From: Trileptium ribeirensis
Taxonomy: Eukaryota; Nematoda; Enoplea; Enoplida; Thoracostomopsidae
Direction of reading: 5' to 3'
NCBI GenBank assembly: GCA_030248225.1
Contig: JASANE010020434.1
Span: 31,321 to 95,320, forward strand
DNA: 64,000 nucleotides
In this document: in pieces, positions 1-64,000 of the stretch
Numbering within the stretch: the stretch's first letter is position 1
Layout: every line of letters begins with the position of its first letter
Made by a program: the position numbers and the translations under genes
The notes under the pieces: model-generated
What the model was told of the DNA's origin: nothing
The model's database searches: none
The model's input: the letters and a program-made list of their open reading frames with translations, nothing else

Positions 1-3000
1 TCTTCCTGATCTTGTTCTTTTCCTTGATAAACATCGTAAAGCTAGCACACAATTGCTCACGTGCCTATTCGTTGAACTTTGTATAAATCTGTAATGGTTT
101 AAAGAAACCATGAAGTAAAATATGAAAAATTAACTCCAGAGATTATATGTCTGATACATCACTTTCTCTTCCTCATCTTGTTCTTTTCCTTGATAAACAT
201 CGTAAAGCTAGCACACAATTGCACACGTGCCTATTACGTTGAACTTTGTATAAATCTGTAATGGTTTAAAGAAACCATGAAGTAAAATACGAAAAATTAA
301 CTCCAGAGATTATATGTCTGATACATCACTTTCGCTTCCTCATCTTGTTCTTTTCCTTGATAAACATCGTAAAGCGAGCACACAATTGCACACGTGCCTA
401 TTCCGTTGAACTTTATATAAATCCGCAGTGGTTCAAACAAATCATGAAGTAAAATATAAAAGATAAACTCCAGAGATTATATGTCTGATACATCACTTTC
501 TCTTCCTGATCTTGTTCTTTTCCTTGATAAACATCGTAAAGCTAGCACACAATTGCACCCGTGCCTATTACGTTGAACTTTGTATAAATCTGTAATGGTT
601 TAAAGAAACCATGAAGTAAAATATGAAAAATTAACTCCAGAGATTATATGTCTGATACATCACTTTCTCTTCCTCATCTTGTTCTTTTCCTTGATAAACA
701 TCGTAAAGCGAGCACACAATTGCACACGTGCCTATTCCGTTGAACTTTATATAAATCCGCAGTGGTTAAAACAAATCATGAAGTAAAATATAAAAGATAA
801 ACTCCAGAGATTATATGTCTGATACATCACTTTCTCTTCCTGATCTTGTTCTTTTCCTTGATAAACATCGTAAAGATAGCACACAATTGCACCCGTGCCT
901 ATTACGTTGAACTTTATATAAATCCGCAGTGGTTCAAACAAATCATGAAGTAAAATATAAAAGATAAACTCCAGAGATTATATGTCTGATACATCACTTT
1001 CTCTTCCTGATCTTGTTCTTTTCCTTGATAAACATCGTAAAGCTAGCACACAATTGCTCACGTGCCTATTCGTTGAACTTTGTATAAATCTGTAATGGTT
1101 TAAAGAAACCATGAAGTAAAATATGAAAAATTAACTCCAGAGATTATATGTCTGATACATCACTTTCTCTTCCTCATCTTGTTCTTTTCCTTGATAAACA
1201 TCGTAAAGCTAGCACACAATTGCACACGTGCCTATTCCGTTGAAATTTATACAAATCTGCAGTGGTTTAAACAAATCATGAAGTAAAATATAAAAAGAAA
1301 CTCCAGAGGTTATATGTCTGATACATCACTTTCTCTTCCTGATCTTGTTCTTTTCCTTGATAAACATCGTAGAGCTAGCACACAATTGCTCACGTGCCTA
1401 TTCGTTGAACTTTGTATAAATCTGTAATGGTTTAAAGAAACCATGAAGTAAAATATGAAAAATTAACTCCAGAGATTATATGTCTGATACATCACTTTCT
1501 CTTCCTGATCTTGTTCTTTTCCTTGATAAACATCGTAAAGCTAGCACACAATTGCACACGTGCCTATTCCGTTGAAATTTATATAAATCTGCAGTGGTTT
1601 AAACAAATCATGAAGTAAAATATAAAAATAAACTGCAGAGATTATATGTCTGATACATCACTTTCTCTTCCTGATCTTGTTCTTTTCCTTGATAAACATC
1701 GTAAAGCTAGCACACAATTGCACACGTGTCTATTCCGTTGAAATTTATATAAATCTGCAGTGGTTTAAACAAATCATGAAGTAAAATATAAAAATAAACT
1801 GCAGAGATTATATGTCTGATACATCACTTTCTCTTCCTCATCTTGTTCTTTTCCCTGATAAACATAGTAAAGCTAGCACACAATTGCACCCGTACCTATT
1901 ACGTTGAACTTTATATAAATCCGCAGTGGTTCAAACAAATCATGAAGTAAAATATAAAAGACAAACTCCAGAGATTATATACGTCTGATACATCACTTTC
2001 TCTTCCTGATCTTGTTCTTTTCCTTGATAAACAACGTAAAGCTAGCACACAATTGCTCACGTGCCTATTCGTTGAACTTTGTATAAATCTGTAATGGTTC
2101 AAACAAATCATGAAGTAAAATATAAAAGATAACTCCAGAGATTATATGTCTGATACATCACTTTCTCTTCCTGATCTTGTTCTTTTCCTTGATAAACATC
2201 GTAAAGCTAGCACACAATTGCACCCGTGCCTATTACGTTGAACTTTATATAAATCCGCAGTGGTTCAAACAAATCATGAAGTAAAATATAAAAGATAAAC
2301 TCCAGAGATTATATGTCTGATACATCACTTTCTCTTCCTGATCTTGTTCTTTTCCTTGATAAACATCGTAAAGCTAGCACACAATTGCACACGTGCCTAT
2401 TCCGTTGAACTTTGTATAAATCTGTAATGGTTTAGAGAAACCATGAAGTAAAATATGAAAAATTAACTCCAGAGATTATATGTCTGATACATCACTTTCT
2501 CTTCCTCATCTTGTTCTTTTCCTTGATAAACATCGTAAAGCGAGCACACAATTGCACACGTGCCTATTCCGTTGAACTTCATATAAATCCGCAGTGGTTC
2601 AAACAAATCATGAAGTAAAATATAAAAAGAAACTCCAGAGGTTATATGTCTGATACATCACTTTCTCTTCCTGATCTTGTTCTTTTCCTTGATAAACATC
2701 GTAGAGCTAGCACACAATTGCTCACGTGCCTATTCCGTTGAAATTTATATAAATCTGCAGTGGTTTAAACAAATCATGAAGTAAAATATAAAAATAAACT
2801 GCAGAGATTATATGTCTGATACATCACTTTCTCTTCCTGATCTTGTTCTTTTCCTTGATAAACATCGTAAAGCTAGCACACAATTGCACACGTGCCTATT
2901 CCGTTGAAATTTATATAAATCTGCAGTGGTTTAAACAAATCATGAAGTAAAATATAAAAATAAACTGCAGAGATTATATGTCTGATACATCACTTTCTCT

Positions 3001-3178
3001 TCCTCATCTTGTTCTTTTCCTTGATAAACATCATAAAGCTAGCACACAATTGCTCACGTGCCTATTCCGTTGAACATTGTATAAATCTGTAGTGGTTTAA
3101 ACAAACCATGAAGTAAAATATAGAAAATAAACTGCAAAGATTATATGTCTGATACATCACTTACTCTTCCTGATCTTC
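1..3178. repeat. 167-bp satellite array, 19 units, truncated by window edge
   Basis: Nineteen head-to-tail units share the phrase CTGATACATCAC at 151, 318, 485, 652, 819, 986, 1152 and so on, giving a 166-167 bp period. The last unit decays near 3178. Each unit carries GCTAGCACACAATTGC followed by CACGTG or a close variant. At least three subtypes differ around the middle: TCTGTAATGGTTTAAAGAAACC, ATCCGCAGTGGTTCAAAC and ATCTGCAGTGGTTTAAAC versions. They are interspersed rather than grouped in blocks, as expected after unequal crossing-over or gene conversion. 167 is not a multiple of 3 and no frame stays open, so this is non-coding. Confidence 0.97.
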
Positions 3179-3599
3179 TATTTTTAATATTTCTTATTGA
3201 TTATAATTATGCTTGGTTAACTAAAGACAAACTGGGATCAAATTCTTGCTCAAAAATGAACGAAAACATGAAACAAACTGAAATAATATAAATCATTGTA
3301 ATATGACACCCTGATGTAACTATTTTATATTCGAAACTGAATAATTAGAGTCAAGCTTTAGGGCCCTAGCCATATTAAATATGAACGATCGACCGAATCA
3401 TATTAAAAACATAAAACAAAATATAAAATATTAGAACATGGCACAGGTAAGGGAGAGGGTCTATATTTAGACCGAAGTAGGCCTTCGTAAAGCTGTCTAC
3501 CCAATTTTTCGTAGCGCTCCTCACTTTTCAGTGCGCTCTAGCTTCTGAGTAGCAAGCGCCACTCTTGTAGCGGAATAACGCCTTTTAACTCCTGCAATT
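3179..3599. other. Unique AT-rich sequence, no gene seen
   Basis: Sequence between the satellite and the next tandem duplication. No open frame, splice-bordered exon or repeat could be supported on either strand. Confidence 0.5.
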
Positions 3600-4135
3600 G
3601 TTTAGCAACAACTAATTACGTTTGAACGCGTTGTACTAACAAAATTCGGCCAATACCGCACGACTGCAAGTGTGCTCTTGTTCGCTCGCTTTGCGAGTTG
3701 CTTGAACGATCCGAGCAATAATTTCCAAGATATAAAAATGGCTAACAAACGTGATTTTTACCCGAACCTTTGAGGTTCCAGCATCGCGGCGACCAATAAT
3801 TGTGAACCGATATTCGCAATGTAAATTAGCTCAGAACATTAAGCTTTCATGGAAATTAGTATGCCATATGTTTAACCCTTCACCTACTGCAGTGGTTCGA
3901 CAAGATCTAATTGCATGTCAATGTGTTGTACTAACTAAATTCAGCGTACACTGCACGATTTCACCCGTGTTGTTCGTTTGCTTTGCGAGTAGCCTTATTG
4001 ATTCAAGCAATAGCTCTGACATAGCTCAGTTGCTAATAAACGTGATTTTCATCCTAGCGTTTGAGGTTCTATACCTGGGCGTCCAGTAATAGTACATCGA
4101 TTACCGGAATGTAAATTAATTCAGTACGTCAAGGA
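3600..4135. repeat. Diverged tandem duplication, period about 295 bp
   Basis: The segment starting TTGTACTAAC at 3631 recurs at 3926. Shared landmarks follow in the same order: CGCACGA/TGCACGA, TTTGCGAGT, AAACGTGATTTT, TTTGAGGTTC and GGAATGTAAATTA or its variant. The copies differ at many positions. A 112-codon + open frame across 3751-4089 spans both copies and looks fortuitous. Confidence 0.7.
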
Positions 4136-4916
4136 TTAATGGCTTTATGCAATTCCGAATATTTCTCGACTAAGTTGCAATATACTATCATAGTTGCAGA
4201 ACCTAAAATTTGTGCAACCCCCAAATAAACATTTACGTGCCTGGTTATGTGTGATTTATAAAATAAAATATAATATATCGCACGTAAAGTCAAACCCAGG
4301 AATAGGTGAGTTCAAGTTCCAACTTTTCATCAGGTTGCTTTTCACATCCCTTACCTGTCGAACACCTACAATTAAGAACGAATCCAAAAATTGTTACATC
4401 TATAAAATAAATTTATTGAGAGCATTATTTACGTCTCGTGTCGGTTATTATATATAGAAATCGTATCCAAAAATCGAAAAATCAATATATACTTCTTGTA
4501 CAAACTAATTGTTAAACTATAATTACCTGTGCCAGGCATAAATTTATTTATTATTTCCTTATTGCAAATATTACAGTGTGTCCTTGGAAAATTTTTCTCT
4601 CTACAAAAAACTATAAAGTTATTCTATGCCCAGTTAAAGCGCAGCATAGGTTTACGTTTTCGAAGTTTATCGTCAGGATTTGTATAAATTCTTCTCCACT
4701 GTTGGAACAAAAATAATATATTCTGGGTTCGCTTCGCCATTCTTTTTAAAATATATATCATTCCAAAATCGCGAAACAACCTATTAAACTTGTAAGAACA
4801 ATATATGTATCCATAAATCATAATTCGAAGCGCCTGTATAACATGGAACATATATTCTACTTACAATTGTACATTAATATTTACACCATATCAATCTTTT
4901 GAAATATTATTTATAG
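4136..4916. other. Non-coding sequence upstream of the convertase exon
   Basis: Probably intron of the convertase gene, because the first recognisable exon at 4917 starts in the middle of a domain. No earlier convertase exon was recognised between the satellite and 4917; the catalytic-triad exons must lie left of the window. Confidence 0.45.
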
Positions 4917-5027
4917 GTTTGGATTTGGCTTGATGAACGCTGAAGCCTTTGTTTCAGCCGCCGAGACATGGACAACAGTTCCAGCTCAGAAAATTTGTAA
5001 AACTGTTTTTCCGGCTTTTCAACCTAG
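4917..5027 (+). CDS. Proprotein convertase exon a (end of catalytic domain)
   Basis: Bordered by TTATTTATAG acceptor and GTTAGT donor. Taking one base to finish the previous codon, then 36 codons, then two bases, it reads FGFGLMNAEAF...AAETWTTVPAQKIC. This matches the invariant end of the subtilisin-like domain of furin, PC5 and PACE4, where a Y/F-G-F-G-L-(L/M)-(D/N)-A block precedes W-(K/T)-T-V-P. Those enzymes cleave precursors after dibasic sites in the secretory pathway. The exon leaves two bases (AG) that combine with the first base of the next exon, supporting the junction. The first part of the gene (signal peptide, prodomain, Asp/His/Ser triad) is outside the window. Which convertase subfamily this is cannot be decided from the sequence shown. 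Confidence 0.9.
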
Positions 5028-5303
5028 GTTAGTTAGTCATAATTATTGTATGTAGTACCTATATTACAGTTTGGGAATATCACATAATGTCAAACATTAA
5101 AAATCGAATGATCTACAAACTTAAACCGAAAATTCATAAGAGTTCATCGTCCGTCGTCCTAACTGGGTAAATAGTTCCACTGGGACGGTGGGATGTGGGG
5201 GATGTGGAGGATGCAGCAGAGGAAATCAGAAAGTTTTCGAAGTTTTTCTTCATAATTCTGTAATTTGTCTCATAACATCTAAAACCTCCGCGCGCATTGG
5301 TAG

Positions 5304-5954
5304 TAGAGCCCTGCGGGTAGAGCCGTTTTGCGTACCCGTACCCGCCCGTGAGCCGGCACCCCGTACCCGTACCCGCCCGTACCCGTGAAACTTTGCCTTT
5401 ACCCGCCCGCGGGTACCCGTTATAATTGCATGAAGCCAACTACAAAATGTGATGAATTATTATGTAGTCTAAAACAACACGATAATTACACTGTGATTGC
5501 GAACCGTTATATGTTTGGTTCGTTCTTAAAATATGCTTTCGAAAAAGTTTACCGTTTAACAGAGAAACGCTTCCGTTTCGCCTTACATCTATCTATAATT
5601 GGACAAAAAAGCAAATCTATTAGCTATAAAAGTATTACTGTTATTATTATTATTATTATTTTTATTATTTTTATTATTATTATTTTTATTATTTTTATTA
5701 TTATTATTATTTTTATTATTATTATTATTTTTATTATTATTTTTATTATTATTATTATTAGTCGAATTCGGACATTTCAGAAAGTTGTTTTATAGATAAT
5801 TGTATATTTGTAAAATTTCACGAGTACCCGCGGGAACCCGTAAAATCACGATGCCTACCCGTACCCGCCCCTAAGCGTAATGTGTTTACCCGTACCCGCG
5901 GGTACGCACGGGTACGGGTATACCCGCGGGTACGGGTACTACTCTCAGACCCCT
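5304..5954. mobile_element. Probable non-autonomous hAT-like element with GTACCCG-rich ends
   Basis: Both ends are dense in (T)ACCCG/CGGGT(A) words on opposing strands: TAGAGCCCTGCGGGTAG on the left, and the reverse complement of CAGACCCCT preceded by GTACCCGCGGG-type words on the right. The flanks ATTGGTAG (5296-5303) and AGTTGTAG (5955-5962) match at 6 of 8 positions, fitting a decayed 8-bp target duplication typical of hAT elements. It has no transposase frame. The interior contains a TTA microsatellite. Confidence 0.45.
5637..5762. repeat. (TTA)n/(TTATTT)n microsatellite
   Basis: About 125 bp of TTA and TTT triplets only. It produces spurious poly-Ile/Leu open frames on the + strand. Confidence 0.97.
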
Positions 5955-5962
5955 AGTTGTAG

Positions 5963-7683
5963 CCCGGGAGTATATGTTTTCCGGGGCGGGGAAAGGGGAG
6001 AACTTCCCACAAACACCGCGCCGCGCAAACAACCTATTCGTCCAATTCTCCCCCGGCCACGCCCCCCCCCCCCCGTCATTTGAGCATCCGACAAAATTGT
6101 TTAAACAAAGTTATATACTGGTTATATATGCATAGTCTGAGAACTGATCAAGATAAAGATGAGGATGAAGTCAACTATAGTTCGTATAGCGCTGTTAGTA
6201 CTTTTTCATCATAACACTGTACATATATTAAAGTTTACCGCATTTCCCGTGACTAAAACTAAATTAATGTCTGACAAAACTTCACGATATAAGGAGATGA
6301 GCTAGCTATGTACTCGGTTGGTTCAGGTTCGTCAAATCAAGGTGTGTGCATTATAATTCTTTTGAACCGTGATACCAGGATATTTAGAAAATTACAAGGG
6401 GAAAATTCGTTTATGTTTGCAAGCGAAATTTAGAAACTAGCATTGAATACGGATTCACTCAAAATCTGCTGTCCTTTATTTATTCCTAATATCCTTGTTT
6501 CCTAGTGAAGTTTAATGTAATCAATATGAGCAATCCACTTTGGATGATTTTACTGGCGAGTGCCGCAAATTGACTGTCGGCGAATACCTCTAATCCGATT
6601 ACATGAAGCAGCTTTTTTTATCTTCACCGTATTCTATCATCTGGGCAATAGAAGAGCAGCTTATGCGTAAGTTTATGCTTACATACAAATGGATATAGCT
6701 CCATAACCCATGAACTAATTTAGCTGATTTAGATACAAATCTCCTCGCTCGGTAACCTGGATCGATCCATATATAAAATTATACATTTATTGAGAATTTT
6801 TTTTCAAATTTTTTGCACCCAAAAAAATCGAAAAAATTTGTCGTAAACCTGGCCAAAATTGGTATTTACTGAACTAACTCGATTGTCGAGTTGAGTCGAA
6901 TGGTACTCAAATTTCCGAGCATTGACGACTTTGGTGCTGGTAAAATTCTAGGAAAGACCCCGACGTACGATGAAACATAAAGCCTACCAATTGCAAAATC
7001 GTGCACTTTCCGATAAGCAGGTAATTCAGTTCCCAACCATAGGTCGACAGGTACATTGTGGTGGCTGTTTCTCGTTTTCATTTTCGAACTCACACTTCCA
7101 AATAGGAGCTAACACTTTTATTTAATCGTTTGAACAGTTAAAGTCGTACTCGAGAACTACTGTGGCCATAGGATTTCCATATGTTTGACCATCATGTGAA
7201 CGTCAGCACTTATGCTGCAGCCGCAAGGTAAACCGAAAAGTTCACAGAGATATTCAGAAACATAGTCTAATACGCGATATTTGTTTACTTATAATAAAGA
7301 GGAACTCACTCAAAATTATTCTAAAAGCTGAAATAATCAATAAATAATCCCCTGATAACGATAACATCACGGTATTTCTGTTTTTTCGTTTGTTTTGTTA
7401 AATGTAAAAATTACTGAACTGGATGAAATTGATTAAACAGCCACTGTCTCTGTCTCGAAAGTGAATGATTAATTTTAGCTAAAAACGTTCGCAGTCACAT
7501 TATATAGCGTTGACCTACGTGAAACAGCATTAAACGAAAACCATAAAACAGTTCTGCGTCTTCGTGTACAGTTTGGATCGAACTGAATTGTTTTGGTTCT
7601 GTCAATTTGTCATTTCCGTAAATTTCATGCTATAATTACGCATTTAATGCGGTTGTTGTGACGTTACTTTTGGACTATGTCAA
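5963..7683. other. Convertase intron sequence without recognised features
   Basis: Holds a 16-C homopolymer near 6061-6076 inside a C-rich stretch and a 75-codon - frame at 6866-7093 that I could not recognise. No splice-bordered exon fits the convertase. Confidence 0.5.
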
Positions 7684-7875
7684 CCTTAGGGGCCGAAGTA
7701 TAATGCATGCCATACCGTTCTCGATATACTAGGCCTAAGCCTTAGTCTTAGCCCAAGCGAAGGTCCCCATGTAAGCCAAAATCGGGGGAAGGGGGGCTGC
7801 CGCCCCCTAACCCCCGCTTTCAGCAGTTCTTTTTTCTAATTTTATAACGTCCGGCCCCTAAAGTTTACATGGGCC
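7684..7875. mobile_element. MITE family A, copy 1 (left end eroded)
   Basis: Shares its whole length with 20744-20955: AAGTATAATGCA, CCGTTCTCGATATACTA, a CTAAGCCTTAGTCTTAGCC block, GGGGCTGCCGCCCC, and the right end CGGCCCCTAAAGTTTACATGGGCC. The left inverted end is reduced to CTTAGGGGCCG. No coding capacity. Confidence 0.8.
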
Positions 7876-8340
7876 TTACTGTTTATACAACAAAAATTCT
7901 TGGAAAAACCTAAAAAAAAATAATTACATGTACGACTTATATTGCTAGTATCAATCTATCTAGGTAGTCAGTTTCAGGAAATATATATACATATTTATAT
8001 AAGTAACAAATCGGCAGTAAGCAACACCAGACTCTGGGAGAATAAGTTTTTGAATTTTCACTTACCTATTTTTCATTACAGTATTATAAACATGCAATTA
8101 TTTCTGATAATCTATGGAGTCCATGCATGGTAATAGCAATATCATTCAACAAAATCTATATAAAATTGCTACAAACATCACATTCTGTACAAATTTTAGT
8201 CTTTAGGTATAAGACAAATTTGGCAGCAGTGCCGTAAATATAATACAGGAAAGTCTTACTAAAAATTACTACAATTGTATATGTGTTTAGTTCTTAGACT
8301 AAGCAAGCTAGACTGTAGTGACGTATTATGTAATTTTATG
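7876..8340. other. Convertase intron, nothing recognised
   Basis: AT-rich, with a 63-codon chance frame at 7942-8133. No exon, RNA or repeat supported. Confidence 0.45.
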
Positions 8341-8702
8341 CTAGAATTCACTGTAGATATGTCATGATTCCTAGAATATTACAATTTTAGTAAACACTTA
8401 AAATTATTATTGCTGTTAAGTGCCGTTAGAAACCCAAGGTTACTTCACAATAAATTAAGCAAACAGGAGATACTTCACAATAGCTCCACGTATTATTTTT
8501 TGCATTTTTTGGTTATGCACTTATTCGTTATGCTAAAATTCACTATAGATATAACATGTCCTCAAGAATATTGAAATTTTAGATGTGAGAAATGTGAGCA
8601 CTTAAAATTATTGTTGGTGTTAAGTGTCGTTAGAAATCCAGGTTACTTCAAAACCAATTAAACAAGAGATTATTTCACTATAATTCCACGTATTATTTCT
8701 CA
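8341..8702. repeat. Tandem duplication, period about 191 bp
   Basis: CTAGAATTCACTGTAGATAT at 8341 recurs as CTAAAATTCACTATAGATAT near 8532. Matching blocks around ACTTAAAATTATT, TTAAGTG(C/T)CGTTAGAAA and TCCACGTATTATTT follow in the same order. Confidence 0.75.
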
Positions 8703-9399
8703 TTTTCAGGGTATACTCTTATTCTTTATATTTACAGAAACATGATTATCAGCTTCCATACGAATAACTGCTTTAAGTCAGTCATGCTCGAACAAAATAA
8801 TAGCTGTAAATTATGTAGTGCTAAAAATATAGATGGAAAGCTTTCTACAGCCCTATATTAATGCCAAGATAATTGACTGAAACTGTGATATGATGGCTGT
8901 TTATGACTTGCAATGCAACGTTTGCTGTTCTGATATTACCAATACTCCACTAATGGCTATTTGGCCAGAGGTTATACATATAGTTCTAAATGCAGTGACG
9001 TCCAGATTATGCGAAATAATACTATAAAACAATTAAGAATTCGTAAGATATAATATATAGTAACATGATAAAAGAAATACTTAAAAAATCTAACAGATTA
9101 GTGTGCTTCTCCTGTGGTTCTTTCAACCACTCGATTGGCAAACAAAGAAAAACATAATAAATGTTTCTTTAGTACAAATGGGTTCGTACGAGTTCTAAGT
9201 ATTTTACAATGACGAATGAATATTTAACGGGCTATATCTTCCGGCGTCGTCATTCGCACTTATTCAAACAGTTGTAGACCCCAAATCACTAAGACCCAGC
9301 ATTGCTAGAATATATACATCAATAAAGGTACATAAATTCAGTAAATCAGACACACTTTCATACAGTTTTCAACGAAGATAAAAGTTCCTTCTACAACAT

Positions 9400-10080
9400 C
9401 AACAAATGTTGTTAAAGCAGTGCATGAAAATGAAATTGTGCATCAAGGCTTTAAATTACGTATATGAAGGTTGTACGAGAGTCTTAAAAGAATTTCGTTT
9501 CATGGAAGACAATGGATATTTTCCTAACAAATCTATTAATTATACAATTAATGGTAGTAACAGCAAATGTTAAATTAATAAATGTTGTTAAAACAGTTAA
9601 TGAAAATAAAATTTGTGCATCAAGGCTTTAAATTACGTATATGAAGGATGTACGAGAGTCTTAAACAAACTTCGTTTCATGGAAGACAATGGATATTTTC
9701 CTAACAATTCTATGAATTATACAATTAATGGTAGTAATAGCAAATGTTAAATTAATAAATGTTGTTAAAACAGTTAATGAAAATAAAATTTGTGCATCAA
9801 GGCGTAATATAAAGGACGTGCGAGAGTCTTAAACGAATTTCGTTTCTTGGAAAAGAATGAATATTTTCCTAACAATTCTATGAATTATACAATTAATGGT
9901 AGTAATAGCAAATGTCGTTAAATTAATAAATGTTGTTAAAACAGTGCATGAAAATAAAATTTGTGAATCAAGGCTTTAAATTGCAGATATGAACGCTGTA
10001 GGAGAGTCTTAAACGAATTTGGTTTCATGGAATAGAATAATTATTTTCCTAACATTTATATACATGAATTATACAATCAA
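9400..10080. repeat. Minisatellite, four units of about 175 bp
   Basis: The word AAATGTTGTTAAA recurs near 9404, 9580, 9757 and 9928. Each is followed by a TTGTGCATCAAGG-like block, a GAGAGTCTTAAA block and ATTATACAATTAATGG. The last unit is the most diverged and includes an ATACATGAATTATACAATCAAT end. Non-coding. Confidence 0.88.
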
Positions 10081-10563
10081 TAAAAAGTAACATTTTCATT
10101 TGATATTTTCTTTGACAGGTATTTCATTAAATCTCAAAATTCAACTGGTATTTGATATGTTCGACTTTACTACGAGTTTTTAAGATCTTACGATAGACAC
10201 TTCACAGCTGCATACAAGATTAATCCAGCACCATGCCATAGATTTTTATCTTCGTTTGCCTCAAAAGAAGCAGAGGAAATGGATAAGTAGGAATAACTTT
10301 CAGTCAATTTTGAAGCTAATAACCGCACATTGTTTGTTAGAATGAAAATTATTGTAGGGAGAGTTCTTTGGTGTTAACGGATGTCTTAAACCGTCGCGAA
10401 CTAACTGCTTTATAATGGGACAGAAGCGTCCTCTTGATCAGTTAGGTAAAACATTCGCTCAGTTACGTGCAAAATATTCAAGTTTTAACCAGCGGTGTAC
10501 TTAATTCCGTTGAAAACTCTACTTCATAAATTAATTTGCATTTCGATTGCGTTGAGCAAACTG

Positions 10564-10635
10564 TTGCCGGACAATGACTCGAACCCGAGCCGTTTGCGTT
10601 ACAGTTGCGTACGCTAACCACTGAGCTATGCCGAC
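10564..10635 (-). tRNA. tRNA-like sequence (pseudo-tRNA or SINE head, Thr-like)
   Basis: On the - strand an A-box-like TAGCTCAGTGGTTAGCG and a B-box GGTTCGAGTC are spaced as in a tRNA, in a 72-nt span. An ACTGTAA stretch at the anticodon-loop position would give UGU (Thr). The acceptor, D and T stems do not pair properly, so it is most likely a decayed tRNA copy or the head of a tRNA-derived SINE rather than a working tRNA gene. Confidence 0.5.
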
Positions 10636-11154
10636 TCCGCTGCTTATACCCTTCAGGATCCTAGTAATACGAACAAATAACACGCCGCCAAACCCATGCT
10701 ACGCAACAACATGAGTTGATATACTACATTGCATTCTATTAAAACGCACCGGTGTAACTACATAAGTTAAAGGGTAAAACTTACTGTGTAGATAACAATG
10801 GTAAGCTTGCGAATTTTGCATTAAACGGCATCATTCACTAAAACAAGGTTATATTTTGACATAAATATGGACCTGTGAATCTGAGAAGTTTGCCGCGGAC
10901 TCTCCAGCGATCTACAGTGGTCGAGTTTTTAAACATTTCTCTATGTCCGCAGTAAGACTGTAAAGTTTAAGTGCAAACCTATTTTGCGTAGTCTGTCCAT
11001 ATTGAAAACAATGTCAGAGCCTGTGCGACTGTGCCAGAAAAATTAAAGCATAAAATTTTTTTAATATTTCCGTTTTTCCTACATTATAAACAGTTATGTA
11101 TTGTTCCAAGAGTCGCACCTGAGCTAAAAATGACAAAGTTATAAAATGTTTTAG

Positions 11155-11312
11155 ACCATTTGGACATCAAAAGCCAGTGCATATTCGTTTTCGTACAGAC
11201 GCATGCGAAGGCCAGCACAATTACGTTAAATGCCTCGAACACGTGCAAATTGTCGTCGACATCGGCTATACGACACGAGGCAACTTGGAACTGTTCCTTG
11301 TATCACCAGCAG
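11155..11312 (+). CDS. Proprotein convertase exon b (start of P domain)
   Basis: The acceptor is AATGTTTTAG and the donor GTATTA. One base completes the AG left by exon a, then 52 codons follow, then one base (G) is passed on. The frame reads ...RTDACEGQHNYVKCLEHVQ followed by VVDIGYTTRGNLELFLVSPA. This is the first half of the convertase P (proprotein convertase/Homo B) domain: Cys before the N-(Y/F)-V block, LEHV, then the RG(D/N)L-(E/H) strand and the SP(S/A)GT(K/R) turn. The P domain is needed for folding of the catalytic domain. RGN replaces the more usual RGD in the strand. Confidence 0.95.
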
Positions 11313-11549
11313 GTATTAGTATATACAATTACAATACAAAGCGTCCGCAAGCGACGAAATTTCAAATACCATCGCACGAGTAAAACGCTTTGCACAATGC
11401 GTAATTAATCACTAAATTATATGTATAACATCATGAAATACACGGTATTCCCATAAACACAACTGGGCATATTTATGCAAACTTGTCTAGGCCTTCAATA
11501 AAATCTCCGAGTCTGTTAAGGTATATATTCATACACAAATACATGTAAT

Positions 11550-11683
11550 AGTTGTAGCACAGCCATCGTGCGTTAAGTGATTTGTACGCACGGTTGTGAC
11601 GAGTTCAGGCGTGTGCGTTAGCACGAGTTAAATAACAACCGTGCGTACAAATCTCTTAACCCAAGCCTAGCTGGGCTACAACT
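11550..11683. mobile_element. Short inverted-repeat element (foldback/MITE)
   Basis: AGTTGTAGCACAGC at the left faces its inverse GCTGGGCTACAACT at the right. Inside, GATTTGTACGCACGGTTGT pairs with ACAACCGTGCGTACAAATC, so nearly the whole 134 bp can fold back on itself. No coding capacity; family not identified. Confidence 0.7.
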
Positions 11684-13579
11684 GACTTGTAATACAGCTA
11701 ATTTAGCTAAACGTGCGTTAACGCATTTTGATGCACGGTTTTGACTATATAAGCTGTGTTAAAAATTTAGTTATTTTGCGGTATTTGGTGCAATACGGCC
11801 ATTATTATTGTGGTAATTTTTTGATTGAAGGCTATCTTCAGCAGCAACAAAGATTATTTCCGTGGCAACTATTTTGATACTTGTAAATGGCACATATATT
11901 TCTCAACATACCATCTAATGATTTAGTGACAAGCTTGAAATGAACACAAATTGTCAAAATTATACGGATGTTATCAATCATAGGCTCGAAAAATTCAATT
12001 AGCAAGCAACTTTCGACCTGTTGATTACTTTATTTTAATTATGCGCAATTTACAGCAAGAATAGATGAAAATATAATCTTGGTTGTCGGTGCTTAACTTA
12101 TTACTGATTTTCGTTAAGAAAAAACACATGACAGGTCAGTGCTCGACACCATTTAAGACCTTGAGATAATTTCAATATGTCAAAAATATTAAAAGGTTTG
12201 CTTTTAAAATCATTGACTAAAGCTCGAGCATTCAGCAGGATTCTGCATCCGAATTAATACAGATTTGAGGGCATGGTATCACTGATTAATATTAATTTGT
12301 TGCTGGATTTTAACGAAAGGCGCTAGAAATATCAGATAACTTTAAGGAAGCATGAACATAAATTTGGTCTAGTAAACGGTACATGTGTCACCGGAAAGAA
12401 ACTGATATTCCATAAAATTTTGAACTAAATTTGCCTCAAAACTGGACTCAATACCGGGTTCACCGAAAAAATATGAAAAATGACACCATACTTGTTTCTC
12501 ACGTATCCTCTTATATCACAACTTAGAGATTTCACTTTATCTGCAATTTCGTACAAGTGATGCCGAGAATCCTGAATCGAATTGTTACTAGATTTCAATT
12601 TTTAATGATGATTCAGCAGTTTTCGTTCATGTAGCGTAGCTCGTGCAGTCAGATGCATGATCACGTACACACAGAACCTAAGTACCATAGTATACTTAGT
12701 CATTTCAGTAAAATTGCTTAATTCATTCCACACATAGTCATGTTGCAAATAATATTAGAAAGTTTAAACATAAAATGGCAAAAAAACATGATTTACCAGT
12801 AGAAATACGAGCCAGAACATATTCGGAGAAACATTTTCAACCATCGATGAAACCGATCCGACCATCCTTTACTGAGTTATGAAGATTAAAAGCTACTTCG
12901 TGAATTATTTTCACTAACTTATGTGATCTTAATTAAAAGTGTCTGAAGGCAATACAGTATCCAATATTGAAAGTTTGTTACCATTATTATTGCCATAAAT
13001 TAGTTGCTTGAAAAACTAAGCGACTTTGTAAAACCTAAAAGGTGCAAATGTAACTTAATCTTTTATTTTAGTATATTAGCCGATGGTATATAAATTGATG
13101 ATGGTCACGCTAAAGCACTAGAGCAAAGCACGAACGAAGTTTTTCAGAAACAAATGATTTGCAATTAAGTGACACGCTAACCATTTTAAGCATTTGATTA
13201 ATGTTTCTGATATTAAGGTTTGTAATTTATATTTTAGGATTTTTTTAAATTATATGCAGTGAAGGATAGAAGTCTATATTTATCGTAACGATTTTGAGAA
13301 ATATTTACCGAGCCTCGAAATACCGTGAAAATAGGAGTTAGACTAAAGTATAAAATGCAGAAAATGACTGTGAGAAACAAATAGCTATGTAATAAGAAGT
13401 GCTGTTTGCATGTAGACAAAGAATATATCCTTAAAATGCGAATGGTGAAAGCAAAATAAATTTACACCGTGGTGATTATTTGAATTTTGACATATCTAAA
13501 CGTCGCAAAAGAGAACTATATATTTTATGCAATAGGTTCTTTATTTACCGTTGTTTTCTGTAAATGATATCGATTTAGT
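11684..13579. other. Convertase intron, no feature supported
   Basis: AT-rich unique sequence. A 61-codon - frame at 13234-13419 is without recognisable content. Confidence 0.45.
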
Positions 13580-13872
13580 ACAAAAAGGGTGTTTTCAAGG
13601 ATTCGCAACGGTAGTTGAGAATGTTTCTTGCGACGATTTTAATCAAAACCTGCAGCGCTGGGTTCGCTAGCTTACTAACCACTTTCGATATAGGAGTTTC
13701 ATGCAAGGATCGAGCAGCTATTGCGGTATTAGCAATCCTGTCATCCCATGTTATCCTCAATATATCTCACCAGCAGTTGTATTCATACCCTAAGAGAGCC
13801 GCGAGATCAGATTTGTGGTGCGCCCATATTTCACATCCGTAAAGGAGGACGGAGCGAATGGGGGCGTCGTAA
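13580..13872 (-). mobile_element. LINE fragment, C-terminal reverse-transcriptase region
   Basis: On the - strand from 13872 the frame reads YDAPIRSVLLYGCEIWAHHK, then after about 18 codons and an in-frame TGA, DILRITWDDRIANTAI. The R-S-(V/I)-L-L-Y-G-(C)-E-(I/T)-W block followed by I-R-I-x-W-x-D-x-(I/V)-x-N is the signature of the region after the RT catalytic core in many animal non-LTR retrotransposons. It is an isolated, broken 3' fragment inside the convertase intron. The clade cannot be fixed from so short a piece. Confidence 0.75.
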
Positions 13873-14936
13873 AATCTAATCTTTGTGGTGATTGAGATTT
13901 TCTGTGCCGTCAAAACGAGTTCCACAAGGCTGGGAATACTATGCCTTCGAGATACGGGCCTCGATATCCGCGGGGACCCCTATAAATCATACATGCTCAA
14001 GACTCAAGATCCCAATGGGATAGATGGTTTCCCTGAGGATGTGTTACTCCGGTCGGCGGAGGGAAGGGGGTCCTACGCGTTATTGCGTAACCCCCGTACC
14101 CATACGACCACGTATAATATATAGAAAATACTATACTTGAAGATGTTTAGTCTTAAACGTACCGTACAAAACAGTTAGCCATTTACATCGGTCAGATTTT
14201 GAATTATAGCGAAATGTCACAGATTATATAGTATATATATAATGTATATCAATGTTATAGACACTAGCTTTGTGATCTACTTTGTTCATTATTAATGAAA
14301 CATCAAAATTTGGGTCGGCGTTTCGCGCAGAGGAGAGCACTACTCCTCATGGGCTAACCCTCCCGACACTCTACGACCATGTATGAAAGATATATAGAAA
14401 ATACTATATATATACTTGAACACGTTTACTCTTTAACTTGAAGACGTTTTTTAATAAAACATTTTGGCTTCTGCCTTTGAAAATTTTATAATATGTTTTG
14501 TTTGATATGGAACATACAATGTGTATATTGTTCCTCGGTGACGCCTACCCATGTCTCCAATAAGACATAGTATGCCTGCGGTGGCAAAGCACGCTATGAA
14601 GAAGCGAGGGCGCCGCTAAAGGTGAGGGGATGGCGGGATAGGAAAAGTGATGCGGCCGCCTTGCGCGTGTTTTTGACGAAAAGTGGGGGCCGTCCTCTAA
14701 CTGCGTCCCTGTAATCATGAATGTTCATGTTTCAGTTCAATAATTATTGTCTTGAAAAATGCTTTTGCCGAATTATCCTATTACCTAGGGCAAACGAAAC
14801 GATAAATATTTATTGCCACTTATAAAATACAACAGAATTATTCATTGAAACACAGGAAAAATAAACGTCTAGCTTTATTACTTAATATCAAATTTAATTT
14901 AATATTTTAATAAATATTAGCAACAGTATTTTTCAG
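13873..14936. other. Convertase intron with short dispersed repeats
   Basis: Two related patches, about 14098-14160 and 14366-14440, share a CGACCA(C/T)GTAT word, ATATATAGAAAATACTATA, ACTTGAA and GTTTA(G/C)TCTT. They may be ends of a decayed element. A GC-rich patch at 14580-14700 was not identified. Confidence 0.4.
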
Positions 14937-15070
14937 GTACTAAAGCCCAGCTGCTAACAAAACGCAGCCAAGATCAGTCGAATTTCGGATTTCGGTCTTG
15001 GCCTTTTATGTCAGTACATTCTTGGGGTGAAAATCCCGCAGGATGGTGGGAACTGGACGTAATGGATGAG
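14937..15070 (+). CDS. Proprotein convertase exon c (middle of P domain)
   Basis: The acceptor is TATTTTTCAG and the donor GTTAGT. Two bases complete the Gly codon begun in exon b, and 44 codons follow, ending in phase 0. The frame reads TKAQLLTKRSQDQSNFGFRS then WPFMSVHSWGENPAGWWELD. It matches the P-domain core, in which GT(K/R)(S/A)xLL is followed by a basic stretch, GF..W.FM(T/S).H.WGE.P.G.W.L(E/D)V. Exact phase agreement with exons b and d makes the gene model secure. Confidence 0.95.
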
Positions 15071-15304
15071 GTTAGTGCAATATAAGTTTTGCTAACTTTA
15101 GTTTTTCTCATAGAGTTTCTAAACTGAAAAGCCAACCACTAATATTACTTTAGTTTCATCATGGCGGTCAGGATGTGACATTGTTTTCGACTTTTTTAAA
15201 GCTCTACATCATAAGTCATATCGTATATAAGACATGTTTAATACGTCCAGCAACTCTACGTTCTCAGTAATTCAGCCATACGTATTACTATAGTGAGACC
15301 ATCA

Positions 15305-15372
15305 AAAACGGCAACCAACCTGCGATGCGAGACTACCGATGCAATTCCACTACGCCTTTCGGCGTGTGAGTT
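15305..15372 (-). repeat. tRNA-derived repeat, copy 1 of a pair
   Basis: The - strand reads GGCGTAGTGGAATTGCATCG, then a TAGTCTCGCATCGCAGGTTGG stretch resembling displaced A and B boxes. The same stretch recurs, about three-quarters identical by eye, at 18160-18246, which argues for a dispersed SINE-like family. Confidence 0.45.
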
Positions 15373-18159
15373 TTCGTAGTAAATTATATATTAAGTTTGA
15401 CAAACAAGATTGGACAACAATTTGCACATCATTCAAATTAGTTTCAATAAAAGCCAATGTCAGTAGCGTAATGGTCGAATTTGTCGACGATTGAGCGATG
15501 GCGAATATTAAACATCCATGCTCCAAGTGTTGTGACTGCTCTTATTGCACAAATCTGTATCTGAATGATAGAAATGGCATAATTTTAGCGTCAACGGTAT
15601 CAAAAGCTGGTGTTATTAAGTTTACGTTATTTCGTCTTTTTCTTTTATGTATATTACATATATGCAAGGATTATGGTGTCTGTCGTATGTCTATAGCAGT
15701 GTAGGCAGCCGGCATCAACTCTCTCTTTCGGCAGTATTTTGTTTTGTCTGTTTTGTTGCGATTTTCATTAGTCATTATGAATTTTCTTCGGCTTAATCTA
15801 AGGTAACCTAAAGAATAACCTTGCGACCTAAAGTTTACATTAATTCCAATTATTTACTTAAATGGTTCAAAATTCAACAGTTTTCTTTATTTTAGAAAAC
15901 CCAGTGTTGTCGGGTTTTGCTCCATCGCGGCAAGGTTCTCACTAAAAATATAAGCGAGCAGTTCAATGACTTACGGTGGAGGTGAACACAATATAAAATT
16001 TAGTGCGGTTATCATCAACGCTAAAAACAATAAAAAGTCGATGTTTAGATTTCAACATGTAGATGAAAAAACGCAACTTAGACATCAACTACAACTTTCA
16101 AAATAAGCAAATAGTTGAAATCAATGTAAATTTAGATTTTAGTGTTAATGTGTAGATTAGTTTGGATAAACCAATGAAAACTCACAAAACGAATTCGCCG
16201 CACGAATAACCACTATGCTACAGCCAAGACCGACTGCATAGTATCGCAAATAATATATAAGGGATGCCTACGCCGCCGCGTGGTCCTTGGTTGAAGCGCC
16301 AGCTAACCTCATCCCTTTTCTACTTTTTTTATCATACATACGCCTATGACAGTGCGTAAGTAACACAATCGTACATATAGCTTTTGTCATGTAAATATTT
16401 TATCATACAGCTGTGCCACGTAATCCTGTTTAGGCAAGACGTGTAATATTAGAATCGGTATAACTTGCTAACATTGCAAGCTGCTGTGAGCCATATCTTT
16501 TGAAAAAACGTTCGAATTGACAACGCAACTATTATTTATCCAATCTAACGTTTCTACAGCCGAACTTTTCTGTTTCTCTTCTGTATACATTAATTATAAC
16601 TAACTGTACATCGATACCTTATAGACCTATGCGCTAATAGTCGTAAGTCTGTCTGTGTATACGTGTGTGTCGGTAACAGATTTTCCTTATTTGATAATTT
16701 GCCAGTTAATTTTAAAATACTTTATAAGGCATTTAATTCACCCTGCAATTTTTGACAGGTTGCTTGATCTAACGAAGTTGTGTACAATTCGATTTGTCTG
16801 GACGAGCTGAATCGAATGACACCTAAAACTACAAATTTATAATTCGAGATTTTGTCTTAAATCATTACGCTCTAAAACAACCTAAAACAATTAAGTGCGG
16901 AGAAGCAAATTTAGGGCAAAACTGCGTGGTCAGTTCTTTTGGATGCTTAGATTTTTAAACGTCATGCAAGAATAATTGTGTTTCTGTTCCTTGTGCACTG
17001 TAAATGTAACATAATCTGTAAAATAAAGTTGTTCTATAGGCAAGTAGAGAATTACATGTATAAAGCAAATAAGAACGCATTATATGCTCTATGATAATAT
17101 ATACGATGCCATAATCCAGCTAGAGCTATAGTCATCCACCATCAACCTAACCCTACGGTCATCTTCCTTCACTTCCCCGGCTAGGCTTATAAATAAGAAA
17201 TTATCTTGTTAAATCATTTAGTCTGTCATATTTCTGTTGCGTATTCAACATGAGGAAGAGACATCATATCAGTAAGAAAGCGCGGCAGCTAGAAACACTT
17301 CGATTCAAGCTTTGACGCAGCAAAGCACCGATATTAGAGCTCATATTTTAATTATATAGTATTCAATTTTTGTTTCACTATTACCTGCGAGTATCATCGA
17401 CCAACATTGTGCGAGAACATCACTATACTACGCTTTATGGTTGTTTTATGATGTCTAAAATTCCTTTATTTTGAGTTTTAAAGACATGTACATACTAGGA
17501 GTAAATAATTGCAATTAATTGCAATAAATAATTGGTTACTTTCGCAATTAAAATTAATTGGTCAACAAATAATTGATTTGTGATCAACCAGTTAATTTTT
17601 ACAGCCCCTGAACAGTTAATCACAAATCTGATTTGTTCAACATATACACTGCTTTCTAATCGTAAGTCAAGCTAAGCAGTAAAAACGAAACCCATGGACA
17701 CAATGAATACTGAACAACACTGAAATGAAGTGTAGTATGTATTATTTTTGATTCACCAGCCCATACCCTTGAAATTATACGCTAAACATCTTCAAAACGT
17801 TGCGCATTAAAGCGTACATTTTCTGCTCACAATACCGCTATACTAGTACATTCCGTGGTTGGTTTCAGACGTGGACAATACCGTAATAGTAATGCGTAAA
17901 ATAATAATTAGGTATAAATAGTATTGCGTAATATACTATTAAACTTATTAACTACCTCAACTTATCCAATTCGCAAATCATGCTGTAAATTTGAATTAAC
18001 ATTTATTTTTGTCACATCCGTCAGACTTTTATTTAACGTCGTACTTATTATCATTGCCATAATAGCAATGAATTAATGGTAGTCTCTGTATCATATCCTG
18101 CATATCCTGCAATATATTAAATAATTTATAACAAATATGGTTAAATTATTAGTCTCAGT
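15373..18159. other. Convertase intron, mostly unique sequence
   Basis: Contains a 68-codon Cys-rich + frame at 15498-15704 without splice support, and a self-complementary AT-rich patch at 17505-17635 built from AATTAATTG/CAATTAATT words. No gene is supported. Confidence 0.4.
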
Positions 18160-18246
18160 TGTTGTGGTGAAACCGCCGGTCAAATACGGGTACCGACCTG
18201 TGATACGAGACTATGGGCAAATTCCGCTACGCCATTTGACGTTGTG
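18160..18246 (-). repeat. tRNA-derived repeat, copy 2 of a pair
   Basis: The - strand reads TGGCGTAGCGGAATTTGCCC, then TAGTCTCGTATCACAGGTCGG, matching 15305-15372. Related copies at two intron positions support a dispersed tRNA-derived repeat; its full boundaries are unclear. Confidence 0.45.
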
Positions 18247-18984
18247 GACACTATGCATACACCAACAATATCTTAAGGAAACACAACACAGTGTACACTA
18301 TGAAACAGAAATACATATAAAAGAGGAACGCATATAGAAAGCAATTTGTACCTTAACCTCGCGATCCATGTGGCACGAAATCATTTTGTTTATCTTATAA
18401 AGATTTAACTACAACGTGTCCAAATTCACGATGGTATTTATGCGAAATTTCTGAAAGGAGATCTGTAAATATTTTTGGCACTAACGGCTTATATAACAAT
18501 TCATTACACACAATTCATCTTTACAAAGGACTTGTATATCAATATATTATAGTGAATTCCGTCATTTCTTCAATGCAGAGCATAGCATTGGGGGCATGTT
18601 TGTTCACTACACATTTAGAGCTCGCAAGACTAAATCCTTTTACTTGGTACACACAATGTTTTCGTCTATAAGGTTTTAGATATGTTCACAATATTACTGC
18701 ACATGTTTACATGGTTTGTATAAGTTTTGCGCATATTAGCTGCTGTGACTTATTTTTTATAAGGAAAAATGATCTTATCTCTGAGTGTCTATCCTTATGT
18801 TACCAGGACACAATTACTTTTGGACATAGCAACTTCTTCAATAATACTTTTACAGTGTGAATCTAACACCGGTTAAACACGTAACTAAACTTGTTACTAA
18901 TATGTCTACAAGTTGTCGCCATCGTGATAAACGAATATGCTAGTATTTGAACATAGAATGGAACAGAAGATTTGTATATGTGTT

Positions 18985-19095
18985 AAATTAAAATACACAT
19001 TGAAAAACTTAAATTAAAAATACACATTGAAAACTTAAATTAAAAATACACATTGAAAACTTAAATTAAAAATACACATTGAAAACTTGAAAACC
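18985..19095. repeat. 30-bp minisatellite just upstream of exon d
   Basis: About four copies of AATACACATTGAAAACTTAA plus ATTAAA, period about 29-30 bp. It ends some 40 bp before the acceptor of exon d and so occupies the likely branch-point neighbourhood. Confidence 0.9.
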
Positions 19096-19132
19096 AACTT
19101 AGGTTTTTATACCAAATAATTTGCACTTTTAG

Positions 19133-19282
19133 GCAAGCCGCGACGGTCTCGACAAAGGAAGCGTCAACAATATAACTCTAATTTTATATGGAACAACCGA
19201 GCAACCGAAACACTATCAAAAGGATCGTAATTACAATATGAACTATAATCGGATACGGAATCGGGACTTGGATAGTGATAGT
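19133..19282 (+). CDS. Proprotein convertase exon d (end of P domain and linker)
   Basis: The acceptor is TGCACTTTTAG and the donor a consensus GTAAGT, giving exactly 50 codons, phase 0 at both ends. It begins ASRDGLDKGS and contains NNITLILYGTTEQ, the closing strand of the P domain (consensus L-x-L-x-G-T), with an N-glycosylation sequon NIT. The last ~25 residues, starting PKHYQKDRN, are hydrophilic, Asn/Asp/Arg-rich and unlike any Cys-rich furin repeat, so they look like a linker. No Cys-rich domain exon was recognised after it in the window. Confidence 0.9.
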
Positions 19283-19738
19283 GTAAGTTGGTATGGGGAA
19301 GTAAGCACTTAACAGGGGCTACTCCAACCCCACCGCTGAGACTTGGCCCTCCTCTGCCCCCCACCCCCACCCCGATACCCTGGTCTGTCCCCTAAGGGTT
19401 CCATCCGCTCCCCCACCCCAGCCTTCGCTACAAGCAACATTATTGTAAAAATAGTGGAAATTTGGGAAAAATTGGGATCAAATTGACAAAAGTTGTCAAA
19501 CTTTTATCACCACCCCTACCCGCCATCCTCCGAAACGCCCTCCTCACCCGCGACCGCGGCTGCCCCCTATTGGGACGTCAGAGCGTCAGTATGTATGATA
19601 GAGATAATTATCTTCATTCTTATCTTCATAGAGAGTAGAAATAATCTTCATAGGACTATTATAATATAGTAAAAGTATATATGGTTTGCGCATCACAAAT
19701 CCTTACGTATTGTCATTTTATAAGAACCTGTGTAACCA
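19283..19738. other. C-rich intron patch
   Basis: Runs such as CCCCCCACCCCCACCCC at 19355-19375 and further C-rich blocks to 19565. No coding feature. The opposite strand would be G-rich with quadruplex potential. Confidence 0.6.
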
Positions 19739-20176
19739 TATTTTCGATCTGCGTTAAGAATCGTTACTATTAAAACTGCAATGACACAAAAGCCTACTGA
19801 TATTACCCTAGTACCATTACTAGGCTTGTCGTTGTCTGATTTAAAAACGAAGAAACCTTCGTCTCCTATTTTGTACAGGAAAGGTCATAGTTTGTCTCTT
19901 GACATTCACACTATAAGTGTTCATCACTGTCCAAAACCAAAATTCGATGAGACTATTGACGACACGTGTCCACGTAAAACTATTAATATTCAATGTCGTG
20001 ATTCCAAATTGTGTACCGCAACAAGCACGCATATACTTTCAGGACTGCATAGAGTACATACGGACGTCATTCCTACCTCAAAAATAACTCCCCATCCACC
20101 TGCCTTCAACAATAGAGTTTTAATATCTTCTCCCATGCAAATAATTTTTAGTAAAGCAAAAATATCTTCCACATGA
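19739..20176 (+). CDS. Open region of 146 codons, possible exon, unidentified
   Basis: Open on the + strand from just after a TAA at 19736-19738 to a TGA at 20174-20176, long for this base composition. From the ATG at 19781 it gives 131 residues rich in Ser/Thr/Pro/Lys with four Cys in the middle (HHCPKPKF, DDTCPRK, NIQCRD, KLCTA). An AG at 19791-19792 would put it in phase 0, as exon d requires, but lacks a pyrimidine tract. It could be a C-terminal exon of the convertase or chance. Confidence 0.3.
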   Translation, partial: YFRSALRIVTIKTAMTQKPTDITLVPLLGLSLSDLKTKKPSSPILYRKGHSLSLDIHTISVHHCPKPKFDETIDDTCPRKTINIQCRDSKLCTATSTHILSGLHRVHTDVIPTSKITPHPPAFNNRVLISSPMQIIFSKAKISST

Positions 20177-20743
20177 TATCCCTGTTCACGGATCGAGACG
20201 TAATGCAAGGTTAACTTTATTAATCACACGACATGTCGTTGTTTGTCCACATACAAGATCCGTAATACCGTCAACGATACCTTGTACACCATCATCATTT
20301 TTAGTATAATTTTATATGGTGTCCAGAACACCAACAAATTTATTCTATGGTATACACAGGTAAATTCGATTTAATGAAGACGACGGTGTTATTGAAAGAC
20401 TATTTTTCGCGTTATAGAAATACAATGTAGGGCAAGATTCTTGTAGGTACTCTCATGCAACAATATTAACGGCAGATTGTACATGATACTAAGGACATGA
20501 TGTGACAGAATTTGAGATTTTACATAGTAATTTTCACGCCTTTTATTTAAAAACTATATAAAATAATGGGTGTCAGCGACGCTGTAGTATATATACTGTA
20601 CATGACGTCTGTCATACTGTCGTTTATATTTACATAGTTAAGTGACGTAAACATATCTAAAAAGACGAAGCCCTTATATTTCATAATAAACAGATTCCGC
20701 TTTGTCACCGCAGTCAGCTTATTAAAAATACCATCCAGGACTG
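20177..20743. other. No feature recognised
   Basis: AT-rich sequence between the open region and the MITE. A 67-codon - frame at 20547-20750 runs into the MITE and has no splice context. Confidence 0.4.
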
Positions 20744-20955
20744 GGCCCATGTAAACTTTAAGGGCGGAAGTATAATGCAGGCCATGCCGTTCTCGATATA
20801 CTAAGCCTAAGCCTTAGTCTTAGCCTAAGCTAAGGTCTCTATATAAGCCATGTACTAAGCCTAAGCCTAAGTCGTGGGGCTGCCGCCCCCGAACCCCCAC
20901 TCTAAGCTGTTCTTTCTAACGTTATAACGTCCGGCCCCTAAAGTTCACATGGGCC
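20744..20955. mobile_element. MITE family A, copy 2 (both ends present)
   Basis: GGCCCATGTAAACTTTA at the left is mirrored by TAAAGTTCACATGGGCC at the right. The body matches 7684-7875, including CCTAAGCCTTAGTCTTAGCC and GGGGCTGCCGCCCC. About 212 bp and non-coding. A target duplication could not be fixed. Confidence 0.88.
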
Positions 20956-22194
20956 TGTGCTGCTCCATAAACAGAAAAAATCTAGATTTGACAAATATCA
21001 CGTTTTAAATAGAAGCCAGCTAATATGAACCGCCAAACAGCCAAAAATATATCTAATACTGAGTTAAATTTTGGTGATGAGTTTTCTAAAGTTTTGCTGG
21101 CTTCCAACAATTAATAAAGCGATATTGACTATTATGCGTCAGTGTATATTTGGCGCATCTCTTTTATATCGAACCATTAAAATTGCGAAACCACAGTAAT
21201 ATTATCACTTACCCAATGTTTTAGTGTTTGTGGCTTTGAAGTAAGTATCAGGAATTTTGCGCTGCTAAAGTTCACCGCTTCTACCTTGAGTGTTCCCACT
21301 CTTCCAACTTGAGTAAATATATATACCATTCTCAAAACGCACTAGCTACTCCTTCATTCTTCCACGGTTGCAAAATTTAAATTCTAGCTGCAGGTTTTTC
21401 CCAGCGTCCTGCTTGCTGCCTATCCTAGACATAAAACTGGAATTCCAAGAAGTGCTTCTTCTTTTTTGCAAAGACTATAGGCAACGTATTCCAGAAGCAC
21501 TATTTACATAAACTCCAAAATTTTAGTGGTTGCTTTCGTACTCGCAACTGTACGAATTGCTTTGCCAGGCAGGATTTTGTCACCGTCTGCCACGGAACTA
21601 AACCCGAGCTTGTCTAGCTGCGATTAGCTATTATGACGTTTTAGGGCCGAGCCGGGCATTGCAAATATATTAGCTAATAGTAAAGTACGGTTGCAAAACT
21701 TTCACAATTCCGAAATCGGATCTAACAGCCAGAAATATAATCACGGTAATTGAAAATCGGGAAAAATGGAAATTGGTCATACATACGGTTGTACAGTCGT
21801 AAAACATCCTTCCAGCAACAATAGTTTAGTATTAATATAAGAACGAGCGTGTTTTACATAGCTAATAGATTGGCTTTTAGAAGGTGCCTAAACAAATATA
21901 TTAAAAGTAGTGATATATACATATTCATTTTAAATATATTTATGCGAGTTCTTTTCAGTATTTGCTTTTTCGGACTAGGGCTAATTATTTACTCCGTAAG
22001 ACAATCTGCTAACCTGAACGCAGTAAATATTTTTCAATAGTCTATCACTGCTATCAAACCCTGACACATAGCCGCTGCGACAAGTACAAACGTGCTAGCG
22101 TAGCTTAGCAATTTATTTTATGTATGAAGGCCAGAATGGGCTGAACCTTTTTGACACGGGCCGGAAGTGGCTCTGTTTCAGAATTCGGCCCTAA
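20956..22194. other. No feature recognised
   Basis: Unique AT-rich sequence. A 63-codon + frame at 21849-22040 includes a hydrophobic run but has no splice or start context that would make it credible. Confidence 0.4.
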
Positions 22195-22704
22195 TGTGGC
22201 GTTCACGTTATAATGTCCCCGCTGTTTGGAACTTTTGACCCCCTGTAGTCGCGACCCTACCGTATAGACAGTCAGGGTGACACCCATACTGTAAATCAAA
22301 TGCCGAGGGTGTACGACACACCCTTAGCTACTAAATTTTTTCTAGACAGTGTCGTACACACCCTTAGCTACCAATTTGGCGCGAATTAACTATAACGGAC
22401 ACCGTCTGTAGCGAATGCGGTTTATTAGTCAACTGTCCTGTGGAGTTTTTCCTAAATTCTCGATATTTGTATCTAGCCCATATGAACATTGCTCAAATAA
22501 TTCCGAACAGTGTCAATAAAACTGCCAGAAGACACGGTGTGCCTGACATTGTCGGCAAGTGGTAGTACGCGTAACTAGCTACCGTTGAAAAAATTTATTA
22601 AAAACATGGGGGTGTCTAAGACACCCTGTTGTCAACAGTGTGTCTGACACTGTGTGGGGTACATAGGTTCCAAACGTTGGGGACATTATAACGTGAACGC
22701 CGCA
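22195..22704. mobile_element. MITE family B with about 37-bp inverted ends, TAA target duplication
   Basis: The left end TGTGGCGTTCACGTTATAAT and the right end (reverse complement) TGCGGCGTTCACGTTATAAT continue as inverted repeats through TGTCCCC and GTTTGGAAC. By eye 34 of 38 positions match. TAA flanks both ends. Inside, GTACGACACACCCTTAGCTAC and GTCGTACACACCCTTAGCTAC are a near-identical pair. No transposase frame. A TAA or TA duplication would suit PIF/Harbinger- or Tc1-like elements. Confidence 0.85.
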
Positions 22705-23660
22705 TAAGTGTACACATCTTAAAGTAAATGATGCAATAGTTATACATCCCGGTCTCAATGACTCATAATTTCACCTCTCGAGAGATGGTAAGGAGAGCAA
22801 CAGACGTTCAAAAATGACCTACTGCAACGACGCCACATGTCGCTACAGATTTCACATTGGACCACGTAACGTTAGGGAAAAAGATTGGTACCGCCGGCTG
22901 TACAACAGCTGACAATGTTGTTTTTTGATTTTAATATTTACCATATTTTCATCACTGTCATATCATATGATATATCTGATGAAGTGTAATGAAATTATAC
23001 TTAGAAATAAACCTAAATCGTGTGGGATAAATAAGTGGTAGCTTTAACCTTGACAAACTAAATTAAAACGAGGTTCAGAGAAAAACTAATTATTTAGGTA
23101 GTCTCTCTGATTAGCCAAATGTCTCAATGGACTTCCGCTATCCATAAGAGAAATTGCCAAATTTTCAATAACGTATCTTCGCAGAATGGCAATCCTAAGT
23201 CAGTGCATGCTTTTCTAACTGGTTTTGATTTATAAACCCAGTATATAACAGTAGCTTTTGGGATTTTGTAAAAGACAGGTTTTAATTAGGCTCAGTCTGA
23301 GCCACGTCTCACTTAGACAGGATAAAATATAACGCACTCACTGAATCATACAATTTTATGAGTCTAGAAAGGACTCCCCGAGTCCACTCTATGTGCGTAT
23401 ATCATGGTTGTTTTGTCAAAATGACGAGCTGAATCGTATAAAAATTTGTAGTCAGAATTTTGTCATCGGCATTCACAGTTTAGCGGACGAGAATATAGAT
23501 TCCGTGATGTTCGAATGCCATTTGCGTATGAGTACATTAGCGTAATTCGCATGTATGTTTGCATTCAGCAAATGAAATGCTGAATCGCTTGGGCTTACGG
23601 TCTATCAATGTATGATATGATAAAAAAGTGTGACTGTTCTATTTGTTTCTGTATTGCAAG
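22705..23660. other. No feature recognised
   Basis: Unique sequence preceding the next candidate exon. The acceptor at 23661 follows a T-rich tract, CTATTTGTTTCTGTATTGCAAG. Confidence 0.4.
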
Positions 23661-23828
23661 TCGTGTCCACATGTAAGGAAAATTCGTGATTTGCGTACGA
23701 ACATCGCTTTTAAGGTCGAGAGAAAGAATAACCCAAGCTACAGTGGGCTCACTGATGAGTCAAATTCTGACTCAAAGTTTCCACAGTCCAGTTTTCCAGT
23801 TTTCATAGGTTTACATCTGATATTGCTC
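23661..23828 (+). CDS. Candidate exon e, possibly convertase C-terminal region
   Basis: A T-rich tract ending GCAAG precedes TCG, and 56 codons run to a GTATAG donor, phase 0 on both sides as exon d would require. It begins SCPHVRKIRDLRTN, has a hydrophilic Ser/Asp/Glu centre, and ends in a hydrophobic stretch SSFPVFIGLHLILL. Without splicing the frame would stop two codons later at TAG. The stretch is short for a transmembrane helix. Assignment to the convertase is inferred only from strand, order and phase. Confidence 0.4.
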
Positions 23829-23876
23829 GTATAGCCATCTATTTCGCTTGCTTCATTATATAAGGACTAATTTCAG

Positions 23877-24140
23877 ATCTCCCAAGAATCTCGTCCAAGC
23901 AGCGCACCAGCGACGATATCTCTAAATCATCTCGAACGTCTTGTACCCGATGCGAATCCAGTTGACATATTCTCAAACATGCTTGGTAGCTCTTCACAAG
24001 ACTACTATATTGTTGAACCATCGCAAAACGTTAACTATGATGACACAATAAATTCCGATGACGAGACTGTTAATAAATACAATTCGGAGCAAGATAGCGA
24101 AGATTTGCTGCAAACGGTCCACGTTGACAGCCGATTGTGA
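23877..24140 (+). CDS. Candidate terminal exon f with acidic tail, dileucine motif and stop
   Basis: The acceptor GACTAATTTCAG lies only 48 bp after the donor of exon e and keeps phase 0. 87 codons follow, ending in TGA. The sequence begins ISQESRPSSAPATISLNHLE and is Ser/Asp/Glu-rich towards its end, with DDTINSDDETV and SEQDSEDLLQ. Acidic clusters with casein-kinase-type Ser and a D/E-xxx-LL motif are known trafficking signals in the cytosolic tails of furin-class convertases, so this may be such a tail. No homology is claimed. The last 130 bp lie inside a recent 350-bp tandem duplication. Confidence 0.5.
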   Translation: MSQESRPSSAPATISLNHLERLVPDANPVDIFSNMLGSSSQDYYIVEPSQNVNYDDTINSDDETVNKYNSEQDSEDLLQTVHVDSRL

Positions 24141-24710
24141 CCCAACATCTTATAGGTCAACGTGTCATATGAAACGATAAAATGTTTGTAAACAAGAAAC
24201 TGTAGTGTGTCGTCGGACATATTAACCGTTCGTATGTGTTACCGCAACGAAACTGAAGTGCAACAGTAAATAAACACATTGAATAACAGTCCGGAGCCGG
24301 ACCGGATCCGGAATAAAATCAGCAAAAAAATTATCAAGGGCCCCCTTAATGTTGAAAGCTTGTTGAACCATCGCAAAACGTTAACTATGATGACACAATA
24401 AATTCCGATGACGAGACTGTTAATAAATACAATTCGGAGCTAGATAGCGAAGATTTGCTGCAAACGGTCCACGTTGACAGCCGATTGTGACCCAACATCT
24501 TATAGGTCAACGTGTCATATGAAACGATAAAATGTTTGTAAACAAGAAACTGTAGTGTGTCGTCGGACATATTAACCGTTCGTATGTGTTACCGCAACGA
24601 AACTGAAGTGCAACAGCAAATAAACACATTGAATAACAGTCCGGAGCCGGACCGGATCCGGAATAAAATCAGCAAAAAAATTACCAAGGGCCCCCTTAAT
24701 GTTGAAAGCT
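24011..24710. repeat. Recent 350-bp tandem duplication covering the end of exon f
   Basis: 24011-24360 and 24361-24710 are almost identical. I noted only three substitutions (AGCAAG/AGCTAG, ACAGTAA/ACAGCAA, TTATCAAG/TTACCAAG). The unit contains the last 43 codons and stop of exon f plus downstream sequence. In the second copy a further open frame runs on to 24769. The - strand 61-codon frames in both copies are shadows. Confidence 0.95.
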
Positions 24711-24770
24711 TATCCGCTAAAATTTGTGAACGTGACAATGCACTCCAGCGGGAACTCGACTTAAGCTAAA

Positions 24771-25240
24771 TATCCACGACTCACGATATATCATTTTTAT
24801 CTTGCATTTTGAGAGAAAATAAGTTACCGCAAAATATTTTTGGCAACGATTTCGAATCAGTAATTCGGTCTACCCTATCGCCTCAGCCGTTTTCATGTTA
24901 TGCCCAGTAAAACTTTTGTATTAGGACCATTTGTATCACTTAAAAGTAAACGTGGTATAAAAATCAAATGTACCACGTTTACATTTTGAAAAAATACTAA
25001 TACTGTATGAACAACATTCGAGTGGGTATAACATATTTCCGAGAGGAGCTAAGCTAAAATTGGTTGCAGATTCGGAATGCTCACCCAACAATGCACATTA
25101 TCACTGATTTTTGTCAAAATCGTAGTTAAAAAAATATATGATTTTATACTCCAGGTATTTTTAACTTAATCCTGGATCTCTCTTAACCAGCACTGATAAC
25201 GTAAATTTTATAAGTCGAATCAGACTAACGAAAAGATGCA
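24771..25240. other. No feature recognised
   Basis: AT-rich sequence between the duplicated terminal exon and the next minisatellite. Possible 3' UTR or intergenic DNA. Confidence 0.4.
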
Positions 25241-26207
25241 TGGGGCAACTTATGTTTTTGATTCTGCATAAACACCCTTTCCAACAGAATATCCTGGGTT
25301 TACCCTTGATAGATATGAAGCTAAAGCCCAGGTGTAGTTAATTGCAGATAATAGTGTGATTACTACACCAGAAATGCTAGCGCTTTTCTGCAAACTTAGC
25401 GCAACATAGACTTTGTAATTTTTAGATACATGGCACAGTTTTCCGGGGCATACAGCAAGCTGTGAAATTCTTTACACATCTGTGGGGCAACTTTTATTTT
25501 TGTTTCTACATAAACACCCTTCCCAACAGAAGATCCTGGGTTTGCCCTTGATAAATATGAAGCTAAAGCCCAGGTGCGGTTAATTGCTGATATAGTGTGA
25601 TTACTACACCAGAAATGCTGGCACTTTTCTGCAAACTTAGCGCAGCATAGACTTTGTGATGTTGAAATACATGGTGCAGTTTTCCGGAGCATAAGGGCAA
25701 GTTGTGAAATTCTTCACACATCTGTGGGGCAACTTATATTTTTACCTCTACATAAACACCCTTCCCAACATAATATCCTGGGTTTACCCTTGATAAATAT
25801 GAAGCTAAAGCCCAGGTGCAGTTAATTGCTGATATAGTGTGATTACTACACCACAAACGCTAGCACTTTTCTGCAAACATAGCGCAGCATACACTTTGTA
25901 ATGTTGAGATACATGGCACAGTTTTCCGGGGCATACAGCAAGCTATGAAATTCTTTACGCATCTGTGGGGCAACTTTTATTTTTGGTTCTACATAAACAC
26001 CCTTACCAACAGAAGATCCTGGGTTTGCCCTTGATAAATATGAAGCTAAAGCCCAGGTGCGGTTAATTGCTCATATAATGTGATTACTACACCAGAAATG
26101 CTAGCACTTTTCTGCAAACTTAGCGCAGCATAGACTTTGTGATGTTGAAATACATGGTGCAGTTTTCCGGGTATACGGTAAGTTGTGAAATTCTTCACAC
26201 ATCTGTA
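25241..26207. repeat. Minisatellite, four units of 242 bp
   Basis: TGGGGCAACTT begins units at 25241, 25483, 25725 and 25966. Each unit contains ACATAAACACCCTT, TCCTGGGTTT(G/A)CCCTTGAT, GAAGCTAAAGCCCAGGTG, GTGTGATTACTACACCA and TTTTCCGG. The units are about 90-95% alike by eye. A 98-codon - frame here is a repeat artefact. Confidence 0.95.
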
Positions 26208-28904
26208 TATATGTTATTGTGGGTTAGTATATATAACATTAGGTATAAATATGAGTTTATTCTTTCCGGTGGCTCTAGAAATAACACACCTGTAATTTTA
26301 TAACAAGTTTTGTTTTCAGGAAGCTGTACAATAAATTTTTTTGCGTTGATATAATGCCAAGCAGTTTATTTCGTTGTTTTGCAATGCCTCAAGATACTAA
26401 CAGTCACAAACAGTCATGAACATATCAGGTTTCCCTGTCTGAGGCTGTAACTACATAACGTTTCAGGTTCACACCGCGACATAAATGTTTGTAAACAAAA
26501 AACAATCCACCGCAGTGTGAAATCTGTTTAAGCATGATTACAGAACACAATATCTGCAGTGAAATACATTCAAAAACTGGTAGCACTTACGCGAAGTGAT
26601 ATTGAACAAGGGGTTTGGACATATGGACAGTGGTAAACTTTATTGAATTTAGAGCGAGATATACTTTGCCCTGGCAAAACTTTTATATTGCCTTTTAAAT
26701 GTACTGGGTAAAATCATGTTCTTTTTACGGTGCGCAATTTTCAGTTAGTAAGCGGACTCCATGTGTCAGATTTATAAAGTACTCCCAATTTGGTCACTTT
26801 AAGACAGTACTATGCAATTAAAGACGCGTTCACACGTTCAAAATTTTAGCTGAAATTTGAACCAACATTTGAAAACACCTATTTTGTATTTTTTGTGAAA
26901 TTCAACGTGTGAACACTGTTCACCTTTTTTTAATGATAGTCTAATACCCAATCATCGACTAAAATGCATTAATCTGAAAAATTTTTTAATTGGAAAAATT
27001 GCTTTAACTGAAAATTCTCTCAAATTTTGAAGCACCACAATTTGTAATATTCTTCCATTACAAATTGGAGTCAAATTATTGAACACGTTTGACAAAAACT
27101 TAAGCTTGCGAAAGCCACCTTTAAATTGATCTTTTATCTATCCTGAAAATAGTTCAAAATAATGGTAATAAACTTCACAAGAGTCTGCTTGTTTGATATT
27201 GCATACACTCGCCAATTTAAGGGGTGGAGGATCTATGGCCCCAGATCGAATTAAAATTTCGAATCGTTTTGGGTCCTTAGAATTTTTAAATTTGTTTCTG
27301 ATGATGCGTATCGAAAAGCAGCACCGTACCTAAATCATTACAACGCTTTTATGTGTGTAATTTCATAGCTTAAAGTGTAGCTATGAAATTGTGAGATGTG
27401 ATCACTGGTTTATAGACTATAAATTTTAGTGTCCTATTAACGGTTTATATATGTGCTGTTAGTTATCATTTTTGATTAATTTGCATTGTTAACGTGCACC
27501 TATGCCGTGTATATGCTGTTACGTCTTAACATTCATACAGTTGAAGACAAACAGCAGTCTCGATAGGCAGCTAGAATAAAACTGAGCGGCGTGGTGAAAA
27601 ATCATTGATCTGCATTATCACTGTATTGCATATAACGTTCACACCGCCCTTATTACAGCCAACAAGCTTTCAATGTATTAAAGAAAAACACTTAAGGTAA
27701 ACATATTTGAAGACAAGTAAAGGAATTGGGGAACACACGTCGTATAAAAGCACGCAAAAATGGTTAAAAGTCATTTTTGGAGGCTTAAAAACATACATGC
27801 TCGTAGGGGTTACTCCCTGAGGCTCTGGCTACTGCTGACAGGTCGCCCTACCCCCGCCGACTGCCGTTATCCCTCTGGGAAGGCCTAAGGCCTCCTCCTA
27901 CGTGGACCCGACTACCACGCCCCGAGACTTCGGAACTCGGTCTGTGTATTCTTAAAATGATTACTGGCAATTATTCATTAACGCAAGTCCAATCACGCTT
28001 CAATGCACTGTAATAGCTATTTTGGCCATATACTGTAATATTATAGGCATGTTGTTGTTCACAGGATAGGCAAGGAACCTTTAGGATATGAGTAAGCTCC
28101 AAAAAGGTCAATGTTTTAGTGAACTTAATTTTCCGTTTCGGGTTCAAATATTACATTCTGCAGCAACCTATAATTATTCGCCGGTACTTAAAATTAAAAC
28201 TCAGGACCTTAAGGGTTAAAATAATCGGGCATTTTATTTAAATTTTTACTATATATATATATAAATTTTAACGCATTTTATGATAACTTTTAAAGGAACT
28301 TCACTAGCCTGATGAGAATATTTTTACATTTCTGATCGCCGTTGTCGAGCCATCAATGCTAACCTGTTTGGGCTTCAAAATTGCGCTACAGAAGCTTGAA
28401 GATAATCCATTGGCATTTTGTTAAATTCTATTCTATTTTCTGTTCTATCACAATGTCGCAGTTGTTCTAACATCCTCAGAATGTTCGCGAGATAATAAAA
28501 TAATGACTGAAATAAATCTAGTTAGCTCGTTGCGATTCAGGTACCCTGGCAGCGTTTCTAGTATCGGCAGTAATCGAACTCATACACCCGTTACGCTTTC
28601 TATTCTATGTAGTCCTTACGACACCGGTATTCCAAACTCCATATGTGGCAGGCCCATGAAAGCTTTAGAGGCTTAACTCCCCCTCCAGAAGTGAGGAGGG
28701 TTTCGAAAAAACGCCAACATCATCTGACATGGCTTGGAGTTATAGTTCAGCAGGCATATATCATACTCTTCCTGTATACAGTCTTAATTCGATTGATTGA
28801 AAATCTATCCTAAGGTTTCGCATAACATGCTGTGACTGTTTATTCGTGTGAGGCGTCTTGTAAAAATAGTTCATCTTTTACCAGTTATTTTGTATACATA
28901 CTTG
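26208..28904. other. Intergenic or intronic, nothing firmly recognised
   Basis: Includes a GC-rich patch at 27805-27945 (CCCTACCCCCGCCGACTGCC region), a tRNA-like B-box GAGTTCGATT on the - strand near 28570-28590, and a partial resemblance to MITE family A at 28651-28675 (GGCCCATGAAAGCTTTAGAGG). None could be delimited. Confidence 0.35.
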
Positions 28905-29067
28905 CCAAGAACAAGGTATATAGCTTTACCATGACATGAAGTGAATACGTGTTGATTTTTGGGTTTAGTTTTCACTAACGTTTACCTAAACCAACACCTA
29001 CCAAGAACAGGGTATATAGCTTCACAATGAAAAACAAATACACGTTAGTTTTTGGGTTTAGTTTTCA
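28905..29067. repeat. Tandem duplication, period 96 bp
   Basis: CCAAGAACA(A/G)GGTATATAGCTT at 28905 recurs at 29001. Each copy ends in TTTTTGGGTTTAGTTTTCACTAAC. Confidence 0.85.
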
Positions 29068-29074
29068 CTAACAC

Positions 29075-29416
29075 CAAGAGTAGATTAGGGAAGAGTATGA
29101 CACTTTTCTGCACTCACATGTTAGCCCGTTTATGATGACGCGGGCGTTTTCGGTTTGATCCCCCCATTTTCGGGGGGCGGATCGATATGCCCCGACCCCC
29201 TCCCCAATTTCTGGGGGGGGGTAGCTCGGACTCCCAAGTTTTGGGGGGTCGGTCGGACCCCCCAAAAAACTTGGGGGTCAGTTTATAGGCAGCTGCTTAT
29301 GGACCGACCCCCCCCCACAGAAACTGGGGGGGTCATGCCCAGAACGTCCGTGTAGTCAAACACGGGCTAATACGTGATGGCAGGGAAGTATCATACTCTT
29401 CCCTAATACACTCTTG
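29075..29416. mobile_element. Inverted-repeat element with 7-bp target duplication and alternating C/G runs
   Basis: Perfect 7-bp direct repeats CTAACAC flank it (29068-29074 and 29417-29423). Its ends are long inverted repeats of about 70 bp: left CAAGAGTAGATTAGGGAAGA, right (reverse complement) CAAGAGTGTATTAGGGAAGA, matching on through TTAGCCCGT. The interior alternates runs of 4-9 C with runs of 5-9 G. No coding capacity; the two overlapping 65-66 codon frames are artefacts. Superfamily unknown. Confidence 0.88.
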
Positions 29417-29423
29417 CTAACAC

Positions 29424-31023
29424 TAATAAGTTAATTTTGCCGCAAACCATAAAACCAAAAAATCCACGATGTCCGCTGCTACAGCCGATTAATTCTATCC
29501 GATGGACACACTGGCTGTAAATTCTGGTCACATGGCATATAACTCCTAATAAAAATCTATTTCAGTTACACTTTGTAATAACGGTACGCAGCTACATGGC
29601 GCGACTTTCTAATACTAGCCCATACTAACTCGGATATCATAACCTGAGGGTGGACCTAAATCTTCGCAATTGTTAAAATTTGGGTATTTTCTCGCGAGAC
29701 CCAAGAAGCTATGAAACTTAGCAAGACGCAGGATTGAACCATGAGGTGTGTTCGAACACGGCCCAATTATTTGCGCACGTGTCTAGTATCTGATGCTATT
29801 GCTGAGGTCACGAGAGTGGCTGACACAGATACCTGCTCTCAGGTCATAATGTCAAACCGCTATTCGTTAAAAAACCTGTACACCAGAAACGAAGGGATGA
29901 CGAATTTTATTAATATATGAAGACACGAGCCAATTTCACGAAATTTGGGATTATTTGACATTTGGCAGATTGAAGAAGCGAAAACGAATAATACATGACT
30001 TTCCTGACATGCGTATAACCGGAATGTGAATTACAAACATATCTATATATATAATATTTTATGATGTAAGTAATTTGATACTGTACTTCTGTAAATATAA
30101 CGTCAACTATTTTGTGTGCCGAAGGAAAAAAATCGAGGAATCAATGCGTTTGAAGGACTTATTTATGCATTTTCTGTATTCTAATGCGGAGTAACATTTT
30201 ACAGAATCTTCTACGTTGATACGAAATATAACTCTGGAAAAGTTTTATGCAGAAGCAGAGCTCTGGCATTACAGTTTGCCTATTTAACTGGGTTCAATCC
30301 CGGCGCTATATTCAATGTTGCTACATGTACATATATACTGAATTTTTTGGTCATCTAAGAACCATGTCGTTATAACTTGTGTCTTGAAGAACTTTTAGCT
30401 ATTAAAGGACTTCTCTGTTGCATCTCTGCCATGTATGGCATGTCTTTGTAGTCATTTTTCGAAATTTAACTTTGGCGATTGCTAGAGACCAGCTAACAGA
30501 TGCATTAATCATGTTCGCCCACATTGTGCTTTTCTAAAAGCTTCAAAATGCTAATTGCTGTGATACCCTAGTACCAGTGTCATACAAGTTTACCCCGTAT
30601 AGGGTGTCAGAGATATACTATATATTTATTTCCGAGCAAAGTTGTCATGTTAATGTTGTTTCAGTAATATATGAGTTGAACGCGCGCCCGTTCTGTCCCA
30701 AAATTTAGAAATTTTTATAGTATCCAAATGTACTAATAGCCCTGCAAGCAGTCATTGGTCGAGTCGACTGTATCGGATTTCCAATGCATTTTATCTGTAG
30801 TCTTTACAAAATATTATAGCAACTGTCTTACGATTAATGGCCACCCCAGCAGCCCAACTAACAGTATTCATATACTAGTAACTCTATCGAGATTGCAGAG
30901 TGTAATGAAGCACAGGTAGGCCTACGGCTTTTGCGCGCACAGCCAATTAGCTTTCGATAGCTTAAGTCGATATATATGTTGTATGTGGATATCTCACAAT
31001 ACCGCACAAGTTACAGTTAACAA
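29424..31023. other. No feature recognised
   Basis: Unique AT-rich sequence between the inverted-repeat element and the target array of the retroelement. No open frame above 60 codons. Confidence 0.45.
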
Positions 31024-31285
31024 ACAACGGCAATGAGTTTCCCATGCTCTCAAACGGCGGGAACCTTTTCAGCCGACCAGGACGTCAGAACAATTTCCGA
31101 ATTTTGGGTCGAGAAATCACGATGGTGCCATAGCTCAAACTCCAGAACCGGAGTCTTAATTGAAAAACAAAAAAGAGGGTCGGCATTTATCATTTTACTA
31201 TGAAACTATACCAAAGAGAGAAAAAATCGAAAGTTACGAAACAATAACCTTGCTTCCGTGAAGGGTATTAAAAGAGGATTAAAAT
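31024..31285. repeat. Left part of the tandem unit split by the retroelement
   Basis: Matches 52325-52600 and 52675-52920 in order: GAGTTT.CCATGC, CTTTTCAGCC..CCAGGACGTCA, CCAGAACCGGAG, GGCATTTATCAT and CTTCCGTGAAGGGTA. Joined conceptually across the insertion, the interrupted unit measures about 345 bp, close to the 350-bp period of the intact copies on the right. Confidence 0.85.
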
Positions 31286-34200
31286 TGTACTAGGACCAGT
31301 TCTGGCCCTAAGGGATCCCAGCTGCACCACTCTCAATATTCACGGTGGTGCCCGGACAACCCCGGCGTGAACGATTCCCCGGTGGATCCTAGTCTAACCG
31401 ATGGGAACCGCTTAGCTTAGCGGGCTGCTCGGCGGGTTTACCAGGGTGTTCGGCCTGGCCCCTATAGTGGCCCACGTGTCTAATGGTACGGAGTTCCCCC
31501 TGAGGGAGGGTCATCCCCTAGGCCTGCTCACAGGTAATGAGGTTGACCCGTCATTCCCTCTATTTCTGTGGTCGAATTTTATGCCTTGTGTGAGGTTCAA
31601 CACCTTGCCTAGTCATAGGGCTTGTTCACGAAAAGGCTCCATTGGGCCGAGTGATGGTTGCTTAACCCTTAGGCCCTCATGGTGCAGAGGCACGTTTGTG
31701 TTGCCTTAGTTCCACTTAGGGCTGAACACACTGAGCCTACTCGGCCCTAGAGATGTATAAGTATTCGGGCGTACGGAGGGACGTTGGTTTTACGAAAGCT
31801 AACGCGCGGGGGTAGGGTGGCGGGGATAATTACGGAATGGCGGGGGCGAGCACCATGGGGTAATGGGCCGGTGGAAAATGAGCAGCCTAATTCAAACAAT
31901 ATTGAACACCTAAATAGATCAGGTAATTCTTGCAACAGGGCCTGGTTTCGAATCAATCTAGTTCGCCTACTAAGTTTCACACGCAAAACCTTTTTATTTC
32001 ATGGATTTCCCTTTTTTGGCAAAGAATTAAAACATAAGCACGCGTTCACAAAAACAAAATGTCACCCACTCGGGTACATGTAGAAAGATATTGTATTATT
32101 TACATCAAAGATGGGCCAGGACCCGACCCACGCGCGCGGTCCTGGGCCCAAGCGATACCTCAACGATTAGCTTAAATATGATAGAATTTTGACCCCATTT
32201 TTTCTTGCGCCTCCCGTGGGATGACGAAATGATGTCTCGTGAGCTCCAATTGGGCTCCCTTTTTGAAACCATCAACCCGGAATTTGTGATTGTCTTAAGC
32301 CTTCACTTTGCCTTCCCATTGAGCATGTAAAATGCTGCCACCATTCTTGATACCAACCTAAGTTTTCCGGTAAATTTCCCTGCCCAGATTGCGAAAGCGC
32401 GGGCACAACACTTACGGGAGCGCGAGGCGTCCGACGGACACCACAGCATCCGCAAGGGTGCCCCTATTCCTGAACCTACGCAAGAAAATCTTAAAACTCT
32501 GGGAGAAGCCTCGGGCGGAACTCCTCCACGCGTCCGCAGTCGGGGAGTCCACCCGAGCTCAACACAACTTCCAAATTTTTGGCGTCCAAAACTTATTCCA
32601 CCTACCGCGCGTAAAGAAAAGCCAGCAAAGTTTCTCGAACCGTACCTAGTGTGAAACATCTCTATCAACCGCTAATTTATAGAGTGAAACTTAAAACACT
32701 TTAAACATCGGCAAGCAAAGCACCCACTGGGCGTCCTCAATAAACAACACCCAGTAGGTGGGGAACCAGTCGAGCACGGGTGGACCATTCCTTGTACCAT
32801 TTTGTCACAATTTTGTCCCAAAATTTCTCAAAGCCCAATCCCCCTCTTCACCGCGCGGGCACCGCACTTACGGGTGCGCGAGGTATCCGACGGACACCAC
32901 AGCACCCGCAAGGGCGGTCCCTAGTCTTAAGCCTAACTCAAAAATCCTGCAGGAAAAAAAACCCGGGTGGACCTCTTCCACGCGTCTACAGGTCGAAGAG
33001 TCCACCCGGGCACGACACAAACAAAAGCAAGGGAAGCGAAAATAGAACAGAAAAATTACGGCGACAACCGCCGACAAAACGTCGAATTTTAAAAGTGAGC
33101 CGCTCGACTGGTCCCATTTTATAAGGGTACCGTCTCCTTTTATAGTACCCGTTTCCCCCTTTTTTCCTTTTTCACTGCTGCATACCCAACACGTCAAATT
33201 CTCAAAACAATAATATATATATATAAAGCGACTTCAAACAACGAACAGAATAAACATATATATACGACATACGCATCTTCGTCGCCCTGCTGTATGTAAT
33301 AAGCCAGCCCCTAGCGGGCACATAGCAATATAGATGGCCAGCCGCAACACAAACGTGGCCAATAGCTGCCAAGGAGACAAAATCGCCCGCTGGTCGGTGC
33401 GGCTAAATTTTAAGAGCCGAATATAACGGCGCTCAGAGTGCCGTTTTTCTCACAGGGATATCGGCACATTTTTGCCGATATCTCAAGAACGAAAAACAGC
33501 GGCCGGGGGCAGGACCAGAATCATGCCCTGGCAGGCCGGCTACTGATGAAAATTTAATATCTAATGTAGCTCCTATGAGAGGCCCGTTAGAGGCCGTTTT
33601 AGGTACACAAAAACGAAAATTTTGGTGTCCCACTTAAGTCTAGAGGATCCTAAGCGGACCCGTGGGGGTGGGCGGCCCCGGTTTTCGATTAAACGGTTAG
33701 GGTGGGACCCGATAAGTGTCCCGAACTCCAAAAATCGTGGAGTTTAAATTATTTTGGGTGTCCTTTTAGGCTTAGAAAATTGGAGGCTTAAACGCCCGTT
33801 CGGGGGTCCATAAGTATTTAGGGGATCCAAATTTTTAGACCCGCCGGGACAATTTGACACCCCTAGGGAGTCTTTAAGATAGTTTAGTTACCCCCGTTCC
33901 CTTAAAAGTTATAGGAAACCCCAAAAATTGAATTTTTACCATTACACCCTAACATAGTGACTTAGGAAATTTGTACTCAAAATTTCAGTTGCCTCCAACA
34001 TGAAAATTTAGTTGAATGAGCGTGATAGGCCAGTGTATGAGATTTCTGCCTTCATCCTGACGATTCCTAACTATATATATTTATAGTGTACATCGTAGGC
34101 ACAATAACTCTTCGGCGTGTGCGCCGGGATCGGCCCAGGGCGACCAGTTTTCTTGTATTACAAAATCCCTGTGACTTCCGTTGGTCCCCGGGCTCTCCTA

Positions 34201-34566
34201 ACGCACACCCGTTCTTTACAACAAATATAACATCATGTAATATAATACACGAAATAGTTTATACACAAAACACGACATCCCTTTATTTCTTGAGGATCGA
34301 CCGGATACCCCTAATAGTGATCCTTTCTTTCATATTTGGTGCCAAAATCACCCCGGGCACCTTCGGGCGGTGGAGTGTGACCTTACAAATACAGTATAAA
34401 TGAAGTACAATTGTTTATTTTTATAGCAATAGTAATAACGCTACACAATGATCATTATATCAGGAGGCCACACTCCGACGGTATCCGGTCGTCCATTCCC
34501 ATCTTTCCCTATAAATTTGTTGTACTGTACGCGTTTTGTCATTTTCCTCAAAATTGGGCTGGTACA
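31286..34566 (-). repeat. 3' LTR (left copy), 3281 bp
   Basis: Direct repeat of 48958-52240, starting TGTACTAGGACC and ending GGGCTGGTACA. Differences from the other copy are scattered: about 20 in the first 600 bp, fewer beyond. Short frames on either strand occur in both copies simply because the copies are near-identical. Candidate AATAAA signals on the - strand occur (TTTATT at about 34283 and 34417), but U3/R/U5 borders could not be placed. Confidence 0.97.
32397..33023. repeat. Diverged direct repeat inside the LTR, offset 456 bp
   Basis: 32397-32570 and 32853-33023 share GCGCGGGCAC, ACTTACGGG.GCGCGAGG, CCGACGGACACCACAGCA, CCGCAAGGG, TCCACGCGTC and GAGTCCACCCG. The same pair is present in the right LTR near 50071-50240 and 50526-50698. 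They could be duplicated regulatory modules. Function is unknown. Confidence 0.85.
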
Positions 34567-35595
34567 TCTCTTAAAAAATTTTGGATTTATTAGACTCCTT
34601 ACTTAGGGTAAGAGTGTAAATCTAGTAGGAAGATGAATTTGTGCGAAATTTCACCGTTGAATCCCTAGATGTACAGCCCGTCATTCCATTTAGTCGGAAA
34701 AACTTAAGATTGTTATAAAATTTTGCGTAAAATTTAGAAAAATTTCGGAAAATTTTCGATAGTGCGTGTAAATTTTAAGGATAATTCGGTAAATTTGGTA
34801 GGTTTTAGCAGGAATTAAATAAGTTTTTGTAAGAGTTTGGTAAATTTCAGTAAATTTTGTGTTAAATTTCAGTAAAATATTATAAATTTCAGGGCAGAAG
34901 GGCGACTTGGTGTTGTCCGATAGCTCTGTGTACGCGAGAAAACGTGAAAAAGGTCACCCCTTCTCCCTTATTTTCCGGAAATTTTTGAAGTTTTCCCTTA
35001 TGGGTTAAATTATTAAAATAGTTTAAATCATGTGAAATTTTTTCTCCTATGTTAATTTAGCGTTAGTTCCCTACACCTGGTCATCTAAAATCATGTTATA
35101 ATTATTCATTTATATATGTAATAATCGTTCATTATTATACATAATATATATATACTCTGGCACGTACCTCCAAAGGTTTGTTTGAGTTTGGTCACCCCCG
35201 GGAAAGGGTCCGGGCTGCCAGGGTGCCTGACCCACGAGTTCCCTTGAGAATTATGAAAATGTTTCACCGTTGAACTGGTTCGCGGTTTCGCTTGGGTATG
35301 AAAATTCGGAAATTTTATCCCGGGGAAAATTTTATTTATTTATTAAACTTTGGCGTTAGGTTGGTTTGGTTTAAGTTTGTCAGTGTTTCTAATGCTTCCT
35401 ACTCATCGAGTCTCGGACATCAACTTCTGGGAGATTTAGCATCGCGCCTTGGTTGCCTTCCACTCACTTTAGCTGCTGCTCGCTGCCATTAGCCCTATTT
35501 AGGTCTCATTCGTAGTTTTCCGTTAACTCTCGCATGAACCTGCTCGCTCGCAGTGCCACTTTCCATGCCCTACTTTTGTGAGTTCGGTGTAGCAC
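34567..35595 (-). other. Element 3' untranslated region with weak polypurine tract
   Basis: About 1 kb between the integrase stop and the 3' LTR. Immediately next to the LTR the - strand reads TTTTTTAAGAGA then TGTACC; AAGAGA is the only purine run there, weaker than usual polypurine tracts. The rest is AT-rich with repeated AAATTT(C/T)(A/G)GTAAA-like words at 34690-34890. No open frame is supported. Confidence 0.55.
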
Positions 35596-36813
35596 TCAAT
35601 GCGTTAGGCGTCCCAACCCGGAGTCCCTAACTAAACGGCGTGCCCACTCATGCAAGTCCCGCCGGCAATAATGAGACAACATTGGCTCGTCAAAATGAGG
35701 CCCTTTTTGCCATTCCATATGTGGCTCGTCCCGTTCCCACGCGTCCGCAGTGTGGAACGCGACCGGCCAGGAAGGCATGTAAACGTTATGGAAAGTGTCA
35801 TACTGCCGTCGATGGTTGGCCATCAATTGCTTGAGTTCGGCCTCGATCTCAGCGTAAGTCCGGCGACATAAGTTAGGGTCGCTAAGGTCATCCATTTCTA
35901 CACTTTCCGTATCGGAACTATCACTGACTGCTGTTCTTACTGTGCGTACTGCTACTTCGTCTACCGGTTCTATCTCAGTAACGAAATCCCTATCAGCGAT
36001 AATTCGTTGGGTTGCCTCAGTTAAACAGTGCTCTAATACGGACGCATGTACTTGGCCTAACCAATCTCCCACGTTGGGTACCGGATCTAATGCCCTAAAA
36101 CATGGCTTAGTTCTATTAATATGTACGACATGGACCATGCCTTCTACATTAGAATGCATTCGTACGCGCATGAACGACGGGGTGATCCCTAATATTCTGT
36201 ATGGTCCACACCATCGAGGCGTGAGCTTTCTAGATGTTCCTGGCGTGGTATCGTACCTATAAACCCAAACTAATTCTTCGGTGTGATAGCGAGGTTCGCG
36301 AGCTCGCCTATCGTACCTTAGCCGATTTAATTGTTGGGCGGCTTTCATTGACTGGTATGCACGCTCCCTAATAGAAGCCATCCAGCGCTGCGCGTTGGCC
36401 CTATAGGAATGTGCTCCTGTGTATCCAGTAGCTGCACTTTGCGTGTCATATTCTTCAGGTAGCCTAGGGTAAAATCCATGCATCAGCAAAAATGGTGGGT
36501 ATTTTGTCGCTGTGTGTACCGAGGAGTTATAGGCCATTATGCAAAACGGCAGGGATACATCCCATGAGTGGTGGTCATCCTGTGGTACACTTACTCGTAA
36601 TAAGTATAGGAGGGTCCTATTGAATCTTTCAATTTCACCGCTTGCCTGAGGGTGATAAGCTAAACTCATGTGCCGAAATATCTGCATTTCTTGGCACAGT
36701 TCTTCGAACATGTGCGCTGTGAAGGCACCTCCTTTGTCAGAATATAGCTCCCTGGTAGCCCCGTACCTATTGACTACCTCATATAGGAATATGTGGGCAG
36801 CTGTGCGGGCATC
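35596..36813 (-). CDS. pol: pol, integrase second half and C-terminal extension (after an in-frame TAG)
   Basis: In the same frame as 36814-38930 but beyond a TAG at 36814-36816. It supplies the second integrase Asp (ELYSDKGGAF) and the catalytic Glu (YHPQASGEIERFNRTL), then the GPY/F-type module (PRWCGPYRIL). About 200 residues follow with no chromodomain, first acidic (DSSDTESVEMDDLSD) and then Trp/His-rich. A TAG where CAG is one transition away suggests a simple inactivating mutation. Integrase joins element cDNA to host DNA in the nucleus. Confidence 0.9.
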   Translation of the reverse strand, partial: DARTAAHIFLYEVVNRYGATRELYSDKGGAFTAHMFEELCQEMQIFRHMSLAYHPQASGEIERFNRTLLYLLRVSVPQDDHHSWDVSLPFCIMAYNSSVHTATKYPPFLLMHGFYPRLPEEYDTQSAATGYTGAHSYRANAQRWMASIRERAYQSMKAAQQLNRLRYDRRAREPRYHTEELVWVYRYDTTPGTSRKLTPRWCGPYRILGITPSFMRVRMHSNVEGMVHVVHINRTKPCFRALDPVPNVGDWLGQVHASVLEHCLTEATQRIIADRDFVTEIEPVDEVAVRTVRTAVSDSSDTESVEMDDLSDPNLCRRTYAEIEAELKQLMANHRRQYDTFHNVYMPSWPVAFHTADAWERDEPHMEWQKGPHFDEPMLSHYCRRDLHEWARRLVRDSGLGRLTH

Positions 36814-38930
36814 CTAGTGCCTTATTGGCACTGCTATTGCAAATTTTGTAAACTGGTCTATGAATGCAGTAACATAGCGATTGCCTGCCTGCGACCTAAC
36901 TTGAATATCCAGTATGTCCGCAAACACACGGTACATTGGTCGATTTGCCAACGGAACCCTACCCAATCCGGTGGTTATCCGAGAAATTGGGTCCTTCGCG
37001 GACTGGCATAGGGTGCATCGCCTGATCCATTGTTGTACGTGTTCAGACATACCTTTCCAATAGTAAAACTGTTTTAGTTTAGCTATAAGCCGGTCACGGC
37101 CAGGATGTCCTCCATATAAGGTATTGTGTTCATGTTTAAGTATTTGCTGTACGAGCGTGATAGGGACGCATAATTTGTAATTTATGTCCCCGGGTTGTAA
37201 CGGATGCATGTATAGTATTTTGGTATCCGCGGCTAATTCAAAATAGTGTGCCCGCATTTCAATTCTTAGCGCGCCCAGTTCGGCCTTAGGCCGTGTTTTG
37301 TTATATAGGTACCACCAAATTGGACCCAACTCGGGGTCATTTCGCTGGATGTATGGTAAGAGTCGCACCAAATTAAAATCTGGGAGGTCCGAAAAGAACG
37401 GCAGATATATGTTTTCGTGAGTGTCCTGTGCGTCCTCAATTCGGACGGTTGGTAGTATTTCCGTTTCGTAGTGCATCATTAGTTTCATGAGCCTATCAAA
37501 CTCTTGTTCTGTTGGTAGCGTGGTTGCTCTTAGGCCCATTGTTTCGGATTCGGTGCGAAACGGTCTTTTGGGTCCTCGAGCCTGAGGTCTGCCTTCAGAA
37601 CCCGAGATGGTGGTTGTACGGACCGACATCACTGGAGTTTCTCCTGGATCCATCCTAATCGGGATAGCACTTAGCGTAGCTGCCTGCTGGGTCAGCGTGG
37701 CCGGGGGTACTGTAGTTATTTGCGTGTCGGGGACCAGTTGCGATGGGATTGCTTCGGGGTTGGGTTGGCCTGGAGGAGCTATTGGGCTCCCTGTTATAGG
37801 GGTTGGCGCGCCAGTCGCGAGCGGTGCTACCGTGCGTACGGGATACGGCAGATGCGATTGATCCCATGCTGCGCAGGTTGTTGGCGGGCGAGGTCCGGTG
37901 GGTCGTCCTCGGCCCATCATAAGGACTTCGTAAGTGTCTCCTAATTCCTCAACTACTGACGGGTCGTACCTAGGATCGCGTGATAGGGCATCTGCGTTGC
38001 CATTTTCCTTACCTGGCCTATACAATATCTCGAATCCCCCAAACTCAAGCAATAGCTCGCTTCGCCATTGAGATAGGCGTGAATATCTGGGTGGTTTGTC
38101 AAATAGGGTTTTGAGTGGCTTGTGGTCGGTTTCAACGTGAAACTTGTGCCCCACGAGGTAATGCTTGAAATGCAGTGCGGCCCATCTGATAGCGAGAGCT
38201 TCAGTTTCTATTGCGGGGTACCTGCGTTGATAATCAAGGAGGGCCTTGCTAGCGTATGCGATGGGTTTTATTCCTTGTTTAGTTTTCTGAGATAGCACGG
38301 CACCCATAGCATATCCGGAAGCGTCCGTTTGTAGGATAAACGGCTGCGTGAAATCAGGGTGGATTAGAACCGGTTCATCTAGCAGTGCTTGTTTCAGCTT
38401 CTTAAAAGCTTCCTCACACCTAGGGGTCCATTTGAATTCTGTATCCTTACGCTTTAATTCATTCAATGGTTCGCAGATTTCGGAGAAATTTTGAATGAAT
38501 TTATGGTAGTACCCTACTAGCCCTAAGAAGCTTTGGAGTTGTTTCAACGTCTCTGGACGTTTAAATTCTTCTATGGCTATTGCTTTTTCTGGGTCTGGTT
38601 TGACGCCTTCGGTACTAATTATGTGTCCTATGTATTTGAGGCTACCTCGTCCGAAATGACATTTTGAGGGTTTGAGTTTTAAATTTGCTTTGCGAAAACG
38701 ATCGAAAACCCGAATCAGGTCTGCCAGATGGGCCTCGAATGATGGTGAGAAAACTAGTATGTCATCGATGTATATTAAACATTTCTCCCATTCAAGTCCC
38801 TTCAAAATCATTGACATGCAACGCTGAAAGGCTCCGGGGGATGAATTTAGACCAAAGGGTAGGACATTATACTCATACTGTCCGTGTACCGTCACAAAGG
38901 ATGTTTTGTCCTTGGTCTCGGGATCTAATT
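36814..38930 (-). CDS. pol: pol, RT fingers/palm to RNase H and integrase N-terminal half
   Basis: Open from the frameshift at 38940-38943. RT motifs are YNVLPFGLNSSPGAFQ and the catalytic CLIYIDDILVFS, then the thumb. RNase H shows LQTDASGYAMGAVLS, ETEALAI, ETDHKPLK and GNADALSRD. A Pro/Thr-rich linker of about 130 residues follows, which is long for this family. Then comes the integrase HHCC finger (HEHNTLYGGHPGRDR, CTLC), and the first catalytic Asp is in VFADILDIQV. The frame ends at a TAG within the integrase core. The 693-codon annotated portion begins at an arbitrary internal start. Confidence 0.95.
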
Positions 38931-40720
38931 CTAACTGCCAAAACCCTTATTCAGGTCCAAACTTGACATTAGTTTCGTGTTCCTGAGACATCCTAGTATA
39001 TCATCTATGCGTGGCAGTGGGTACGCATCCTGCTCTGCTACGGTGTTGACCTCCCGAAAGTCAACACAGAGTCGGAGAGAGCCGTCGCTCTTTGTTACAT
39101 AGACTATTGGTGATCCCCAAGGTGAGCTCGATGGGGCTATGAGGCCTGCGTCTAGCATGCTATTTAGTTCTTCCCTAAGTGGTTCGCGTAAGGAATGCGC
39201 CAGCCTATACGGTGCTTGTTTGATTGGCTTTGCATCCCCTGTTCCTATGCGATGTCGGTGTTCCGTGTATCGTCCAAGGTCAAAATCATGCGTGCTGAAT
39301 ACGTCTGCACTTTCAGCAATTGCGGTTTTCAGTTGTTTTAATTCGAAGGGCGATAATAGTGTCCTATCGAAATCTATTTTACTCAATACGGTTTGAGCCC
39401 GTTCATGATCAATGGAGTGCTTGCCTGCCTCGATGTGTTCAATGATCCTCTCGGGGTGGGCAGTGATATGGTTTAGCTGTTTAGCCTCCTTATGTTCCTC
39501 GTATCGTATCAAATTTTGATTTGTATCGTTCAGGAATTGTATAGTTGGATTGCTCATGACCTCAATGTGCCCAATAGCTTGTCCTGAGTATATGGTGACC
39601 GGTGTATTGCAAAAATTGATTACTGCGATCGGTATGGTCCGTTGACTCCTAAGCACCAATGCCTGAGCCATTGCGATATCCGTCATTTCGGGAGCGGGGA
39701 TAAATAGAGCGGGTCCTACGCCTGTGTCAACTATTTCGGGGATAGCGTTGATAAACATTTCTGTATTTGGTTCGATGGTGGTGAGTTTTCTGCACATCAC
39801 TGCAATTAAGGGTAGGTCATAGCGCTGTAAGCCTTCGAAGGGTATCTTGGCTTGTTCTTCGTCTATGCCAATTTCCAAACAGTGCTCGCGAAAATTTATG
39901 ATGCATTTTGGCAGTTGTGACAAGAATTTTGTTCCTAGGATGCAATGGTACGGAGCGGTTTGGGTAACGAAGAATACCGTCTGCACCTTAATAGGTCCAA
40001 TCGATAAGGGTACACTTATGCTGCCGTCCAAAGCTAATTCTTGCTTGGTGGCCGATACTATCCGTGTTGAGTCGTCTGGACGGGGCTGAAGACCTAGCTT
40101 GCTTACCAGATGTTGTGATACGATAGAGTCGTCCGCGCCTGTATCGATCAACGTGAGGACTGGTGTCCGGTAGATAAAAGCGTTGATGAGCAACGGTGCG
40201 TCTATGTGGTGCATGGCATTGACTTGTCGGTGGTAAGATACCGTGCGATGTCCCCTACGTTGCGCACGCTCGGATACTGCAAATTGTTCCGTGGGTTCCA
40301 CCAGAACAACGTCCTCGTCCTCATTGGGGCTATTCAGTCGAGCCGATCGACGAGGGCTCAATGCCCGCAATTCCAGGTGTTCCGTGAGAGCGGCTGGGGC
40401 TGAGACGGTTGGTCGGGTAGTATCTGGTGTGCCGTATTCGTTTCCGGTCTTGATGTTCAATTCAAGTCTCTTTGGGTAGGTTTGACCGCATGGTCGTTGT
40501 CTCCACCAGCGCTGCACACGTCGTTTTATGCATTTGGGGCAGAAGCCCGCCTTCTTCCTGAAGTAAATGATAGCCCCTATTCCTACGACTACTAGCACAA
40601 CGAGCATCCAAAGGTAAGGAGCTACTCCCGTTGTCGTGATGTATGGGAAGTCGATCACTTTCTTCAACGGCTCGTCAGCTATCCGTTGGACCTGTAAGTT
40701 GGTAGACTTGGCGTGTTCTA
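38931..40720 (-). CDS. pol: Envelope-type membrane anchor fused to pol protease and RT N-terminus
   Basis: The frame is open on the - strand from about 40,720; the TTG at 40667 is not a meaningful start. It opens with a heptad-like segment (EHAKSTNLQVQRIADEPLKK) and a 22-residue hydrophobic helix at 40560-40625 (GVAPYLWMLVVLVVVGIGAI). Then come a basic Cys-containing tail (FRKKAGFCPKCIKRR), about 110 linker residues, aspartic protease LTLIDTGADDSIVS with the second-half motif ILGTKF, and RT N-terminal motifs (PYRLAHSLREPLREEL, SSPWGSPIV, RLCVDFREVN, SSLDLNKGF). It is truncated by loss of one T in a T run at 38940-38943. A membrane segment directly upstream of a retroviral-type protease is highly unusual. 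Confidence 0.9.
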
Positions 40721-41062
40721 ATCAGCTCCAAGTGATGGGTCGAAGAGGAATATCTGGGAAGTCATGTATGTGATGTTAGGTCCGATGTGAACGGTGACCT
40801 CCTGAGCGTCTAATGTACTGGCGAGCATTAGTGGCCCGACCACTAGTTGGGTGTAGTTGCTGTGAGACATTCATAAGACTCCATTTTCTGGTATCATAAT
40901 GGTTTTCCCCGCGCGTAACATGGCTGAGGTGCTTTTGCTTGGAGACCACGGCTTTGGGTTCGGCGGTTTGAATTAGTACTCCTTGCTTGCGCGGTGGTGT
41001 ACACGTCGGTATGGTAGACCATTGGTCCAACCAATGCGCTATTCCGGCATATGCGGCGCGTG
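40721..41062 (-). pseudogene. Broken C-terminal ectodomain of the envelope-like gene
   Basis: Coding-like sequence changes frame at least three times between the ORF4 stop and the membrane anchor: at a 6-C run (41068-41073), somewhere near 40,930-40,960, and near 40,720. An in-frame TGA lies at 40871-40873. The readable pieces include AHWLDQWSTIPTCTPP and PLMLASTLDAQEVTVHIGP, with sequons NYT and NIT. The segment links the fusion-peptide ORF upstream to the hydrophobic anchor downstream, so the two were probably one protein in an intact copy. Pieces are described only; no joined product is given. Confidence 0.7.
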
Positions 41063-42550
41063 TCATCGGGGGGCGTCTTCGCCCATGATGATCCAATCCA
41101 AACAGCGTGAAGAATGATCGGTGGCCAAAGCGTGAACTTCGCAGAAGGCAATGCCGGGTCGCGTGTTGCATGCGTGCAAGTTCAGCACCTCGTATCGTGC
41201 CTGTTCGACTCCCGTGGCGTATTCCGGCAGAGGTAGTCTCATGTGTGCGCCGCGCTCTGGTACATTCCAACCGACGTTGTATATCCGAAAATAAGGCCGG
41301 ACGTCGTTCGACGTAACTAGCGGTACCCTTAAGATGAATGCAAATTTGAACGTGCCCAGGTCAATGTGCACTTGGTAAATTTGCCCAAACTGGTATGCTA
41401 GCGCCGGCTCGCGTATTAGTATGGTTTGTCCTATTCTTGGATCCTTTTCGAATAGACGCTTTAGTGTAGCGGCATCCACCACTTTTGGTGATAGCTGTCT
41501 GCTCATCATGGCTTCCATGACGGCGTCAACTGAATAGCGCAGGCTGGTGCGAAACGTATGGTTAACCAATTCGCGATGCACCTCTGTCACGTAGCGTTGT
41601 TCCTGGCACCTGACCTGTTCTATCATGCCAACCACTTCCTGCATCTCATGGTGCAAGAATGAGTAGAGCTCCTCGTTAGCGCGTGTTACTTTCAAAATTG
41701 CTCGCGAGTTGCCCTGGGCCACACTGTAAGTATTTCGCATTTCCTTGGATAATGCTATCACCTGTTTATTTAAATCCTTGAGGCGCACTGCATTTGTGAA
41801 GGCTACCCCTACTCCTAAAAATCCGGTAACTACGCCAGCAGCTCCGGCTAGGGCAGCGAGAAACCTTTTCTTAAGAGCCTTGGGCTCTTCACAAAAATGA
41901 ACATTCGCTTCGCAATATTCGCGCATTAGAGCCATGTAATAACTGGTATCTAGCACACCTTGATAGGTGCTTCTTAGTTCTTGTTCCAACTCTTGCATTT
42001 TACGCTGTAAATCCGGCATGGTAGTACAATTCGGGTTGGGACAACAGTCTCCCAGGCATGGTTTACCCCTGGGTGTGTAGACACACCAGGCCATCCCGGT
42101 AGCTTGCCTGCTCGGTTGTAACCCATCTAGGGACAATCGCAAAACGATCGGCAGAAAAGTGGATCGCGCGGCTGTTATTACCAGACCCTGTGGTACGATT
42201 AGGGTCCCCACTTGTTGGTTAACCATGGCTCCTAAGCGTGCTACCTGGTCCGAAAATGGCGTGGCGATTGCCTGGGTTTGGCCCATTTGTTGAACGATAA
42301 GCAGCAAAATTACTAGTCCCACGAATCTAATCCCTCGGCACCACAATTCTGCAGCTGCTGCATATCGTTGGCTTAGTCTGTTTGAGAAGGGCCGTACCGA
42401 CCTGGTCAGTATTGCTCGGCCACCCTCAGTTGCGTCCACGTATGGTTCGTTTCCGAGATCGTCATTGTCCGAAAGTGAGTCGAGGTCGGACACCACCTCG
42501 TCTGAGTCGAGCGTCACGATAGCGGGTATGTTAAACTCGTCCTCGCTCAT
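41063..42550 (-). CDS. ORF4, class-I-fusion-like envelope protein (truncated)
   Basis: 495 codons from an ATG 20 bp after the ORF3 stop. An acidic ~70-residue N-terminal tail (DSDEVVSDLDSLSDNDD) precedes a hydrophobic signal-anchor at about residues 73-88 (GIRFVGLVILLLIVQQMG). A Cys-rich knot follows (CVYTPRGKPCLGDCCPNPNC, 156-175), then a coiled-coil-like stretch. At 224-229 a basic KALKKR precedes a Gly/Ala-rich hydrophobic segment (FLAALAGAAGVVTGFLGVGV), followed by heptads to about 315. This is the architecture of class I fusion proteins. It ends at TGA beside a 6-C run. No family was recognised by sequence. The position before pol is abnormal. Confidence 0.75.
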   Translation of the reverse strand: MSEDEFNIPAIVTLDSDEVVSDLDSLSDNDDLGNEPYVDATEGGRAILTRSVRPFSNRLSQRYAAAAELWCRGIRFVGLVILLLIVQQMGQTQAIATPFSDQVARLGAMVNQQVGTLIVPQGLVITAARSTFLPIVLRLSLDGLQPSRQATGMAWCVYTPRGKPCLGDCCPNPNCTTMPDLQRKMQELEQELRSTYQGVLDTSYYMALMREYCEANVHFCEEPKALKKRFLAALAGAAGVVTGFLGVGVAFTNAVRLKDLNKQVIALSKEMRNTYSVAQGNSRAILKVTRANEELYSFLHHEMQEVVGMIEQVRCQEQRYVTEVHRELVNHTFRTSLRYSVDAVMEAMMSRQLSPKVVDAATLKRLFEKDPRIGQTILIREPALAYQFGQIYQVHIDLGTFKFAFILRVPLVTSNDVRPYFRIYNVGWNVPERGAHMRLPLPEYATGVEQARYEVLNLHACNTRPGIAFCEVHALATDHSSRCLDWIIMGEDAPR

Positions 42551-42572
42551 ACCACTGGGCGCTGTACTCAGC

Positions 42573-43985
42573 TCACTCCTCGTTGATGAATGTTACGTCT
42601 GCGTCCGGGTTGACAATCGAGCCTGCGTCCATGTCGTCGTCCGGATCAGTTTGCCAGATATTTTGTGCGGGCTGACGCAACCATAATAGTCTCAGGTATA
42701 GCAGTTCTTCGCGTTTCTGCACGCTGTCTACTTGCTTAAAAATAGCATTCGCTATGACTGCATATACGGTGTGGTCAATTGACAGCACCGGTGCAATGGG
42801 ACCGGATTCGTCATATTCAGTAACGAGGTAGTCTAGCAAGTACGGTGCGTTGGTCACAGTTTCTAACCGTTCCAAGTTAGCTTCCCTATATGCGGTCAAC
42901 TCAGGAGCTGTGTGGAACCCATATGTACGACTTGGTTGGATGGTAATGGTTCCATTACGTCGGACTACGCCGTATACGGCAGTCAAATTTCTCATATATT
43001 CCCACTCGCCGTGATAGGTGATAAAAGTGCAACCTCTGGTGGGCATAAAACTAGTGTTGTGTCGTCCCTCGCACGCCTGGCATGTTTGAAGGATAGGAAT
43101 TTGAGAGCGGTATATTTCAGTAATGGCCTCGGTAATGCTCATTGAGTTTAACACCCGGGCTACTAATTGCAAAAAGCCTTCGAGGTGTCTCACCATGCTA
43201 CTGCTGACATGGATCCCGGCCATAGTGTGCAAGAACGGAGATGCGAACCCTAACAGCCCGGACACAACGGCAGCGTCCCGCCGTCGCTCCAGTGGGGCCG
43301 TTCCAGCCGCCCGAGCTCTTAGCAACTCGTGAGCATGGCATATCCGCTCCGACACAGCGACGACTCTTCGATAAAGTAAGGCCCTAGCGAGTACCTGTTC
43401 TCTACCTGGGCGTAGCCGAGGGGGTATGAATGAATAGCGGGGCACTTTCCCAGGTCCCAGAATTATGATTGTGGGTGCGAATTCGGAGTCCGGTCCCAAT
43501 AATATCAATCGCTCCTCGTTGGGCAATCCCTGTAGAATTAGGGGCTCTACCTTTTCTTCGGTAGGACCCTTCGAGAATATCTGTCTTAGTGCGAGATCAA
43601 GATTATGTTGTGCATTAGTTTGCGTGCTCAGTGGATGCATGGCCTGTTCAGGTGTTTCTGTGTGATCGCAAGTAAGTTTCGTGGTGGGGTTCACGTTAAT
43701 GGGGTCCCAAAGCTGTCTAGTTCGCAATGATCTAGGTGTGGCCAGTGTTTGTTCAATTATGTCCATCAGGTTGACCGGCAATCCGGTCGTTCCATATCCA
43801 ATTTCCATCACTATGTCCCTACTTAAGTAACAGGTCACTATCTCGGGTTGTGTTACTGTTCGTTCCGTTATCCGGTTGCTTGCTCGGGCGCTTATGTTCA
43901 ATTCGGATACCATAGGTGTCACAATCATAATATTCGAGCTTGGGCTAGCAGTTATCGGCTTCCTTAGGTTAGTATTAGGTTCCAC
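42573..43985 (-). CDS. ORF3, unidentified, second fusion-peptide-like segment
   Basis: 470 codons, in the same frame as ORF2 and separated from it by one TAA at 43989-43991; the annotated GTG start is arbitrary. There is no N-terminal signal or membrane helix. At residues 232-257 a basic LERRR is followed by a Gly/Ala-rich nonpolar run (DAAVVSGLLGFASPFLHTMA) and an amphipathic stretch, echoing ORF4 at the same relative spacing. Three sequons (NTS, NLT, NGT at about 310-346) and a CQACEGRH/RGC Cys cluster suggest a glycoprotein ectodomain. The C-terminal end is acidic (DPDDDMDAG). It could be a surface-type partner of ORF4, a diverged envelope duplicate or an unrelated accessory protein. Confidence 0.7.
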   Translation of the reverse strand: MEPNTNLRKPITASPSSNIMIVTPMVSELNISARASNRITERTVTQPEIVTCYLSRDIVMEIGYGTTGLPVNLMDIIEQTLATPRSLRTRQLWDPINVNPTTKLTCDHTETPEQAMHPLSTQTNAQHNLDLALRQIFSKGPTEEKVEPLILQGLPNEERLILLGPDSEFAPTIIILGPGKVPRYSFIPPRLRPGREQVLARALLYRRVVAVSERICHAHELLRARAAGTAPLERRRDAAVVSGLLGFASPFLHTMAGIHVSSSMVRHLEGFLQLVARVLNSMSITEAITEIYRSQIPILQTCQACEGRHNTSFMPTRGCTFITYHGEWEYMRNLTAVYGVVRRNGTITIQPSRTYGFHTAPELTAYREANLERLETVTNAPYLLDYLVTEYDESGPIAPVLSIDHTVYAVIANAIFKQVDSVQKREELLYLRLLWLRQPAQNIWQTDPDDDMDAGSIVNPDADVTFINEE

Positions 43986-43988
43986 TTG

Positions 43989-46160
43989 TTACTTCGTTTC
44001 CAATCTCTTATCCTTATCATTCAAAGTCAGGTTCATCGCTGCTCGACTACTATGATCACCTATACTAGAAATATTTTCGGCACTCGGCTCAATTTGGTCT
44101 CCATGTGGCTCGGAACCCGTTTCACTCATAAGCGGCACAGCCTCTCTTCCCGGTTCTACACACACGCTGGAGGCATCGGTTCCGGCCGACTCAGATTCGA
44201 ACGCACACATATTCACCAGCCGGTTGGATCGACCATGCCACGACAGACTCAAACCGCAGTCTCCGACCTGGTCAGATCCCACGGCCCCTACACTTAGGGA
44301 TCGGGCTCTATACGAGTTTGATCCTACACATAAATTACAATTTTGAATGGAGCTCGGGCCATCGGGACGGCTCACTTCCCAACGCCTCTTTTCTCCTTTC
44401 CAGTGTCCTCTACGGTCTTCCCCGGCCTCTAAAGAATCTAGGGTACACATACGCTCTCGAATTTTGAATGGAGTTAGGACAATCGGGCTGACCCGTTTCC
44501 CGAAGGTCTCCATCGCACCTGACCAGTGTCCTTTACGGTCTTCCCCGGTCGGTTGAAACGCTACAGGGGCGTCACACGGCCGCCCTAAATTGGTGGGAGC
44601 CAGTTTAGTATCGGATGCATCCACTAGGTTAAGTTCATTTAGTTCCTTAGGTTCTCGGTTCCCTTCCGCTAGGTTACTTGGTACTCCATTCCATCCATTT
44701 AGTTCCGCTAGGTTAGGTTCCACTAGGTTTTCGGTATCCGCAAGTCCATTAGGGTCCGTTGAGTTCACTGATTCCTCCGCAGGTTCTTCTGGTTCCGCTA
44801 CACATATACAATATTGAATAAGCCTGTGGAAAGTCGCGGTTTCACCAGGTTGTGCCGTGCCGACGTTAGAGCCATCGCCTGACACGCGACCCCTATTAAT
44901 CGGCCCCCGAAGTCCGAACGGCGTCTCTCTAGGTTCCATTCCATTAGGTTTATTTAGTTCTCCATCCGCTAGGTTCTTAGGTTCCATCCGATGTGCAGCC
45001 GCCTGAGATGGGTTACACGTGCCAGCATTTGGGTCATTGCTGGACACGGATGCCCTATTAATCGGCCCCCGAAGTCCGAACGGCCACCTCCCATATTTCT
45101 CACTCGGCACATCAGGATCATTAGGTTCCTTTGGTTCCATTAGGTTCTCGGTTCCTCCTCCTCTCTCACTCCTCTCGGTATCTCGGTTTCCAACACTTCG
45201 CGCTGACTCCAATTTGGGATATACATATAACTCGGTCGGCCGACCATTACTCACAGGGTCACGAGTCACACCCTGCGCGCCAGGGGTCGGAGACAGTGAA
45301 ACCGAGCGCCGTTCGGTTTTGGAGCTAATTTGTTCCTTATTACGCCCTACTTCTACCACGCTGGTTAGTTCGTTTTCAATTGCGTTATATTCCCCATTGT
45401 CGCCCCACGACCTGGTCGCTTGCGGCAATACTCCTGCAGGTGTTCGGTTCGTTTGCAGCAAATTCAGTTGATATGGTGTTGGTTCGGGTTCAAATTCGCG
45501 CTGGCATTCGTTTTCCGCTTCACTATTTGGGTCTTCATGTGCGTATTTTGCGCTGTCTCTAGTGATCATTGCGTTAATTTGTGTCGATCGGGCGCTCAAC
45601 CCAGCCCCTACGCGTTCCTCTAAGGTTGACATTTCGTGTCGCATGACATCTAAACGATGCGCGAGCTCGGGGTCAGCTGCTCGAGTTACTGACATAACTC
45701 TTGCGTTGCGGCGACCTGATTGTTCATTCTGAGTCATAGGTGCCTGAGAAGGCCTTGCTCGTGGGGCTGCCGTTACTTGATTAGCGTTGTTCCAGCCGTT
45801 GCTAGGTGTGCGCGGGCGGAATGGTGCTGCTTCGGCAGACAATTGTTGTGGTGGGCCTGTGTAACGTGCGCTGGGTGCAGCATTATAGATATTATGCCAA
45901 TTGTTGGGTCCGTTTGTATCGCGGCCACGCGATCGGTTGTAGTATTCAGTTCGGCCATAGTTTCCATATGTGTTCGAGGCAGGTTCAGGGCGGTAATATC
46001 CTTGCTGCCCGTAACCTACAGGTCCTCGCTGTTGGTTCCATTCATCGCGTCGCGAAGATCGGCCTGCTCCTCGGTGCTCAATTACTCGGTATCGGGGGCG
46101 GTTGCTGTACTGCGGGGTTGCGCTAGGATAACCGTGATTGGGTGCGGGCGCATTCTGCAT
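43989..46160 (-). CDS. ORF2, 723-codon low-complexity protein of unknown function
   Basis: Open from 46211 (ATG at 46160), starting just behind the gag stop in another frame. The N-terminal third is Gly/Arg/Tyr/Asn-rich (GPVGYGQQGYYRPEP, NRSRGRDTNG), resembling RNA-binding RGG/low-complexity tails. The middle is rich in Glu-Pro-Asn repeats (e.g. NLVEPNLAELNGWNG) and repeats RGPINR in two 54-codon units. The C-terminal part holds two GEDR(K/R)GHW units about 123 bp apart. No enzymatic motif, signal or membrane segment was seen. It may be a gag C-terminal extension reached by frameshifting, or a separate accessory protein. Confidence 0.7.
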   Translation of the reverse strand: MQNAPAPNHGYPSATPQYSNRPRYRVIEHRGAGRSSRRDEWNQQRGPVGYGQQGYYRPEPASNTYGNYGRTEYYNRSRGRDTNGPNNWHNIYNAAPSARYTGPPQQLSAEAAPFRPRTPSNGWNNANQVTAAPRARPSQAPMTQNEQSGRRNARVMSVTRAADPELAHRLDVMRHEMSTLEERVGAGLSARSTQINAMITRDSAKYAHEDPNSEAENECQREFEPEPTPYQLNLLQTNRTPAGVLPQATRSWGDNGEYNAIENELTSVVEVGRNKEQISSKTERRSVSLSPTPGAQGVTRDPVSNGRPTELYVYPKLESARSVGNRDTERSERGGGTENLMEPKEPNDPDVPSEKYGRWPFGLRGPINRASVSSNDPNAGTCNPSQAAAHRMEPKNLADGELNKPNGMEPRETPFGLRGPINRGRVSGDGSNVGTAQPGETATFHRLIQYCICVAEPEEPAEESVNSTDPNGLADTENLVEPNLAELNGWNGVPSNLAEGNREPKELNELNLVDASDTKLAPTNLGRPCDAPVAFQPTGEDRKGHWSGAMETFGKRVSPIVLTPFKIRERMCTLDSLEAGEDRRGHWKGEKRRWEVSRPDGPSSIQNCNLCVGSNSYRARSLSVGAVGSDQVGDCGLSLSWHGRSNRLVNMCAFESESAGTDASSVCVEPGREAVPLMSETGSEPHGDQIEPSAENISSIGDHSSRAAMNLTLNDKDKRLETK

Positions 46161-46200
46161 GTAGCCTGGGCTGCGAGTGTTGACAAGCGGGTGTATTCGT

Positions 46201-47241
46201 TCAGGAGTGGGTCATACACGTCGGTTCGATGGTACGGCATTCCCGTGCAAAATGTCCTACGAAACCGCATCGAAAGCACTGGTTGCAAATAGGTGCTGCT
46301 CGAATAGCGTTGGCGTCGGCTGCCGGGGTCACACTATTCTGCATCAACGCGTTTAGTTGATGCTGTTCGGTGCGTTTATCTAGCAGGTCAATAAGCCGAG
46401 CGATCGTGGCGTCGCTACTGGCTGCGGTGCGTTTATTCTCATCTAAAGCTTCGCGGATCTGATCTACCAGTTGGGTATTCTCGCCTCCCTGTGACATGCA
46501 ATTAACCGTTTTGGACCGGCTGCTCTTGCGAACCGGTATCCCTATCACCTCTTTCTGAGAAGCTAAGATGGCGTCCTCCTTATATTTGAGCTTGTCCATC
46601 ATGTGCTTAAAAGACGGGTAGGTCTTTCCTATTACTCCAGATTTTAGCTCTCGTCGTAGTCCTTGTCAGAGGAACTTCTGTAATAGGGCGTCGCGTTGTT
46701 CACCTTCGACCTCCGGAAATGCTTTGTCCACTAGGTTCTGCAAGTCAAGTCCGTACAGGGCAACTGATTCACGTTCCCCTTGTACTCGCATGCGTAGCGT
46801 TATTAAAGCGTCCTCGTCGCGTTGGGATGACGAATACATGAAATCCATATTATAGCAGAGAGCCTCATAAGTTTGCTTTTGACAGTCGGGGAAGCTTTCG
46901 TATATTTTGAGGGCTTCCCCTTTTAATACTGTTGGAAAGCAGATTAGCTTCTGGTCCAGGGTCCACCCATTTGCGTCAGTCAAGTTGTCATACGTAGCCA
47001 ACCAGGCTTCAAAATCCTGTCCGTCAGCTCCTGAAAATGGTGGGATGTCCCGTACTTGAATGATGGGACCCGTCGTCGTTCGTTGCGTCAACTGCTGCAG
47101 AATTGCAACTAGAGGGTCTCCCGAAACAGTGGGAGCTGGTCCATTTGTACTACCAGCCGTAGTGGCAGTGCCACTTCCTATATTCGTGGTTCCCGCTGCG
47201 CTACTGACTGGCGTTCTATTCGCGCTCGCTGGAAATGACAT
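46201..47241 (-). CDS. gag: gag, interrupted by one TGA
   Basis: The ATG at 47239-47241 is the likely start; an upstream GTG at 47265 is in frame. The N-terminus is Ser/Thr/Ala-rich. A retrotransposon-gag matrix/capsid-like segment follows (DIPPFSGADGQDFEAWLATY, KLICFPTVLKGEALKIYESF). At 46666-46668 a TGA breaks the frame, which stays open afterwards to the zinc knuckle CFRCGFVGHFAREC (CX2CX4HX4C) near the end. CGA to TGA is a one-step transition, so a point mutation is the simplest explanation; programmed readthrough is not excluded. Gag builds the cytoplasmic particle that packages element RNA. Confidence 0.93.
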
Positions 47242-48934
47242 TTTGATTCCGACTATGATAATCACTTCCTATTTGTTTTGAGTTTGTGTGGCGTCCGTGG
47301 TCCCAGTCTGACGTGGGTACGGATGATATAATATATAACTTGCTATATATGTTTTCTTTACTGCGGAATCTTCTACTGTTGAGCGAAATTTCAGTTCACT
47401 AAGATACTAGTGTACTTACTCCTTAAGTATGTAGATGATCGTGCAAAATTTTCGCTTCGCTTTAAGTTATAAGGTCTTTCACTGTTGTGCCTTCTACGTA
47501 TAACCTATATGTCTTCACTCAATTCGATGCTCGCTCGATGCACCGTATCATCTAAATCAAGCAGACCGTATTCGATTTTACTTCGAAAGACCCGCTATAT
47601 TCAGTTGGTTTAGCCGTAAAATTCTTTACGTTGCTGGGAGGATTACCTCTTAGTCCTATGCAACAAAAGATTCACGTAGATCGCTCCAGCGGAGTAGTTA
47701 TTTCCACAAACTGGGTTTTTTCAAAAAAAAACTTGTAAAGTGTAACCAGGACCTACATGGATATCAGCTTAGAGGTACGTGCAGACAAAATATTATTGAA
47801 TTTAGATGGTTACAGTTCATCAGTAATTCAACAACTTATCCGAAGTCAAGATGAGACGCGGTACCACAATAAATGACAATGTAATTTACACAGCTATACA
47901 TATAATACAGACTATAATTACTGACCACGATTCGAGTGTCCTTCACGATTTCGCCAAAGCACGATTTCGAGGCAATTTATACGAGGAGGCTCAAGGTCGG
48001 TGTCAACACTAGCACAGGTTGTCGACTGCTCAAATTGGCCGAGTTGTTGCTAATATCGCCGACTAATCGAACGGGGTCGGTGGTATCACGTTCAGTACAA
48101 TTAACGAGTTCGTAGGTTCGTCGGTACCGAAACTTAATAGTTGCACGGAAATACCGTCGTGTCGATTTCCAAATTGCTGGTGAACGATGGTAACCCGACA
48201 CTGACTGGGGTAATTAATAGTCCGCCACCTGATAGTCCAATGCCCGGATAATGTCCCGATCGGCAGAAAAAATCGACGACTAAATACGGTAAACGTCCCG
48301 GCTTACAAAAAATATATGTGGCTGATTAGACGCAAAACGTATAATTAAATACCGCCGTCGATATACGAATTAACGTACCCAGCTAGCTGTGTGCACCAAT
48401 GAACTGATACTATCCGTGCAGATGCTATACTTAGTCCAATGAGCTCGATAAGAATCCTGAAAATAACGGTTCTAGCAGACACGCATTGAGTACAAATCAA
48501 ATTCATCACAAACCATGAACCTTCCTACATACGACATCCAGTTTCAAGTTCGAACTGTAACTTTAGCCCTGACCCATGCGGCCCAGCGGACACAGCTTCC
48601 CGAGAACTGGATCTCCACTACTCCTTTCCTTAAGACCAAAATAACCCCCACGAATAAACTCAGCTCGTGAATACGATGGGGTGCGTCTTTACGGCGCCGC
48701 TGGGAGACATGAGCCAGTTTTAATAACACTCCATTTATGCCTGGCAATACCCAACCTTTGGCTCCACCGTACGAAGCCAATAATATTATGAAACATTTAG
48801 ATAGACTGAGCGAATAATGGCAATTGACCATAATGAATAGCAAAGTCGTAATAAGGCCAAGAATTTAGGGTGTGCGAGAGGTCCTCCAACTACTGCTTCG
48901 AGGACCTCCTTCCCCAGAAACTTTATTGACGCCC
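47242..48934 (-). other. Element 5' leader, about 1.7 kb
   Basis: Between the primer-binding site and gag. It includes a 99-codon frame (48544-48843) with hydrophobic patches and a 74-codon frame, neither recognised; both are most likely chance. A 9-bp inverted repeat close to the primer-binding site is listed separately. Confidence 0.6.
48878..48908 (-). promoter_or_regulatory. Hairpin just 3' of the primer-binding site
   Basis: GAGGTCCTC (48878-48886) and GAGGACCTC (48900-48908) are perfect inverted repeats around a 13-nt loop, 26 bp downstream of the primer-binding site in element RNA. The place fits a packaging or dimerisation stem-loop. Function is inferred from position only. Confidence 0.5.
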
Positions 48935-48952
48935 CTCACGGCGTGGCCCCCA
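48935..48952 (-). promoter_or_regulatory. Putative primer-binding site
   Basis: Five bases after the 5' LTR the - strand reads TGGGGGCCACGCCGTGAG. It starts with the TGG complementary to the CCA end of a tRNA. The TGGGGG start resembles Pro-type primers, but the rest does not match the common Pro site, so the primer tRNA is undetermined. Confidence 0.5.
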
Positions 48953-48957
48953 CTTTA

Positions 48958-51900
48958 TGTACTTGGACCAGTTCTGGCCCTAAGGGATCCCAGCTACACC
49001 ACTCTCAATATTCACGGTGGTGCCCGGACAACCCCGGCTTGAACGATTCCCCGGTGGATCCTAGTCTAACCGATGGGAACCGCTTAGCTTAGCGGGCCGC
49101 TCGGTGGGTTTACCAGGGTGTTCGGCCTGGCCCCTATAGTGGCCCACGTGTCTAATGGTACGAAGGTCCCCCTGAGGGAGGGTCATCCCCTAGGCCTGCT
49201 CACAGGTAATGAGGTTGGCCCGTCATTCCCTCTATCTCTGTGGTCGAATTTTATGCCTTGTGTGAGGTTCAACACCTTGCCTAGTCGTAGGGCTTGTTCA
49301 CGAAAAGGCTCCATTGAGCCGAGTGATGATTGCTTAACCCTTAGGCTCTCATGGTGCAGAGGCGCGTTTGTGTTGCCTTTTAGTTCCACTTAGGGCTGAA
49401 CACACTGAGCCTACTCGGTCCTAGATATGTATAAGTATTCGGGCGTACGGAGGGACGTTGATTTTACGAGAGCTAACGCGCGGGGATAGGGTGGCGGGGA
49501 TAAATACGGAATGGCGGGGGCGAGCATCATGGGGTAATGGGCCGGGGGAAAATGAGTAGCCTAATTCAAACAATATTGAACACCTAAATAGATCAGGTAA
49601 TTCTTGCAACAGGGCCTGGTTTCGAATCAATCTAGTTCGCCTACTAAGTTTCACACACAAAACTTTTTTATTTCATGGATTTCCCTTTTTTGGCAAAGAA
49701 TTAAAACATAAGCACGCGTTCACAAAAACAAAATATCACCCACTCGGGTACATGTAGAAAGATATTGTATTATTTACTTCAAAGATGGGCCAGGACCCGA
49801 CCCACGCGCGCGGTCCTGGGCCCAAAGGATACCTCAACGATTAGCTTAAATATGATAGAATTTTGACCCCATTTTTTCTTGCGCCTCCCGTGGGATGACG
49901 AAATGATGTCTCGTGAGCTCCAATTGGGCTCCCTTTTTGAAACCCTCAACCCGGAATTTGTGATTGTCTTAAGCCTTCACTTTGCCTTCCCATTGAGCAT
50001 GTAAAATGTTGCCACCATTCTTGATACCAACCTAAGTTTTCCGGTAAATTTCCCTGCCCAGATTGCGAAAGCGCGGGCACAACACTTACGGGAGCGCGAG
50101 GCGTCCGACGGACACCACAGCATCCGCAAGGGCTGCCCCTATTCCTGAACCTACGCAAGAAAATCTTAAAACTCTGGGAGAAGCCTCGGGCGGAACTCCT
50201 CCACGCGTCCGCAGTTGGGGAGTCCACCCGAGCTAAACACAACTTCCAAATTTTTGGCGTCCAAAACTTATTCCACCTACCGCGCGTAAAGAAAAGCCAG
50301 TAAAGTTTCTCGAACCGTACCTAGTGTGAAACATCTCTATCAACGCTAATTTATAGAGTGAAACTTAAAACACTTTAAACATCGGCAAGCAAAGCACCCA
50401 CTGAGCGTCCTCAATAAACAACACCCAGTAGGTGGGGAACCAGTCGAGCACGGGTGGACCTTTCCTTGTACCATTTTGTCACAATTTTGTCCCAAAATTT
50501 CTCAAAGCCCAATCCCCCTCTCCACCGCGCGGGCACCGCACTTACGGGTGCGCGAGGTATCCGACGGACACCACAGCACCCGCAAGGGCGGTCCCTAGTC
50601 TTTAGCCTAATTCAAAAATCCTGCAGGAAAAAAACCCCGGGTGGACCTCTTCCACGCGTCTGCAGGTCGAAGAGTCCACCCGGGCACGACACAAACAAAA
50701 GCAAGGGAAGCGAAAATAGAACAGAAAAATTACGGCGACAACCGCCGACAAAACGTCGAATTTTAAAAGTGAGCCGCTCGACTGGTCCCATTTTAAAAGG
50801 GTACCGTCTCCTTTTATAGTACCCGTTTCCCCTTTTTTCCTTTTTCACTGCTACATACCCAAGACGTCAAATTCTCAAAACAATAATATATATAAAGCGA
50901 CTTCAAACAACGAACAGAATAAACATATATATATACGACATACGCATCTTCGTCGCCCTGCTGTATGTAATAAGCCAGCCCCTAGCGGGCACATAGCAAT
51001 ATAGATGGCCAGCCGCAACACAAACGTGGCCGATAGCTGCCAAGGAGACAAAATCGCCCGCTGGTCGGTGCGGCTAAATTTTAAGAGGCGAATATAACGG
51101 CGCTCAGAGTGCCGTTTTTCTCACAGGGATATCGGCACATTTTTGCCGATATCTCAAGAACGAAAAACAGTAGGCGGCCGGGGGCAGGACCAGAATCATG
51201 CCCTGGCAGGCCGGCTACTGATGAAAATTTAATATCTAATGTAGCTCCTATGAGAGGCCCGTTAGAGGTCGTTTTAGGTACACAAAAACGAAAATTTTGG
51301 TGTCCCACTTAAGTCTAGAGGATCCTAAGCGGACCCGTGGGGGTGGGCGGCCCCGGTTTTCGATTAAACGGTTAGCGTGGGACCCGATAAGTGTCCCGAA
51401 CTCCAAAAATCGTGGAGTTTAAATTATTTGAGTGTCCTTTTAGGCTTAGAAAATTGGAGGCTTAAACGCCCGTTCGGGGGTCCATAAGTATTTAGGGGAT
51501 CCAAATTTTTAGACCTGCCGGGACAATTTGACACCCCTAGGGAGTCTTTAAGATAGTTTAGTTACCCCCGTTCCCTTAAAAGTTATAGGAAACCCCAAAA
51601 ATTGAATTTTTACCATTACACCCTAACATAGTGACTTAGGAAATTTGTACTCAAAATTTCAGTTGCCTCCAACCTGAAAATTTAGTTGAATGAGCGTGAT
51701 AGGCCAGTGTATGAGATTTCAGCCTTCATCCTGACGATTCCTAACTATATATATTTATAGTGTACATCGTAGGCACAATAACTCTTCTGCGTGTGCGCCG
51801 GGATCGGCCCAGGGCGACCAGTTTTCTTGTATTACAACATCCCTGTGACTTCCGTTGGTCCCCGGCCTCTCCTAACGCACACCCGTTCTTTACAACAAAT

Positions 51901-52240
51901 ATAACATCATGTAATATAATACACGAAATAGTTTATACACAAAACACGACATCCCTTTATTTCTTGAGGATCGACCGGATACCCCTAATAATGATCCTTT
52001 CTTTCATATTTGGTGCCAAAATCACCCCGGGCACCTTCGGGCGATGGAGTGTGACCTTACAAATACAGTATAAATGAAGTACAATTGTTTATTTTTATAG
52101 CAATAGTAATAACGCTACACAATGATCATTATATCAGGAGGCCACACTCCGACGGTATCCGGTCGTCCATTCCCATCTTTCCCTATAAATTTGTTGTACT
52201 GTACGCGTTTTGTCATTTTCCTCAAAATTGGGCTAGTACA
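48958..52240 (-). repeat. 5' LTR (right copy), 3283 bp
   Basis: Starts TGTACTTGGACC and ends GGGCTAGTACA, followed by the AAAT target duplication. Contains the same internal direct repeat as the left LTR (near 50071-50240 and 50526-50698) and a TATATATATA patch near 50885-50935. It is the promoter-bearing LTR for the - strand element. Its 3.3-kb length is well above the few hundred bp usual for Ty3/Gypsy elements. Confidence 0.97.
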
Positions 52241-52244
52241 AAAT

Positions 52245-52985
52245 AACCCTGATTTGACCACTGACCCCGAACCATCGGAGCGCTATACCCGCGTGCCCAT
52301 AAAACCATAGCTCATAGAGCAAAACCAACGCCGACAATGAGTTTGCCATGCCCAAACACCCCCAAGTGAAACTTTTCAGCCTCCCAGGACGTCAAAACAA
52401 ATTTTCTAATTTCTCGTCGGGGAACCATGAGGTGCCATATCTCAAATCCCATACCTCCAGCACCGGAGCCTTAATCGAAAGAAAGAGGCATCGCCATTTA
52501 TCATCTTACTATAAAATAATACCAACGAGAATCGAAAATTAAGATAAAAATAACCTGGCTTCCGTGAAGGGTACTAAAATGGGGTAAAAAATCCTCATTT
52601 TGCCCTCTGACCCGAAACCATGGGGCGTCATACCCCCGTACCCATAGAACCATGGATCGCAGAGCAAAAACTCCCCCCCCCCGGAAATAAGTTTCCATGC
52701 CCAAAAACAACCATTTGAAACTTTTCAGCCGTCCAGGACGTCAGAACAAATTTTCGAATTTTGGGTCGAGCAACCATGAGGTGCCTGCCATACCTCAAAA
52801 CCCATAACTCCAGAACCGGAGCATTAATCGTGAAGCAAAAAAGAGGCATCGGCATTTATCATTTTACCATGAAATAAAAGCAACCAGAGAAGAAAATTCG
52901 AAAGTTAAGATGAAAATATTCCTTGATTCTATGTAAGGTACTAAAATGGGGAAAAAATCTTCATGTTGACCTCTGACCGCGAAAC
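52245..52985. repeat. Tandem array of a 350-bp unit (retroelement target)
   Basis: GTTT(G/C)CCATGCCC at 52341 recurs as GTTTCCATGCCC at 52691. Each copy carries CTTTTCAGCC..CCAGGACGTCA, CACCGGAG/AACCGGAG, GGCATCG.CATTTATCAT and GGGTACTAAAATGGGG. With the left piece at 31024-31285 there are about three units. The array ends around 52985. Confidence 0.88.
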
Positions 52986-53636
52986 CAGACCTTAAATTAA
53001 AGTACACGCATGTACACAGTAAATCGATTATACTGGTTCGAATGAACCCCAGATCGTAAAAATCGGTTAAGTCGTTCCCAAGTTATGACCGATGACACAC
53101 ATACAGAGACGGGATTTAAAAGCTTTCACCCCTACAACGCACAATCTCAACTAAGTCACACTACGCTCTGAGAATTTCGCAGGAGCGCCACTATCGGATT
53201 TCAAGTTTTTTTTCAGGAATGATAACGCCCATTTTCGAGAAAACAGTGAGTTTTAATTTTGTAAACAATTAGAACGCACACCTGCCAAGCAAAAGTTAAA
53301 TGATTAGTGCAGTTGGACAGGTAGGCGGTGAGACTTGGTTCTACCACCCTGAAACCTGATCCAACCTAGTATTAAGGCACAATGAAGTTGATCATCGATG
53401 AGTTCTAACAAGCTTGCTTATCTACTAGTATTGTTCCAAAGCTTTACCCAAGTGTTGAGGCGTAGTTCCCTGCACCGCTGCATCCTAAGCGAACATGCGA
53501 TTTTGCCTACAATATGGATGGGGCGTTTGGTATCGATTTTGCAACGTGCTATCTAAGCAATTTTAATTATCAATATATCCAATGAGTTTTCCTGGTAGTT
53601 CGTGTCGTGCCAGATCATGCTATACTGTCAGAGGCA
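52986..53636. other. No gene seen
   Basis: At 53050-53120 a GTCGTTCCCAAGTTATGACCG word followed by ACACACATACAGAGACGGG resembles the 3' ends of some non-LTR retrotransposons, but no coding remnant accompanies it. Confidence 0.35.
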
Positions 53637-53676
53637 GCGATCACACTACTTGTGTAGCGATCACACTACTTGTGTA
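53637..53676. repeat. Perfect 20-bp tandem duplication beside an exon
   Basis: GCGATCACACTACTTGTGTA occurs twice head to tail, ten bases beyond the donor of the - strand candidate exon. Confidence 0.95.
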
Positions 53677-53685
53677 ATGCCTTAC

Positions 53686-53941
53686 TTTTAATTTAGTCGT
53701 GCTAATGCTAATGATTGTATCTTTGGGAGTATCAATATGACATATTCTACCATGTTCATAGCCTATTTTATTTATATTCCTCCAATAGAATAGGTAATCG
53801 CTGCCGCTATTATTTTCCCCTCTAAAGGTACCGTAACCGATATACCGTAGGAGTATGTAACGAACCGCGTCGAAAATTTGCAAGTTTCCCCGGCCATAAT
53901 TAATGCGCATGACCATTTGATCGTTCAAATAGGTAAATTGT
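53686..53941 (-). CDS. Candidate internal exon, unidentified protein
   Basis: On the - strand a TTATGTGTTAG acceptor is followed by one base, exactly 85 codons, and AAA then a good GTAAGG donor. The frame reads QFTYLNDQMVMRINYGRGNL and later GTFRGENNSGSDYLFYWR, with HIDTPKDTIISIS near the end. Its composition is balanced, aromatic-rich and unlike chance translation. It has one NNS sequon and a single Cys. I do not recognise a family. It is on the same strand as the ankyrin gene upstream but 6 kb away, so linkage is open. Confidence 0.6.
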
Positions 53942-54924
53942 CTAACACATAACAAGTGCATTCGGGAATAAGAAACTAGGAACCTACTCCGCCAGTCGAT
54001 TGTAGCAGTAGAGAGAGTAAATGTTAAAACGTTAATCCAGAGACTGTTGAGGCCGCTATAGCTAAACGAAATGGGAAAAATTATATAGTAGTTTTATGCG
54101 TTTCCGTTCAAACTAATAAACTTCCAAGTGAGATTCAGAATAGCGATATAGACCCTTTGTCATGCGACCAGGTGACGCAGCCACCCTCCCTGGGGACCTC
54201 AAAGGTTGTACAACTTAGACGACGTTAGCAACCAGTCCGGCGGAATCCGGAACACGTCCCATGAAGCGCTCCAAGGCATGTTAAGCTCCGTAGCTTCTTG
54301 GGTCTGACCGTGAAAATTTACCCAAAACTAAAAACATTTAGTCCACCCTCGAGGTTACGATGTCCGTGGTGATAAGAGCACTACGTTTGGAAGTTTCCTA
54401 GTACAATAGCGTCCGCCGTAAACGTGATACTCCCCATCAAATTTTAAGGATTTTGTAGTATAACTGCGTATCCATGATCCCATACTTCAATTAAATTAAT
54501 CACGTGTAAAATGTCAAAAAATTTCAAGAGTAATGCAAAGAAAAAACGCATGAAACCCAAGACGTTCGCGAACATCATATTCGAACGTTCATTCTTTTGA
54601 TACTTGTTTTTTCAGCATATATATTAAACTGAAGACGTTCGCTAACATCACAATTGAAGGTGCATTTATTATAAACCAATATCATAGTTCAATCACAGGA
54701 GCCATTCCGGAAATTATCAATTGAGTTATTGTGGAAACGGCGTTAGCAAACTTTTTGAATATGATTATAACAGTAGATTATTAAGTTCCCGAATAAGATT
54801 ATAAAACGAAAAATTGTCGTGTTTCCGTTCGATAACACGGCCCATGTCACCTTTAGGACTTTCCCGTTTCCAGCAGGAAAATTATATTTTATATACGTGT
54901 GTCTTGTATAAATAGACGCACACA
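53942..54924. other. No feature recognised
   Basis: Unique sequence upstream (for the - strand) of the candidate exon. A 60-codon chance frame at 54743-54925. Confidence 0.4.
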
Positions 54925-56165
54925 TTTCAGTTTCCTATTTCCCAAGTTTACCGTTTCCCACATTTTCCCGTTTCCTACTTTTTCCCGTTACCCACATTTT
55001 CCCGTTTCCAACATTTTCCAGTTTCCCGTTTCACATCTCGTCTTTGCGAAAAATAGATTATTATGAAAAAAGATTATTTCTCAAGTTTGCCGTTTCCAAA
55101 TTTTACCATATCCCAACTTTATCCAGTATCCAAACACTTTTCCGTTTCCCCCGTTTTCCAGTTTCCGGATTTTCCCGTTCTCCGAGTTTGACGTTTCCCA
55201 GCTTTATGTAGTTTCCAAACACTTTCTCGTTTCCCACACTTTCCAGCTTCCCGAGTTTCCGGTGTGCCAACTTTATGCAGTTTCCAAACAATTTATTTCC
55301 CGTTTCCCAAGTTTGCCGCTTCCAACATTTTCCAGTTTCCTAAATTTCCCGTTTCCCACATTTTCCAGTTTTCTAATTTTCCCGGTTCCCACCTTTTCCC
55401 GTTTCACATCTCGTTTTTGTGAAAAATATTGGAAAACGGAAAATTCGGAAACGGGAAACTGAGATTATTTCTCAAGTTTACCGTTCCCACATTTTCCAGT
55501 TTCCTAATTTTTCCGTTTTTCGAGTTTCCTGTTTCCCAAATTTATGCAGTTTTCAACCACTTTCTCGTTTCCCACATTTCTGTTTTCAAATTTTCCTGTT
55601 TCCCACATTTTCCAGTTTCCCGTTTCACATCTCGTTTTTGTGAAAAATATTGGGAAACGGAAAATTCGGAAACGGGAAACTGAGATTATTTCTGAAGTTT
55701 CCCGTTCCCACATTTTCCTAATTTTTCTGAGTTTCCTGTTTCCCAAATTTATGCAGTTTTCAACCACTTTCTCGTTTCCCACATTTTTCAGTTTTCAAAT
55801 TTTCCAGTTTCACATCTCGATTTTGTGAAAAATATTGGGAAACGGAAAATTCGGAAACGGGAAACTGAGATTATTTCTCAAGTTTCCCGTTCCCACATTT
55901 TCCAGTTTCCTAATTTTGCCGTGTCCTGTTTCCAAACTTTATGCAGTTTCCGAACACTTTCCCGTTTCCCATATTTTTGAAATTGCCAAACTTCCCCGTT
56001 TTCCACATTTTCCTAATGTTCCCGTTTCCCTACTTTATGCAGTATCTAAACACTTTCCTGTTTCCCAATTTTCTCGTTCCCCAACTTTATGCACCTTCCA
56101 AACACTTTCTCGTTTCCCACATTTTCCAAATTTTTCCATTTCCCACATTTTTCTGAGTTTGCGAT
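54925..56165. repeat. Irregular array of CCCGTTTCC(CACATTTTCC) words
   Basis: Dozens of 12-28 bp words built from GTTTCC(C), ACATTTTCC(A/C) and CAACTTTATGCAGTTTCC. A higher-order block containing CACATCTCG(T/A)(T/C)TTTG, GAAAAATATTGG(G)AAACGG and GAGATTATTTCTCAAG recurs near 55030, 55405, 55625 and 55807. The + strand is strongly pyrimidine-biased, so Phe/Pro-rich frames in several frames are artefacts. Non-coding. Confidence 0.93.
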
Positions 56166-58079
56166 TCTTAAGTGGATGTTACATATACCAGCATGTTTTA
56201 CAAATCATTGCGCCTCGTTTTTATTTTTTGACAGATCGCTGCACATAGCTTTCGCCTATCAGCGCAATTTTTTTCCGTCCATTTATCGGTAACGACAAAT
56301 TTGTTCCAAATGCGCTGATACATTAATTTGGTATATAAATTCTCCGGTCCACAAAGTAAGCAGCTCTCAGATAACATAACATCGGCCATATTTATTGGTT
56401 AAATGCACAACATGAGCAAATAGTTTGATCATATTTCATGTTAGGACTGTTATACAGTAAAAAGACTATGTTTACTAAATTGATAATCATAATAAATATT
56501 ACAATACATTATCTGTGTACCCACCAAGTCAAGTGTCAGGATAGCGTCACTCTGCAGGATTTACTTCTTCCAATTTACGTGATGGAAGACACTGTGGAAT
56601 TACCATAAACACGTTGGAGAATAGATAACTTTGGTGGTATTATTTCAGCACTATGTTTTTGCTAGCTATGATTTCAATATACCAGCTTTGACCACAGATT
56701 CTGCTCTATTTATTTTTATTATGCAGAATTTGAACAAGCCTTTGTAAAAGGGCAGGTTCTTCAAAAATATGAATGGGTCGGCAAAAACCGCGGGCAAGTT
56801 GTTCTCATTCGTTTTGTTAATCAACATCCGTCAATTTTATCGCACTTTTTCTCCAAAAAGGGGGGACGGCCCCCATCCCCCCAACTTGCGACGCCCATGA
56901 ACCGTTGGAAAAGCACATGTCAACCCCGACTTAAATTTTACAGAAAGCCTGCTTCTGGACAAAAAGGTCATGTACTTTCGGACATGGACACACACGAGCC
57001 CTTTCCAGACAGATCACCCGTTTTGTCGTCCAGATTATCTAGGTTTATTTGCATGCTAAGAGACCATTGTGTAAAAAACGTAATGTGTTAACCTAAGTAT
57101 GTTTAAAACCAAGCTAGGCTACTGTGTACTCAACGCTGATGCCATATTGCAACACCGTATTGCATTATAGCGTGTCGGTCATCCGTGTAAATGCTTTCAT
57201 GCTATTGCTTGAAAACGTTCAATTATCAGTTATATACTGCTGCCAGTCCGTTCTTGTGGTACACCTAAATGCTGGAATTAGTATGATTAACTATCTTAAG
57301 ACAAAACTGGATAAATTTATTCAGTATTAAACAAGGATGCATCGCTTGGTTTCCATCGTTTGGTAAAAAATAATATATATATTTGCAAGACATATTGTCG
57401 TACATAGATATTTACAAATTACATCCTACAAATTTATAACACCAATCTAAACATGTTATAACTTATATATAATAAAGTGCACAAAGATCGGAAGCTGAAT
57501 TAATTTTTTGCAAACACCCAGCTTGGCAAATAACAACACAAATTAGGTATGCGACAGACTATAATACGATAAAAACTGTTCAAAATATGACAACATAAAA
57601 CACAATGGTCGTAAGACAGCTTCCTCTTCGACTTGGAAGCACCAAATCATCAATTAAAGCTCAATTATCAGTAGTAAAATAAATCTTTGTTTTAAGGAGA
57701 AGCACAGTTAAGGCAGCATCTTAAAACACATAACATTTCAATTCTTTAGTCTACAATGCCGTTGCTCATGCGTCACGAAACTTGAAAATATCTGCGCAGC
57801 CTCTTTTGACTAAAATATTGAACAAATAAACAATATTATTGAAAGATTATAAAGTAAAAGCTCACCCATATGTTTAGCGTAACATGCAAAAGTCTAAATA
57901 AATTTAATAAGACGTGACGGCGTAACAGGGTGAAGATTCCGTTTACGCACACTGTTCGCTATTGACTTACAGCTCGAAATGTGAAATGTTGCGATAACTT
58001 AAGTTTGACGTTAGTTCCTAGGTACAAATGAAAGGGAACTCCGCATTTTAAGAACACAAGATTGTTATTTTTCAACTAC
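56166..58079. other. Mostly unique sequence, one weak open frame
   Basis: A 63-codon - frame at 56198-56389 (MADVMLSESCLLCGPENLY) has believable composition but no clear splice borders. A GGGGGGACGGCCCCCATCCCCCC patch lies at 56862-56882. Nothing else is supported. Confidence 0.35.
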
Positions 58080-58084
58080 TGTTT

Positions 58085-58225
58085 TTTCAGGGGGCCTACA
58101 CAATCTCAGGGGAAGCGTCAGTCTGGCTACGCGCCCGAGGAACCGAGCAACTGCTACTAGATAAACAGTAATTTACGCCACTGTCATCAGTATAACCTGG
58201 TTCGATCCCTGGCACACGTTAAGTT
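58085..58225 (+). repeat. tRNA-derived repeat (B-box present)
   Basis: GGTTCGATCCCTGGC at about 58198 is a good B-box. An A-box-like TGGCTACGCGCC is about 80 bp upstream, too far for a true tRNA and hence SINE-like or decayed. Confidence 0.35.
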
Positions 58226-59234
58226 TGTCAGATATTGCACGGTACACAAATTTATTCGGACGTTAAAGAGTTAAAATCGAATGACTGCGATGTTGAGAAA
58301 ACATTCCGGCATGGCATACAACGAAGCTCACAATGCATGGTTAATCATGCCAAAATATATAGTATTGCAAGCAGAAAATACCACCAAGTCCAAGTGGGCA
58401 GACCAAAAATTCAACATGAGATGCCACACGGTGCCACCATTTTGTCATAACGCTGAGCTCGCCAAGTTGGAAGCGGAGATTACATAGCATTTTTCAATTC
58501 CCCTGGTTTGTAACTGTTGACACAAGTCTATTGCTTGTCAAACTTGGATTGACTGTCCCTGGCTATTGTTTCATTTGCCCCAGAAGTCCCAGCGTTGACC
58601 ACAACAAAGTTAGCTAATAGATAAACGTTGCGTAGGAAATTAGCTAATATATTATTATTTTCATCTTAATAAGAGATTTCGAGACAATTAACTATTTTAG
58701 AGGTCTGATTATAATATCGATCTTTAGATTTGAAAATCCTTGTTTCAACCTACTATGTTCTTGTAAAAATACCTCGATAACTACCAGTATACGGTCTCGC
58801 AAAATTTTCAGCGATAATTGGATATGATATTCTTAGTATTAACATGTGAACAACAATGTATTATGCGAATACACAAAATACCCCACCCTGCCTACACAGA
58901 AAAGTTAGGAATTGAAATATGACACAAGCGAGTCAAATGTGATTAATAAGGTTTAACGTTGCTCTAGTTAAGATAATTACACAAGAAACGGTTACTGTTG
59001 GGGCTTCGTAGGGGGTACCTCCGAAACGGAGCATGAAGGATACATGATAGCTTAAGGCCAACAACGTCAGAAGCTCAGTGTATTCTGTAAAGAAGCAGAC
59101 TGTTTTCCACTGACGTTCTCGGTTTTACCGTTTATATCATGTTTTATTATGTATTGTTATTTTCGTTTGCTGGTTATGACACTTATATTAAAACAGATAA
59201 AAAACTCACTGCCGTTATCAATTAACAAGGATCT
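58226..59234. other. No firm feature
   Basis: A 68-codon + frame at 58281-58487 (MTAMLRKHSGMAYNEAHNAW) has plausible composition but no recognisable family or splice sites. Confidence 0.35.
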
Positions 59235-59596
59235 GGCCTGTCCACAGAGGGGGAGGACCCCGCCCCACTTTCCAAAACCCCATGTTCGTAAGATTTTCCC
59301 CTAATTCCACCCCCCCCATTCGGCCGAAACCGCCCATGTTCAACTAATGTCAAAAAAATTTTTATGTCTGAAAATTTATGTTTTTTGTTTGCAAAATGTT
59401 TTTAAATACTAATTATCACTATTTATAATGCGTTTTTTAGCTTGAGAATACATTAAAGGTAGTAAAAATGCATGAAAATATGGAAATATTTAGTATTTTT
59501 AAGCAAAATTTATCCCCCACTTTTAATTTTCTCCCGAGAATGAACATGGGGGCCCCGAAGTTCCCCCCCCACTTTTCGGAGGGCTGTTGACAGGCC
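59235..59596. mobile_element. MITE-like element with GGCCTGTC ends
   Basis: GGCCTGTCCACAG at the left faces the reverse complement of CTGTTGACAGGCC at the right. Both sides then carry C/G-rich blocks and a CCCATGTTC/GAACATGGG pair. The centre is AT-rich. 362 bp with no transposase; target duplication unclear. Confidence 0.6.
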
Positions 59597-59902
59597 TGAG
59601 AATGTTTCTACAATCTAAAGATAAAATCTCGTAACAACCTTCATACAAATATTGCGATGTGTGTATCTCAGAAAATTTTTTGTAGTATTCCAAAAGCAAA
59701 TGATTATTTAGTTCGCTTCTTTGTATCACACATTTTTAAACATATATACTGACTCCTTTTGGACCTTTCTCCTGTTGGACCATTCTCGCTATATTAAATG
59801 TAAACCATACCACTTTTGTGCCTAATTATATGCGGTAAAAGAAACTGGCAACACAATTATATTTTGCCATCAATAATCCGCGGACAAACTCACTCTAGAT
59901 AC
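59597..59902. other. Intron of the ankyrin gene, nothing recognised
   Basis: Short AT-rich stretch between the MITE and the ankyrin exon. A 68-codon - frame at 59523-59729 overlaps the MITE and is not credible. Confidence 0.4.
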
Positions 59903-60052
59903 CTGCCACGGCGTGGCCTGAACGTGGTTCGTTGCATTAGCGGTTGCACGGGCATCTAATAAACACTTTATTACGGCGATACGATCCCATTTTGCAGCTT
60001 CGTGTAGAGGAGTATTGCCGATATCGTTATAGCCGTTCACTTCTGCCCCAGC
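59903..60052 (-). CDS. Ankyrin-repeat protein, exon 3 of those visible
   Basis: Exactly 50 codons, phase 0 both sides, between a TTTCAAG acceptor and a GTATCT donor. It encodes one full ankyrin repeat and the start of the next: AGAEVNGYNDIGNTPLHEAA then KWDRIAVIKCLLDARATAN. The G-N-T-P-L-H-E-A-A helix-turn motif and the (V/I)K.LLDA second helix are diagnostic. It continues directly from the exon at 61546-61665. Downstream exons were not found; the 53686-53941 exon is one candidate. Ankyrin repeats mediate protein binding. The full protein's role cannot be told. Confidence 0.92.
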
Positions 60053-61545
60053 CTTGAAATTATCGTATACGAAATACACAACACATTACATAATATATAC
60101 GACGCATTGAACCTTGCCATTAGACAAGATTTGTTAAGATCTAGAGTCTAAAATTACAATAAAAAATTATCTTTCGCATTATGGGTTATGAATGAAAACA
60201 TTACGATAATGCGTGTTGGCTAAGTATAGTATTTTCTGTCAGGTAAGTCATAATTTCAAAAACATGAGTCAGCTGCCTCATTCTTAAAATTTACAAAATT
60301 ATAGTCTAAAAACCCAGTAGCAATAAATTAAATTCTACATTATTGCGCAATAAGAAAAACACATTACTGTCGTAAAATCATGCCGAACTATATGGTAAAA
60401 TTTACAAACTTTAACATTACATATTTTTTGGTAGCAACGTACTAAAATTAAGCTCTAATCATTTGCCAGCTTAAAAAAATGGAAAATCTGTTTCCAAAAA
60501 TCGCGAAATAAACACTGCTCACATTCTGGAAAGGTCATATTGGCTCTAAAATATGAATTAAATCCAATAAAACCGTGAAAATTAACCATCTTAGCTACTG
60601 CAAGCAAGCTACCCATGTTATTTTTGTTTACTCTACCCATGTTATTTTTGCGTAACCAAAAGGAAAATGAATAGTAAGATGGCGCTTATTGAAATCATAA
60701 ACGTCATATCAGTAATTTCAAATCTGTTATTTGTTGCTGTAATTAGTACAACGATATTAATATGTTACTTGCAATATCTACTTAAAATAAGTGTTGTGTG
60801 TCGAGAAGCAAAAATATAGTGCGGTCACTGCCAAGCGAATGGTAAGTTATGCAAAATTTTTTTAATCCACCGTATTTGAAACAATAGAGATGTATCAGTA
60901 TATCATTAAACTACCATAACTTGTCTTTTGTCCATTACTGCACAACTAGAGGTGCCAATTTAGGCTCTATGTTCTAGAACCAAGCAAAGCCTACCATGAT
61001 GTCCCAAGAGCGAGCCAACGCCTACGATCTGTCTGGGACAGTCATGACTAGTATGTATGGAAAGGCTATGGTCAGCTCTCAAAACATCATTTCTAAAATA
61101 ACGAACAATAATTATAACGACTGATGCATAGTACAGTGGTCAGCAAACAACAAAAACAATCGAGATAAGTTCGTGTCTGCTCATAAATGCTCCAAACGCA
61201 ACAATCGTACAATGTTGGCTGGTATAATATGTTTTCTCTAAGATTATTCAATCGGGAAATTTTTTTACTAAGAACCTAAGAACCGAGCCGGACATGGTTC
61301 ATGGAGAGCAAAGTCGACCCATATCCTAAGATCTGACTGTGAAAGCCGAGCAGAACACAGTTCAGGAACAGCCGAACCAGAACTTGAAAATCCGGCTCCT
61401 TTAGAACTCACACAATGCAACATCAAATAATTGACCTATATAATATGCCGTTCGCGTTCAGTCTCTTACTAGTAGTTACATGACCACGAAAATACGGGAA
61501 CTTTAACCGACCTACACTACATTATCTTCAAATAGATAGAAGTAC
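60053..61545. other. Intron of the ankyrin gene
   Basis: Unique AT-rich sequence. A small direct repeat of CTACCCATGTTATTTTTG occurs at 60607-60655. No other feature. Confidence 0.5.
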
Positions 61546-61665
61546 CTTAATTAATTCTTCAACTGCACTGATATGACCTCGACTCGCCGCCATATGCAAT
61601 GCTGTGTTGCCATGACGGTCGTTCACATCAAGCCAACATTCGTATTTGTGGAGAACGGCGATGGT
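61546..61665 (-). CDS. Ankyrin-repeat protein, exon 2 of those visible
   Basis: 40 codons, phase 0 to 0, between an ATGATTCAG acceptor and a GTACTT donor on the - strand. It reads TIAVLHKYECWLDVNDRHGN then TALHMAASRGHISAVEELIK, one canonical ankyrin repeat with the D-x-x-G-x-T-A-L-H-x-A-A core. It joins seamlessly to both neighbouring exons. Confidence 0.93.
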
Positions 61666-62604
61666 CTGAATCATTAATATTACGAAATACATGTAATAAA
61701 CTTCGCGCGCAACATGTGCGTGAAATAGACTTATGAAATATCTGTAATTTGCTGTGAAAAAAGCGAGACAACATTGTTACGTCACTGCAACAACATTTGT
61801 GCTATCATTAAAGATAACCTAACAGCTAGACAGAATAGCGAAACATTTTGTTACGCACCAAATGTAAGTTGAGACAATTTGATTATGTGTTTCTTTTCTT
61901 TCTTTCTGGAATTTCTTTAAATAGCAAAAATACTGGAAAAGTTCAAAATTAAGTATGTTTAGGAGCAAAAAACTGAAATACTGATGATATTTAGCTGATT
62001 TTATACTTATGTAAAAACATTTTTTCCAACCTTTGCAAAAAATGAGCCTGTGCCACTCTTTCTTTCAAGAAAAAGTTCCAATTCCTTAAGCATCAAGAAA
62101 AATACTCAAATCCTAATCAATTAGTCATTGTAAGTTCACAGTTGTTGTTTTCTACTCAGTGCGAGCGTTTTGATATACTGCTAGTATTGTTTAGATAGCT
62201 GCTATGAAAAAATAGCATGCTTACGCTTACTAATATTGTCCTATCTACTTAATACCACCCCTAAGTCGTGACCAAAACACTGCCATATAATTCATCGAAA
62301 TTTCGATGAATTTCTATTAAACGAATTTTTAAAGAATTTCGGTTTGGCGCAATTATAGCAATATTATTATATTTCAAATTTATAAAATTGTGATCGTTTT
62401 GATTCAACAACATATTAATCCATTGTGATTTCGTTAGATGATCTCAATTTCAGTTATTTAGATTGCATGTTTGTGGCCATAACATGTTTGAACAACTGAG
62501 TGTGTCATAACAACTCTAAAGTCCAAATATAATACAATACAGTAATATAATAAAATAACTCAAATAATATAATTAATAACTCAAATATGATATAATTACT
62601 GGTT
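61666..62604. other. Intron of the ankyrin gene
   Basis: AT-rich, no feature apart from the short repeat block that begins at about 62605. Confidence 0.5.
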
Positions 62605-62735
62605 AGCACGCCATACTCATATGTGCTGCATTATATTTTATAAAATAATATAATATTATAACTCAAATATAATTATATACTGCTTACAATGCAATTAATT
62701 ACGCCATACTCACCTGTGTTGCATTATGCTGTGCA
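62605..62735. repeat. Tandem duplication spanning the ankyrin exon 1 donor site
   Basis: ACGCCATACTCATATGTGCTGCATTATA (about 62609-62636) is a diverged copy of the exon end and donor at about 62701-62728 (ACGCCATACTCACCTGTGTTGCATTATG), offset about 92 bp. In the outer copy the donor CAG/GTGAGT has become CATATGAGT, so only the inner copy can splice normally. Confidence 0.8.
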
Positions 62736-62947
62736 GCAAAATGCAGCGGAACATAATTACGACTGCCAAACATCAAATTGACGTTTGCACCACCTTCTGT
62801 AATGAGCACTTCGACCAAATCGGCGAAATTATTTGCTGCTGCGATGTGTAATGCAGGTAATCCTACGTTGCCGGGAGAACTAATGTCTAACGGCATATCA
62901 TGATTGTTATCAGCGAAGCTGATGTATTGCTCAGTCCCATCAGAATT
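62714..62947 (-). CDS. Ankyrin-repeat protein, exon 1 of those visible
   Basis: 78 codons, phase 0 to 0, from a GATTGTTTTCAG acceptor to a consensus GTGAGT donor. It starts NSDGTEQYISFADNNHDM, then two ankyrin repeats: NVGLPALHIAAANNFADLVEVL, with a two-residue insert near ITEGGANVNL, and RNYVPLHFAAQHNATQ. The ATG inside is not a start, since the frame is open to the acceptor. Earlier exons lie further right, possibly beyond the window. Confidence 0.92.
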
Positions 62948-64000
62948 CTGAAAACAATCTTATACTTCGCAAAATTATACGTCCACTGCAGCATGCAATG
63001 TTACTATTTTGCCGTCACAAAATATTTCGCTGAAAACGGCTTCTCCACTGAATTAAAATGTATTGGGGAAGGGCAACAGCAGAAACCAAACTATGGAAGC
63101 GGCTACCTAAACCTGTTGTCCACAATTATTTGTGATTTGAAAAACTTGAGCAGTCGTTCACATAGTATCCGTTAATAGCAACGGATATGCATTTTACAAG
63201 CTTTTGAGCGTCTACGCGACAACGAACCTGGAAGTTCAACGGTGTGGAGCTGGAACTGTATCGTGGGGAACATGTATACGAGTGGCCAAGTTTTCCGAGT
63301 AAAAGAAACGACTAAAATAATGAAGTGATGTGAACCTGGGGAGGGCTTCCCAAACAAACTAAGAGAGACCAAGTATGACGAGGTGGCCATCTTGTCTTCT
63401 ACCTGGAAGAAGCTGGGAAACGTAAAATATCTATTATGGAACTATAACTAAGAACAACAAGAACACGTGTTTCATTTCCCTATATCACGGAATATTCGCA
63501 TACATTACGACACTGGTACGATTAAACAGTATCATATACGGTACAACGAGTTCATTGTTCCGCTGTGCTCTACATTCAGCGGTCTCGCAGTTAGTTTATC
63601 AACATGCTTTCTTAGAATTTTCGTGTGCACGTTTGTTGTCAATTTTCTGCTAAAATAGACTATATCGCTAGGTTTCCACACTTTGACACCATTCCGCACC
63701 ATCTCAGGAGATTTTTCCATATAGTATGTGTCACATGATGATCTTAATTCAAGCTCAGTAATAATGCGCCAGCAACGATACTACAACTTGGGGATATTAC
63801 TCGTTGTATTTATTCATATTCTCGAGGCGCATTGTCACGCCTCATGTAAACTTTGACAATCATAATGATAATAATGTAAACTTACGCGTATATTTTTCAA
63901 CAGCATTATTATATTTGACTGTGATGCACTAATCAGTCTGAGATTAACTAACAAATATATTTTACTTTGTGAGCAATATGTAATTAAAACCAAGAGGTTA
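62948..64000. other. Right-edge sequence upstream of the ankyrin exons
   Basis: Two - strand frames look mildly coding: 63172-63390 (MATSSYLVSLSLFGKPSPGS) and 63532-63720 (MEKSPEMVRNGVKVWKPSDI). Either could be a 5' exon of the ankyrin gene, but splice borders in compatible phase could not be fixed. The 91-codon + frame at 62900-63175 overlaps the ankyrin exon antisense and is rejected. Confidence 0.35.

What the first reader, a model, noticed from the sequence alone, without database searches (positions are those of the whole stretch)
40560..42550. Envelope-like gene placed between gag and pol, with its membrane anchor in one frame with the protease
The element reads gag - ORF2 - ORF3 - ORF4 (signal-anchor, basic site, fusion-peptide-like segment, heptads) - sequon-bearing remnant - transmembrane helix and basic tail - aspartic protease - RT - RNase H - integrase, all on one strand between matched LTRs. 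In retroviruses, errantiviruses and other env-carrying LTR elements env lies 3' of pol. Here the anchor and about 110 residues of tail are continuous with the protease domain, so an intact copy could make an Env-Pol membrane polyprotein or a membrane-tethered protease. This may be an undescribed retroelement lineage.
Basis: partly seen in the sequence, partly recalled or inferred. Interest (0 to 1): 0.9.

Follow-up and report, generated by a model that had tools for sequence, protein, structure and literature searches.

The report
Envelope domain inside retrotransposon polyprotein
This is one decayed copy of a repeated virus-like DNA element whose cell-entry-type protein is built into the middle of a single giant protein, between the particle-forming part and the copying enzymes; the layout is real and rare, but was already reported for flatworm elements in 2019.

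Summary
Window 31286-52240 (minus strand) is a Ty3/Gypsy-type LTR element with 3.28-kb LTRs and a 4-bp target duplication. This copy is broken; ORF2, ORF3, ORF4 and the 'remnant' are fragments of one frame. Of 73 best-scoring copies of the anchor-protease-RT piece, 62 lack an internal stop and 11 lie in a frame of 4320-4346 aa. Order: Gag, linker, ORF3, Env-like, anchor, PR, RT, RNaseH, IN, tail; nothing Env-like follows pol in 8 of 8 pieces. The Env-like part has a signal-like segment, RKKR, a fusion-peptide-like segment, one heptad, an anchor, and 12 cysteines and three sequons kept in 17 of 17 copies. Between two subfamilies its protein hardly changed (dN 0.04-0.07, dS about 2). Best reading: Env is made as an internal, membrane-threaded part of a Gag-Env-Pol polyprotein; no homology to known fusion proteins was detected, and function is inferred. 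The layout is not new: planarian Burro elements were reported in 2019 as the first in-frame env between gag and pol (PMC6431247, passages). This element is smaller and, by Pfam, lacks Burro's extra domains.

The parts
31282..31285 (.). target-site duplication AAAT, left side (the other copy is 52241-52244)
31286..34566 (-). 3' LTR, 3281 bp, TG...CA
35596..36813 (-). integrase core, second part, and C-terminal region; departs from other copies after about 35836, where they carry a tail of 512-522 residues
36814..38946 (-). RT (C-terminal part), RNase H, integrase zinc domain and start of core
38931..40721 (-). one open frame: end of the Env ectodomain, transmembrane anchor, basic tail, aspartic protease, start of RT
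39915..40169 (-). aspartic protease domain (PF13975, 8.8e-11); motif LIDTGAD at 40131-40151
40560..40616 (-). transmembrane helix YLWMLVVLVVVGIGAIIYF
   Evidence: (in other copies)
40605..41070 (-).
   Evidence: open in one frame in other copies
41606..41800 (-). heptad-repeat region (3.5-residue period, computed on the L009 copy)
41786..41863 (-). fusion-peptide-like segment FLAALAGAAGVVTGFLGVGVAFTNAV
41864..41881 (-). basic cleavage-like site (KALKKR here; RKKR in 17 of 17 full-length open copies)
41864..42262 (-). short N-terminal subunit of the Env-like part, 133 aa
42263..42343 (-). embedded signal-like segment ending AIA
   Evidence: hydropathy
41063..42592 (-). ORF4: acidic linker, signal-like segment and most of the Env-like part
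42573..43988 (-). ORF3: conserved domain of unknown kind, no convincing database match
43989..46211 (-). ORF2: Gly/Arg/Pro-rich and repetitive linker region; includes the cassette at about 44286-45186
46201..47268 (-). Gag with one CCHC zinc knuckle at 46234-46281; interrupted by a stop in this copy
48958..52240 (-). 5' LTR, 3283 bp

Best explanation
A repeated Ty3/Gypsy-type LTR element encodes one polyprotein of about 4.3 kilo-residues in which a class-I-fusion-like envelope glycoprotein sits between Gag and the protease. Likely working: the full-length RNA is translated from Gag; the embedded signal-like segment threads the Env-like part into the ER; signal peptidase frees the Gag side; a furin-type host protease cuts at RKKR; the C-terminal anchor returns the chain to the cytosol, so that PR-RT-RNaseH-IN stay on the same side as Gag and PR can cut itself off the Env tail. 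Shown: order, single frame, sequence hallmarks, protein-level conservation. Inferred: translation as one chain, membrane topology, cleavages, fusion activity.
For: Single frame of at least 4300 aa around 11 of 73 matches and 8 of 85, 13 different places in all. Env pieces open in 18 of 20 fetched; of the 9 not chosen for a frame of 4300 aa or more, 7 are open. Env-to-protease continuity seen directly in L002, L005 and L006. Gag-to-ORF3 pieces open in 11 of 12 (11 preselected for long frames), pol pieces in 8 of 8 (all preselected). RKKR, 12 ectodomain cysteines and three sequons in 17 of 17, a fourth sequon in 10 of 17. Fusion-peptide-like segment, heptad of best period 3.50 in L009 (shuffle p 0.0018), anchor. 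dN 0.036-0.071 with dS 2.0-2.5 in the Env ectodomain. No Met conserved between the end of ORF3 and the signal-like segment (at most 12 of 18 rows); nearest conserved one is 16 of 17, about 100 residues upstream. No acceptor-like site in 10 of 10 subfamily A copies. PR-RT-RNaseH-IN by Pfam.
Against: No significant Pfam or PDB sequence match for the Env-like part and no homologue among the 7997 scored candidates of the 5.8-billion protein set. Single-sequence model of low confidence (mean pLDDT 36.3). A second heptad before the anchor is not supported (p 0.22), and the signal-like segment passes the hydropathy cut-off of 1.6 in only one of three copies scanned; it is also loosely conserved (dN 0.39). 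No RNA or protein data. The genome tool scores only the best matches, so intact copies are over-represented.
Confidence: 0.72

Rival explanations
1. Same element, but Env is made from a spliced subgenomic RNA (as in retroviruses), and the in-frame junction with PR gives a second, rarer or incidental product.
For: Retroviruses make Env, and Cer1 its CERV protein, from spliced RNA (PMC10309623, passages). The linker before the signal-like segment is the least constrained part of the Env piece (dN/dS 0.39). In subfamily B two acceptor-like sites in and just after the signal-like segment are each shared by 4 of 7 copies.
Against: No conserved start codon before the signal-like segment and no acceptor-like site in any of 10 subfamily A copies; a spliced Env RNA would still run on into PR with no stop.
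Confidence: 0.2
2. The membrane segment is not an envelope but a membrane-targeting module of the polyprotein that works only inside the cell (for instance bringing Gag-Pol to a membrane).
For: No detectable homology to known fusion proteins; a published caution that such features alone do not prove an env (PMC5408684, passage).
Against: Sequons, conserved cysteines, a furin-type site directly before a Gly/Ala-rich segment and a following heptad occur together and are conserved.
Confidence: 0.1
3. The element is simply a member of the planarian Burro family, already described.
For: Same in-frame env between gag and PR, very long ORF, Ty3/Gypsy pol (PMC6431247, passages). CpG is not depleted in the flanks, which would fit many invertebrates, flatworms included (recalled).
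Against: Total 20.96 kb and internal 14.39 kb against more than 30 kb and up to 25 kb; none of BIR, ankyrin, BCL2, MATH, dUTPase reported by Pfam. Flank G+C 37-38%; planarian genomes are recalled as poorer in G+C.
Confidence: 0.3
4. Chance or assembly chimera of two elements.
For: None found.
Against: Matching LTRs and target duplication; same order on many contigs.
Confidence: 0.01

Closest known systems
Burro (GYPSM1 and kin), giant Ty3/Gypsy elements of planarians (PMC6431247, passages)
   Same: One huge ORF starting with Gag, env in frame between gag and PR, then RT-RNaseH-IN; interpreted there as integrated proviruses.
   Different: Burro is over 30 kb with ORF1 of 4873 aa (5140 aa in another planarian), several captured cell-type domains and a dUTPase-like domain; here 20.96 kb, 4320-4346 aa, none of those domains found by Pfam, and a long S/T/P-rich tail after IN. 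Sequence kinship not tested.
Errantiviruses / gypsy of insects (layout recalled; only listings seen)
   Same: Ty3/Gypsy pol and an env of class I type.
   Different: env is a separate ORF 3' of pol there.
TelKA elements of bdelloid rotifers (PMC5408684, passages)
   Same: LTR element with a fusion glycoprotein about 600 aa long of paramyxovirus F type.
   Different: env is ORF3 downstream of pol, with clear homology to a known family; none detected here.
Cer1 of C. elegans (PMC10309623, passages)
   Same: No stop between gag and pol; an additional protein region beyond Gag and Pol.
   Different: the extra ORF follows pol, is expressed by splicing, and is not an envelope by that paper.

Membership tests
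Ty3/Gypsy LTR retrotransposons (Metaviridae) | PR-RT-RNaseH-IN order | tested here: met
   Pfam
Ty3/Gypsy LTR retrotransposons (Metaviridae) | LTR pair with TG...CA and short target duplication | tested here: met
Ty3/Gypsy LTR retrotransposons (Metaviridae) | RT groups with known Ty3/Gypsy clades | tested here: inconclusive
   Tree of 123 rows puts it with P0005 and P0006 (SH-aLRT 99), nearest identity 73%; no labelled clade references
Class I fusion glycoprotein (Env/F) | signal segment, furin-type site, fusion-peptide-like segment, first heptad, anchor, in this order | tested here: met
   weakest item is the signal, above the hydropathy cut-off in 1 of 3 copies scanned
Class I fusion glycoprotein (Env/F) | second heptad before the anchor | tested here: inconclusive
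   period-3.5 shuffle p 0.22 in L009
Class I fusion glycoprotein (Env/F) | sequence match to a curated fusion-protein family or solved structure | tested here: not met
Class I fusion glycoprotein (Env/F) | fold | tested here: inconclusive
   single-sequence model, mean pLDDT 36.3
Class I fusion glycoprotein (Env/F) | membrane fusion activity | not testable with these tools
   needs the bench
Burro elements | env in frame between gag and PR | tested here: met
   layout in PMC6431247
Burro elements | total over 30 kb, internal region up to 25 kb | tested here: not met
   20955 and 14391 bp in the window copy
Burro elements | BIR, ankyrin, BCL2, MATH_TRAF, dUTPase-like domains | tested here: not met
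   no such Pfam family (Pfam only; the review used HHpred, which may see more)
Burro elements | sequence kinship with Burro and planarian host | not testable with these tools
   no Burro sequence held, genome unnamed, host-marker search did not complete
Errantivirus-type elements | env 3' of pol | tested here: not met
   8 of 8 pol pieces and the window's stretch up to the 3' LTR: no Env match better than chance (one at E 0.99), highest 19-residue hydropathy in the pol pieces 1.29

The most novel reading that the evidence does not exclude
A retroelement lineage separate from Burro that makes its envelope only as the middle of a membrane-threaded Gag-Env-Pol chain, so that Env and Pol are made 1:1 and Pol is tethered to the membrane through the Env tail until PR acts. 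If so, the in-frame layout arose or persisted outside planarian Burro and is a stable alternative way to build an enveloped retroelement.
Probability: 0.35. Interest if true: 0.75.

Novelty: new variant of a known kind. Interest (0 to 1): 0.55.

Why it matters
In retroviruses and most env-carrying retroelements env is a separate gene after pol, usually with its own RNA. Here the Env-like part is locked into the Gag-Pol frame, and two subfamilies whose silent sites are near saturation kept it almost unchanged. This gives an example beside Burro, without Pfam-detectable captured domains, in which expression, topology and processing of a Gag-Env-Pol polyprotein could be tested. It also warns that env searches limited to the region 3' of pol miss such elements.

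Tried and rejected
ORF3 as a second envelope: rejected, no significant similarity to ORF4. ORF3 or Env by PDB or Pfam profile: nothing significant. Protein set search with ORF4: none. IMG/VR scans with the anchor-PR piece, P0006, the RT-RNaseH-IN piece and the Env alignment: no relatives. Structures of ORF4 and of an ORF3 piece: low confidence, so no fold search was made. Host: no tRNA and no Rfam match in the window; the ORFs in the flanks were listed but not searched against families; a cytochrome oxidase search of the genome was asked 13 times and never answered. A primer-binding site was looked for by eye after the 5' LTR and not assigned. Paper searches for other gag-env-pol layouts gave only PMC6431247 as a match among what I saw; one search listed 20 of 33 papers, 15 of 45 and 15 of 88.
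Full report
What is there. The window holds one complete LTR element on the minus strand, 31286-52240, 20955 bp, with 3281- and 3283-bp LTRs and an internal part of 14391 bp, ends TGTAC...GTACA and AAAT on both sides. LTR divergence is 58 differences in 3274 aligned columns plus 16 gap columns, K2P 0.018. Pfam finds a CCHC knuckle in Gag, an aspartic protease, RT, RNase H and integrase in Ty3/Gypsy order.

The window copy is decayed. Its Gag has a stop, and ORF2, ORF3, ORF4 and the remnant are parts of one frame cut by frame changes. After about 35836 it departs from other copies: they run on for 512-522 residues, it for 79 unlike ones.

Other copies. A search of the window's own genome (687 Mb, 20229 contigs) with the anchor-PR-RT piece scored 73 matches out of 4446 candidates, 86-94% alike besides the window itself; 62 of 73 have no stop inside the piece and 11 of 73 sit in an open frame of 4320-4346 aa. 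With ORF4, 85 matches were listed (84 candidates scored of 2308); 61 of 85 have no stop; two more places with frames of 4319 and 4324 aa appear, 13 in all. Counts are lower bounds and favour intact, similar copies.

Continuity. I fetched the Env region of 20 of the 73 copies, mostly chosen for long frames: 18 of 20 are open from ORF3 through the Env-like part and the anchor to about 40 residues beyond it (one of the 18 is a short piece). Of the 9 not chosen for a frame of at least 4300 aa, 7 are open. Of eight loci examined, four were read on the coding strand; L002, L005 and L006 run open from the Env-like part through PR, and L004 has one stop within the Env-like part. Gag-to-ORF3 pieces are open in 11 of 12 (11 of the 12 were preselected for long frames); the pol side is open in 8 of 8 (all preselected) to a stop 512-522 residues after the point where the window copy departs, with an S/T/P-rich tail. 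These pol pieces carry no Env match better than chance (one at E 0.99) and no membrane segment (highest 19-residue hydropathy 1.21-1.29); they end short of the 3' LTR, but the window's own stretch up to its 3' LTR has no Env match either.

The Env-like part. In 17 of 17 full-length open copies 12 ectodomain cysteines, three tail cysteines, RKKR directly before the hydrophobic Gly/Ala-rich segment, and three sequons are kept; a fourth sequon is in 10 of 17. In L009 the 65 residues at and after the end of that segment have their strongest hydropathy period at exactly 3.50 (5000 shuffles, p 0.0018); a heptad before the anchor is not supported (p 0.22). The embedded signal-like segment reaches mean hydropathy 1.68 in L009 but stays under the 1.6 cut-off in L015 and L024, so it is less certain than the anchor. 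The short N-terminal subunit (133 aa) and long C-terminal subunit recall F proteins (recalled knowledge), but no sequence search found kin, and the single-sequence model is poor.

Selection. Between subfamily A (10 Env copies) and B (7), dN is 0.036 in the N-terminal subunit, 0.055 in the fusion/heptad part, 0.055 in the middle and 0.071 in the C-terminal part, with dS 2.0-2.5, near saturation, so ratios of 0.02-0.03 are only approximate. The RT-to-IN blocks (A 4, B 4 copies) give dN 0.01-0.08 with dS 0.95-2.2 where it could be computed. The linker (dN 0.47, ratio 0.39), signal-like segment (dN 0.39, 0.23), anchor (0.11, 0.11) and tail (0.20, 0.10) are looser. dS could not be computed in six blocks, four of the Gag-ORF3 piece and two of the pol piece. 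So the Env-like ectodomain has been kept at the protein level about as strictly as pol.

Expression. No Met is conserved between the end of ORF3 and the signal-like segment (best 12 of 18 rows); the nearest conserved one (16 of 17) is about 100 residues before it. No acceptor-like AG with a pyrimidine tract was found there in any of the 10 subfamily A copies; in B two sites in and just after the signal-like segment are each shared by 4 of 7 copies. This favours a polyprotein but does not exclude splicing. Topology then works by itself: Gag and Pol in the cytosol, Env in the lumen (inference).

Kin. The RT groups with two proteins from metagenome contigs of 4643 and 3378 bp (P0005, P0006; 72% and 69% over the RT-RNaseH part; SH-aLRT 99). 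I did not see the DNA of those contigs, so their gene order is unknown.

Precedent. [quoted passage not shown] The present element works like that. It is not filed as Burro: size and captured domains, where tested, do not fit, and kinship could not be tested. The primary Burro paper was not held.

Verdict. Host, RNA and protein evidence are missing.

Noticed in passing
window about 44286-45186 (ORF2): A stretch of about 0.9 kb in ORF2 is 86-99% identical between copies of two subfamilies that are about 36-81% alike on either side, with dN about equal to dS in part of it. It may be a recently exchanged or inserted cassette, or be constrained as nucleic acid; its search scored only 40 of 480 candidates, so whether it also lies outside the element is open.
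   Followed up: partly
window 1-3200: Tandem satellite with a unit of about 167 bp.
   Followed up: no
window 31061-31273 and 52368-52946: Both flanks of the element carry 76-79% alike repeat units, so the element seems to have landed inside a repeat array.
   Followed up: no
window flanks 3501-31285 and 52241-64000: CpG observed/expected is 1.05-1.07, so no sign of CpG methylation decay; G+C 37-38% against 48% in the element.
   Followed up: partly
window about 35836: This copy departs from the others after integrase and lacks a conserved S/T/P-rich tail of 512-522 residues.
   Followed up: partly
window 43029-43082 (ORF3): C-x2-C-x3-H-x9-C pattern in ORF3, its cysteines and histidine kept in both subfamilies; no family match.
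   Followed up: partly
window 24010-24711 and 25241-26206: Near-identical tandem duplicates of about 350 bp and four units of about 242 bp.
   Followed up: no
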